From: Bacteroidota bacterium
GTDB taxonomy: Bacteria; Bacteroidota; Ignavibacteria; Kryptoniales; JAKASW01
NCBI GenBank assembly: GCA_021794075.1
Contig: JAJYRM010000019.1
Span: 1-46,261 of the forward strand
DNA: 46,261 bases
Direction of reading: 5' to 3'
Shown here: piece after piece, positions 1 through 46,261 of the stretch
Layout of the letters: every line of letters begins with the position of its first letter
Numbering within the stretch: position 1 is the first letter of the stretch
Translations under genes and position numbers: made by a program
The notes under the pieces: model-generated
Seen by the model: the letters and a program-made list of their open reading frames with translations, nothing else
What the model was told of the DNA's origin: nothing
Databases searched by the model: none

Positions 1-26
1 CTGCAAATCAGACGTATCACAAAGAA

Positions 27-1232
27 TTACCTCACCACCAGGTTCAAACTTTCGAAAGTCTCGCCTCCAAAGTAAGCGGTATCATATACTCGGCCGAAAT
101 CATATTCCAGGTCGACATGATTCAGGAAAAAATCTGTGACGGGCGATCGCGGGCTCAGTGTTTTGAGAAACACGAGAGTCTTGATTAATCCATCGAGTCT
201 CAATCCCCACCCGAATGTTTTGTAGGTCTGAGGTCCAGCATAGTTGAATTCGCCGGTTCGGACGTACAGAAATTCTCCGAGACCGATCTCGCCCCCCTTG
301 CTTATTGCCACACTCTGGCTCGCACTACCTACAATGAGGTTGCGCCATATCCCGAAATGGCCCAGCCCCTTCTGATACCATTCCAGATAATTCCACGTTG
401 TATCAGTTCCGTATATCCCGGCGATGGTTGAATCGGTCTGGAAGGGGGATGCTCCGGCCTGCATTGACCAGGAAACGGAAAACCAATCCCAGCTATGACC
501 AGCCAGTTCAGACATCAATCCGGCTTGAATGCTCCACCCGAGGTTAGCCTCGGTAAATAGGGTCTCGTTCGGATTGTAGCTTCCGTAATCTCTCATATCA
601 TAACCGATATTGAAATCCACTCTGGGTTCGATTCCAGAGGTCTCTTTAAATGTTCTTTCCTTTTCATGGTCGACGATTGACGTTATGGGTATCTGAAGCA
701 ATGCTCCGAAATCTTCACCCGTGCGTCTGAACGGAATGCCATAGAAAGGCATGTAGTCGATCCACTTGAGAGTGTATCCCAGACCTATTTTTATGAAGTA
801 GTCGAGTCCTAATGCGGCAGATACACCGTTGAACGTTCCTATCTTTTTAGTAACTATAAGGGGCCCCCCAGAATACGGCAAGTAGGTGAAGCTTATGTTA
901 GAATAACCGAGGCCGACACTTGTCTGGAAAGGTAGTTTGACCCCTATCCGGTTGAGACTTGTTCCAGCGTTGACTGCGGAGAAGTTTAGGGAGCCTGTCA
1001 GATCCGTCGCCGCGTTTAAGCCGCCGCCCAAACTGAACAGTCCGAGCTGCGCAGGATTTGCTATAGTCGCGGTGGCATTATCTGTTATGAATGCTGTGCC
1101 TACTCCGCCCATGCCAAGCGATTGCGCGGATACGGTGCTGCTCCATGGCGAACCTGCAAAGTAGTATTGCCCGTATGCTCTTGCGGTTATCAAAATTGTC
1201 GCAAGCGTAACTATTCGAATCGTGCTTTTCAT
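27..1232 (-). CDS. PorV/UPF0164-like outer membrane protein
   Basis: Predicted outer-membrane beta-barrel protein of about 401 residues. It has an N-terminal signal peptide ending near Ala-Tyr-Gly-Gln. Next comes the stretch AQSLGMGGVGTAF followed by an Asn-Pro-Ala-Gln motif, which is typical of PorV/PorQ and UPF0164 proteins in FCB bacteria. The rest alternates short aromatic-rich strands with turns, as in a barrel. The longer reading frame begins with TTG at 1247; I chose the ATG at 1232 because it starts the signal peptide and the purine-rich AGGGATGGAG lies just upstream. In T9SS organisms PorV-type proteins can act as shuttle or anchor proteins, and this window holds three T9SS cargo genes, but the specific role here is inference. 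It is transcribed divergently from the ypdA operon across a 250-base gap. Confidence 0.7.
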   Translation of the reverse strand: MKSTIRIVTLATILITARAYGQYYFAGSPWSSTVSAQSLGMGGVGTAFITDNATATIANPAQLGLFSLGGGLNAATDLTGSLNFSAVNAGTSLNRIGVKLPFQTSVGLGYSNISFTYLPYSGGPLIVTKKIGTFNGVSAALGLDYFIKIGLGYTLKWIDYMPFYGIPFRRTGEDFGALLQIPITSIVDHEKERTFKETSGIEPRVDFNIGYDMRDYGSYNPNETLFTEANLGWSIQAGLMSELAGHSWDWFSVSWSMQAGASPFQTDSTIAGIYGTDTTWNYLEWYQKGLGHFGIWRNLIVGSASQSVAISKGGEIGLGEFLYVRTGEFNYAGPQTYKTFGWGLRLDGLIKTLVFLKTLSPRSPVTDFFLNHVDLEYDFGRVYDTAYFGGETFESLNLVVR

Positions 1233-1482
1233 CTCTCCATCCCTCAATGGATTTCAATTTGCAGTTGCCGACTTAAATTGCTCGTCCTTCATGAGGCGGC
1301 GTGTTCATTGTATCAGTGGGACAGAGATTTTCCTTTCATCCGTGATCGAGATGACGTTTTCGGAATATTCATCTCTTCGACGAATAAGTCAATGCTCAAG
1401 TCAGCCGAAGCGTTGCATCCACCGGCTTTGGGGGATAAATTGTAAGAAAAAATTCCATATAGATTCAAACGGCAAGGTAAAA

Positions 1483-2466
1483 ATGATATATAATGTGATC
1501 GTAATAGGTGCCGGACCCGCCGGACTTTCCGCAGCGGTTGAGGCCAAGAAGAAAGGCCTGTCGGTTCTCCTCGTAGATAAAGGTTCAATAGTAAACTCGA
1601 TACAGCACTTTCCGACAAGCATGGTGTTCTTCTCGACGCAGGAAGTCCTCGAAGTTGGCGGCGTCCCGTTCATATCGACGGCTCCTCATCCCACTCGAGT
1701 CGAAGCGGTCAGCTACTACTCGCGCGTGGCGAGATCGTATGGCATCGAGTTCAAGGGCAACTCTCGCGTTATGTCCGTCACGAAGACGTCGAACGGATCT
1801 GCGCATTTCCGGGTCGAACTGAAAAATGAAGTCTCCGCCGAAGTCCGCTTCCTCTCGGCAGACAAGGTAGTCATCGCGACCGGCTTCTACGATCAGCCGA
1901 ACATGCTCGACGTCCCCGGCGAGAATCTTCCGAACGTCTCTCATTACTTCAGAGAGCCGGGCCTTCACTTCGGACAGAAAGTGGTGATAATCGGAGGGAA
2001 GAACAGTGCGGTTGAGACGGCACTCGACCTGTACCGCCACGGCGTGGACGTCACTCTTCTCTATAGGAAGGAAGCGTTCGGGAAAAGCGTGAAGTATTGG
2101 ATCCTGCCGGACATCGAGAACAGGGTGAAGAACGGTGAGATAAAAGCTCGCTTCAACTGCGTCGTCAGGGAAATCCTTCCCGATCGGGTTATCGTTGATG
2201 TTAACGGAAAAAGGGAAGAGATCGACAGCGATTTCGTTTACGCCCTTACCGGGTATCATCCTGATGTTTCATTCATAAGAGGTCTTGGAATCGAAGTTGA
2301 CGAGAACACCGGTATCCCGGTTCACCAACCCGAAACGTTTGAAACGAACGTTAAAGGAATATACGTCGCAGGTTCAATTGTGGCAGGTTACGATTGCAAC
2401 AAGATCTTTATTGAGAACGGCAGAGAGCATGGAAAGTCAATTGCGAAGGACCTCGTCCCGGCATGA
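1483..2466 (+). CDS. ypdA: YpdA-family putative bacillithiol-disulfide reductase
   Basis: Flavin-dependent pyridine nucleotide-disulfide oxidoreductase-like protein of 327 residues, the usual length for YpdA. An FAD-binding GAGPAG motif lies near residues 9-14. A second Rossmann motif, GGKNSAVETA, in the middle should bind NADPH. The Ser-Ile-Gln-His-Phe-Pro segment close to the N terminus is also characteristic. The family reduces bacillithiol disulfide; Chlorobi-type bacteria use N-methyl-bacillithiol, so a cytoplasmic thiol-redox role is plausible. The open frame runs back to 1222, but homology begins at the ATG at 1483, which follows a weak AAGG. The stop overlaps the next start by four bases, the first of three such junctions, so this is the first gene of a translationally coupled operon. 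Confidence 0.85.
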   Translation: MIYNVIVIGAGPAGLSAAVEAKKKGLSVLLVDKGSIVNSIQHFPTSMVFFSTQEVLEVGGVPFISTAPHPTRVEAVSYYSRVARSYGIEFKGNSRVMSVTKTSNGSAHFRVELKNEVSAEVRFLSADKVVIATGFYDQPNMLDVPGENLPNVSHYFREPGLHFGQKVVIIGGKNSAVETALDLYRHGVDVTLLYRKEAFGKSVKYWILPDIENRVKNGEIKARFNCVVREILPDRVIVDVNGKREEIDSDFVYALTGYHPDVSFIRGLGIEVDENTGIPVHQPETFETNVKGIYVAGSIVAGYDCNKIFIENGREHGKSIAKDLVPA

Positions 2467-3410
2467 TAACGTATGTGACTGAAGAAGAAGTCGACAGCCT
2501 TGTGAACATAAACGACGCGATTGCCGCGGTCGAGCGTGTGGGCAGATCGATGGCCGTGTCTGACACGATCTTTGTCCCGAGGACGAGGCTCCGGATGGAG
2601 CACGGCTTTCTCCATCTTATGCCCGCTTCATTGGAGAACGAAGGTGTGTTCGGCTATAAGTCGTACACGAGCTTCGGCGGGAAAGTCAGATTCCATGTAC
2701 ACTTGTTCAACGGCAAGACGGGCGAGCTCCTCGCGATGATAGAGGCCGACAAACTCGGTCAATTAAGGACGGGAGCGGCGAGCGGCGCCGCCACAAAAAT
2801 CCTTGCCCGAAGGAATGCGTCTTCGTTCGGACTTGTCGGGTCGGGGTACCAGGCGGAATCTCAGCTCACTGCCGTACTCGCTGTCATCGAGTTCGCTGAG
2901 GTGAAGGTGTTCAGCCGGAACTACGACCGCGCGAAAGCTTTCTGCGAAAAAATGCAGAAGGTCTCTAAGCCCACCCTCGAAGCCGTAAAGGATGTCGGCG
3001 ATGCCGCCGCATGCGATGTGGTAACGACTGCCACGAGCGCGATGGCACCCGTCCTCTTCGGCGAAATGCTGAAGGAAGGGTGTCACGTAAATGCCGTCGG
3101 CGGAAATATGCTTGTGAAACGCGAGCTTGACGAAAAGGCAGTCGAGCGTGCCGACATGATCGTGATAGACAGCCGCGAGCAGGGTGAGAAAGAGTGCGGC
3201 GACTTCCTTCCGCTTCTCGAAAAAGGGAAGCTTCACTGGAGCGACGTCTTTGAGTACCGCGAACTTTTTTCCGGCGTAGCCGCGAGGAAGAACGAAAAGG
3301 AAATCACCCTCTTCAAGTCGCAGGGGATAGCACCGTGGGATGTCGCGCTTGCAAAAGTCGTCTACGATAGAGCGCTCACAGCGAAAGTGGGGAAGCAGCT
3401 TCCTCTATGA
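2463..3410 (+). CDS. Ornithine cyclodeaminase / mu-crystallin family protein
   Basis: NAD(P)-binding protein of 315 residues in the ornithine cyclodeaminase/mu-crystallin/alanine dehydrogenase family. Visible signatures are the conserved lysine in GYKSYT, the Arg-Thr-Gly-Ala-Ala-Ser-Gly stretch near residue 100, and a Rossmann motif, GLVGSGYQAESQ, near residue 120. The C-terminal part includes CDVVTTATSA and VNAVGG, also typical. Members act on ornithine, alanine, lysine-derived imines or other small amino acids, and the substrate cannot be read from the sequence. The start overlaps the ypdA stop in an ATGA and the stop overlaps the rlmN start in the same way, so the three genes are probably co-transcribed and translationally coupled. 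Confidence 0.85.
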   Translation: MITYVTEEEVDSLVNINDAIAAVERVGRSMAVSDTIFVPRTRLRMEHGFLHLMPASLENEGVFGYKSYTSFGGKVRFHVHLFNGKTGELLAMIEADKLGQLRTGAASGAATKILARRNASSFGLVGSGYQAESQLTAVLAVIEFAEVKVFSRNYDRAKAFCEKMQKVSKPTLEAVKDVGDAAACDVVTTATSAMAPVLFGEMLKEGCHVNAVGGNMLVKRELDEKAVERADMIVIDSREQGEKECGDFLPLLEKGKLHWSDVFEYRELFSGVAARKNEKEITLFKSQGIAPWDVALAKVVYDRALTAKVGKQLPL

Positions 3411-4564
3411 GCGCGCAGACAGAAGCTGATTCGCTGGAGAAGGTTAGGGTAAATTTGCTCGGCAAATCGGAAACCGAGCTACGGGAATTCTTCGTCGGTA
3501 TGGGCGAGGCACCCTATCGCGCGAAGCAACTCTTCAGTTGGATTTACAAAAGACAGGTCGAGAATTTCAATCCGATAACAGGGTTCACGAAAGATCTTAG
3601 ATCTAAACTGGCCGAGGTAGCAGAAATAAAATACCCGGAAGTTATCGGCGTCGAAGAGTCGCCGACGGACGGCACGCTTAAGCTCCTTCTGCAATTGCAC
3701 GACGGGCACAAGATCGAGACGGTACTCATCCCTCGGGAAAAATCGCCGGAGGACGAAGGCTCGCTTAGAGAGACTGTCTGCGTTTCGACGCAGGTGGGAT
3801 GTCCGCTCGACTGCAAATTCTGCGCGACGGGGGCGATGAAGTTCACAAGGAACCTTACTTCCGGAGAGATTATCTCGCAGGTATTCATCGCCCAGCGTTA
3901 TGCGAAGAAGCGCGTCACCAACGTGGTATTCATGGGAATGGGCGAACCGCTCCTCAACCGCGAGGCGGTCGCTTCAGTTATCGGCATTTTGACTGATGAC
4001 AACTCGATCAACATACGCGCGAAGGCTATAACCGTATCCACGGCAGGCATCGCGGATAAAATTCCACTGATGGCAAAGGAGCCCGTCAAGTTCCGGCTGG
4101 CAGTATCCCTGCACAGCCTTAACGACGAAGTCAGGTCGATGCTGATGCCGATTAATAAGAAATACAATTTGAGCAATCTCCTCCCAGCCGTAAAAGAATT
4201 TTACAGGTTGAGACATGACAGGATTACATTTGAATATATACTATTCGATGGTCTCAACGATACAAAGGAAGATATAGTCAGGCTGACGAAGCTTTCGCAA
4301 GAGATTCCGTTGAAGATTAATCTCCTGCGATATCATCCGTTGGGCCATCTCGGAAAACTCGGACTAAGTGTCGATCCTGTGGCGCTGAATCTCAAGCCGA
4401 GCGGCCGTATCGATGAATTCGCCAACTCGCTCCGTGAAAACGGTATTACCGTTTTCGTCCGGTCTAATTCTGGAGAAGATATCGACGGCGCGTGCGGGCA
4501 GCTCGCGGCTAAAAACATACACAGAAGAAAGCCTAAATTAGAATTACAAAAGGTAAAATCATGA
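3407..4564 (+). CDS. rlmN: Dual-specificity rRNA/tRNA adenine-C2 methyltransferase RlmN
   Basis: Radical-SAM methyltransferase of 385 residues that adds a methyl group to C2 of adenosine 2503 in 23S rRNA, and in many bacteria to A37 of tRNAs. The radical-SAM cluster motif is C132-x3-C136-x2-C139. Cys125 and Cys363 sit where the resolving and methyl-carrying cysteines lie in the E. coli enzyme (118 and 355), the latter in a Gly-Ala-Cys-Gly-Gln context. The N-terminal helical domain with YRAKQLFSWIY is typical. It overlaps both neighbours by four bases. The downstream gene, adk, would be co-expressed. Confidence 0.95.
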   Translation: MSAQTEADSLEKVRVNLLGKSETELREFFVGMGEAPYRAKQLFSWIYKRQVENFNPITGFTKDLRSKLAEVAEIKYPEVIGVEESPTDGTLKLLLQLHDGHKIETVLIPREKSPEDEGSLRETVCVSTQVGCPLDCKFCATGAMKFTRNLTSGEIISQVFIAQRYAKKRVTNVVFMGMGEPLLNREAVASVIGILTDDNSINIRAKAITVSTAGIADKIPLMAKEPVKFRLAVSLHSLNDEVRSMLMPINKKYNLSNLLPAVKEFYRLRHDRITFEYILFDGLNDTKEDIVRLTKLSQEIPLKINLLRYHPLGHLGKLGLSVDPVALNLKPSGRIDEFANSLRENGITVFVRSNSGEDIDGACGQLAAKNIHRRKPKLELQKVKS

Positions 4565-5202
4565 GAATTATTTTATTCGGCCCTCCTGGGGTCGGCAAGG
4601 GGACACAAGCCAAGATTCTTTCAAACGATCTTAAGATTGTGCACATCGCTTCTGGTGACATACTGCGGGCCGCTATCGCGAACGGTACCGAACTCGGGAA
4701 GAAGGCTAAGACTTTCATGGACCGCGGCGAGCTCGTGCCAGATGAGGTCGTGATTGGAATAATCCAGGACAGGTTGAAGGAGAAAGACGCGGCGAACGGG
4801 TTTATTCTCGATGGCTTCCCGAGGACACTTCCCCAGGCCGAAGCGCTCGACAAGGTGTTCGCAAAGGCGGGCATCAAGGTCGACCGTGTCGTAAGCATGG
4901 AAGTCGACAAGGAGGTCCTTCTGAAGAGGCTGACGGCGCGACGCGTCTGCAGGAAGTGCGGGGCGATCTACAATCTCTCCGCCGATAAGATCGAGAATTC
5001 TAAATGTCCGAAGTGCGGCGGCGAGCTTTACCAGAGAGATGACGACAAGGAAGAGACCATTCTCCGCAGGTTCGAGGTTTATCAGAACCAGACGAGGCCT
5101 GTGAAGGGATATTACGCCGGCAAGAAATTGCTTGTTGAAGTCGACGGCATTGGTGAAATTAGGGACGTAACCGATCGTCTCAGCCGCGCCTTAAGACAGT
5201 AG
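4561..5202 (+). CDS. adk: Adenylate kinase
   Basis: Adenylate kinase of 213 residues, which interconverts ATP plus AMP and two ADP in the cytoplasm. The P-loop GPPGVGKGT is at residues 7-15. The NMP-binding segment with Ser-Gly-Asp and the DGFPRT motif are both present. The LID is of the long, zinc-binding type: Cys-Arg-Lys-Cys followed after about 16 residues by Cys-Pro-Lys-Cys. The start overlaps the rlmN stop (ATGA) and has AAGG upstream. It is last in the ypdA operon; the next gene begins 81 bases on with its own strong ribosome-binding site. Confidence 0.97.
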   Translation: MRIILFGPPGVGKGTQAKILSNDLKIVHIASGDILRAAIANGTELGKKAKTFMDRGELVPDEVVIGIIQDRLKEKDAANGFILDGFPRTLPQAEALDKVFAKAGIKVDRVVSMEVDKEVLLKRLTARRVCRKCGAIYNLSADKIENSKCPKCGGELYQRDDDKEETILRRFEVYQNQTRPVKGYYAGKKLLVEVDGIGEIRDVTDRLSRALRQ

Positions 5203-5283
5203 TGTTTCTCTTTGGACGTTGATTTAGGGCACAATTGCTGGTAAAGCAGCCAACTAAATTGTTCGAAAAAATGAGGAGGTAAG

Positions 5284-6321
5284 ATGCGAAAGGGAGTACT
5301 GGCGTTTATAGTGGTCCTGTCGTTTGTCGGTTCCGCAAGCGCTCAGGATTTGAGCGGTATTTTGAGCAAGGTCGGATCGCAGTATGCGCAGGGATATCTC
5401 ACGCCGGCAGCAAACGCTTTTGGAGTCGACCTTAACTCGGGGCTCTTCCACTCTGCAGGCATGAGCGGTATTCTCCCGTTCGGTCTGCACCTCTATGTCG
5501 GAGTCCAGGTGCCGGCCGCGATTGTTCCATCGTCGGACCAGACATTCAGCATGTCCTATCTGGATACAGTCACTTTCCAGCGCTCCATAGGTTCGAGCAC
5601 ATTTGACATACAGGTCCCCGCCACCTTCACGGTGAACAACGCGCCGACCGTTTTTGGCGACAAGAACACTACTGGTCAGGCGACTTTCAACGTGCAGAAG
5701 GACACGACCATAACGAGGAGCGGTGTCTCGCGGACGTTCGCCCTTGATTCTTCGGCCACGATTCCCACCATACCCGGTTGGACAAAGTTAAGCATAGCGC
5801 CTTTACCCATACCTCAGGTTGGAGTGGGGAGCATTTTCGGCACCGATATACTTATCAGATATTTGCCGAAGATAAAGATCATGAACTACGGCTCCGTCCA
5901 GCTGTTCGGCTTCGGAGTGCGTCACAGCCTTAGCCAGTACATACCTTTGATTCCGGTAGACATAGCCGTGCAATTGGGATGGCAGAATTTCTCGATTTAC
6001 GACTCATCCGGCGCAAACGTATTGAAGGAATCCGCTTTCGCGGCTAACGTCGAGGTGAGCAAGACTCTCGCAATCGTAACTGTTTATGCCGGACTGCAGG
6101 CCGAGAGCTCTTCCATGGACGTGAATTACAGTTTCACTCCTCCCTCCACCAACTTTAATCCGTCGCCACAGGCTATCCCGATAGCGTTCCATGTTAAGGG
6201 CAAGAACAATTTTAGAGCGCTTCTCGGACTGGATTTCGGCCTCGGACCTCTGAACATCAACGCGGACTACAATATCGGCGCGATTAACGCGGTCAATCTC
6301 GGAATCGGACTGTCGATATAA
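5284..6321 (+). CDS. DUF6588-like secreted / outer-membrane protein
   Basis: Protein of 345 residues with a clean signal peptide (hydrophobic core, then Ala-Ser-Ala-Gln). After it come tyrosine- and asparagine-rich segments (YLTPAANAFG, LNSGLFHSA, a Ser-Asp-Gln-Thr-Phe motif) that resemble DUF6588 proteins of Bacteroidota. The remainder looks like beta-strands, ending in the aromatic/glycine pattern of an outer-membrane protein. Function is unknown. The start is well supported by the nearly perfect GAGGAGGT at about 5272-5279. A hairpin with a short T-rich tail follows the gene, so it may be a single-gene transcript. Confidence 0.75.
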   Translation: MRKGVLAFIVVLSFVGSASAQDLSGILSKVGSQYAQGYLTPAANAFGVDLNSGLFHSAGMSGILPFGLHLYVGVQVPAAIVPSSDQTFSMSYLDTVTFQRSIGSSTFDIQVPATFTVNNAPTVFGDKNTTGQATFNVQKDTTITRSGVSRTFALDSSATIPTIPGWTKLSIAPLPIPQVGVGSIFGTDILIRYLPKIKIMNYGSVQLFGFGVRHSLSQYIPLIPVDIAVQLGWQNFSIYDSSGANVLKESAFAANVEVSKTLAIVTVYAGLQAESSSMDVNYSFTPPSTNFNPSPQAIPIAFHVKGKNNFRALLGLDFGLGPLNINADYNIGAINAVNLGIGLSI

Positions 6322-6373
6322 GCATCCAACAATTTGAACGCGGTGTCGACCTCGACACCAGGCAAGACTTTTC

Positions 6374-6416
6374 AAGGGCTGTATCGGGCGCACCGGTACG
6401 GCCCTTTCGTTTGTTG
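6374..6416 (+). terminator. Putative Rho-independent terminator
   Basis: A ten-base-pair stem, AAGGGCTGTA with TACGGCCCTT (one G-U pair), encloses a 13-base loop and is followed by a modest T-rich run. It lies between the DUF6588 gene and the subtilase gene. A smaller hairpin (GGTGTCG/CGACACC) lies just upstream at about 6346-6363. The T tract is imperfect, so strength is uncertain. Confidence 0.5.
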
Positions 6417-6466
6417 AAATGGATGCGGCGCGGTTATAGATTCTTATCATAGCAAGGAGTACACGA

Positions 6467-9358
6467 TTGAGTCGCAATAGAATATATTACAGGCTGTCAT
6501 TAGTGATTGCCGTATTTATGGTGGCAAGCAACGCTAACGCGTTTTCATTGGCCAAGGAAGTGGCTTCGCGGGAGAGGGCGATGTCCGCTATCAATCCTGA
6601 CAAGATGTCCCTTCCTGGTGTGGTCATTGTGAAGTTTAAACCCGGCGTGCAGGCGAGCATGCAGGAGCTTCTCAAACTACCTGGGCTCCAGAAGCGGATT
6701 GTGACTGAAGCGAATCCGGTGTCGATGGAATCGCTCCTCAACGTCATGAGAATCGGACTCGACAAGACTTCCGCAATTTTGAACGATATCTACGTGGTGC
6801 ATTATACCAGCACTGTTACTCCGGCGCTCATGGCAAAGTCACTGATGATGAACTCCGATATTGAGTATGCGGTGCCGCACTATATTTACCGCGTAGATAA
6901 GCTTGATTTCACGCCGAACGATTCGCTCCTCTCCACTCAATACGCATTATCCTTGATAAAGGCTTTCTCTGCGTGGGACATCACGGAAGGAGACTCGAGT
7001 GTTGTCGTCGGCATTGTGGATACTGGAGTGAACTGGATGCACCCGGATTTGTTTCCCAATATCTGGTACAACAAGAATTGGCAGACGGACACACAGTATC
7101 CCGGCGATTCGATCGGCTGGGATTTCGGCGGGACGAACGGGACTCCTGACAATAATCCTGAAGAAGATTACCCTCCTCCATACGAGCACGGCACTCATGT
7201 GGCGGGAATTGTCGCGGCGGTAGCGAACAACAGGATCGGCATTGCGGGCGTCGCCCCGAAATGCAAGATTATGGCGGTTAAGGCGTCTGAAAAGGATATG
7301 GTGGATCAGAACGGCGAGCCCTATATCGTGTACGGTTTCGAGGGAATCATATATGCCGCAGACCATGGCGCGCGCGTCATAAACTGCAGCTGGGGAGGAT
7401 TGGGCTATTCCCCTTATGAGCAGGACGTGATTGACTACGCCACGGCGGAAGGAGCGCTTGTGGTTGCCGCGGCGGGAAACGACCACTCGGAGGAGTTTCA
7501 AACACCGGCGTATTATCGTAACGTGATGTCGGTTGCAGCTACGGACCAGAATGACCTTGCCGCATATTTCACCAACTACAGCTACAACGTTTCCGTATCG
7601 GCGCCGGGAGTCGCCATCATGTCCACCTGGGGAACCGATACGTATACTGAGCTCAGCGGCACATCGATGGCCTCGCCTTGTGCAGCTGGCGTGGCAGCCC
7701 TTGTGGCCAGCGATCATCCCAACTACACGCCGCAGCAGATACTCGAACAGGTGCGGGTCAGCGCGGACAACATTGATGATCTCAATCCAACGTATGTCCA
7801 CATGCTCGGGTTTGGCAGGGTGGACGCTTACCGGGCTCTCACAGTGACGTCACCCGGCGTGGAGATCAGCGACGTTACCCTCAGCGATTCCGTCGGCGGG
7901 AACAATGACGGCGTGTTCACTGACGGTGAGACGGTGCAGGTATTCGGCAGCGCCACGGATTGGCTGAGTCCGACTACCAATCTGCAATTGACACTGACGT
8001 CGATGGACCCGTACGTGACCATCGTTAACGCCACTGAGAACATCGGCGCGCTGTCAACTGACTCCACCTTCAACTTGGTGAAGGATCCGCTGAGTTTTAA
8101 GGTGAGTTCGAACGCGCCGCTCGACTACGTCGCGACCTTCCTGATTAAAATCACCGATGGCACTTACAATGATTACAGGGCTTTTACCGCACTCCTAAAT
8201 CCGACATTCCGGAATCTCGACGTTAATAACCTCCTGACGACCGTGACGAGCAAGGGGAATATCGGCTACAACGATTACCCGAATAATAACCAGGGAGCAG
8301 GGTTCCAGTTCCTTCCGGACAAAGACAGCCTCCTCTTCGAAGGAGCTTTCATGGCGGGCACTTCTCCCACGCACGTCGTGGACGTGGCGCGTGATTCGAC
8401 CGCTAACGAGGAAGACAACGACTTCGCCCCGATGGGACTCGTGAATGTTGAGACGCCCGGACCTATCGCCGACCAGGAATCTGTTCTGATGTTCAACGAC
8501 AGTAACGCGGCGACAAACAGGATCGGTATCAGAGTTACGCTCCATACCTACGCTTTCAAAACCGACAGCGCGAGCAGCTTGCTTTTACTCCGGTATCAGA
8601 TACATAATCTGAACAGCGTCATGATCAATAACTTCTACGCCGGATTGTTCCTGGACTGGGATATCGGACTCAACGGTCAGAACAACATTGCAGCTTATGA
8701 CAGCGCTTATCAGCTTGGATATGCCTATAATGTTGATCGGACTCCGAAGACGTATACAGGATGCGCGCTTCTCAGCGGGGGAGAGATTAATTACACGGCT
8801 ATCGACAATGCCGCCACTAACGGCGGCATATACAACGGCTTCTCCAAACTTCAAAAATGGCAGGCTCTTTCAGGCGGAACTGTCAACTCGTCTGCGGGAC
8901 CGAGCGATATATCGATGGTGGTTGCCGGGGGGCCGGTCTCGATCGCGCCTGACACAAGCGTGACGATGTCTTTTGCGCTTGTCGCCGGTGACACGCTTCA
9001 GGATCTGGAGAGAGCGGTTTCCGTGGGCGCGCAGATATTGTCAAGTATTGAGAGCAAGATTACCGTCCCATCTTTGAAGAGCCTTGCGGAACTGTACCAG
9101 AACTTTCCTAACCCGTTTAACCCTACCACGAAGATTACTTTCGCCTTGAAGGCCGACAGTAAGGTGAACATTACCGTGTACAATGTGATAGGACAGAAAG
9201 TCAGAACGTTAACTGATCGCAGTTACTCTCAGGGCGGACCATATTATGTGAATTTCTCCGCCGAAGGGCTCTCGAGCGGGGTATATTTCGTGAGGCTACT
9301 TGCTACCTCGAACGGCAAGAGCTACGTGCAGAGCCGGAAGATGATGGTCATCAAATAG
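6467..9358 (+). CDS. Secreted S8 subtilisin-like protease with T9SS sorting domain
   Basis: Secreted serine protease of 963 residues. A signal peptide is followed by an inhibitor-I9-like propeptide region (about 50-140) and an S8 peptidase domain. The triad is visible: Asp185 in IVDTG, His241 in HGTHVAG, Ser400 in GTSMASP; the oxyanion Asn lies in AAAGND. A long beta-rich middle section of unknown role precedes a C-terminal type A T9SS sorting domain with FPNPFNPTTKI and a terminal Met-Met-Val-Ile-Lys. It is probably exported by Sec, then secreted or anchored by T9SS. The start codon is TTG: AAGGAGT at 6454-6460 sits six bases upstream and the signal peptide begins there, while no ATG gives an equally complete signal. 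It converges with the next gene, only three bases between stops. Confidence 0.92.
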   Translation: MSRNRIYYRLSLVIAVFMVASNANAFSLAKEVASRERAMSAINPDKMSLPGVVIVKFKPGVQASMQELLKLPGLQKRIVTEANPVSMESLLNVMRIGLDKTSAILNDIYVVHYTSTVTPALMAKSLMMNSDIEYAVPHYIYRVDKLDFTPNDSLLSTQYALSLIKAFSAWDITEGDSSVVVGIVDTGVNWMHPDLFPNIWYNKNWQTDTQYPGDSIGWDFGGTNGTPDNNPEEDYPPPYEHGTHVAGIVAAVANNRIGIAGVAPKCKIMAVKASEKDMVDQNGEPYIVYGFEGIIYAADHGARVINCSWGGLGYSPYEQDVIDYATAEGALVVAAAGNDHSEEFQTPAYYRNVMSVAATDQNDLAAYFTNYSYNVSVSAPGVAIMSTWGTDTYTELSGTSMASPCAAGVAALVASDHPNYTPQQILEQVRVSADNIDDLNPTYVHMLGFGRVDAYRALTVTSPGVEISDVTLSDSVGGNNDGVFTDGETVQVFGSATDWLSPTTNLQLTLTSMDPYVTIVNATENIGALSTDSTFNLVKDPLSFKVSSNAPLDYVATFLIKITDGTYNDYRAFTALLNPTFRNLDVNNLLTTVTSKGNIGYNDYPNNNQGAGFQFLPDKDSLLFEGAFMAGTSPTHVVDVARDSTANEEDNDFAPMGLVNVETPGPIADQESVLMFNDSNAATNRIGIRVTLHTYAFKTDSASSLLLLRYQIHNLNSVMINNFYAGLFLDWDIGLNGQNNIAAYDSAYQLGYAYNVDRTPKTYTGCALLSGGEINYTAIDNAATNGGIYNGFSKLQKWQALSGGTVNSSAGPSDISMVVAGGPVSIAPDTSVTMSFALVAGDTLQDLERAVSVGAQILSSIESKITVPSLKSLAELYQNFPNPFNPTTKITFALKADSKVNITVYNVIGQKVRTLTDRSYSQGGPYYVNFSAEGLSSGVYFVRLLATSNGKSYVQSRKMMVIK

Positions 9359-9361
9359 GAA

Positions 9362-9835
9362 TCAGTGGAGGAATTTGTCCCTGAGAAATTTCCTGAGCTC
9401 TTCGAAGTCGTCAAACATTTCCGTCGTGCATCCGATGACCCAGCTCGGCATGTCGGCGATAGGCATGCCTTTGATCAGGTAGACCGGCTTTCCGAAGAGC
9501 GCCGCCACGGTGAGCTCGCCTTTTGTTCCGGCTCCGCGCTGGGCGCTCTCATCGTAGTAGCATATGATGTAATCGCTGTGAAGTATTATCTCGCTGGAAT
9601 CAAGCCGGACAATTTCGGCGGCGATCTCCTTGTGCCGGTTGAAGTCGTCTGATTTGGCGGCCCTAAAATCGATCCCCGGATAACGAGAACTTAGGAATCG
9701 TTCACTGGCCTTGACCGGATTGAAAGACCCGTGGCGCAGTTCTCTCTTCAGCCAGCTCTCCAATTCAACCCGCCAGTCCGCGCCGTTGTTCTGCGCGTAC
9801 TCCATTCCTCCTGACAAATATGCGTTGAGTTTCAT
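9362..9835 (-). CDS. Nucleoside 2-deoxyribosyltransferase-like protein
   Basis: Small cytoplasmic protein of 157 residues. It opens with AYLSGGME, continues with a DYIICYYD stretch, and then has the signature QRGAGTKGELTVAA followed by GKPVYLI. That pattern matches the nucleoside 2-deoxyribosyltransferase / related nucleotide-processing fold, in which the Glu of GT.GE is catalytic or ligand-binding. The family transfers deoxyribose between bases or hydrolyses nucleotide N-glycosidic bonds, but many relatives have other or unknown roles. I chose the ATG at 9835 because upstream in-frame residues do not look coding; no clear ribosome-binding site is seen. It is convergent with the subtilase gene. 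Confidence 0.7.
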   Translation of the reverse strand: MKLNAYLSGGMEYAQNNGADWRVELESWLKRELRHGSFNPVKASERFLSSRYPGIDFRAAKSDDFNRHKEIAAEIVRLDSSEIILHSDYIICYYDESAQRGAGTKGELTVAALFGKPVYLIKGMPIADMPSWVIGCTTEMFDDFEELRKFLRDKFLH

Positions 9836-10249
9836 GAACGAAAATAACCAACTGTGGCAAGGTAAACTAGCGGGTATAATGTTTTTCGTATTCCAACTAA
9901 TGCAGGGTATCGCAAACGTGAACGCGAATGCCTCAGGAGATTCCAAATTTTTCGCAAAGAATATATATGGTGTTGATGTGTGCGGCTCGAGCGGGGAGGG
10001 TAGTTAGGTGTAATTCCCGGTCCGTCTCCTGCTTTGACAGATATAATGTTGTGATAGGATTGATTGGCATTATGGAAAAATACCTTAGGCGTAATACTTG
10101 ATTTTAGATTCAAGATTACTAAATTGAATTAGTTCTTTCAAAAAGTTTACCATTTCATCAAGAACCGCTCAAATGTCACTTCAAGTGATACGCGGTTTCC
10201 CGAATGCGGTACGCTGACATTTCAAAAAGAAGTGCCTCGGCGAACACCT
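9836..10249. other. Intergenic region upstream of SAM riboswitch
   Basis: About 410 bases without a supported gene. Short frames here on both strands lack family resemblance. The only regular structure seen is the 13-base palindrome TCACTTCAAGTGA at 10176-10188, some 70 bases before the riboswitch core, which could be an operator. The promoters of the leftward deoxyribosyltransferase-like gene and the rightward met operon must lie here, but none is certain by eye. Confidence 0.4.
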
Positions 10250-12945
<2,696 letters not shown>

Positions 12946-13069
12946 GTCGAAAATTCAGGGGGCGACGGGCATTCAAGTTTCGGGGTGGGTGATGGCTCTT
13001 CGAGCGTCCCACAATCGTTGCAATTCTTGGCTCATTTAGTTAAAATATCCCCCGATACTTGTTTTTATA

Positions 13070-14620
13070 ATGCACATCCTACTGGTAGATGACAACCCTG
13101 AAAATATCGTTGCCCTAGCTGATATTCTTAATGCCGCGGGGCACTCAACGAGCACGGCTTCTGACGGATACGAGGCGCTGGAAGTATTGCGCGGAAACAA
13201 TATCGATGTGGTTATTTCAGATGCCCTGATGCCGCGGATGGACGGGTTCGTCTTGTGTAGAAGGATACGGTCGGATGAATCTCACAAGGATGTGCCTGTC
13301 ATTATTATGACCGGCGAGTACACCGGCGATGCCGATGAACAGTTTGCATTAAGCGTCGGCGCGACGAGGGTTTTGAGGAAGACCGAAGGTGTTGACGGGC
13401 TTCTTTCCTTCCTGGAAAAGATGAATGGCCAACGATCCGCGGCGCATCCGGGACCAGCTTCTCTTCCGTCTCTTGATGAAGGAGAATACCTGAAAGGATA
13501 CAACTCCGTCCTTATCAGGAGGCTCGAGGCGAAAATGGCGGAACTGGAAGCGGCCAACCGACAACTTCTAGAGAAGAATGTTCAGTTGGAGCATGAGCGG
13601 AGCAAGTACCGCCAGCTCTTCGCGTCTGCGAACGACGGTATTTTGCTCGTTAGCCAATTGACAAACCAAATCGTCGAGTCCAATGTTCACGCGAGGAAAA
13701 TTCTCAGAGCCAACGAAAAAACATTGTCACAGAAACAGCTCGTGGATTTGAAACCCTTCGGCGAGCTACTCACCGAGAAGATTTCACGGGGAGAGTCCGT
13801 TCAGTTTGAAAGTTCTTACGCGCATGGTGACTCCAAAGTCATGCTTGACATCAGCGGAGCGCCGGTGGGAACTGAAGAGGCTCTTTATCTGATCATCATA
13901 CGAAATGTTACCAGGCGCAAGGAATGGCTTGAGCGTTTCATTGCGCTGGACAAACTCCGTGCGCTGGGGAGGCTATCCCACGGCCTGGTCCATGAGATTA
14001 GAAATCCGCTGAACGTTATCTCAGTAAATGTTCAGTATCTCGACCGCACCATGCCTGAAGATTCGATCGAGAAGAAATTCACCAGACCGGCACTCGAAGG
14101 AGTCAAAGCCATCGAGAAAGTCATCAGGGAGACGATGAATTTCGCGCAGCCACAGACTCCCGCCAAGACCGATATAAGCCTCGGCGGAATTCTGACCGAG
14201 ATAGCCACGCTGGCAAAGACGTCTCTGCAAAAATCGAGTATCAAGCTCGCGATTGAAAACGCGGAAACCAACGACGTGGTTTTCGCTGACAGGTCTCAGA
14301 TACTTCACGCTGTTCTCAACATCGTTGAAAATTCCATAGGAGCCATGCCAAACGGAGGCAGGCTCACCTTTAAACTAGTGGGCTCAACCGACGGTCAGGA
14401 ATTGGTGCTCAGCATTGAGGACACCGGCGCCGGGATGGATGAGGACAGCGCCAAGCTTGCGGTAGAGCCGTTCTACACAACCAAGGAAGGCTCAACCGGT
14501 ATGGGCCTTTCAATCTCAAACCGTCTTTTCGAGCTCAACGATGCCGGACTCAACTTTCAGAGCAAACCGGGAGTCGGTACCTTGGTAACCATCCGTTTCC
14601 AGAGAAGGAGGCAGGCATGA
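13070..14620 (+). CDS. Soluble hybrid histidine kinase (REC-PAS-HisKA-HATPase)
   Basis: Cytoplasmic sensor kinase of 516 residues with no membrane segment. An N-terminal receiver domain (1-115) has the phosphorylatable Asp51 in the context ISDALMP. A coiled-coil linker rich in Glu, Arg and Lys follows (about 150-180), then a PAS domain (about 183-290). The HisKA domain has His308 in HEIRNP, and the HATPase domain shows NIVENSIG, DTGAGM and GSTGMGLSIS. The receiver at the N terminus suggests input from another kinase or feedback. The stop overlaps the downstream sigma-54 regulator start by four bases, so the pair almost certainly forms one two-component system. No strong ribosome-binding site precedes the chosen ATG. 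Confidence 0.9.
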   Translation: MHILLVDDNPENIVALADILNAAGHSTSTASDGYEALEVLRGNNIDVVISDALMPRMDGFVLCRRIRSDESHKDVPVIIMTGEYTGDADEQFALSVGATRVLRKTEGVDGLLSFLEKMNGQRSAAHPGPASLPSLDEGEYLKGYNSVLIRRLEAKMAELEAANRQLLEKNVQLEHERSKYRQLFASANDGILLVSQLTNQIVESNVHARKILRANEKTLSQKQLVDLKPFGELLTEKISRGESVQFESSYAHGDSKVMLDISGAPVGTEEALYLIIIRNVTRRKEWLERFIALDKLRALGRLSHGLVHEIRNPLNVISVNVQYLDRTMPEDSIEKKFTRPALEGVKAIEKVIRETMNFAQPQTPAKTDISLGGILTEIATLAKTSLQKSSIKLAIENAETNDVVFADRSQILHAVLNIVENSIGAMPNGGRLTFKLVGSTDGQELVLSIEDTGAGMDEDSAKLAVEPFYTTKEGSTGMGLSISNRLFELNDAGLNFQSKPGVGTLVTIRFQRRRQA

Positions 14621-16032
14621 GCAGCAAATTACTGATTGTCGATGACGATGAGCTGCTGAATAATTCTCTCAACGCCGTCCTTACCAGAAGCGGCTACGAA
14701 GTCGCCTCCGTTCTAAAGGGTGAAGAAGCGATACAGCAGATCATGGAATTTCAGCCGGACATAGTCCTTCTCGATCTGTATCTCGGTTCGACCACCGGTC
14801 TCGACATCCTCCAGAAGCTCCGTGCAGAAAAGAACGAGACGCCGGTCATCCTGATCACCGCGTTCTCCGACGTGAATAGCGCGGTGCGCGCGATAAAACT
14901 CGGCGCCGAGGACTTCGTCCTAAAACCTCTTGACCTCGAACAACTTGAAATTCTGATCAACAAGACCCTCAACAGGAAAAATCTCGAACGGCGATACGAG
15001 TTGCTGAAGGACGAACTGCAGCAGAAGTTCGGTCCGTACGCCATCATTGGGAAGAGCGAGAATCTGAAGAAGGTGGTCCACACGGCTGAAAGGCTCGCGC
15101 ATGCGGACACCACGGTTCTCGTGATAGGCGAAAGCGGATCGGGGAAGGAGCTCATCGCCCGTCTTATCCACGAGAAAAGTGAGAGGTCGGACGGCCCGTT
15201 CATATCCATAAACTGCGGCGCAATCCCGAAAGAGCTGGCCGAGAGCGAGCTCTTCGGCTACGAGAAGGGGGCCTTCACCGGCGCCATGGACAAGATGAGG
15301 CAGGGGAAGTTTGAGCTCGCGAATCGAGGAACGATCCTCCTCGATGAAGTGGGCGAGCTTACTCCCGAGCTGCAGGTAAAACTCCTTAGAGTGTTGGAGA
15401 CGAAGCGGTTCTACAGGCTTGGCGGATCGAAAGAGGTTACCGTCGATGTCAGGATCGTGGCGGCGACCAACAAGAATCTGAAGGAGGCCGTTGAGAAGGG
15501 AACGTTCAGGGAGGATCTCTATTACAGGCTGAACATTGCCCAGCTGCACGTCCCTTCCCTTAGAGAGAGAGTTGAAGATATAGCGCTTCTTGCCAATACT
15601 TTCCTGGAAGAATTCAACCGCAAATTCGCGAAATCAATAAAGGGTTTCACTCCTGAGGCGATCAAGTCGATGGAGACTTACTCCTGGCCGGGAAACGTGC
15701 GCGAGCTTAAGAACGCCGTTGAGCGCATCGCCCTTCTCGAGACCGACACGGTCGTCAAGCCCGAGCATCTAACATTCCTGAGCCACCACCCCGGTTTCAA
15801 CACGAAAAAGGCTTTGGACGGGGTGGGACTGGTTGCCGTGCCCGATCAGGGAATAAGGATGGATGATGTTATGCGCGAAGCGATAATTCAGACGCTGGAT
15901 CTTACGGCTGGAAATCAAATCCAGGCCGCGAAGATGCTCGGTCTCACGAGGTCGAGGCTTCGCTACCGAATGCAGCAGCTCAAAATAAAGTATGAGCCGA
16001 AAAGGGAAACCTCCGAAGGAACTCGCGGATGA
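14617..16032 (+). CDS. NtrC-family sigma-54-dependent response regulator
   Basis: Response regulator of 471 residues. The receiver domain carries Asp53 in LLDLYLG. The AAA+ domain has Walker A GESGSGKE at 171-178 and the sigma-54-contacting GAFTGA loop at 218-223, followed by a Walker-B-like LLDEVGEL. The C terminus is a Fis-type helix-turn-helix (QIQAAKMLGLTRSRLRYRM). It should activate sigma-54 promoters when phosphorylated by the kinase encoded directly upstream, whose stop it overlaps. Its own stop overlaps the gltX start, an unusual link between a regulator and a tRNA synthetase. Target genes are unknown. Confidence 0.95.
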   Translation: MSSKLLIVDDDELLNNSLNAVLTRSGYEVASVLKGEEAIQQIMEFQPDIVLLDLYLGSTTGLDILQKLRAEKNETPVILITAFSDVNSAVRAIKLGAEDFVLKPLDLEQLEILINKTLNRKNLERRYELLKDELQQKFGPYAIIGKSENLKKVVHTAERLAHADTTVLVIGESGSGKELIARLIHEKSERSDGPFISINCGAIPKELAESELFGYEKGAFTGAMDKMRQGKFELANRGTILLDEVGELTPELQVKLLRVLETKRFYRLGGSKEVTVDVRIVAATNKNLKEAVEKGTFREDLYYRLNIAQLHVPSLRERVEDIALLANTFLEEFNRKFAKSIKGFTPEAIKSMETYSWPGNVRELKNAVERIALLETDTVVKPEHLTFLSHHPGFNTKKALDGVGLVAVPDQGIRMDDVMREAIIQTLDLTAGNQIQAAKMLGLTRSRLRYRMQQLKIKYEPKRETSEGTRG

Positions 16033-17483
16033 CTGCGAACGAAGTAAGGGTGCGCTTCGCGCCAAGTCCCACAGGCTTCCTGCATGTCGGCGGACTCAGG
16101 ACTGCTCTTTTCAATTTTCTCTTTGCCAGGAATTCGGGGGGCAAGTTCATACTCCGTATTGAAGACACGGATCGCGCGCGATACGTCGAGGGTGCCGTCG
16201 ATAACCTCATCAACACGCTTCACTGGGCGGGCCTCAATTACGATGAAGGCCCTGTCGTCGGAGGAAACTTCGGTCCCTATGTGCAGAGCGAACGTCTGGC
16301 TATTTACAAAAAACATATCGAAATGCTCCTGGAGAAGCGGGTGGCTTACAGATGTTTCTGCACACCCGAGAGACTAGAAGCAATGAGAAAAGAGCAGGAG
16401 AGGCAAAAACTCCAGCCTAAGTACGACAGGACGTGTCTCAACCTTTCTGAAAACGAGATCAATGACAATGTGGCGGCAGGCAAGGCATATGTCGTTCGCA
16501 TGAGGGTGCCCGACAACGTCACAATAAAGTTTTCCGATATTATTCGGGGCGACGTGGAATTTTCGAGCGAACGCGTCGACGACCAGGTGCTCCTAAAGTC
16601 GGATGGATATCCGACGTACCACCTTGCAAATGTCGTAGACGACCACCTTATGGAAATCTCCCACGTGATTCGTGGCGAGGAATGGCTCTCGAGCACGCCT
16701 AAGCACGTGCTGCTTTACGAGGCGTTCGGATGGGATGTCCCGAAGTTCGCTCACCTTCCGCTTCTTCTCAATCCGGACAGGTCGAAGCTCAGTAAACGAC
16801 AGGGCGATGTCGCTGTCGAGGATTATCGGGACAAAGGTTATCTCAAAGAGGCGCTGGTGAATTTTGTCGCGCTCCTCGGTTGGAATCCAGGCGACGACAG
16901 GGAAATCTTCTCACTGCAAGAACTTGAGAATGAATTCTCGCTGGAGAAGGTCAATAAGTCGGGAGCGATCTTCAACGTCGAGAAGCTGAACTGGCTCAAC
17001 TTCCAGCATCTCAGGAACAAACCGGAGGACGAAGTGCTCGGTATGTTGAAGGCTCATCTCGCTTCGGCCGGAATCGACGCCGCGCAATTTACCGACGAGT
17101 ACCTCATACAGGTAATCGACGCCATGCGCGAGCGCGTGAGCTTCGTGAAGGATTTCACCGAGAAGAGCCCGTACTTCTTCAGTGCGCCGGCTGCATACGA
17201 AGAGGCGACGGTGAAAAAGAGATGGAAGCCGCAGTCGGCCGAATATCTGAAGAAACTGGCCGAAGAACTCTCTGCACTCGAGAACCCGTCCAAGTCGGAT
17301 TACGAAGAAGCGCTTCACAGAACCGCCGCAGCCCTCGGCGTGGGTAACGGCCAGCTTATCCATCCGCTAAGGCTCGCCGTCTCCGGAATGGGCGAAGGGC
17401 CGGGACTTTTCGACATCGTTAATATCCTTGGGAAAGAGGAAACACTTAGAAGAATCAATTCGGCAATCGAAAGTATAAAGTGA
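16029..17483 (+). CDS. gltX: Glutamate--tRNA ligase
   Basis: Class I aminoacyl-tRNA synthetase of 484 residues that charges tRNA-Glu. The HIGH-type motif is HVGG in PSPTGFLHVGGLRTA near residues 12-26, and the KMSKS-type motif is KLSKRQGDV. The zinc-binding-like region starting RCFCTPERLEA is present. Because a glutaminyl-tRNA synthetase gene follows five bases after the stop, this GltX is likely the discriminating form acting only on tRNA-Glu; that is inference. The start overlaps the response-regulator stop (ATGA). Confidence 0.97.
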   Translation: MTANEVRVRFAPSPTGFLHVGGLRTALFNFLFARNSGGKFILRIEDTDRARYVEGAVDNLINTLHWAGLNYDEGPVVGGNFGPYVQSERLAIYKKHIEMLLEKRVAYRCFCTPERLEAMRKEQERQKLQPKYDRTCLNLSENEINDNVAAGKAYVVRMRVPDNVTIKFSDIIRGDVEFSSERVDDQVLLKSDGYPTYHLANVVDDHLMEISHVIRGEEWLSSTPKHVLLYEAFGWDVPKFAHLPLLLNPDRSKLSKRQGDVAVEDYRDKGYLKEALVNFVALLGWNPGDDREIFSLQELENEFSLEKVNKSGAIFNVEKLNWLNFQHLRNKPEDEVLGMLKAHLASAGIDAAQFTDEYLIQVIDAMRERVSFVKDFTEKSPYFFSAPAAYEEATVKKRWKPQSAEYLKKLAEELSALENPSKSDYEEALHRTAAALGVGNGQLIHPLRLAVSGMGEGPGLFDIVNILGKEETLRRINSAIESIK

Positions 17484-17488
17484 GTTGA

Positions 17489-19189
17489 ATGGAAGATAAG
17501 ACGAGTCAGGGAACAGAACCGGAAGCCGGTCAGACACCGGAGAAAAGAAACTTCATTCGCGATATAATCGACGAGGACATCAAGAGCGGAAAATATAAGA
17601 CAGTTCATACGCGTTTCCCTCCCGAGCCGAACGGTTATCTTCACATCGGGCACGCGAAATCAATATGTTTGAACTTCGGTACCGCTAAAGATTACAACGG
17701 AGAATGCAACCTCCGTTTCGACGACACGAATCCGACGAAAGAAGATGTTGAGTATGTCGAATCGATACAAGAAGATATTAAGTGGCTCGGTTTCGACTGG
17801 GAGAACCGGCTCTTTTACGCTTCGGATTATTTCGAGAAGCTCTATGAATACGCTGTCGTTCTCATCAAAAAAGGCAAGGCTTACGTTGACGACCTGAATG
17901 CCGATGAGATCAGACAGCACAGGGGAACCCTAACCGAAGCGGGGAAAGACAGCCCGCACAGGAACAGGACTATCGATGAGAACCTCGACCTGTTCGAGAG
18001 AATGAGGAAAGGCGAATTTGCCGACGGCTCGAAGACGCTTCGCGCGAAGATAGATATGTCGTCGCCGAACATAAACATGCGCGACCCGGTAATGTACCGC
18101 ATACTTCACGCGACGCATCATCGCACAGGCGACAAGTGGTGCATCTACCCGATGTACGACTGGGCGCACGGGCAGTCGGATTCGATCGAGGGCATCACCC
18201 ACTCCATCTGCACGCTTGAGTTCGAGGATCACCGTCCGCTGTACAACTGGTTCGTGGAACAGCTCGAAATTTTTCACCCGAGACAGATAGAATTCGCGAG
18301 GCTGAATCTCACATACACTGTAATGAGCAAGCGCAGGCTGCTCCAGCTCGTCCAGGAAAAGCACGTAAGCGGCTGGGACGATCCGCGGATGCCTACCATC
18401 TCCGGTCTGCGCAGGCGCGGCTACACGCCGGAGTCAATCAGGCTTTTCGCCGACAGGATCGGCGTCTCGAAAGCGGATAGTGAAATAGACGTATCGGTAC
18501 TGGAGGATTGTCTTCGTTCCGACCTTAACAAGCGCGCGCGGAGAGTCATGGCCGTTCTTCACCCCGTGAAACTCGTGATTGAAAATTATCCCGACGGTCA
18601 GGTCGAAGAGCTGGAAGCGGTAAACAATCCCGAAGACGAATCGATGGGGACGAGGAAGATCCCTTTCTCCAAAGTCCTTTATATCGAGCGGGAGGATTTC
18701 ATGGAGAATCCTCCGAAGAAATATTTCAGGCTTTCGCCCGGGGCCGAGGTCAGGCTGAGGTACGCATACATTATAAAGTGCACAGGCGTCGAGAAGGACC
18801 CGAAGACGGGTGAGATTACCGAGCTTCGCTGCACCTACGATCCCGACACAAAGAGCGGCTCGCCCGCGAGCCAGAGAAAGGTCAAGGGGACGATCCACTG
18901 GGTTTCCGTACAGCATGCCGTCGACGCCGAGGCGAGAGTCTACGATAGGCTCTTCAACGTTCCCGACCCGGGCGGCGACGACTGGAAGGAATCGCTCAAC
19001 CCCTCTTCGCTCGAAGTCGTGAAGGGTTGCAAAGTCGAGCCTGGTCTTGCCGCCGCGAAGGCGCAGGATCGCTTCCAGTTCGAGCGGCTCGGCTACTACT
19101 GCGTCGACCGCGACTCGCAGCCGGGCAATCTCGTCTTCAACAGGACTGTAACGCTCCGGGACACCTGGGCGAAGATAAACAAGGGGTGA
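17489..19189 (+). CDS. glnS: Glutamine--tRNA ligase
   Basis: Class I synthetase of 566 residues charging tRNA-Gln directly. HIGH appears as HIGHA at residues 52-56 within [14 protein letters not shown], and KMSKS as VMSKR near 278-282. The beta-barrel anticodon-binding domain follows, with RDTWAKI at the end. Most bacteria lack GlnRS and amidate Glu-tRNA-Gln instead; GlnRS genes in bacteria are thought to derive from eukaryotes by transfer. It begins five bases after gltX, so the pair is co-transcribed. A hairpin directly follows its stop codon. Confidence 0.97.
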
Positions 19190-19190
19190 A

Positions 19191-19238
19191 TACCCGATCC
19201 GCACAAAGACCGGAATTTTGGGGCATCGGGTAATTTTA
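19191..19238 (+). terminator. Possible terminator hairpin after glnS
   Basis: TACCCGAT at 19191-19198 pairs perfectly with ATCGGGTA at 19225-19232, followed by ATTTTA. The eight-base-pair stem immediately after the glnS stop and the short T-rich tail fit a weak intrinsic terminator. The 26-base loop is long, so confidence is limited. Confidence 0.4.
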
Positions 19239-19575
19239 CTGGGAAATCGGAACCGGTCGCCGGCACGGCGGAACTAATCGTTCGTCGGACGGAACTGGTA
19301 GTTGGGCCGACAGAATTTGTCGATTTCCGCACGAAATTGGATCTTTTTGCCGACGGGACCGGCTCTGTTCACGGAGGGCAAATTTGCTTTACAGAGGGGT
19401 GTCTTTGGGGAACACCAAACCGCCATCCTGAGCGAAACGAAGCGGAGCCTGGCTACCGGCAGGCAGGTCGAAGGATGAGCTTTCCTTTGTCACATCGTTT
19501 TCTTAAGATACAGCACAGACGGTTAGGGCATCGCCCGTCTGGCAATTGTCGAAAACGAAAATGTCGGGGGACATT
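19239..19575. other. Intergenic region with small hairpins
   Basis: Gap between the glnS terminator and the comM fragment. It contains a CATCCT-type repeat (listed separately), a GGTGT/ACACC hairpin near 19400 and an AGACGG/CCGTCT hairpin near 19518-19538. No convincing coding sequence, tRNA or promoter was recognised. Confidence 0.4.
19424..19477. repeat. CATCCT...AGGATG imperfect palindromic intergenic element
   Basis: A 54-base stretch begins CATCCTGAGCG and ends TCGAAGGATG, with complementary CATCCT/AGGATG ends and an internal GCCTG/CAGGC hairpin. This pattern resembles the short 'CATCCTGAGCGAAGCGAAGGATG' elements that recur between genes in many bacterial genomes. Only one copy was seen in this window, so repetitiveness here is from general knowledge, not from the sequence. 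Confidence 0.5.
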
Positions 19576-20640
19576 ATGCTTTCGCATGTTATGAGTGCGG
19601 CGACTTACGGCGTCAACGCGTTCATCGTCGACATCGAAACAAACGTCGGGGGTGGAGTATTCAGCTGGTGGATGGTCGGCCTGCCGGACAACGCGGTCAA
19701 GGAAAGCAGGGAAAGGGTCCTTACCGCGATCAAGAATTCTAATCTAAAGTACCCCGGGCATCAGATTGTGATTAACCTCGCGCCGGCAGATGTCCGCAAG
19801 GAGGGGAGCGCATTCGATCTACCGATAGCGATCGGAATACTCTCGGCGTCAGGTTCATTCGAAATGTCCGACCTCGATAAATTCATCGTCATGGGCGAGC
19901 TCGCGCTCGATGGATCTGTCAGACCTGTGCACGGTGTGCTCCCCATCGCGGTGGAAGCGAGGGAGAAAGGAATTCCCGCGATGATCATCCCGAAGGGCAA
20001 CGCGAGGGAGGCGGCGATGGTGGAAGGAGTGAACGTATATCCGGTTGAATCCCTTCTCGAAGCCGTTCAGCTTCTCGGCGGGGAGTATAAACTCCTCGAA
20101 CCTTTCAGGGTGGACAAGGAAGAGCTGTTCGGTGAGACGCACCGGTACCAGTTCGATTTCTCCGATGTGAAAGGTCAGGAGAACGTCAAGCGCGCGCTCG
20201 AGGTGGCGGCGGCGGGGGGACACAACGTGATAATGATAGGTCCGCCGGGTAGCGGGAAGACGATGCTCGCGAAGAGGCTGCCGACGGTGCTGCCGGACAT
20301 GACGTTCGAGGAGGCGCTCGAGACCACGAAGATACATTCGGTCGCGGGAATGCTGCCGGCGGATGCGGGACTCATCGCGACCCGGCCGTTTCGTTCGCCG
20401 CACCATACTATTTCCGATAACGCGCTGGTTGGCGGCGGCGCTATACCGAAGCCGGGAGAAATTTCACTGGCACATCACGGAGTTCTTTTCCTCGACGAAC
20501 TGCCCGAGTTCGAGCGGAGCGTTCTGGAAGTTCTCCGCCAGCCGATGGAAGACGGCCATGTCACAATAAGCCGGACAAAGATGTCGCTCGACTACCCGTC
20601 GAAGTTCATGCTTCTCGCTGCGATGAACCCATGTAGCTGC
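19576..20640 (+). pseudogene. comM: Truncated ComM/YifB-like Mg-chelatase AAA+ ATPase
   Basis: N-terminal about 355 residues of a ComM (YifB) protein, a hexameric branch-migration helicase used in natural transformation. It starts at the ATG at 19576 after GGGGG; the Lon-like N-terminal domain ([15 protein letters not shown]) and Walker A GPPGSGKT at 222-229 are intact, as is FLDELPEF (Walker B). The protein stops matching after NPCSC, where intact homologues continue with Gly-Tyr-Tyr/Phe-Gly-Asp and about 150 more residues holding the sensor and C-terminal domains. From 20641 the frame runs straight into an unrelated HTH protein without a stop. The lost part is not elsewhere in the window. 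This looks like an insertion or deletion junction, and the ATPase is probably non-functional. Confidence 0.85.
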
Positions 20641-21069
20641 GTGGCGATTTTGCCAATCACCCTCAATGCCACGAAACCCACCGGAATCCCGCAAATCCTC
20701 TCTACTTACGGTGATCATGTGAAGAAACGTCGTCTGGAACTCCGGCTTTCACAGTTGGAGGCGGCCGGGATTCTTGGCGTAAGCGAGTGCACCGTGAACA
20801 ACTGGGAACGGGGACGGACAGAACCGACCCTTCAGGCATTGCCGAGGATTGACAAATTCCTCGGCTACCGGCCCGAATCGGTTTCATCAGAAACGCTAGG
20901 TCAAAGGATAAGGGCATACCGGAGGACCGAAGGACTCAGCCGAAAGGCGTTGGCCAGCAAACTCGGTATTGACCCCGACACCTTGGGGAAGTGGGAGCAT
21001 GACGAAGGTGAACCTAAGGGGAAGCAAAAACAGCAGCTCGATTCCTTTTTCGAGGACTTGATGAACTGA
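20641..21069 (+). CDS. Double-HTH (XRE-type) transcriptional regulator, fused in frame to comM fragment
   Basis: About 142 residues with two helix-turn-helix units: [15 protein letters not shown] to [11 protein letters not shown], and [15 protein letters not shown] to [11 protein letters not shown]. This two-HTH layout ending in a short basic tail recurs in Bacteroidota and Planctomycetes and is often linked to accessory DNA. The first codon after the comM break is GTG at 20641, which could be its own start (giving Met-Ala-Ile-Leu-Pro-Ile), but no ribosome-binding site was identified before it. The open frame also reads continuously from comM, so a chimeric protein of 497 residues from the 19576 start is possible. 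It lies at the left edge of the island and may regulate it; that is inference. Confidence 0.7.
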
Positions 21070-21116
21070 ACGGCAATCTCTCCGGCTCCGCTTTTTGTGA
21101 CGGGAACCCGTTGCAA

Positions 21117-21482
21117 TCAGGGGCGGTGAACCTTGCAGAAACCGTAGTTCCCGGAGACGGCCAGGTTGCTGCAGTGCTCCCCGTTTGACATCATGGCCCT
21201 GCATCTGAAATAAGTCTGCCCCCCTCCGCCACCCCGAACCCTGTTCCAAGGCGGCAGACTTCCCGTGGCTCGTACATACCTGTCAATCTCCCGTGTCTCG
21301 CGTTTGAATGCCGCCGCCTCCGATGAGTGCCACATGAAGGTAAACCCGTCCCACCGGCGTTTTCCATATCGTCTCTCCAGGTAGGACCCCACCGAATCGG
21401 ACGATCTATGCGGGCAATGGCCTTTTCCTATGCGGACAATTCGTCCGTTCTTCTGCAATTTGTAAGTGAACCAGTATTCCAT
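21117..21482 (-). CDS. Small GIY-YIG-like protein with C-terminal Cys/His zinc motif
   Basis: Protein of about 121 residues. The N-terminal part (YWFTYKLQKNGRIVRIGKG, then a Glu-rich helix with REIDRYVR and PPWNRVRGGGG) vaguely recalls a GIY-YIG nuclease layout, but the diagnostic motif is degenerate. The C-terminal part, FRCRAMMSNGEHCSNLA to FCKVHRP, has Cys, Cys, Cys and His spaced like the small zinc-binding domain of DUF5763-type proteins. The start is the ATG at 21482 preceded by GGAG; a GTG six bases upstream is the alternative. Function is unknown. It is convergent with the HTH gene. Confidence 0.6.
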   Translation of the reverse strand: MEYWFTYKLQKNGRIVRIGKGHCPHRSSDSVGSYLERRYGKRRWDGFTFMWHSSEAAAFKRETREIDRYVRATGSLPPWNRVRGGGGGQTYFRCRAMMSNGEHCSNLAVSGNYGFCKVHRP

Positions 21483-21657
21483 TCTCACTCCGAATTTCTA
21501 AACCCTAATTTACGAAGGGATTGAAGAGGACTCCAATTCCGAGTGAAGGAAGAGCTATTGCAAGAGTTTCCAATTTGATGCAATTCTCCACCCTTATCTA
21601 ACCCGTGCTGCGCCGATATGATGAATCTCAGTTCATCAAAAAAAAGGAGATGCCACG

Positions 21658-22365
21658 ATGGGAATCACTATTTATTACGCTGGCAAGGCAAAGAGTCCCG
21701 AGGCGTTCGGAGAACTTCTGGAAGTATTGGCTGACCGGGCAGAGGCATTGCATTGGAGACTGAAGGCAGTGGATGAGGATTTGAAGGGACGGTTCTACCC
21801 AAGCTGGGGCCATGGTTATGGCTACATCCCTTCGCCTGAGGAAATCAATGAAAGAGGTATCGAATTCTTCCCGAAGATGGTCAAGCCGGATTGCAACGGT
21901 TACTTCAGGCTCTATGACCATCAATATGCGAATGACATCCGGGAGGGATTCGGGATGGGGATGTACCCAAAGTTCCACCTTGACACGCATATTTCAGGGA
22001 TAATCCTTTACCCTCACGAGAAGTGCGAGTCGCTGAAATTCATTTTCAATACGAAGACGCTGGAACTCGCCAATTACGAAATCCATGACCATGATGCCAT
22101 TTACGGCTACAATTCATGCTGGTGCAAGACACAGTTCGCAGGATTCAAAATCCATGTCCTGGTGTGCGAGACAATCAGGCTTACTGAGAAGTACATCGAT
22201 TTCTCCAAGATCAAGGACGAAGCTGAGTACTTTCATTCACAAGACCTGATGGTTGGCATCAAGAACTTCAATGAGATGATGTTCAACATCAAGGAATTTG
22301 GGAGGTTCTTGAATAACCTCGGCAAGCGGTATGGATTGTCGACGAAATCGGGAGATGAGATGTGA
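21658..22365 (+). CDS. Uncharacterised protein A, opening MGITIYYAGK
   Basis: Protein of 235 residues, no signal peptide or membrane segment. The opening MGITIYYAGK and the middle GIILYPHEKCESLKFIF recall a group of uncharacterised bacterial proteins that begin MGITIHY; I know of no assigned function. Several conserved-looking His, Cys and Trp residues (HDHDAIYGYNSCWCKTQF) could bind metal. A strong AAGGAGATG ends about eight bases before the ATG. A hairpin terminator follows. The last 30 codons and the terminator recur at 24949-25072, and a more decayed form at about 25711-25778, so this gene or its end has been duplicated within the island. Confidence 0.75.
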   Translation: MGITIYYAGKAKSPEAFGELLEVLADRAEALHWRLKAVDEDLKGRFYPSWGHGYGYIPSPEEINERGIEFFPKMVKPDCNGYFRLYDHQYANDIREGFGMGMYPKFHLDTHISGIILYPHEKCESLKFIFNTKTLELANYEIHDHDAIYGYNSCWCKTQFAGFKIHVLVCETIRLTEKYIDFSKIKDEAEYFHSQDLMVGIKNFNEMMFNIKEFGRFLNNLGKRYGLSTKSGDEM

Positions 22366-22372
22366 TGGTACA

Positions 22373-22405
22373 TAGCCTCACCATGATTGGTGGGGCTATT
22401 TTTTT
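22373..22405 (+). terminator. Rho-independent terminator of gene A (repeat copy 1)
   Basis: TAGCCTCACC at 22373-22382 pairs with GGTGGGGCTA at 22389-22398 (one G-U pair) over a six-base loop, followed by seven T. This is the first of three related hairpins in the island. It also abuts the stop codon of the decayed minus-strand fragment that follows. Confidence 0.9.
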
Positions 22406-22473
22406 GTAAATACGATGAAAGGTTTGAGCGATTGTTGGTTTACGATCTCTTTTATGCTACCAGACTCAGCCAT
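22396..22473 (-). pseudogene. N-terminal remnant of the membrane HEPN-like gene
   Basis: Reads MAESGSIKEIVNQQSLKPF and a few more residues before a stop inside the gene A terminator. The full gene at 23035-24879 begins its conserved part MAESGGINEILNNPTFRRF. Similarity extends upstream into the presumed promoter (shared CTTTGCG and TTTTTAGATG/TTTTTGGGGTG segments up to about 22580). It is a truncated duplicate of the 5' end of that gene, cut exactly at the terminator. Confidence 0.75.
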
Positions 22474-22594
22474 TATGGATTTTGTTCCCGCAAAGTAGAG
22501 ACAACTGAGGATTTCAATTCCAATGATGAATCCACCATTGTGAAGTTCAGACCCTGATTGACTTGCCGGATTTTTAGATGTAGAACAAAGATGA

Positions 22595-22876
22595 ATGGAG
22601 AAGCTTGGCGGGAAACTCGAAAGTGAGACCGAACGCATTCAACGGGAAAGGGCCCTGCTGGAGGAACGTTTGCAGAGCCTGATCGACAGAAAAGTTGAGG
22701 GTTTTGAGCTGGATGAGGTTGGATCGACCGTCTCAATAAGGTTTGATAACGGTGAAGTGTTGGAATTTAGTAGTTGGGATGCCCTCCATGATTTACCGTA
22801 TCCTGAAGGCGTCAGGGTTTATACCCCGGAAAAAGGAACCGAAAAGGCGGATACTGAATCCGGCAGCCTTGAATAA
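22595..22876 (+). CDS. Hypothetical protein with N-terminal coiled coil
   Basis: Small protein of 93 residues. The first 35 residues are a charged amphipathic helix (SETERIQRERALLEERLQ) likely to form a coiled coil; the rest is compact with short beta-like stretches (STVSIRFDNGEVLEF). No family recognised. The ribosome-binding site is weak (ACAAAGATGA), so translation is not assured. It lies between two copies of the duplicated membrane-gene 5' end and may be passenger DNA. Confidence 0.45.
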   Translation: MEKLGGKLESETERIQRERALLEERLQSLIDRKVEGFELDEVGSTVSIRFDNGEVLEFSSWDALHDLPYPEGVRVYTPEKGTEKADTESGSLE

Positions 22877-23034
22877 TGAGAAAGGCTCAGTTTCTGTACC
22901 AGCATCCGTTCGCCATCACTGTTATTTTCCCTATCCTTCCCAATTTTACATTCTCGATTTGTCGCCGCTCGGAGCCTAGAGACCTTGTCCGCAGTGGGCA
23001 CCTTTATTTTTTCTAATGGTTTGATAGAAAGCTT

Positions 23035-24879
23035 TCAGGTCGCCCGAGACTCTTCCGGGCTAGATTTACTCCACAAAGTACATAAATTAGTGGTTGGGAC
23101 ATTCTCTTCTCGTCTCAGCACTCCGGAACTGAGATTGATATATTCCAGGGAATTGCTCTGAACACTATTTAAGAACAGGATTTCTCCCTCCTTCATAATC
23201 ATAAAAGGGTACGCACTGAGGGCGAGATCATCGGGCGTGTTTTCAACCACCATGCACAGCTGTTCGCTTTTTGATTTGAGTGCCTCTCCGCCTTTTGATT
23301 GTAATGGAATTCTGGTCCATCCCTTCATTCTGCTCGATTCCGGGTCCTTCTTTCCCTTGACGATGGTACAATCGGTCAAAAGCGGTTTAAAATTCAACAC
23401 CATAAACAGGAATACCCTGTGGAATCTATCCCATAAAGGCGACACTTGAGCTTCTGTTACCGCGCCATGGCCACGGGTTATGTTACGAATTCGAACAAAC
23501 CAATCAAACCATTCAGCGAAAGTTATCGGTGGTGTCTCATGCCATTCCAAGCCTTGGGCAGACGCATCTTCAATCAGCTTGTGAAAGGAATCGTGCGGTG
23601 CGTGCCCTAGGAGCGATTTGATGGCCCGGCTGATTTTGTCGTCTTTGGCTACCCCGTTTAACATCTTCAAACGATTTACCCAATCGCCTAAGGTGGGAGG
23701 TCTCTTGAAAAAATCCAACGAAGGATCATGATCCGGAACTGACCATTGAGTGATTGAAAGATACATCACCGCGACTTTGACGAGGGCTTCCATGCAATCC
23801 AGCAACGCTATAAACCTCTCAACGTTGCTCTGTGATAGCCTGAAACGTAAGTAACAATCTGCGACTGGCGGGAAGCCTTGTCTTGCGATAAGCTGAATTA
23901 CCGATCTAGAGTCTTGGTCAAGGGCATCGTCCGAGTCGCCAATCGGAATAATGTTGGTTGTTAGTTGGTTTGTTAATTCAGTCACGATGGCAGATATGTT
24001 TTCTTCCTCTTGTTCCCTTGTTGACTCCACAAATTCAAAGTTTTGGATACCACGCCCTTCTATGAGATATGGCTCTGAATGGTGAGTAGATATTTGAACG
24101 AGAAAAATTTTCCCTGTGGAAAATTGGATGTAGGAATCAAGCATTTCCCTGAATTCATCTGTCATTTTATTGCCTGAGCGTACAACGACAATCATCGCGG
24201 GCGAACGTTTGACTGCGTACAGCGCATACTTCTCATCATGTTTGCGAAAAGAAAGAAGGTTCACGAAATAGAAAGGATGCGAGCCAATTGATTTCATTCG
24301 AGCCGTCAAGAAATTCAAGAGGATCCGTTTGCCGTAGAGCGTAGCAATACCCGGTTCCATGACAGCAACACCTGTCGCGCCCCAAGCGTTGATATTCTTT
24401 CCCGATTTGAAGTCTCGATAGTACATCTTCGGGACCATACTCTCGATAAGCAACGAGAATAGTCTGGAAATGGTGGAGAGCAGAATGAAGCCAAAGGCGA
24501 TGCCTCCACCGATGATCCAGCGGAGCGCGTTGTGGGGAAAAACATAAATAAGGATCACCACCCAGATTGCAAGACCGATAATCACCTGCCTCCGCATTGG
24601 GATGGAAACTTTCAATCCGGAAGCTTTGATTGCGATTCCCACGGGGAGAGAGAGCACTAGTAAAGAACCGATAAAAAGAAGCCCAATCTTTAATGGTAGC
24701 CAAGAGAACATGAAGGAAATGAATATGAGTAATCCGCCAAACGCCACGAAGACAGTTTGGAGTATCCAGATGAAGCGTCTGAATGTTGGATTGTTCAAAA
24801 TTTCATTTATTCCGCCAGACTCAGCCATGATGGACGTGATGCTCGCAAAGTTAGGTAATGGATGATCTAAATTCAACAT
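23035..24879 (-). CDS. Membrane-anchored protein with HEPN-like C-terminal domain
   Basis: Protein of up to 614 residues, no precise family recognised. The N-terminal third has four hydrophobic segments at about 40-60, 64-84, 98-114 and 117-140. A mixed alpha/beta region follows (about 200-300). A helical C-terminal domain (about 345-520) contains an RN-x4-H motif, Arg465 to His471 in IRNITRGHG, preceded by long helices and followed by DRFHRVFLFM. R-x4-6-H within such helices is the hallmark of HEPN domains, which are often RNases in phage defence and toxin systems. The start could be at Met18 (24828), where the duplicated fragment's similarity is strongest; neither start has a clear ribosome-binding site. 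It stands alone in the nuclease-rich island. Function as a membrane-tethered abortive-infection effector is inference. Confidence 0.7.
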   Translation of the reverse strand: MLNLDHPLPNFASITSIMAESGGINEILNNPTFRRFIWILQTVFVAFGGLLIFISFMFSWLPLKIGLLFIGSLLVLSLPVGIAIKASGLKVSIPMRRQVIIGLAIWVVILIYVFPHNALRWIIGGGIAFGFILLSTISRLFSLLIESMVPKMYYRDFKSGKNINAWGATGVAVMEPGIATLYGKRILLNFLTARMKSIGSHPFYFVNLLSFRKHDEKYALYAVKRSPAMIVVVRSGNKMTDEFREMLDSYIQFSTGKIFLVQISTHHSEPYLIEGRGIQNFEFVESTREQEEENISAIVTELTNQLTTNIIPIGDSDDALDQDSRSVIQLIARQGFPPVADCYLRFRLSQSNVERFIALLDCMEALVKVAVMYLSITQWSVPDHDPSLDFFKRPPTLGDWVNRLKMLNGVAKDDKISRAIKSLLGHAPHDSFHKLIEDASAQGLEWHETPPITFAEWFDWFVRIRNITRGHGAVTEAQVSPLWDRFHRVFLFMVLNFKPLLTDCTIVKGKKDPESSRMKGWTRIPLQSKGGEALKSKSEQLCMVVENTPDDLALSAYPFMIMKEGEILFLNSVQSNSLEYINLSSGVLRREENVPTTNLCTLWSKSSPEESRAT

Positions 24880-24948
24880 CGAGCCTGATGTTCGTGAAAT
24901 TCCGTTGGTTGATTTACCAAATTTTTGGGGTGTCGGAAACGGGGGATG

Positions 24949-25041
24949 GAGATGATGTTCAAAACCAAAAATTTTCAGAAGTTCTTGAATGACGTCGGGA
25001 AGCGGTACGGATTGTCGGCGAGGTCAGGAGATGAGATGTGA
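24949..25041 (+). pseudogene. C-terminal remnant of a gene A paralogue (repeat copy 2)
   Basis: Thirty codons, from Glu-Met-Met-Phe to Gly-Asp-Glu-Met-stop, match the last thirty codons of gene A at 22273-22365 at both protein and DNA level, including KRYGLS and SGDEM. There is no start codon or upstream homology, so it is the tail of a lost paralogue. It is followed by the same hairpin as gene A. Confidence 0.85.
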
Positions 25042-25048
25042 TGCTATG

Positions 25049-25080
25049 TAGCCTCACCATTTGGTGGGGCTATTATTTAT
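25049..25080 (+). terminator. Hairpin terminator, repeat copy 2
   Basis: TAGCCTCACC pairs with GGTGGGGCTA over the loop ATTT, followed by TTATTTATT. It is the same stem as behind gene A with a shorter loop, and now terminates only a gene fragment. Confidence 0.75.
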
Positions 25081-25124
25081 TGTGATTGCCTCACAACGAA
25101 GACCGGAGGAAATGCCCTTTGAAA

Positions 25125-25160
25125 AACAAAAACCTGAATGCATAGTGTCATTCAGGTTTT
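25125..25160 (-). terminator. Terminator of the RadC-like gene
   Basis: A perfect 12-base-pair stem, AAAACCTGAATG with CATTCAGGTTTT, encloses an eight-base loop. On the minus strand it is followed by TGTTTTTC and directly abuts the RadC stop codon. It is nearly symmetric and could stop transcription from either side. Confidence 0.85.
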
Positions 25161-25618
25161 TAGATGAGTCCCCGCTCACTGAAGCTCAGGTAACCATAGC
25201 CGTCAGAGACGATAAGATGGTCACGGAGTTCGATATCAAGAATCTTCCCCGCTTCCTTCAACTGCTTGGTTACCGCTATATCTTCGCTTGACGGTTCCAG
25301 ATTTCCTGATGGGTGATTGTGCGCGACGATAACCGAGTCGGCATTCACCATGATCGCCATCTTGAAGACTTCCCTTGGATGAACCAGCGATGAGTTGAGG
25401 ATTCCGATGGAGATCGTGTGTATGGCGATGGGTTTATTCGCCGAGCTGAGGTAGAGTCCGACCAAGTGTTTCCGGTCTGCACCCTTGAGATACTCGATTA
25501 AAATCTCTGCGGCGTCTTCCGGCTTGCGGATCACCTTCTCGGGCACCGGAACGTTCTTTTCCCGAACCAGCATCACCTTGTAGAGCGGAGTCTGGCAGAC
25601 AAGTTTCGCTTTTGTCAT
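25160..25618 (-). CDS. RadC-family JAB/MPN domain protein
   Basis: Protein of 152 residues made of a single RadC (JAB/MPN, DUF2466) domain without the N-terminal HhH segment of chromosomal RadC. The metal-binding JAMM signature is visible as HNHPSGNLEPSSED: His, His, Ser and Asp at about 100, 102, 110 and 113. Such short RadC proteins are frequent on plasmids, ICEs and prophages; despite the name their role in DNA repair is unproven. Two ATGs lie six bases apart; the inner one at 25618 has better spacing to AAGGG. A strong terminator follows. Confidence 0.9.
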   Translation of the reverse strand: MTKAKLVCQTPLYKVMLVREKNVPVPEKVIRKPEDAAEILIEYLKGADRKHLVGLYLSSANKPIAIHTISIGILNSSLVHPREVFKMAIMVNADSVIVAHNHPSGNLEPSSEDIAVTKQLKEAGKILDIELRDHLIVSDGYGYLSFSERGLI

Positions 25619-25710
25619 GGGCATGCACCCTTGGGGATTAGTTTGTGAAAGAACTATTCCCTTTAAGCGTATGGTAAATGGAACGCGGACATAAGACGGG
25701 TAAGATGGTC

Positions 25711-25778
25711 GGAAAGAGAAATTGTTGGCGAAATCGGGGGGATGCGATGATAGATAGCCCCACCATTTGGTCGGGCTA
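25711..25778 (+). repeat. Decayed third copy of the gene A end plus hairpin
   Basis: GTCGGAAAGAG...TTGTTGGCGAAATCGGG...GATGCGATGA resembles the end of gene A with several indels. It is followed by TAGCCCCACC-ATTT-GGTCGGGCTA at 25755-25778 (one mismatch in the stem), then TTGTTTTTA. It lies between the RadC-like and DUF3883 genes, about 700 bases from copy 2. Confidence 0.7.
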
Positions 25779-25801
25779 TTGTTTTTATAGCGTTCCTGCC
25801 C

Positions 25802-26782
25802 TCATTCAATTGTCACGTTTGCCGACACCACCTCCTCTGTCATCAGGCTTTTTCCGGTATTCTCATCCCTCCAGATGTTTTCTTCTGCGTCCCACAAGAA
25901 GTCGTTTACCTGTGGTGAACGAAGTGCATCGGTGACTATGCAGATTCTGTATCGTCGCTTTCTAGACTTGCTTTTCTGATACTCATTTGGACTCAGATTG
26001 ATTGTTGCATTATCCGCTGGTTGGTTTGTGCCCTTCACCTCGATCAGAAGCTTGTCTGATTTGGAACGCGCCTCCAGATCATAACCAACGTGGTCTCTTT
26101 CGACAGATATGACATCATATCCTTGATCGCTGTAATGTTTCGCAGCCACTTCAATTGCCGCTCGTTCAATCTTTAATTTCAAAACCTGATCTAATGGCGG
26201 TTTCGTGCCGGGCCTCGGAGGAAAGTATTTGCCAGCTTCCACACTTAGTGTGTAAGCGTGGAGTTTGTTCTTAAATGCGATAACCTCTTGACGATTAGAG
26301 TCCAAGAACGACACAAAGGTCTGAGCACCAAATCCTTTGTGCAAAACCGGCACTGTGAAGGACCGGCGGTGAGGCGGCACGACATATTTGTCGGAGTCTC
26401 TTGCAGATATGATCCATCGCGGATTGATCCGTTCGTTTCTATACTGAAACGACCGGCCCTTCAGTGGGTTTTGGAGTCTACGATAGACAGTTGCGTTCTT
26501 GTACCAACCGACGATCACCGATCCTCGACTCGACCGAGCACGCCAGGCAACTAAGACATTGTCTACCTTGTCTGTTGCGGCTGAGTCCAGTCGTGAGATA
26601 CTGATCGTTCCGGTTCTTAGTTGCACATAGCCGTATACCATTCCATGGTAAGGGAGGAAATTAATTGCTTCATGACCAAAGCCGTGTTCGCGAACGTAGG
26701 CGCCGCCGTGGCGCGGAATATCATCGGAAGTGACACCGCAATAGTATTTCATCCACGATACATTACAGAGCAGCATTTTCAT
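25802..26782 (-). CDS. DUF3883 (PD-(D/E)XK-like) nuclease with N-terminal recognition-like domain
   Basis: Protein of 326 residues. The C-terminal DUF3883 domain shows a restriction-endonuclease-type active site: Asp235 in VGYDLEAR and Glu248-x-Lys250 in LLIEVKGT, followed by INLSPNEY. The N-terminal half (MKYYCGVTSDD, GHEAINFLPYHGMVYGYVQ, VLVAWRA, IVGWYKNATVY) resembles a domain fused to several predicted restriction enzymes, possibly for sensing modified bases; that reading is tentative. The start is the ATG at 26782 with AAGGGG six bases upstream. The neighbour upstream, 33 bases away, is another small nuclease-like gene. Role in defence is inference. Confidence 0.8.
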   Translation of the reverse strand: MKMLLCNVSWMKYYCGVTSDDIPRHGGAYVREHGFGHEAINFLPYHGMVYGYVQLRTGTISISRLDSAATDKVDNVLVAWRARSSRGSVIVGWYKNATVYRRLQNPLKGRSFQYRNERINPRWIISARDSDKYVVPPHRRSFTVPVLHKGFGAQTFVSFLDSNRQEVIAFKNKLHAYTLSVEAGKYFPPRPGTKPPLDQVLKLKIERAAIEVAAKHYSDQGYDVISVERDHVGYDLEARSKSDKLLIEVKGTNQPADNATINLSPNEYQKSKSRKRRYRICIVTDALRSPQVNDFLWDAEENIWRDENTGKSLMTEEVVSANVTIE

Positions 26783-26815
26783 ATTTTTCCCCTTAGATGC
26801 CTGATACGCCATGTC

Positions 26816-27160
26816 CTATTCATACCATACGATTTTATTATCCTCGCATTTAAAACTCTTTAGAAACATGATTTTCACGTCATCGGGCACATTAGACGTG
26901 TCTGTGCCAGCTGGAACAGCCAATATCTTTTCCACGATCTCGACACCTCGACCGGAAAGCTTTTTGGTATAGGAATTCAGCTGATTTAGAATCGCTTGGG
27001 AGATATTACAAGTCGCTTTCACTTCTACTATCGCTCGTTGGATTTTTCCACGCACCTTTCTTTCAACCGTAAAATCGGGTTCATAGCCAACCCATCTGTC
27101 TTTCCTATAAATCTCCCAACCTTTGTAAGCAGGAAATTCCGCTCTCAAATTTTTGTGCAC
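26816..27160 (-). CDS. Small PD-(D/E)XK nuclease-like protein, interrupted by an early amber codon
   Basis: About 114 residues. Asp29 in YEPDF and Glu46-x-Lys48 in VEVKAT form a PD-(D/E)XK-like site. The frame shown begins with GTG at 27160. The same frame extends upstream through a TAG (27161-27163) to an ATG at 27193, ten codons before the TAG, which has a near-perfect AAGGAGG seven bases ahead. The original gene probably began there (Met-Thr-Phe-Arg-Glu-Asp-Asp-Met-Tyr-Ser) and gained a nonsense codon. Termination at TAG followed at once by GTG could allow re-initiation. It may therefore be a pseudogene or a weakly translated gene. The DUF3883 gene lies 33 bases downstream. Confidence 0.6.
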   Translation of the reverse strand: MHKNLRAEFPAYKGWEIYRKDRWVGYEPDFTVERKVRGKIQRAIVEVKATCNISQAILNQLNSYTKKLSGRGVEIVEKILAVPAGTDTSNVPDDVKIMFLKSFKCEDNKIVWYE

Positions 27161-27275
27161 CTAAGAGTACATATCATCTTCTCGAAATGTCATTGTTTAA
27201 CCTCCTTAGCGCCAAGCAGATTCATTATACTTGACTTGACAGCAACGCCACTCCATATAACATAATGTGGTGCCA

Positions 27276-28085
27276 TTATTTCACTCGATTGTCGATTCTC
27301 CGGAGAACATAGGAACCAAGGGTAAACAAATCGAGGGCATCCTCCTCAGACATTTGCCAAATAATTCGCGCGGCATGTCCCGTTGGATTACGAAAGGTTC
27401 CGAAGAGTCCCTTTGTTAAGTTCACAAACCCTCGTTGCTCTGACTGTTCGGTCTCCGTAACGAAATTATTGATCTTGATTCTGGGATTATCGCTGCCAAG
27501 CGCTTCGTCAATCAGTGTTGCCCCATCGCTTGTTAATCCTGTTATTGTCCTGATCGTTTCAGCGATACTCTTGGTTGCTTCAAGGACTGCGTGGAAATAG
27601 TTATCCGCTACGAGTTCGGCTCTGCAAAAGCGCAGAAGCTCAGAGTGAAGATTGCGCTTGAGAAGGTTCTCTTTTAAATGGGAAGCGCGAGCTTGTGCCT
27701 CAGAAAGATTAGTAGCCTTGACGACGGTGTGAAACCTGCCATCGTCCGCAAACCTGAGACCTTTGAAGGCAAGAATCACATTAATGCTCTCAAGTTTCTG
27801 AGTGTAGAACTCTTGTTTGCCAACAAACCTTGCGGGAGCCAACGCCTTAGAGATAAAAGCCAAGGCCATGTTCCCTTTCTGATCTTGATTCTGGCGATTA
27901 ACCAAAGCGTTGAAAAGTCGCTTCCACTTTGTCATCCCCGGATCTGTATCTTGGACACCGATCTGCGATAGTATATAGCCTATCTCAGAGCCGGTTAACC
28001 CGGTCTTAGTTTCGGCGAGTTCCTTGCATAGGTGCGTCAATTCCTCGGCGGAGAATGCTTCCCAGTCTCGATTTACTTTGCCCAT
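27276..28085 (-). CDS. TIGR02391 / Hypoth_Ymh family HEPN-like protein
   Basis: Protein of 269 residues. The C-terminal half matches TIGR02391 (Hypoth_Ymh), which belongs to the HEPN superfamily: LVADNYFHAVLEATKSI, LTSDGATLIDEA and the key GTFRNPTGHA with Arg232-x4-His237. The motif is the predicted RNase active site. The N-terminal part (ELTHLCKELAETKTGLTG, IGVQDTDP) is typical of family members. These genes cluster with restriction and abortive-infection genes. AGGGTAG precedes the start. It is transcribed with the flanking minus-strand nuclease genes. Confidence 0.85.
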   Translation of the reverse strand: MGKVNRDWEAFSAEELTHLCKELAETKTGLTGSEIGYILSQIGVQDTDPGMTKWKRLFNALVNRQNQDQKGNMALAFISKALAPARFVGKQEFYTQKLESINVILAFKGLRFADDGRFHTVVKATNLSEAQARASHLKENLLKRNLHSELLRFCRAELVADNYFHAVLEATKSIAETIRTITGLTSDGATLIDEALGSDNPRIKINNFVTETEQSEQRGFVNLTKGLFGTFRNPTGHAARIIWQMSEEDALDLFTLGSYVLRRIDNRVK

Positions 28086-28177
28086 CTACCCTGTCTTACT
28101 GAAGTTTTGCAAGTAACAATTGCGATGAACAATTTCCACAAGGTGGGCACCAGTTCAATTTGGATATTCAATTGAAG

Positions 28178-29176
28178 TCATTTCGCCTTCAAGTTGTTCT
28201 GCGCCCACTCTCTTACCTTCTTATAAGCAATATACTCACAGACCGCCTCACAGATGGAAGGAATGTGGCCTCCGGGAATGTCGGCGAAGTAGATGGGTAG
28301 ATAACCATTGCGTTCAGCGTAAGAAATCGGAGCTTCAGCCTGATCGTAGTCCTCGGCGATAACTAATTCCCATTTCATTCCGAACTTAACCTGACCCTCA
28401 TGAAGAATCTCAACCGATGGGGAAACCAAATGCCCCGCACTCCATGAGTAGCGACCATCTGAGGACTTGCCTCGATAAATCCCATACGAATATGACGTGA
28501 AGAAGCGACCATCACCGGGGAAGGAAGAGTCCACTGAGGCAGTGAACCATGGAGCTTTAATGCCGTCTTGATCTGGAGAATGGAGACCAAGCCCATAATT
28601 GTTGAGCAGTTCCATTTGAATATTTCTCGTCAAAGGGAATGGAAAATCTAAGTCGAAACGAAAAGTTGGGTCCAAGCTTGGGTCTAAAATACCCCCGCGA
28701 GTCAAATGTTGGATTTCCTCCGGTGTCATCTCCTCCACTTCAGACTGAATCTCTTGTTGTATCCTCGGATATTCCTTTTTCCAATTCACGAATCTGTATG
28801 CGACGAATTGCACGACGGAAATAGAATCATATTGGTCAAGTTCGGCGTCAGATACTCTCAATAAAGGAAACTGCGCGATTGAACAAATTCGATTTTTTCT
28901 AATGTCCTGTTCCATCTTCTTTGCGTACAGAAAATGGTTGGGGCCATCAAATTCGACAGCGAACTCAGGCAAACTACCAGCGTCGCAAATGACAAAATCG
29001 AACTTGCCGTTTTTATACATGGCACGGTCAGAATACCTGAGGTCTGCCAGCTGCAAGTTTATGACATCACGGATGAGCTGCTGGGGGAATATCCGATACC
29101 CACTGCCTGCAAGTGCCTTTTCGAGTTCGTCGCGCGTAACGGACTCACTTGAATTAAGTATCTTCTTTACTTTCAT
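28178..29176 (-). CDS. DUF2726 nuclease-like domain protein
   Basis: Protein of 332 residues. The N-terminal half shows the DUF2726 pattern: a FDFVICD strand, FAVEFDGPNHF and KNRICSIAQFPLLRV, a layout similar to Vsr/PD-(D/E)XK nucleases (Asp, Glu-x-Asp and Asn/Arg residues). The C-terminal half (about 190-332) is not recognised; it contains many aromatic residues and a SFPGDGRFFTSYSYG stretch. Some DUF2726 proteins lie in defence loci. No strong ribosome-binding site; AGGAATTCC lies upstream. Gaps to neighbours are 92 and 59 bases, so co-transcription is plausible. Confidence 0.75.
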   Translation of the reverse strand: MKVKKILNSSESVTRDELEKALAGSGYRIFPQQLIRDVINLQLADLRYSDRAMYKNGKFDFVICDAGSLPEFAVEFDGPNHFLYAKKMEQDIRKNRICSIAQFPLLRVSDAELDQYDSISVVQFVAYRFVNWKKEYPRIQQEIQSEVEEMTPEEIQHLTRGGILDPSLDPTFRFDLDFPFPLTRNIQMELLNNYGLGLHSPDQDGIKAPWFTASVDSSFPGDGRFFTSYSYGIYRGKSSDGRYSWSAGHLVSPSVEILHEGQVKFGMKWELVIAEDYDQAEAPISYAERNGYLPIYFADIPGGHIPSICEAVCEYIAYKKVREWAQNNLKAK

Positions 29177-29235
29177 CTCATGGAATTCCTGGCGTTACAT
29201 GTTTTTACATAGTGTCGCCATCCGACAAGGCGAAA

Positions 29236-30204
29236 TCAAATGCCACGGCTGATTTCAAATGTTGACACTGGATTATTAGTAAGAGGGATAATCTTTTTGC
29301 CGTCGAACCTGAATCCCGTTCCGATCGAATTTTCAATCGCATCGATTGACGATGGATCCTCGTCAATCATTGTTGTTACCACTTCTCGAAATAATCTGTA
29401 CTTCATCTTTTGTGTTGCTGAGGAATTCTGCTCGCCTTTGAGAATGACCCTCGCAAAATTCAAAGAAAAGTTGCTGAAGGCGTCTGCTACACCTATGAGG
29501 GGAAAATTTGCGGAATCTGTAATATGGATTTGTTTGATTCTCGCGCTGACTTTCAGAAAGAGTTTCTTCCAAGAGTTCAGTATGATTGCTATTGCTTCTT
29601 TGACGGTCAAGAGCGCGCCAACCGACGAGCCTGCAAGCGAAACCTTTTCCTCTGCCAAGTTTTGGAAATTCTTTTTTCTGTCAATATGGATATAAAGCTG
29701 CATGTCTTCGTCGATTCCTTTGGCTTTCTTGAGAAGTTCGATCGTAGGAAAGGCTATGTAGGAATAGAGTTCACGGTATTTTTTTGCTAGTCTCGCACCT
29801 TGAGGGAGTTTTTCGTTTTTCTCAAATGCTTGCGTATGGGCGCTGAACACACTGGTTATCATGGCTTGCGAGGTCAAGAAGCTCAGAACTCTTTGGAAGT
29901 TAGCCCTTCTTAGTTCATGGATAGCTATTTGGAAGAGGCTACGGTAGATCCTTTCGTAGGTTGTCATATCATCCAAGGTACCATCGCTGAGGGCCAAAGC
30001 CCGCGAATGCAAGACTGAAATATGTTCTTTTCTACACAACTCATCCACTTTCTTCTCCAGTTCTCTATAGGCAGACTCATCCAATAAGACAACAGTGAAA
30101 CCTACAAAGTCAAGTTCTGAATCGCCCCCATCGTCAATGAGGAGATGAAGGTCTCTCACTCGCGGCACGAGAAGTCCCGCTTTGTTCAACCGGTAATTAT
30201 CCAT
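29236..30204 (-). CDS. DUF3800-like predicted RNase H-fold protein
   Basis: Protein of 322 residues. The opening LHLLIDDGGDSELDFVGFTVV, the central LYIHIDRKKN and the late DSANFPLIGVADAFSNF contain acidic residues in the order expected for DUF3800 proteins, which are thought to have an RNase H-like fold. The assignment is by motif order only and remains uncertain. It begins 18 bases after the glycosylase-like gene stop, so the two are surely co-transcribed and may work together. The ribosome-binding site is weak (AGAGATAT). Confidence 0.6.
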   Translation of the reverse strand: MDNYRLNKAGLLVPRVRDLHLLIDDGGDSELDFVGFTVVLLDESAYRELEKKVDELCRKEHISVLHSRALALSDGTLDDMTTYERIYRSLFQIAIHELRRANFQRVLSFLTSQAMITSVFSAHTQAFEKNEKLPQGARLAKKYRELYSYIAFPTIELLKKAKGIDEDMQLYIHIDRKKNFQNLAEEKVSLAGSSVGALLTVKEAIAIILNSWKKLFLKVSARIKQIHITDSANFPLIGVADAFSNFSLNFARVILKGEQNSSATQKMKYRLFREVVTTMIDEDPSSIDAIENSIGTGFRFDGKKIIPLTNNPVSTFEISRGI

Positions 30205-30222
30205 ATATCTCTGCGAATGCCC

Positions 30223-30912
30223 TTAGTTGTCGTGCTCGTATGTCCACTTGTCTTCGTGGACACAGAAGCCCTTTATCCAACACATTGAACACAAACGATA
30301 GCCTCTACTGTATCTATGTCGGGTGCCTGAGGCTTTTGTGCAAAAGACTTTGCCGATGAACCAAAGATAATCAAAGACGATGCGCGGTATTCGTTCGGCA
30401 GATTGCGTGGCTAGCAACTCTTGGAATGACTGGTATCTGTTCGAGGTAGTTGGCTCTCCAACACTTGGGACATTGTCCAAGTGAAGACAGTCTGTGAAAA
30501 TACGCCGAACATGGGTGTCTATTGGGACAAGGAGATGCGGTTCAATATCGTGGTTAGCCTCACCATAGTGTATAAGCATCTCAAGAATTAAGCTTCCTAT
30601 TTTCTGTCCAACCCCGACCCTCGTTGGTGGTGAGTACACGACCTCCTGAAGGTTATTCCATTCGTCGTTTTCGAGGTATCCATTTATGTCGGCAAACTTG
30701 GAATGGAAGTACCGCTTTGCTCGACGCAGTTCGTCGGTCCTTATTCTTTGTCGTGTGTGCAAACAGAAGTCAATGACTCGGTCGAAATTCTCCTGATTAG
30801 CAAGCATTTCATTGCGGGCGACGTGGATTTGTGACAGCACGTATCTCTCCATGAAAGACACCATGAATGACCGCTTCGTTGAAAGTACTCGCGAGACATC
30901 TTCTAAAAGCAT
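30223..30912 (-). CDS. Endonuclease III-like HhH-GPD DNA glycosylase with Fe-S cluster
   Basis: Protein of 229 residues. VGVGQKIG (Lys104) matches the helix-hairpin-helix in which the catalytic lysine of endonuclease III lies, and VPIDTHVRRI (Asp132) matches the catalytic aspartate segment. The C terminus has Cys191 and Cys208-x2-Cys211-x5-Cys217; the last three have the endonuclease III spacing, while the first is further away (16 instead of 6 residues). Family members remove damaged, mismatched or modified bases and can nick the strand. A strong AAGGAGATG precedes the start. It sits between a DNA methyltransferase and a DUF3800-like gene, which suggests a role tied to modified DNA rather than general repair; that is inference. 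Confidence 0.75.
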   Translation of the reverse strand: MLLEDVSRVLSTKRSFMVSFMERYVLSQIHVARNEMLANQENFDRVIDFCLHTRQRIRTDELRRAKRYFHSKFADINGYLENDEWNNLQEVVYSPPTRVGVGQKIGSLILEMLIHYGEANHDIEPHLLVPIDTHVRRIFTDCLHLDNVPSVGEPTTSNRYQSFQELLATQSAERIPRIVFDYLWFIGKVFCTKASGTRHRYSRGYRLCSMCWIKGFCVHEDKWTYEHDN

Positions 30913-31026
30913 ATTACATCTCCTTAATTAGCACAGCAACTAACAATTCAGTAGTCGCATCGCGTTTGTTTCTTCTTCGGATGGTACCCATTTTCATCAA
31001 AAGTTATCCTGTCGTCGCATTGAAAA

Positions 31027-31920
31027 TCAAGTCGCATTTAGGATCGTAGGTATGATAAGCTTCTTTACGTACTTTTTGTTGAGTTCGATCCCCATCGGGA
31101 TTCTTCCCAACTGTTGTGTGGATTGCAAGGTGGTTCCCGACCCGGCGAACGGATCAAGAATAATGTCACCGGCTTTACTTCCCGCCTTGATACAAATCTC
31201 CGGAATCTCAGAAGGAAAGGTCGCGGAGTGGTTACCTCGGGATCCACTTTTCGGAATCGTCCACACGGATCGTTTGTTCCGACCTAGGGGATGACACATG
31301 TGTTCAGGGTTTCTGTAATGAGGACGTTCTGAAAGTGATTTGATTTTTCGATAACCTTTGTACTTATATGCCATCCGCTTGATGCTCTCAGGTTTATGCG
31401 GCTCTCGGATCGCATCTGCATTGTAGTAATAGTTTTTGCCTTTCGTCATTAAGAAGATGTATTCGTGTGCTCGTGTCGGCCGATCATTCACCCCTTCCGG
31501 CATTGCATCCGGCTTGTGCCATATTACGTCGGATCGCAGATACCAGCCGTCTCGCTGGAGAGCAAAAGCAACCCTCCATGGAATCCCGACAAGTTCCTTC
31601 GTCTTCACGCCGCAGTGCGCCCAACCTCTGCAATACGTATCTCCTAAGTTGATCCACAATGTCCCGTCGTCTTTCAGCACCCGGCGTACTTCATGGAACA
31701 CCGAGACAAGCTTCTCGGTATATTCCTCGGGTGTACTTTCCAAACCTATCTGCCCTTTAACCCCATAATCCTTGAGCTTCCAATAAGGGGGACTCGTAAC
31801 GCAGCACTGGACGATCTTGTCCGGCAATTCTTTAAGAATTTGCAAAGCATCTCCATGAAACACCCCACCGCCACCGACAGAGAAGAAGCTGTCCCTCAGA
31901 TTTTCGTGTACCTTGAACAT
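31027..31920 (-). CDS. Site-specific DNA methyltransferase (beta-group, TSPPY type)
   Basis: SAM-dependent DNA methyltransferase of 297 residues. Motif IV is TSPPYW at 42-47 and motif I is FAGSGT at 258-263, the IV-before-I order of the beta group. The Ser-Pro-Pro-Tyr form is more common in N4-cytosine enzymes than N6-adenine enzymes, but both occur. No obvious target-recognition insert can be assigned. There is no recognisable cognate restriction gene beside it; the next gene downstream, after 114 bases, is a glycosylase. It starts four bases after the stop of the TraD-like gene, which suggests they share a transcript. Confidence 0.9.
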   Translation of the reverse strand: MFKVHENLRDSFFSVGGGGVFHGDALQILKELPDKIVQCCVTSPPYWKLKDYGVKGQIGLESTPEEYTEKLVSVFHEVRRVLKDDGTLWINLGDTYCRGWAHCGVKTKELVGIPWRVAFALQRDGWYLRSDVIWHKPDAMPEGVNDRPTRAHEYIFLMTKGKNYYYNADAIREPHKPESIKRMAYKYKGYRKIKSLSERPHYRNPEHMCHPLGRNKRSVWTIPKSGSRGNHSATFPSEIPEICIKAGSKAGDIILDPFAGSGTTLQSTQQLGRIPMGIELNKKYVKKLIIPTILNAT

Positions 31921-31924
31921 TCCG

Positions 31925-33268
31925 TCAAAGGAGGCGGTTCTGACCCGTTTTTTCCTTTTCGTCAGTTCTCTGGTCTACATGAATCCCGCTTTTCCGGGAA
32001 AGAATAATCCTTTCCACGGATTCTCTTGACCTCCCATATTGCCGTCTTGACTCGTTTATGATGTCCGCACCATGTGGCACGTCTATTGCTGCCAGTGAAA
32101 GCGTCGTCGCGCTGAACGGCTGCGATGTCACCCCGTCAATCATGAGTCTCAAATAAATGTGGTAGTTCGGGAGATTCGTGAAGTCAGTTTCCTTGAACGG
32201 ATGAAACTCCCGTGCGAGGTATTCCGCATCTTCGGCTCCGACCCTGAACGAAATGATCGAGCCGACGTTCCCGAAGATGGCAGCCCGCACCTTCTGGTCT
32301 ATCTGCGACTGGTGTTGATGACTGACCGTGAGGGAGAGGTGATACTTGCGGCTTTCGCTCAGGATGTCAGCGAACGAACTTGTAATGAAGGAATGGAACT
32401 CATCGACGTACAGGTAAAAGGGGATCCGCTGAGCTTCGGGGACTTCGGCTCTTCCCAATGCAGTGAGCCATATTTCCGTGAGGAGCAGGGAACCCAGGAG
32501 CGATGTGTTGTCCTCGCCGATCTTGCCTTTTGAAAGATTGGCGATCAGTATCTTCTTTTCGTCCATAATCTCCTTGAGATTGATGGTGCTTCTCGACTGT
32601 CCGATGATATTCCTCAAAGGCAAATTGACCAGGAACTGTCCCACCTTGTTGAGGATAGGGGATATGGCCTCCGACCGGAGCCATGCCGAATACTTGTCGA
32701 ACTCGTTGTACCAGAACGAGAGAATCTCCCTCTGTTGGAGATGCGTGAGGACTTCTTTCCTGAATGCGGGGTCGGTGAGAAGCCTCGGCAGATCAAGGAG
32801 CGTACTCCCGGGATATTCGAGGAGCGTGAAGAGCGAATAGCGGAGGATGTGTTCCAGTCTCGGTCCCCAGAACTCGGTCCAGATCTTCCTGAATACGGAA
32901 ATGATCCCCGATACGATGAGGTGCTGCTTTTCATAGGGTACTTTCTCCAGGGGATTGAAGCCGACGGGATAATCCAGATCGGCGGGATTGAAATAGACCA
33001 CGTCGCCGATCCTTTCCTTCGGGATGCGGTTCAGGATATCCTCGGAGAGGTCCCCGTGCGGATCGAGGAGGCCGATCCCGTTACCTGCTCGGATGTCCGA
33101 CAGTGCCATGTTCGCGATGAGACTGCTTTTGCCGGTGCCCGTTTTCCCGATGATGTACATGTGGCCCCTCCGGTTTTTCTCCTTGATCCCGAACATCTTC
33201 CTGATGTCACGCCAGTTCGTGACGGCGATGGGGGTGACCTGTTCCTTGGGGGTATGCTTTTCATCCAT
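31925..33268 (-). CDS. VirD4/TraD-like conjugative DNA-transfer ATPase (DUF87/TraG-type)
   Basis: P-loop ATPase of 447 residues. Walker A is GKTGTGKSS at about 41-49 and Walker B is YVDEFHSF; DPHGDLSEDIL, LSESRKYHLSLTVSHQH and FRVGAEDAEYLA are typical of type IV coupling-protein-like ATPases of mobile elements. No N-terminal membrane anchor is present, as in many soluble DUF87-type members. I start at the ATG at 33268 because the upstream 30 in-frame residues look non-coding; no clear ribosome-binding site. It is divergent from the plasmid-type operon at 33407. It may pump DNA during transfer, but no relaxase or other secretion genes are in view. Confidence 0.85.
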   Translation of the reverse strand: MDEKHTPKEQVTPIAVTNWRDIRKMFGIKEKNRRGHMYIIGKTGTGKSSLIANMALSDIRAGNGIGLLDPHGDLSEDILNRIPKERIGDVVYFNPADLDYPVGFNPLEKVPYEKQHLIVSGIISVFRKIWTEFWGPRLEHILRYSLFTLLEYPGSTLLDLPRLLTDPAFRKEVLTHLQQREILSFWYNEFDKYSAWLRSEAISPILNKVGQFLVNLPLRNIIGQSRSTINLKEIMDEKKILIANLSKGKIGEDNTSLLGSLLLTEIWLTALGRAEVPEAQRIPFYLYVDEFHSFITSSFADILSESRKYHLSLTVSHQHQSQIDQKVRAAIFGNVGSIISFRVGAEDAEYLAREFHPFKETDFTNLPNYHIYLRLMIDGVTSQPFSATTLSLAAIDVPHGADIINESRRQYGRSRESVERIILSRKSGIHVDQRTDEKEKTGQNRLL

Positions 33269-33406
33269 GTTCGGATGATAAAGGCTTGGTCGGTCTTCAG
33301 ATAAGAGGGGCGGAAGAGCCGGAAGGGACATCGTTGCCCGCCTTATGCACCATGGCACGCGCAGTTATGCTTCATGTCAGAATCATTAACAAAAGGAGAA
33401 ACTGAC

Positions 33407-33826
33407 ATGAAAAAGACGACGAAGCTCATCGAGGTGCAGACCCCGAAAGGAGAACCGCTTTTCCAGTTCAAGATCGTGGAGAGTGTACTGTCGGAAGGCG
33501 AGGTCTTGGCGAACCCGCAACCAGCGGTAAGCCCCGCCCCGTCAAAGCCGCCAATCCCGTCCGGTGGAAATGGCACGAAGCCTCAGAATGGCAACGGAAA
33601 ACAGACCACAGAAGAAATGATGACGGAACCGCAGAAGAAGTATCTCTTCCGCATCATGGCCGAACGCGGGAAGACCGGAGACGAAGCTCACGACCATCTG
33701 AAGGGCCTCTTCAAAGTCAAGACCCTGAAGGAAGTCACGAAGCTCGAAGCGAGCCAGATGATCGAGACACTTCTCTCGTTTTCGCCCGCACAAGGGAACG
33801 GAGGCGGCGATGGACCATCTTTCTAG
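33407..33826 (+). CDS. Plasmid/phage-type protein with small C-terminal helical domain
   Basis: Protein of 139 residues. The first 35 residues are beta-like (KLIEVQTPKGEPLFQFKIVE), followed by a Pro/Gly/Asn-rich linker (about 45-75) and a C-terminal helical domain: TEPQKKYLFRIMAERG, then KEVTKLEASQMIETL. This tail resembles a small domain at the end of several phage recombination and single-strand-DNA-linked proteins. Function unknown. The ATG at 33407 follows AAAGGAGAA; the frame opens 11 codons earlier without a ribosome-binding site. It overlaps the nuclease gene by 17 bases. Confidence 0.7.
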   Translation: MKKTTKLIEVQTPKGEPLFQFKIVESVLSEGEVLANPQPAVSPAPSKPPIPSGGNGTKPQNGNGKQTTEEMMTEPQKKYLFRIMAERGKTGDEAHDHLKGLFKVKTLKEVTKLEASQMIETLLSFSPAQGNGGGDGPSF

Positions 33827-34619
33827 CAGCCAGATCAACCTCTTCCTTCTCTGCGGTCTCAAGTACCGGTACCAGTATGTCGAGAAACGGCCGAAACCGT
33901 TCAGGTCATCGTCACTGGTCTTCGGGAGTGCCCTGCATTCCACCATTTCCTGGGTACACAAGCATGAGATGGAAGGAAAGAAGGTATCCACGGATTTGGC
34001 CTTGAGGATATTCGACGCCGACTGGTACAGCCAGAAGACCGACACGGAGATCCGGTTCAAGGATAACGAGAGAGAATTGGGTCTCATCATCCTCGGGAAA
34101 CAGATGCTCCAGATGTTCCTCGAAGAACCGAGGGAGCCGGTAAAGGGAACGGAAGTTCCTTTCACCGTTCCTTTGGTCAATCCGAGGACGAAGGAGAACT
34201 TAGGCATCACTCTGGAAGGATTCTTTGATGTCATCGGGTCTGATGATGTGATAACCGACTACAAGACTTCCGGGGCGACCATGAGTCAGGACGATGTCGA
34301 CAACCACCTCCAGCTCACCGCTTACGGTTATGCCTACGAGCAGCTCTTCCACAAACCCCCGAAAGGGTTCAGGATCGTGAACTTCGTGAAGAACAAGAAA
34401 CCGAAGATGGCGACATTCGACACCAAGCGGACGAGCGCCCACTATGAGGCATTTTTCTTTCTCGTGAAAGAAGTCCTGAAGGCCATCAAGGTCGGCACGT
34501 TCCATCCGAGACCCGGATACTGGTGCAGGGACTGTGAATACGGAGATGTCTGCCCGTTAACCAGAGAGACCAGGGCCAAACCCGAAAAAGCGAAAGAGGT
34601 TGAGGCTCATGGACGGTAA
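33810..34619 (+). CDS. Cas4/AddB-like PD-(D/E)XK exonuclease with Fe-S cluster
   Basis: RecB-type nuclease of 269 residues (PDDEXK_1 family). LSSSQINLF opens the domain; His43 in GSALH, Asp140 in FFDV and Asp150-x-Lys152 in TDYKTS form the active site, and QLTAYGYAY is the family's Q-motif. Cys15, Cys239, Cys242 and Cys248 have the arrangement that binds a 4Fe-4S cluster in AddB and Cas4. It probably processes DNA ends for recombination or replication of the element. No CRISPR array or other cas gene is nearby. GGAGG precedes the start and it overlaps both neighbours. Confidence 0.88.
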   Translation: MDHLSSSQINLFLLCGLKYRYQYVEKRPKPFRSSSLVFGSALHSTISWVHKHEMEGKKVSTDLALRIFDADWYSQKTDTEIRFKDNERELGLIILGKQMLQMFLEEPREPVKGTEVPFTVPLVNPRTKENLGITLEGFFDVIGSDDVITDYKTSGATMSQDDVDNHLQLTAYGYAYEQLFHKPPKGFRIVNFVKNKKPKMATFDTKRTSAHYEAFFFLVKEVLKAIKVGTFHPRPGYWCRDCEYGDVCPLTRETRAKPEKAKEVEAHGR

Positions 34620-34857
34620 CGGAATGAGAAAACTTCGGAAGGTCCAGTATGGGCACTACGAAGACAAAGCCGCCAAGCCTCATCCCGTAATACGGATTGC
34701 CGGCAAGTACCTTGAGCGGTTCGGGTTCAGGATAGGGGACACGGTCGAAGTCGAAATCGCCGACGGAAGGATCATGGTGCAGAAGTTATCCGAGCCGGAT
34801 GGCAATTACACCAGCGCGGATGCGAATCCAAGAGAGTCAGGCGAAGAGAAGCGGTAA
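34609..34857 (+). CDS. SymE-like / AbrB-fold small protein
   Basis: Protein of 82 residues. The central part (HPVIRIAGKYLERFG, GDTVEVEI, RIMVQKL) resembles SymE, the SOS-induced toxin with an AbrB-like swapped-hairpin fold, in the order Pro-x-Ile-Arg-Leu-x-Gly-x-x-Leu. SymE in E. coli is a nucleoid-condensing or RNase-like toxin controlled by antisense RNA; no antisense RNA was identified here. The ATG at 34609 overlaps the nuclease gene by 11 bases after TGAGG; a TTG at 34600 is less likely. Confidence 0.7.
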   Translation: MDGNGMRKLRKVQYGHYEDKAAKPHPVIRIAGKYLERFGFRIGDTVEVEIADGRIMVQKLSEPDGNYTSADANPRESGEEKR

Positions 34858-34909
34858 TCAGTCTTTTCGCTTGATCTAATTCATTCACCAAAAACCAAAG
34901 GAGAAAGCT

Positions 34910-35134
34910 ATGGCTAACGAGAATGGCCTCTATTCCACAGTGGTCAAGTCGGGAAAGAACACGTACTTCGTTGACGTGAAAGAAGCGAAGAACGGGAACA
35001 AGTACCTCGCGATCACCGAACTGCAAGCCGGAGACCGTGAAAGGAAAAACACCATCAGGGTGTTCGGCGAGGCAATCGGCAAGCTCAGGGACGCAGTTGC
35101 AGAAGCGTCTGCCACTATTCCTGAGCAGCAGTAA
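34910..35134 (+). CDS. PUR-alpha-like (DUF3276) nucleic-acid-binding protein
   Basis: Protein of 74 residues with one PUR-like domain: YSTVVKSGKNTYFVDVKEA, KYLAITEL and a C-terminal helix. Similar small DUF3276 proteins in Bacteroidota bind single-stranded DNA or RNA. AAAGGAGAA seven bases upstream supports the start. A perfect hairpin terminator follows. It belongs to the plasmid-type gene run starting at 33407. Confidence 0.75.
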   Translation: MANENGLYSTVVKSGKNTYFVDVKEAKNGNKYLAITELQAGDRERKNTIRVFGEAIGKLRDAVAEASATIPEQQ

Positions 35135-35139
35135 CCAAC

Positions 35140-35176
35140 ATGTCCGTCCGTGGTTTCATGGACGGACATTTCTTTA
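35140..35176 (+). terminator. Rho-independent terminator
   Basis: ATGTCCGTCC at 35140-35149 pairs perfectly with GGACGGACAT at 35160-35169 over a ten-base loop, followed by TTCTTTA. It separates the PUR-like gene from the DUF932 gene. Confidence 0.85.
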
Positions 35177-35203
35177 ATCACTAATCAATAAGGAGAATCA
35201 ATC

Positions 35204-36208
35204 ATGCCGCATAACATTAACGTCACGAACGGAGGACCTTCGATGATGTACGTCGGAGAAGCGCCCTGGCACGGTCTCGGAACCAAGCTCGACAAACCTG
35301 CCACTGCGGAGGAAGCCATCCAAGCAGCGGGACTTGATTTCACCGTTAGTAAGTTTCCTCTCTTGGCGTCAACGAATGGTCTTTCACCTGAGAGTCATTT
35401 CCTTTCTGTCAATAGTCACTTCGCTACCGTGAGAACGGATACAAAGAAAGTCTTGGGTGTAGTAGGTTCCCGTTATGAGCCTATCCAGAACAAAGATGCT
35501 TTCACGACGTTCGATGCTCTGGTAGGTGAAGGTGAAGCGATCTACCACACGGCAGGTGCGCTCGGGAAAGGTGAACGCATCTGGCTTCTCGCGAAGCTTC
35601 CCGACTACATCAGGGTCAACGGGAACGACATCGTGGAGAAGTACTTGCTTCTCGTGAACTCGCATGACGGAAGCAGCACGGTAAGAGTGAAGCTGACCCC
35701 TATCAGAGTCGTTTGTGAAAACACGCTTTCACTCGCATTAAGTGGTGCTGAACAAGAAGTTCACGTCAGGCATACGCTGAACGCCAAAGAGAAGCTCAAG
35801 GAAGCCCACGAAATCCTCGGCCTTACGAACAAACTTTATAGTCAGCTTGATGCGATATTCAATCGCATGGGCGATACGAAGATGGAGCAGCCAGCATTAA
35901 CTGATTACATCAAGACCGTCTTTCCCGAGAATCCGGAATCCAAGGATCAATCTTGGGTCAAGAAGGTTCATGACGCAGTCTTTGAGTTAGCCGAATCCGG
36001 CGAAGGCGCTGAGATGACAAGAGGGACGCTCTGGGGAGCGTACAACGCGGTGACGGAGTACGTCGATCACTACCGAAATGCAAAGGGAGACGAAACTCAG
36101 CGATTGAAATCGATGTGGTTCGGTTCAGGAGAGAGGATCAAGAAGAGTGCGTTTCGATCCGCCGTCAACTTGTTGGAACATGAACTCACTTTACCGACCG
36201 GTACTTAA
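35204..36208 (+). CDS. DUF932 / phage-plasmid-like protein (TIGR03299)
   Basis: Protein of 334 residues matching DUF932 (TIGR03299 'phage/plasmid-like protein'): PWHGLGTKL near the start, VLGVVGSRYEPIQN, GERIWLLAKLP, VNSHDGSSTVRVKLTPIRVVCENTL. The family is widespread on plasmids and phages and has no established role. Start supported by AAGGAGAA. A strong terminator follows, and this is the last clearly plasmid-like gene of the island. Confidence 0.9.
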   Translation: MPHNINVTNGGPSMMYVGEAPWHGLGTKLDKPATAEEAIQAAGLDFTVSKFPLLASTNGLSPESHFLSVNSHFATVRTDTKKVLGVVGSRYEPIQNKDAFTTFDALVGEGEAIYHTAGALGKGERIWLLAKLPDYIRVNGNDIVEKYLLLVNSHDGSSTVRVKLTPIRVVCENTLSLALSGAEQEVHVRHTLNAKEKLKEAHEILGLTNKLYSQLDAIFNRMGDTKMEQPALTDYIKTVFPENPESKDQSWVKKVHDAVFELAESGEGAEMTRGTLWGAYNAVTEYVDHYRNAKGDETQRLKSMWFGSGERIKKSAFRSAVNLLEHELTLPTGT

Positions 36209-36230
36209 GGATGATGGCACAAAAACAAAA

Positions 36231-36258
36231 GGAAGTAGAATACTCTACTTCCTTTTTT
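36231..36258 (+). terminator. Rho-independent terminator after DUF932 gene
   Basis: GGAAGTAGA at 36231-36239 pairs with TCTACTTCC at 36244-36252 over a four-base loop, followed by six T. AAAA before and TTTT after extend the stem, so it can act in both directions. Confidence 0.92.
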
Positions 36259-36555
36259 GCAAGCTCATGAGTGTTGACCTGCAGATGCTCGAATTTGTTT
36301 TCAACAGTCGATCTGGGTATATTCCACCCAAGTAGAGCGTTGCAGATAATATCCGGGACGTGTGGATATCTTACTTGCCGCTTGGTTTTGTGATGCTGGA
36401 GCACGTTACTGGGTGTTTTAAATAGACGATGTAGAAAGTTGACAACGGATGATTCCGCGTTAGCAAGCCGTGTCTACTTCTGCCCCGCATTATTGAAGGT
36501 AACTCCGTTGCCATAAAGAAAATGGCCCTTTTAAAGTGATCGAGAGGAGATTGTC
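36259..36555. other. Intergenic region at presumed island/chromosome transition
   Basis: About 300 bases without a supported gene. A short minus-strand frame (36186-36404) runs through the terminator and matches no family I know. No inverted repeat, tRNA end or comM sequence was found that would mark an island border. Promoter elements for the secreted-protein gene at 36556 must lie here; TTGACA at 36438 is a possible -35 but no matching -10 is clear. Confidence 0.35.
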
Positions 36556-38595
36556 GTGAATAATGTCAGTGTTCTTGTCGCTGCAATTCTAATCGGAACA
36601 TCGGTTTCATGGGCGCAGACGACTCATTTCAGCTTCGTTTCAAACACGGGTAACAACGCGACAGTAGCGATTCCGACAAGTGCAAATCCCACCATTAATG
36701 GAATCCCTCTCCAATCAGGAGATGAGATCGGCGTCTTTGCAGACGGGATTGTGAACCCTGATAGCTTCTGTGTGGGGGCGGTAGTTTGGAACGGTGTGAA
36801 TACTGCTGTGACTGTGTGGGGGGACAACGACCAGACTCCGCAACTTGACGGGATTCGTGCAGGAACCGCGATACACTTTCATATCTGGCAAAAATCAACG
36901 AACACAGAATATTCTGATGTCGCTGTAAGCTACTCTGAAGGGAACGGAGTGTATGCGGTCAACGGAATCTACGTACTATCATCTATGTCAGTCGCGACGA
37001 CATCTTCCATCCCCGAGCTCCTCTCACCTGCCAATGGTGCAACTGTTCCGTCAACCAGTGTGAGTTTAGTCTGGGGCTCGTTGGCCGGATCGACATCGTA
37101 CCACATCCAAGTATCGACAGACTCCGTTTTCGACACGCTCATTGCCGACGACTCAACGGATACCGACACGACTTTTCAAATATCCGGTTTGGCGAGTGGC
37201 AGCAGGTATTATTGGCATGTGAGTGCCAAGAATAACGGTAGCTTTGGGAGCTACTCGGCCTTTTTCAGTTTCACCACGTCATCCGCTATCTATCTGTCGT
37301 TGCCCATCGTCCAGGCAGTCGCAGGTGACACTGTCCTTGTTCCCCTTAACGTTGTGTTCCCATCAGACTCGTCATATAGCTCGGTTCAAATATCCGCCGA
37401 GGGTTTTCACGGGCAAATGGATTTCTTGGGAATTACCGATTCAGGAATGGTAGGCGGGGCGGGTTGGCTTTGGGAGTACAACGATACTGACAGCCTATTT
37501 ATAACTGCTTCGGCAGGCGCTAATGATATTACTGGTTCTGGGGTTTTACTTTGGCTGAAATTCTTCGTTCCAATTGAGGCTGACACCGGGTTCATTCCTA
37601 TCACACTGAAGTCCGCTCTATTTAACACCGGAGTAGCCAGAGTTGTCTTGACTTCCGGAGGCGTTAAAGTCGCGGCCCCTTTTGTTTATGGGGACGTTGA
37701 CTTGAACGGAAAGGTGCAGGCATACGATGCTTCCCTGATATTGAAATATCTCGTGGGCAAGATAACTCTGGACAATGATCAACTTTTGAGAGCAAATGTT
37801 TCTCTGGATACGTCAATATCGTCCCTTGATGCATCGTTAATCTTGAAATATTTGGTGGGGCTGATTGACAGTTTGCCGTATCGTCCAATCGATTCCTCAT
37901 TCATAGCATCCGGTACGATAATGATGGACACTGTGAGGGTTCAAGCCGGCGATACCGCCGTTGTTCCGCTTAAGCTTGTAGGTGGTAAGAATATTCTCTC
38001 GTTTGAGGGAGAGTTGAGTTACGACCCGGTAAGCCTGAAGATCTCGGCATTTGATAAATCGAGTGCAAGTACTGGATTTTACGTAGACACAAGCTTCGCA
38101 AGTGGGCTGGTGAGGTTTGCTGGTGCCGGTAGCAACGCCATAGAAGGTGATGGCAGTCTTGCAACAATAAAGTTTGTGGTTGACAGTTCATGGATTCGAG
38201 CTACTGACACTCCAATTTCGGTCACCCTGACAAATTTACGCTGGAATGCGGGGCCAGTTCTGATTAACGTTGCCAAGGCCGTGATCATTCTGGTTCCGAC
38301 CGATGTGCAAGGCTCCCAACCCACGGTTCCATCTACATGTTTCCTTGAGCAGAACTATCCCAATCCATTCAACCCAACAACCACGATCAGGTACGGGCTG
38401 CCTCACGATGGGAGAGTAAGACTGGACGTTTATAACGTGTTGGGAGAGCGAGTCAAAACCCTAGTAGATAACAAACAGACAGCGGGATATCACGAGGTTT
38501 CGTTTGACGGCACCAATTTACCGAGCGGTATTTACATCTACAGGCTTACAGCAAACGGCTTTGTTTCAATAATGAAAATGGCATTGATCAAATAA
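36556..38595 (+). CDS. Secreted cohesin-dockerin-cohesin protein with T9SS sorting domain
   Basis: Protein of 679 residues. After a signal peptide (to about residue 20) comes a domain with NGIPLQSGDEIGVFADG and VTVWGDN (about 25-140), an Fn3-like domain (about 150-240), a cohesin-like domain (about 248-375), a dockerin-like segment GDVDLNGKVQAYDASLILKY with a second, degenerate copy ending SSLDASLILKYLVG (about 384-440), a second cohesin-like domain (about 452-575), and a T9SS type A tail with YPNPFNPTTTIRYG. The first dockerin loop keeps Asp/Asn calcium ligands; the second is degraded. The start is GTG at 36556 with AGAGGAGA upstream. It is probably a surface or scaffold protein. Single-polypeptide cohesin plus dockerin suggests self-assembly; no carbohydrate enzyme is nearby. 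Confidence 0.85.
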   Translation: MNNVSVLVAAILIGTSVSWAQTTHFSFVSNTGNNATVAIPTSANPTINGIPLQSGDEIGVFADGIVNPDSFCVGAVVWNGVNTAVTVWGDNDQTPQLDGIRAGTAIHFHIWQKSTNTEYSDVAVSYSEGNGVYAVNGIYVLSSMSVATTSSIPELLSPANGATVPSTSVSLVWGSLAGSTSYHIQVSTDSVFDTLIADDSTDTDTTFQISGLASGSRYYWHVSAKNNGSFGSYSAFFSFTTSSAIYLSLPIVQAVAGDTVLVPLNVVFPSDSSYSSVQISAEGFHGQMDFLGITDSGMVGGAGWLWEYNDTDSLFITASAGANDITGSGVLLWLKFFVPIEADTGFIPITLKSALFNTGVARVVLTSGGVKVAAPFVYGDVDLNGKVQAYDASLILKYLVGKITLDNDQLLRANVSLDTSISSLDASLILKYLVGLIDSLPYRPIDSSFIASGTIMMDTVRVQAGDTAVVPLKLVGGKNILSFEGELSYDPVSLKISAFDKSSASTGFYVDTSFASGLVRFAGAGSNAIEGDGSLATIKFVVDSSWIRATDTPISVTLTNLRWNAGPVLINVAKAVIILVPTDVQGSQPTVPSTCFLEQNYPNPFNPTTTIRYGLPHDGRVRLDVYNVLGERVKTLVDNKQTAGYHEVSFDGTNLPSGIYIYRLTANGFVSIMKMALIK

Positions 38596-38737
38596 TGGAG
38601 TAAGAGAACAAGTGCAGCCAATTGATTTGATCGCTCAGTACACAAAGGGAAGAGCGCAGAAACTCGCGCTTCTTGCTCCTTAAAAGGGGTCCCGGCATCA
38701 CATGAAGAAGAATTACAGGACATAAGGAGATTGTGAG

Positions 38738-39391
38738 ATGACTACGAAAATAGTTTGTTACTGTTCTGTCATGATCGTTTTTGCATCACACAATTCATTA
38801 GCACAGAGCATTCCCCCATTGAACGAACTGGTAAAGAGGATCGAAATGGTTTCTCTACCAAACAAACCGTACACCGTCTCTGTGTCACAAGCGATAGAAT
38901 ACAGTAGGAGAGTAAAAACACAGTCTGTTTCGCCAAAAGCAGTAAGCGGTGTGTCCACTTTTGGATATATTTACGACCCTAAAGCCGGGCTTCGAGTAGG
39001 TGTTAATAGTAACCCTAAGAGGGCGAGCAAAACACTTCAGTCAACCAGCAACATGCAACAGCCAACTTTAAAAGTTGCCGTTGATTTGGCAAAGCTCTTC
39101 CGCAATTACAGTGATTGGCAAAACGTGAGAATTATTTCTACTTATTTGAATAGTGACCACTGTTATGAAATAACTGCGCAGGACAAATCATTTAGCTACG
39201 TAATATGGGTTGATGCGACAAGATATTACGTGCCCGAGGTTGTCCTCAATATCAAAGGGAAGAGATTCGCCGAAATAGATATTACCAATCGCAATGTGTC
39301 CGGTGTGTACTGGTTACCGTCGCAAATCGTATTGAATAATGCTATTGACGGGTCCAAGGTAACACTGAACATGGGTCAGTACATCTTCTGA
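38738..39391 (+). CDS. Secreted hypothetical protein, LolA-like second half
   Basis: Protein of 217 residues with an N-terminal signal peptide ending Ser-Leu-Ala-Gln. The second half has alternating strands (CYEITAQDKSFSYVIWVDATRYYVPEVVLNI split by turns) that recall the LolA/outer-membrane lipoprotein-sorting fold, but this is weak. No T9SS tail. AAGGAGATTGTGAG precedes the ATG. It lies between two large T9SS proteins, 142 bases after the first and 28 before the second, and is probably co-transcribed with the latter. Function unknown. Confidence 0.65.
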   Translation: MTTKIVCYCSVMIVFASHNSLAQSIPPLNELVKRIEMVSLPNKPYTVSVSQAIEYSRRVKTQSVSPKAVSGVSTFGYIYDPKAGLRVGVNSNPKRASKTLQSTSNMQQPTLKVAVDLAKLFRNYSDWQNVRIISTYLNSDHCYEITAQDKSFSYVIWVDATRYYVPEVVLNIKGKRFAEIDITNRNVSGVYWLPSQIVLNNAIDGSKVTLNMGQYIF

Positions 39392-39419
39392 CAATTTTTC
39401 CTAAGATAGGAGAATAAAG

Positions 39420-42400
39420 GTGAAGAACTGGACCGGTTATTTGCTGAAGGACCTAACGTTCGTTTTTTTGTTCTTCTTCGTTTCAGGGATCGCAACCGCT
39501 ATAAGAGCGCAGAGTTTGACTCAGAGCCTGACTTTGAATGGGCTAGAAGGTTTGCCGAGTTACTCGGTAGGTCCGGATAGTATCGGTGGTACGGTGGCGG
39601 GGTTCGGTCTGTACATTGTCTTAGGAGGGACGCTCGGGGGTACTCTAGCCAACTTAACGATGAACGGCCAAGGTGTGTTAAACGGAACCGGCGCAAACAG
39701 CAGTTTATCCTTCAGCGGAACCTCTGGAACTGCTACCATGAGTTTTGGTTTGCAAAGCATTGCCCAATATGAAATATACACGCCCCTTAGTTCGACTCCC
39801 ATTACAGGGAACCTCCCATTCTTGCCAAACACCAACTTATTATGGTCAGACAATGAAAGCTTCACACCTTATCTCATTAATTCTGCTGTGACATTATCCG
39901 GTTCCTTTGCCGATCAACCGATCATAAGTTATGGAATTGACATTGCGATAGCCAGCGTAAGCGTTGGTGCTTCGCTCACAGCTGGTTTAACGAATACGGT
40001 TCAGGGAGACAATATAAGCACAAGCGTCGGCAGTTATTTTGGCAACCCGATCCCGGTAACCGTGAATAGCTCAAGCCTCACGGTCTCAGACATCTCCGAG
40101 ACGCTCACAAGCTCTGCGACACTTTCCTTGACGCCAAACATCTCGTTTGACTTGACGGTGGCCTTCATAGACTACACTTTGAATGTGCCTGTTGTTACAT
40201 TCCCTGTTAATCTCGGCTCAGCTGATTTTACGACAACCCCTGCACAAAGTATTACATTTAATATACCGACAGCATCTCCGCCATCTGTAGTATCTCCAGG
40301 GAGTTCCAACTCACCCGGACCAGTGCTTCCCACATTGGCACCACCGTTTACCTGGAATGCAGCAACCGGAGCGACAGGATACGGCCTATACATTAGGGAT
40401 CTGACGGCATCTGGCCAGCCTCTGGTCTATCCGAATGCTAACGGAATCACATCTACCCCCTTGACCGGCACGTCATTCAATTTGCCGAGTGGCTACTTGG
40501 TGTATGGTCATGCTTATCGGTGGGACATGACCAGTTTCGTTGGATCGACAGAAGGTACTACAGTGTCAAATAAACTCTACTTCCAAACGCCTCAACAATA
40601 CCAGGTAGCAACATCGAGCAATCCTCCTTCTGGAGGAACCACGAGCGGTGGAGGTACTTACTCTTCAGGCGCTCAAGTGACTGTAACAGCAACACCCAAC
40701 ACCGGATATAATTTCGTCAGTTGGACAGAAAACGGAAATCAAGTATCGGCGAGCGAAAATTATACTTTCACAGTAACCTCCAGCGTAAATCTGGTTGCGA
40801 ACTTTTCGGCGATACCCTACACAGTTAATACGTCGTCAAATCCAATCAATGGTGGTACGGCGAGTGGAGGAGGAACTTATGCTTACGGTAGCTCGGTAAC
40901 CGTTACAGCGGCGCCGAGCAACGGTTTCACGTTCGTTAACTGGACAGAAAATGGCAATCAAGTATCAACGAACGAGAGCTACCAGTTTACCGTAACGGGG
41001 AATGCCTACTTAGTCGCTAACTTCAGTCAGATACAGCAATCTTATACAATCTCATTAAGCCCGAATCCGTCAAATGGAGGGAGTGTCTCCGGCGGAGGGA
41101 CTTACTCATCAGGAACCCAAGTGACAGTTATAGCTACGCCGAACAATGGCTGGAGCTTCTCCGATTGGACAGAGAACGGGAATCAGGTTTCGATAAATTC
41201 CAATTACAGCTTCACAGTAAACAATAGTAGAAGTCTTGTCGCTAACTTCTCTCAGGCATCACAGTCCCCTATAGTCCAGACAGACTCCGCGACCTTGATA
41301 GCTGGCTCATCGGTGACCCTGGATGGTACCGTAAATCCAAACGGATTGCTGACCACAGCTTGGTTCGAATATTCCCGAGGTTCGGGTTTGGTTAATCCGA
41401 GTAGTACCACTCCGCAGTCCGTAGGTCCGGGCACGAATACCGTTCAGTTCAGCCAAGAGGTGAGTGGGCTATCCCCGGGAATACAATATTACTATGAAAT
41501 TTTTGCCAGTAACTCGGCGGGAACGAATCATGGCACGACACTGAGTTTTTACACGACTGCGCTGGGTCCGCCAATCGTGCAAACCCTGCCTGCAACCGCC
41601 ATCACCTCGTATTCCGTCCAGCTTAATGCGACAGTATGCGCGAACGGCGGAAATACGACGTATTACTTCGAGTGGGGAACCACTGCTTCGTATGGCCAGA
41701 AAAGCGGCATATACCAGACAGGTGGAATAGATACTCTGAGCACTCAGTACACGTACATTGGGCTCGAAGCGGGCACAACGTACCATTATCGAGTAGTGGC
41801 ATGGAACAGCATCGACACGAGTTACAGTCAGGACATCACTTTTACCACGTTGCCCGCAGAGCCAGTACTTGTCTACCCAGATAGTGGTGCGATAGGTATA
41901 TCCACCAACCCAACCTTAGTTTGGCATTCTTCGGTTGGTGCAAATTCCTATACCCTTGAAATTGATTCCAGCCAGTCTTTTGCCACGCCGCGTATCAGTC
42001 GGGGTGGTATTAACGACACTTCCTATTCGGTCCCAGCACTCGCGGGCGATACCACTTATTACTGGCGTGTAAGCGCAACGGACTCTGGCGGCACCGGACA
42101 ATGGTCCGACGTTTGGAGCTTTACTACGATTCAGCCCTATGTTCGTGAAATGATTAATCTTCCGGCCGGATGGTCAATGGTCTCCAGTAACTTGATACCG
42201 ACGGCAACGGCGTTAGATACGCTACTTGCCGGTATAAAGGATAATCTGGTTATAGTGAAAGACGGCTCAGGTGATGTGTACTGGCCGACATACGGAATAA
42301 ACAGCATTGGGAATTGGGATTACCAGAGAGGATACCAGGTGTACATGAGTCGGAATGATACTCTGAGTATATCTGGAACAAAGGTGCAACCAGCCTCAAC

Positions 42401-43334
42401 CCCAATAATGCTGTCACAGGGGTGGAACCTCGTAGCGTATCTTAGGAACGGTGCGGTTACAAGCAGTGACGCACTTGCCGGTATTGGCGATACTTTGGTC
42501 ATTGCCAAGGACGGTGAGGGAGAGGTGTACTGGCCTGCGTTCGACATCAACACAATAGACTCGATGACGCCGGGACAGGGATATCAACTGTATGTGAAGG
42601 ACAGTTGCACTTTGGTTTATCCTCCGAACACGGTTGTGAGTAGTGCAAACGTGAGCACAACAACAGCTGCTTTCAAGAGTGAGGGAACAAGATCGCCTTC
42701 CCACTACAAGCCAGCTTACGTGAACACTGGGTTGAATGCCACATTGCTGGTCGAGACAAGCGGGCTCAATGAAGGCGATGAAATTGGTGTTTGGGACAGC
42801 GAGAATGATTTGGTAGGAAGTGGAATTATAGTCAATGGGCGGGCGGTGGTGACGGTATGGGGGAACAATCCGCAAGCAAAAGGAACTAAGGAGGGGGCAG
42901 GAAATGGTGAGAAGCTAGTGCTCACTTCTTGGTCAAGCGCTAACAATCAGGAAAATCATTTGACCGTTGTATCGGTTACGAGCGGACTCACGGGAGAGGT
43001 TCTGAATAATACCCTGAGATATGTGACCGACGGGGTAATGATAGTGCGGGTGCAGAAAGTTGAGGTACCTAAGCAATTCGTGCTGGAGCAAAACTACCCG
43101 AATCCTTTTAACCCATCGACCACGATAAAGTACGGGCTGCCAAGAGCAGGGAAAGTAGTGCTGGAGATATACGATGTTATCGGGCAACGTGTGAAAGTGC
43201 TTGTGGATGGAGAGAAGAGCGCAGGGTATCATGAGGTGAGGTTTAACGCCGAAAATTTGGCAAGTGGTGTTTACTTCTACAGGTTGTCCGCTGGTTCATT
43301 CACGAGGGTGAATAAAATGATCCTCATCAAATGA
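39420..43334 (+). CDS. Large secreted multi-domain protein with InlB-like repeats and T9SS tail
   Basis: Protein of 1304 residues. After a signal peptide comes an unrecognised glycine/serine/threonine-rich beta region (about 30-280), an Fn3-like part (about 290-390), three tandem InlB/Listeria-Bacteroides-type repeats (about 393-612, each containing WTENGNQV and LVANFS), three further Ig/Fn3-like domains (about 615-905), a duplicated module with INLPAGWSMVS and LSQGWNLVAYL (about 915-1075), a GDEIGVWDS/VTVWGN module like the one in the 36556 protein, and a T9SS tail with YPNPFNPSTTIKYG. The start is GTG at 39420 with AGGAGA upstream. Probably surface-exposed and adhesive; no catalytic site seen. 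A group II intron begins on the base after its stop codon. Confidence 0.88.
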   Translation: MKNWTGYLLKDLTFVFLFFFVSGIATAIRAQSLTQSLTLNGLEGLPSYSVGPDSIGGTVAGFGLYIVLGGTLGGTLANLTMNGQGVLNGTGANSSLSFSGTSGTATMSFGLQSIAQYEIYTPLSSTPITGNLPFLPNTNLLWSDNESFTPYLINSAVTLSGSFADQPIISYGIDIAIASVSVGASLTAGLTNTVQGDNISTSVGSYFGNPIPVTVNSSSLTVSDISETLTSSATLSLTPNISFDLTVAFIDYTLNVPVVTFPVNLGSADFTTTPAQSITFNIPTASPPSVVSPGSSNSPGPVLPTLAPPFTWNAATGATGYGLYIRDLTASGQPLVYPNANGITSTPLTGTSFNLPSGYLVYGHAYRWDMTSFVGSTEGTTVSNKLYFQTPQQYQVATSSNPPSGGTTSGGGTYSSGAQVTVTATPNTGYNFVSWTENGNQVSASENYTFTVTSSVNLVANFSAIPYTVNTSSNPINGGTASGGGTYAYGSSVTVTAAPSNGFTFVNWTENGNQVSTNESYQFTVTGNAYLVANFSQIQQSYTISLSPNPSNGGSVSGGGTYSSGTQVTVIATPNNGWSFSDWTENGNQVSINSNYSFTVNNSRSLVANFSQASQSPIVQTDSATLIAGSSVTLDGTVNPNGLLTTAWFEYSRGSGLVNPSSTTPQSVGPGTNTVQFSQEVSGLSPGIQYYYEIFASNSAGTNHGTTLSFYTTALGPPIVQTLPATAITSYSVQLNATVCANGGNTTYYFEWGTTASYGQKSGIYQTGGIDTLSTQYTYIGLEAGTTYHYRVVAWNSIDTSYSQDITFTTLPAEPVLVYPDSGAIGISTNPTLVWHSSVGANSYTLEIDSSQSFATPRISRGGINDTSYSVPALAGDTTYYWRVSATDSGGTGQWSDVWSFTTIQPYVREMINLPAGWSMVSSNLIPTATALDTLLAGIKDNLVIVKDGSGDVYWPTYGINSIGNWDYQRGYQVYMSRNDTLSISGTKVQPASTPIMLSQGWNLVAYLRNGAVTSSDALAGIGDTLVIAKDGEGEVYWPAFDINTIDSMTPGQGYQLYVKDSCTLVYPPNTVVSSANVSTTTAAFKSEGTRSPSHYKPAYVNTGLNATLLVETSGLNEGDEIGVWDSENDLVGSGIIVNGRAVVTVWGNNPQAKGTKEGAGNGEKLVLTSWSSANNQENHLTVVSVTSGLTGEVLNNTLRYVTDGVMIVRVQKVEVPKQFVLEQNYPNPFNPSTTIKYGLPRAGKVVLEIYDVIGQRVKVLVDGEKSAGYHEVRFNAENLASGVYFYRLSAGSFTRVNKMILIK
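40597..41256 (+). repeat. Three tandem InlB-type B-repeats inside the large secreted protein
   Basis: Three units of about 73 codons at roughly 40597-40815, 40816-41040 and 41041-41256. Each has SSNP/SPNP, a GGGTY block, TVTATPN or its variant, WTENGNQVS and VANFS. DNA identity is high around TGGACAGAAAACGGAAATCA, so the repeats may recombine and vary in number between strains. Confidence 0.85.
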
Positions 43335-44105
43335 GTGCCAAGTTAAACTGTCCAGTCCCTATTCGGATGAAACGTTCCGAACACAGTAAGACTCTGCGGC
43401 TGTGTAACGAGGAGTCGGTATATGGCTGGAAACGGCTGTATGCTAAGCGACTCGACAATGTAACCTATAGGGTGCTACGCGAAAGCTCAGGTTGCAACAC
43501 AAGTGAACGCACAGGTAGCCTCGTAAAGATGACTGAGATGGACGAGCCTCTATTTGATAGGCGAAGCCAGAATATCATGCTTAGAGCAGAGGTAAGCGGC
43601 ATGGTACATCTCCGGGGTGTTAGCGGCGACATGAGCAAACAGAGACAAGACGGGACTTGTCCGAAGGACCCTTCGGGGGAGACCCTCGCTAACTGTACAG
43701 GTAGTGAGCCTGAACAAAAAGACTTTTCCTATAAGGAAACGAAGTGGAAGAGTGTTGGCAGGGAGTCGGATGAGGCCATAGTACTTATGATGAGTATGCA
43801 GCAAAACATACTCGGAGGGAAGGGCCTCTGTTGAACTCAGGGATTCAAAGAATGGACGAAACGTGTATTATCCAGAAATGGATTAGCAAACGCGTGTATT
43901 TGTACAGGATGTTTGGAGAATTCCGTCCCACCTATGGTGAGGTTAAGGTTCAAGAAAGCCGTATGAGGGAAAACTTCATGTACGGTTTGACGAGGGGTCA
44001 AGGGAAACGGAGCGATGGTCGGCTTGAGAGGGACACTCTCTTGAAAGAGGAGAAACATTTCGGCTCACATGACCTGTACACCACCGCGCCCTTGTCCTAC
44101 TCTAC
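43335..44105 (+). mobile_element. ORF-less group II intron
   Basis: A catalytic RNA of about 770 bases. It opens with GTGCC, the usual group II 5' sequence (GUGYN), on the base after the TGA of the large secreted-protein gene. Domain I-like segments follow, including GGTGCTACGCGAAAGC and GGTAGCCTCGTAAAG, which are familiar from full-length bacterial introns. Domain V is at 43955-43988, and a domain VI-like arm is closed by CAAGGG and CCCTTG. The 3' end is placed at CTACTCTAC by the AY rule and is uncertain by some bases. No reverse transcriptase/maturase is encoded: between about 43840 and 43950, where the gene would lie, only about 100 bases remain. The open frames at 43331-43834 and 43831-44154 are chance frames through this RNA. 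Confidence 0.85.
43955..43988 (+). ncRNA. Group II intron domain V
   Basis: AAGCCGTATGAGGG-AAAA-CTTCATGTACGGTTT folds as the canonical domain V hairpin: AAGCCGTA pairs with TACGGTTT (including the conserved G-U), then a two-base bulge, and a short upper stem with an A-rich loop. The AGC catalytic triad is intact, so splicing could still occur if a maturase is supplied in trans. Confidence 0.88.
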
Positions 44106-44346
44106 AACGACATTTGTCGCCACAGGTGATCGTATTTGGGAAGTGATCTTCTAATGACAAAATGTTCACCAATTACTATCTTAAGTATTCGCTCGGTGAC
44201 CTGAAAAACGCTACAAACCAATTAATTTGGAATGAACTTCAGCCGCATGTTGCACACCCTGTCCAGATTTGAGTTAATTAAGAGAGCCACTAGACCTGTG
44301 GATAAGTAAAGACCAGTTGTGGTATAATAAAAGGATAAGAAGACAA

Positions 44347-44760
44347 ATGCTTACCTGTGAACATTGCAAACAACCCATTCAGTCGAAAAACGACCTCGTT
44401 GTAATGCCCCAGTGGTGGTTGATTCCAAGACCGCTCCATAAAGCTTGCTGGGGGGATGTTTCTGTGCAGCACGGTGGATTGGGATCGCTGAGCTATCAAA
44501 CCGGGATGATCCAGGGGAGAAGACAAGTGCATATCGCTGTAAACAGCGTCTTTTTCACCGCTCTTTCCATAGTGCTCTTCTTACTCGGTGTGTTTATCTT
44601 GTTTGCTGGTATCCACCCGACCGTCACTTCCGCTGGTCAGACAACTGTCGCCAGCTCGGGAGCTACAATAATCTTCAAATTGATCGCTTTAGTTCTCCTC
44701 TCACTTCCTTTACTTGAGAGGATTTGGTCCTATACAAGAATCGAAAAAAAGGTCGGCTGA
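44347..44760 (+). CDS. Small membrane protein with N-terminal Cys-rich zinc-like motif
   Basis: Protein of 137 residues. It begins MLTCEHCKQPI, a Cys-x2-Cys pair, and has His and Cys in LHKACWGD about 27 residues later, suggesting a small zinc ribbon. Two membrane segments follow (about 62-84 and 103-122). The frame opens at a TTG ten codons earlier, but the ATG at 44347 starts the Cys motif. The ribosome-binding site is weak (AAGGATAAGAAG). No family recognised. Confidence 0.6.
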   Translation: MLTCEHCKQPIQSKNDLVVMPQWWLIPRPLHKACWGDVSVQHGGLGSLSYQTGMIQGRRQVHIAVNSVFFTALSIVLFLLGVFILFAGIHPTVTSAGQTTVASSGATIIFKLIALVLLSLPLLERIWSYTRIEKKVG

Positions 44761-44779
44761 AGATATAAGATATAACCCG

Positions 44780-45385
44780 ATGAACAATTCTCGAAAAGGA
44801 CTCATCCTACCGATTATCGCCATAATCGTCGCTGTCGTAATCGTGGGCGGCATCGTGTATTATCTCGCAAGGCAGTCGAGTCAAAACGGCGTCGCGGGAT
44901 CAGCCGCAACAACGAGCAATACAACCGCCGTAGCCAATGGCCAGACGGGGGTGAATTCAACCAACACGAACATAGCAAGCGGTCCGTCAGGAGAATCCGA
45001 TACACAGATGGTCAAAGATACTGTTATAGCTGCATTCGACGCCGACCGGAATATAAACACTTCACAGGATCTGCAGAATGTTCTGCAACAGTACTACACG
45101 CATTCGGCAATCCAGAAAGTACAACCGCTCATGAACAGCAACGAGAAGTTCGCCATGTTCGCGATCACTCAAGTCCCCAAAACCATACCCGATCCGTCAT
45201 CGCTCAATTTCTCCGTTGACGTTAATGGCGATGCGGCAACCGCGACCGCAAGTTTTGCGACTACCACTACTTTTTCTGAAGGGATTCTTGGGCAAGTCGC
45301 AACCACAACCATGGATACGGTCACAATTAGTTTGCAGAAAGAAAGCGGGCAGTGGAAGATTAGCGCCGTCGGGATAACAATTTAA
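44780..45385 (+). CDS. Membrane-anchored hypothetical protein
   Basis: Protein of 201 residues: a short basic N terminus, one strong membrane segment (LILPIIAIIVAVVIVGGIVYYL, about 8-30), a Ser/Thr/Asn-rich spacer (about 35-75), and a folded outside domain with AFDADRNINTSQDLQNVL, VDVNGDAATATASF and a closing SGQWKISAVGITI that looks like an NTF2-like or DUF4878-type beta sheet. The start at 44780 avoids 22 residues overlapping the previous gene. It lies 19 bases after that gene and is probably co-transcribed. Confidence 0.65.
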   Translation: MNNSRKGLILPIIAIIVAVVIVGGIVYYLARQSSQNGVAGSAATTSNTTAVANGQTGVNSTNTNIASGPSGESDTQMVKDTVIAAFDADRNINTSQDLQNVLQQYYTHSAIQKVQPLMNSNEKFAMFAITQVPKTIPDPSSLNFSVDVNGDAATATASFATTTTFSEGILGQVATTTMDTVTISLQKESGQWKISAVGITI

Positions 45386-45424
45386 GGGGACCACCCAGCG
45401 CGCGAACCACCAGCCGATGTTCCA

Positions 45425-46174
45425 TTAAAACGTGATGCTGGAATTACCGTCAGTTGCCTTCCGCCAAGCTTCAGGCAGGTCCCTTTCGTATTCATTAACG
45501 TAGTCAATAAAGCTCTGGGGGGCGTCGGTGTTATAGTCATCAAGGATTACAAAGGCCACGGAGAAATTTTTCTGGCTGTCAGCGTACGAGGGGAGCCTCA
45601 CACCGTTTGCATTTATTATGTCCTGAATGGTAATCGCCTTGGTGCCAGTGAATAAGTTGGGCTGTGAGCAGTTCGGACCCCAAGTATTGAAATAAGCGTC
45701 GCCGGGTTTGGGATTGAATTCATGGAGGTAGATAGGTGAAACCTGATCGGGCGGAATAAGTCCCATGAGATACAGCGTTAGATTCGAGAATGTCCTGGTA
45801 ACGTTAGGACTATTCCCGTCCACGCATGTTTCCTGCGACCCGTTTACGATCCATTGATAATAACCCATAATGTCGACGTAAGCGGGGTTGCCGCTGAATA
45901 GGTCGAGGTTGTTGGTCCAATGGGCTGGCAAAGACCAACCATCTAAGTTTATGTAACAGCACCAATGGTGACCAATCTAGTGAAGAATACTCTGGAGGAA
46001 TATCGGAGTGTTTGGGTCCAGGCTGATATCCTGGGGCGGCTGGAGACCCGACAAGATAAAGCTATGCCAGTAGCTATACAAATCAACGAAGGTAGCGGAT
46101 TTCAGCTGCTTAATTCCGATGGTATTATCGTGTGCTAACCCACTTAGTCCAATGCCGCGGACAGGTAATGTCAA
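45425..46174 (-). pseudogene. Truncated secreted metalloprotease-like gene with amber codon at the HExxH glutamate
   Basis: Two frames, 45977-46174 and 45425-45931, are in the same phase and form one protein interrupted by TAG at 45977-45979. Read through, the junction is Leu-His-TAG-Ile-Gly-His-His-Trp, which is an HExxH zinc-protease motif with the catalytic Glu (GAG) changed to TAG. Downstream AHWTNNLDLFSG, SNLTLYLMGLIPPDQVSP fits a family of predicted bacterial metallopeptidases that carry HEIGHxW and LYLMGL. Upstream of 46174 the frame hits two stops (TAA TAG), so the N terminus is missing too. The gene is decayed. Confidence 0.75.
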
Positions 46175-46261
46175 CTATTATGTGTAAAATTTTTGAGGGT
46201 TGGCAAATTGCTTTTGCCGAATGGCGCACTTCTCCAGTTTGCCTCCATCTTGTAAGCAACG

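Follow-up and report, generated by a model that had tools for sequence, protein, structure and literature searches.

Base excision directed against phages has so far been described for enzymes of the uracil-glycosylase fold (Brig1, Brig2 and Brig3), and base excision in restriction for enzymes of the PabI fold. Brig1 and Brig3 are defence glycosylases located in defence islands (PMC11078745, PMC13160076). Brig1 resembles family 4 uracil-DNA glycosylases (UDG), and a role as an extra layer of defence has been proposed for it (PMC11078745). The principle of a restriction glycosylase, which excises a base at unmethylated sites, is known from PabI (PMC10273834). Our literature search on HhH-GPD glycosylases in defence islands yielded work on the Brig and PabI types only. 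The glycosylase-like protein described here shares with Brig1, Brig2 and Brig3 a possible role in base-excision defence against phages as well as a location in defence islands. However, its fold appears to differ from that of Brig1, so the precedent is a functional one only. Like the PabI type, it is a glycosylase-type enzyme encoded near a DNA methyltransferase, but its predicted fold is different and the methyltransferase partner is not conserved.

The gene lies in a window (the whole stretch of DNA analysed) of 46,261 nucleotides. Three genes stand next to each other on the minus strand: a gene of a beta-class amino DNA methyltransferase (31027..31920, 297 aa), an HhH-GPD-type DNA glycosylase/AP-lyase-like gene (30223..30912, 229 aa) and a gene of a 322 aa protein (29236..30204). 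The first two are separated by 114 bases, and the third starts 18 bases downstream of the second. The glycosylase-like gene has an ATG start with a strong ribosome site, AAGGAGATGTAATATG. A preliminary description had placed the three genes and the 18-base spacing correctly; it also proposed that they could be one modification or restriction unit, a reading that the comparisons below do not support. A scan for promoters and terminators found sites no more frequent than in shuffled sequence, so the operon limits could not be deduced from it.

The three genes belong to a mobile element integrated in comM. The truncated comM (19546..20631, plus strand) forms the left junction of the element; it is broken at the codon ...LLAAMNP (base 20631), and two other genomes (G009 and G063) have the identical break codon with a serine recombinase element sitting there. 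Of the serine recombinase, the window retains at the junction no more than a trace of its end (element 19546-36208). Six related elements share a backbone of DUF932, PDDEXK nuclease, GemA-like and TraD-like genes. In the window this backbone is made of the GemA-like, PDDEXK_1 nuclease, small and DUF932 genes (33374..36208, plus strand) and of the TraD/HerA-like ATPase (31925..33358, minus strand), which is conserved in five sister elements. Between the TraD-like gene and the methyltransferase gene downstream of it there are only 4 bases. At its other end, the variable cargo slot is bordered by a RadC-family gene (25160..25624, minus strand, PF04002), 86% identical to the copy in the sister element of the same genus.

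Besides the three genes, the slot holds further cargo genes on the minus strand. The next one after the 322 aa gene encodes a DUF2726 protein with a nuclease-like N-terminal half (28178..29176, PF10881 E 3e-11). It is followed by a TIGR02391/Hypoth_ymh protein (27276..28085) that matches the PADLOC model PD-Lambda-3_B with E 1.6e-84 and whose usual partner was not recognised. The last is a NOV_C-domain protein (25802..26812, PF13020 E 3.2e-14) with weak matches to the defence proteins TmtA and HmaA.

The occupancy of the slot differs among the six elements. The methyltransferase is found in two of them, one of which has no glycosylase, while the glycosylase and the DUF3800-like gene (as the 322 aa gene had been labelled) occur in the window's element only. 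For example, in the same-genus sister element the TraD gene is followed by a methyltransferase 75% identical to that of the window, then by other genes with RadC beyond, and the other two members of the trio are missing. The elements in G009, G005, G010 and G063 lack the methyltransferase altogether; in G063 the recombinase comes after TraD with no notable cargo gene in between. None of the five other elements carries the glycosylase, DUF3800-like, DUF2726, TIGR02391 or NOV_C genes. The cargo from NOV_C to the glycosylase has a G+C content of 0.41-0.48, compared to 0.51-0.54 for most of the backbone. Since the six elements have one backbone, with the methyltransferase in two and the glycosylase in one, and since the G+C content of the cargo is lower, the glycosylase-like gene is best explained as independent cargo in a variable slot of the comM-integrated element. 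Its position beside the methyltransferase gene is, likewise, best explained by stacking of cargo and not by a functional pairing.

The preliminary description had named a gene order not conserved beyond this genome as one thing that would refute its reading, and we found the order not to be conserved. The trio was also rejected as a candidate conserved operon, given that its order is kept neither in the sister elements nor around the homologues of the glycosylase; the DUF3800-like gene adjoins none of the five other homologues. Thus, the tempting reading of the three adjacent genes as one system has to be corrected to mere stacking of cargo in a mobile element.

The methyltransferase is certainly a beta-class amino methyltransferase. 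The PF01555 match (E 4.8e-54) and the TSPPYW motif bear out its earlier description as an SPPY-type enzyme, and the motif TSPPYW precedes DPFAGSGTT, as is the case for beta-class enzymes of type II restriction-modification (R-M) systems. Judging by the TSPPY motif, N4-cytosine is probably the likelier target. A sequence search of the PDB gave relatives of this enzyme, and hundreds of its relatives are phage-borne. The methyltransferase M.Pac25I, 44.7% identical to that of the window, adjoins an XcyI-family restriction endonuclease, and searches with Pfam and PADLOC matched no known restriction endonuclease family beside the window's enzyme.

The DUF3800-like label of the 322 aa protein was not borne out. 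The protein had no matches in Pfam or the other family libraries, and a PF12686 search of its own genome was matchless at E<=1e-5. Its score against a DUF3800 profile (two reference members) was 13.0, compared to a shuffled mean of 13.7. What is left is a resemblance seen by eye in the IDDGGD and VAD motifs. We found no homologues of this protein among 395 genomes of the phylum and none in plasmids, and it is described here as a protein of unknown family.

With respect to the glycosylase-like protein, no matches were found in Pfam, NCBIfam, PADLOC and PHROGs, including the models PF00730, PF09171 and PF03167. Curated family models can miss a divergent protein. Searching the PDB by sequence, with the protein alone or with profiles of three and five sequences, produced chance matches only. 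On the other hand, a profile-profile alignment of five homologues with the host's three EndoIII-type proteins scored 32.4, far above the scores of 200 column shuffles (mean 12.8, sd 2.4, max 23.7). This alignment matches Lys104 with the catalytic lysine and Asp132 with the catalytic aspartate, and the Fe-S cysteines fall on the last cysteines of the family.

Structure models, built from three sequences and of middling quality (pLDDT 65 and 74), point to the same superfamily. The AlphaFold2 model of a homologue with 58% identity (pLDDT 74) is helical and HhH-GPD-like, and all 50 of the 50 PDB matches listed for it have the HhH-GPD fold. The best match was AGOG (Z 9.0, rmsd 3.8 over 174 residues), followed by archaeal OGG2 (Z about 8), MutY (7.1) and EndoIII-3 (6.7). 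For the window protein itself the model was poorer (pLDDT 65, best Z 7.1). Z values of 8-9 can be ordinary among helical proteins and the Foldseek E-values were close to 1, so the case for the fold is made by the consistency of the matches and by no single score. The PabI and Brig families did not appear in the fold lists of the models, an absence that does not exclude either family.

We observed that residues Q103, K104, D132, C208, C211 and C217 are invariant across the six homologues, and hence also the C-terminal pattern C208-x2-C211-x5-C217. The first putative ligand, C191, is a cysteine in five of the six proteins and a histidine in the remaining one. The profile score far above the shuffles, the uniform fold matches and the invariant lysine, aspartate and three cysteines lead us to conclude that the protein is very probably a divergent member of the HhH-GPD DNA glycosylase superfamily. 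The earlier assignment of catalytic roles to Lys104 and Asp132 agrees with this conservation and with the alignment to the EndoIII residues. The label of an endonuclease III-like glycosylase is backed by the profile and fold comparisons and found no backing among the family models. As for the Fe-S cluster claimed before, the three invariant cysteines make it plausible at the C-terminus, while the first ligand is less regular.

Similarities and differences with the described families could be specified further. The archaeal AGOG/OGG2 enzymes are the best fold matches (Z 8.0-9.0, model of the 58% homologue) and also have a catalytic lysine and aspartate; still, the identity is 11-16%, there are no PF09171 or PF00730 matches, and, unlike AGOG/OGG2, the window family has an EndoIII/MutY-type C-terminal cysteine cluster and a defence or mobile context. 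With the [4Fe-4S] enzymes EndoIII, MutY and Mig.Mth the family shares the aligned positions of the lysine and the aspartate and the spacing C-x2-C-x5-C of the last three cysteines. It differs from them in having a longer insert between the lysine and the aspartate, in the lack of family-model matches, and in the spacing after the first cysteine, which varies from x5 to x18 in the family (with the His replacement in one member) and is x16 in the window protein versus x6 in EndoIII. Weak profile relatives were TIGR02757 and archaeal AGOG/TIGR03252-like proteins (L032:1363-2154 and L021:1495-2259), which give a hint of where within HhH-GPD the family branched off.

No name for the family seems to exist in the libraries searched, and it is rare. 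Full-length members were present in four of the 391 genomes of the class. Scans of genome contigs gave a protein with 58% identity from a metagenome-assembled genome labelled Aenigmatarchaeota (L018), together with a contig (L019) of the genome G325, already among the four of the class; viral contigs gave one further homologue (L062). These three were detected by the alignment-based scans only, and single-sequence scans of the genome and viral collections found none. A tblastn search of phages and plasmids with the glycosylase and a 31% homologue found none either.

The neighbourhoods of the homologues vary in composition. In L018, the glycosylase is preceded by a fragment of a HerA-like ATPase, a gene for 274 aa that overlaps a methyltransferase gene, and an HSDR_N gene; the methyltransferase is of the beta class and 27% identical to that of the window. 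The HSDR_N nuclease-type domain is fused there to a SeqA C-terminal-like domain (L018:2734-3813, PF03925 E 5.2e-7), and the protein could possibly be a nuclease that reads hemimethylated DNA. In G734, a type I R-M system (HsdM, HsdS, HsdR) in divergent orientation lies 60 bases from the homologue, which is followed by a gene of the UDG superfamily (L033:9930-11364, PF03167 E 2.6e-6). Two glycosylase-fold genes are thus adjacent to each other next to a type I system. The G045 homologue has a type III Mod-Res pair 6.5 kb away within a larger defence-like cluster, and the L062 homologue adjoins a prophage integrase; terminase and portal genes lie farther along. In G325 the gene is solitary among metabolic genes. 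Overall, a defence or mobile context was seen in five of the six members, a raw count from a small sample that is no more than suggestive of a link between the family and defence loci.

Our preferred reading, held tentatively and judged slightly less probable than all its rivals together, is that the protein is a stand-alone defence glycosylase/lyase carried as cargo independent of the methyltransferases. The combination of lysine and aspartate is an established signature of bifunctional glycosylase/lyases in EndoIII and OGG1, and its conservation argues that the present protein, too, is probably bifunctional. Asp132 would activate the attack and the hairpin Lys104 would form a Schiff base, after which the strand would be nicked by beta-elimination; the C-terminal cysteine cluster would hold the Fe-S. 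The target may be a modified or otherwise foreign base of incoming phage or plasmid DNA, excised by the glycosylase alone. The host methyltransferases would not be its partners: the methyltransferases near the homologues vary in type, and those of types I and III come with their own nucleases, so the glycosylase is unlikely to be the restriction half of any of them. That defence or mobile genes recur around it is in line with an extra layer of defence, the role proposed for Brig1. Of the earlier proposal for the trio a narrower part is left: excision of foreign-modified bases is possible for the glycosylase alone, whose relatives usually stand in defence or mobile loci. Against the defence reading stand the solitary homologue in G325, the small number of known members (six), the purely functional nature of the Brig precedent and the middling models.

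A more specific form of the proposal is doubtful but deserves mention: an undescribed HhH-GPD family of Fe-S type might act in stand-alone anti-phage excision of modified phage bases. Such a family may have arisen independently of the Brig enzymes with their uracil-glycosylase fold. If true, defence would have drawn on repair glycosylases on more than one occasion, with HhH-GPD besides the UDG and PabI folds, and a phage base modification may be what the small enzyme recognises.

The main rival is a mobile enzyme of base-excision repair, acting on 8-oxoG, oxidised pyrimidines or deaminated bases as an accessory gene with no role in defence. We regard it as rather unlikely, yet worth serious attention, given that the nearest folds (AGOG, OGG2, MutY and EndoIII-3) all belong to repair enzymes, that the catalytic lysine and aspartate are kept, and that one homologue sits alone in a metabolic region. 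However, the host already encodes three HhH-GPD proteins above the family cut-off, and the gene is rare, patchy and mostly confined to defence or mobile loci.

It is improbable that the protein works in PabI-like restriction as the partner of the N4-cytosine-type methyltransferase, excising a base at unmethylated sites. The 114-base gap on one strand and the methyltransferases near the L018 and G734 homologues are in line with such a partnership, but the closely related methyltransferase of the sister element has no glycosylase beside it, one homologue has no methyltransferase nearby, and the methyltransferases that do occur are unrelated in type (a beta-class enzyme of 27% identity, an HsdM of type I, a Mod of type III), types I and III having nucleases already.

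Even less probable is a role in DNA hypermodification, where an HhH-GPD fold adds a group to a base with no base removal. The phage amino acid:DNA transferases (PUGT/gp46) do have an HhH-GPD-like fold: PUGT (8z2m) matched the model with Z 5.3 and rmsd 5.4, and two such transferases were among the weak viral matches. Still, PUGT ranked under AGOG, OGG2 and MutY, the lysine and aspartate are kept as in lyases, and the group transfer of PUGT/gp46 is to hypermodified thymine; the element in the window shows neither an hmdU kinase nor a thymidylate-synthase-like gene nor anything else of such a pathway. Least probable of all is a Mig/Vsr-like mismatch glycosylase that would repair the deamination product of a neighbouring methylated cytosine, since, for all the match to a thymine-DNA glycosylase (1kea, Z 6.6) and the adjacent methyltransferase, the latter belongs to the amino (N4/N6) class, which does not give rise to T:G mismatches, and the pair is not conserved. 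The preliminary description had itself judged both PabI and Mig to be poor fits, and we share that judgement.

Elsewhere in the window, a SAM riboswitch (Rfam RF00162) was located at 10246-10391, scoring at its gathering score, and pieces of group II intron RNA (Rfam RF02005 and RF00029) overlap ORFs at the right end (43371-44105).
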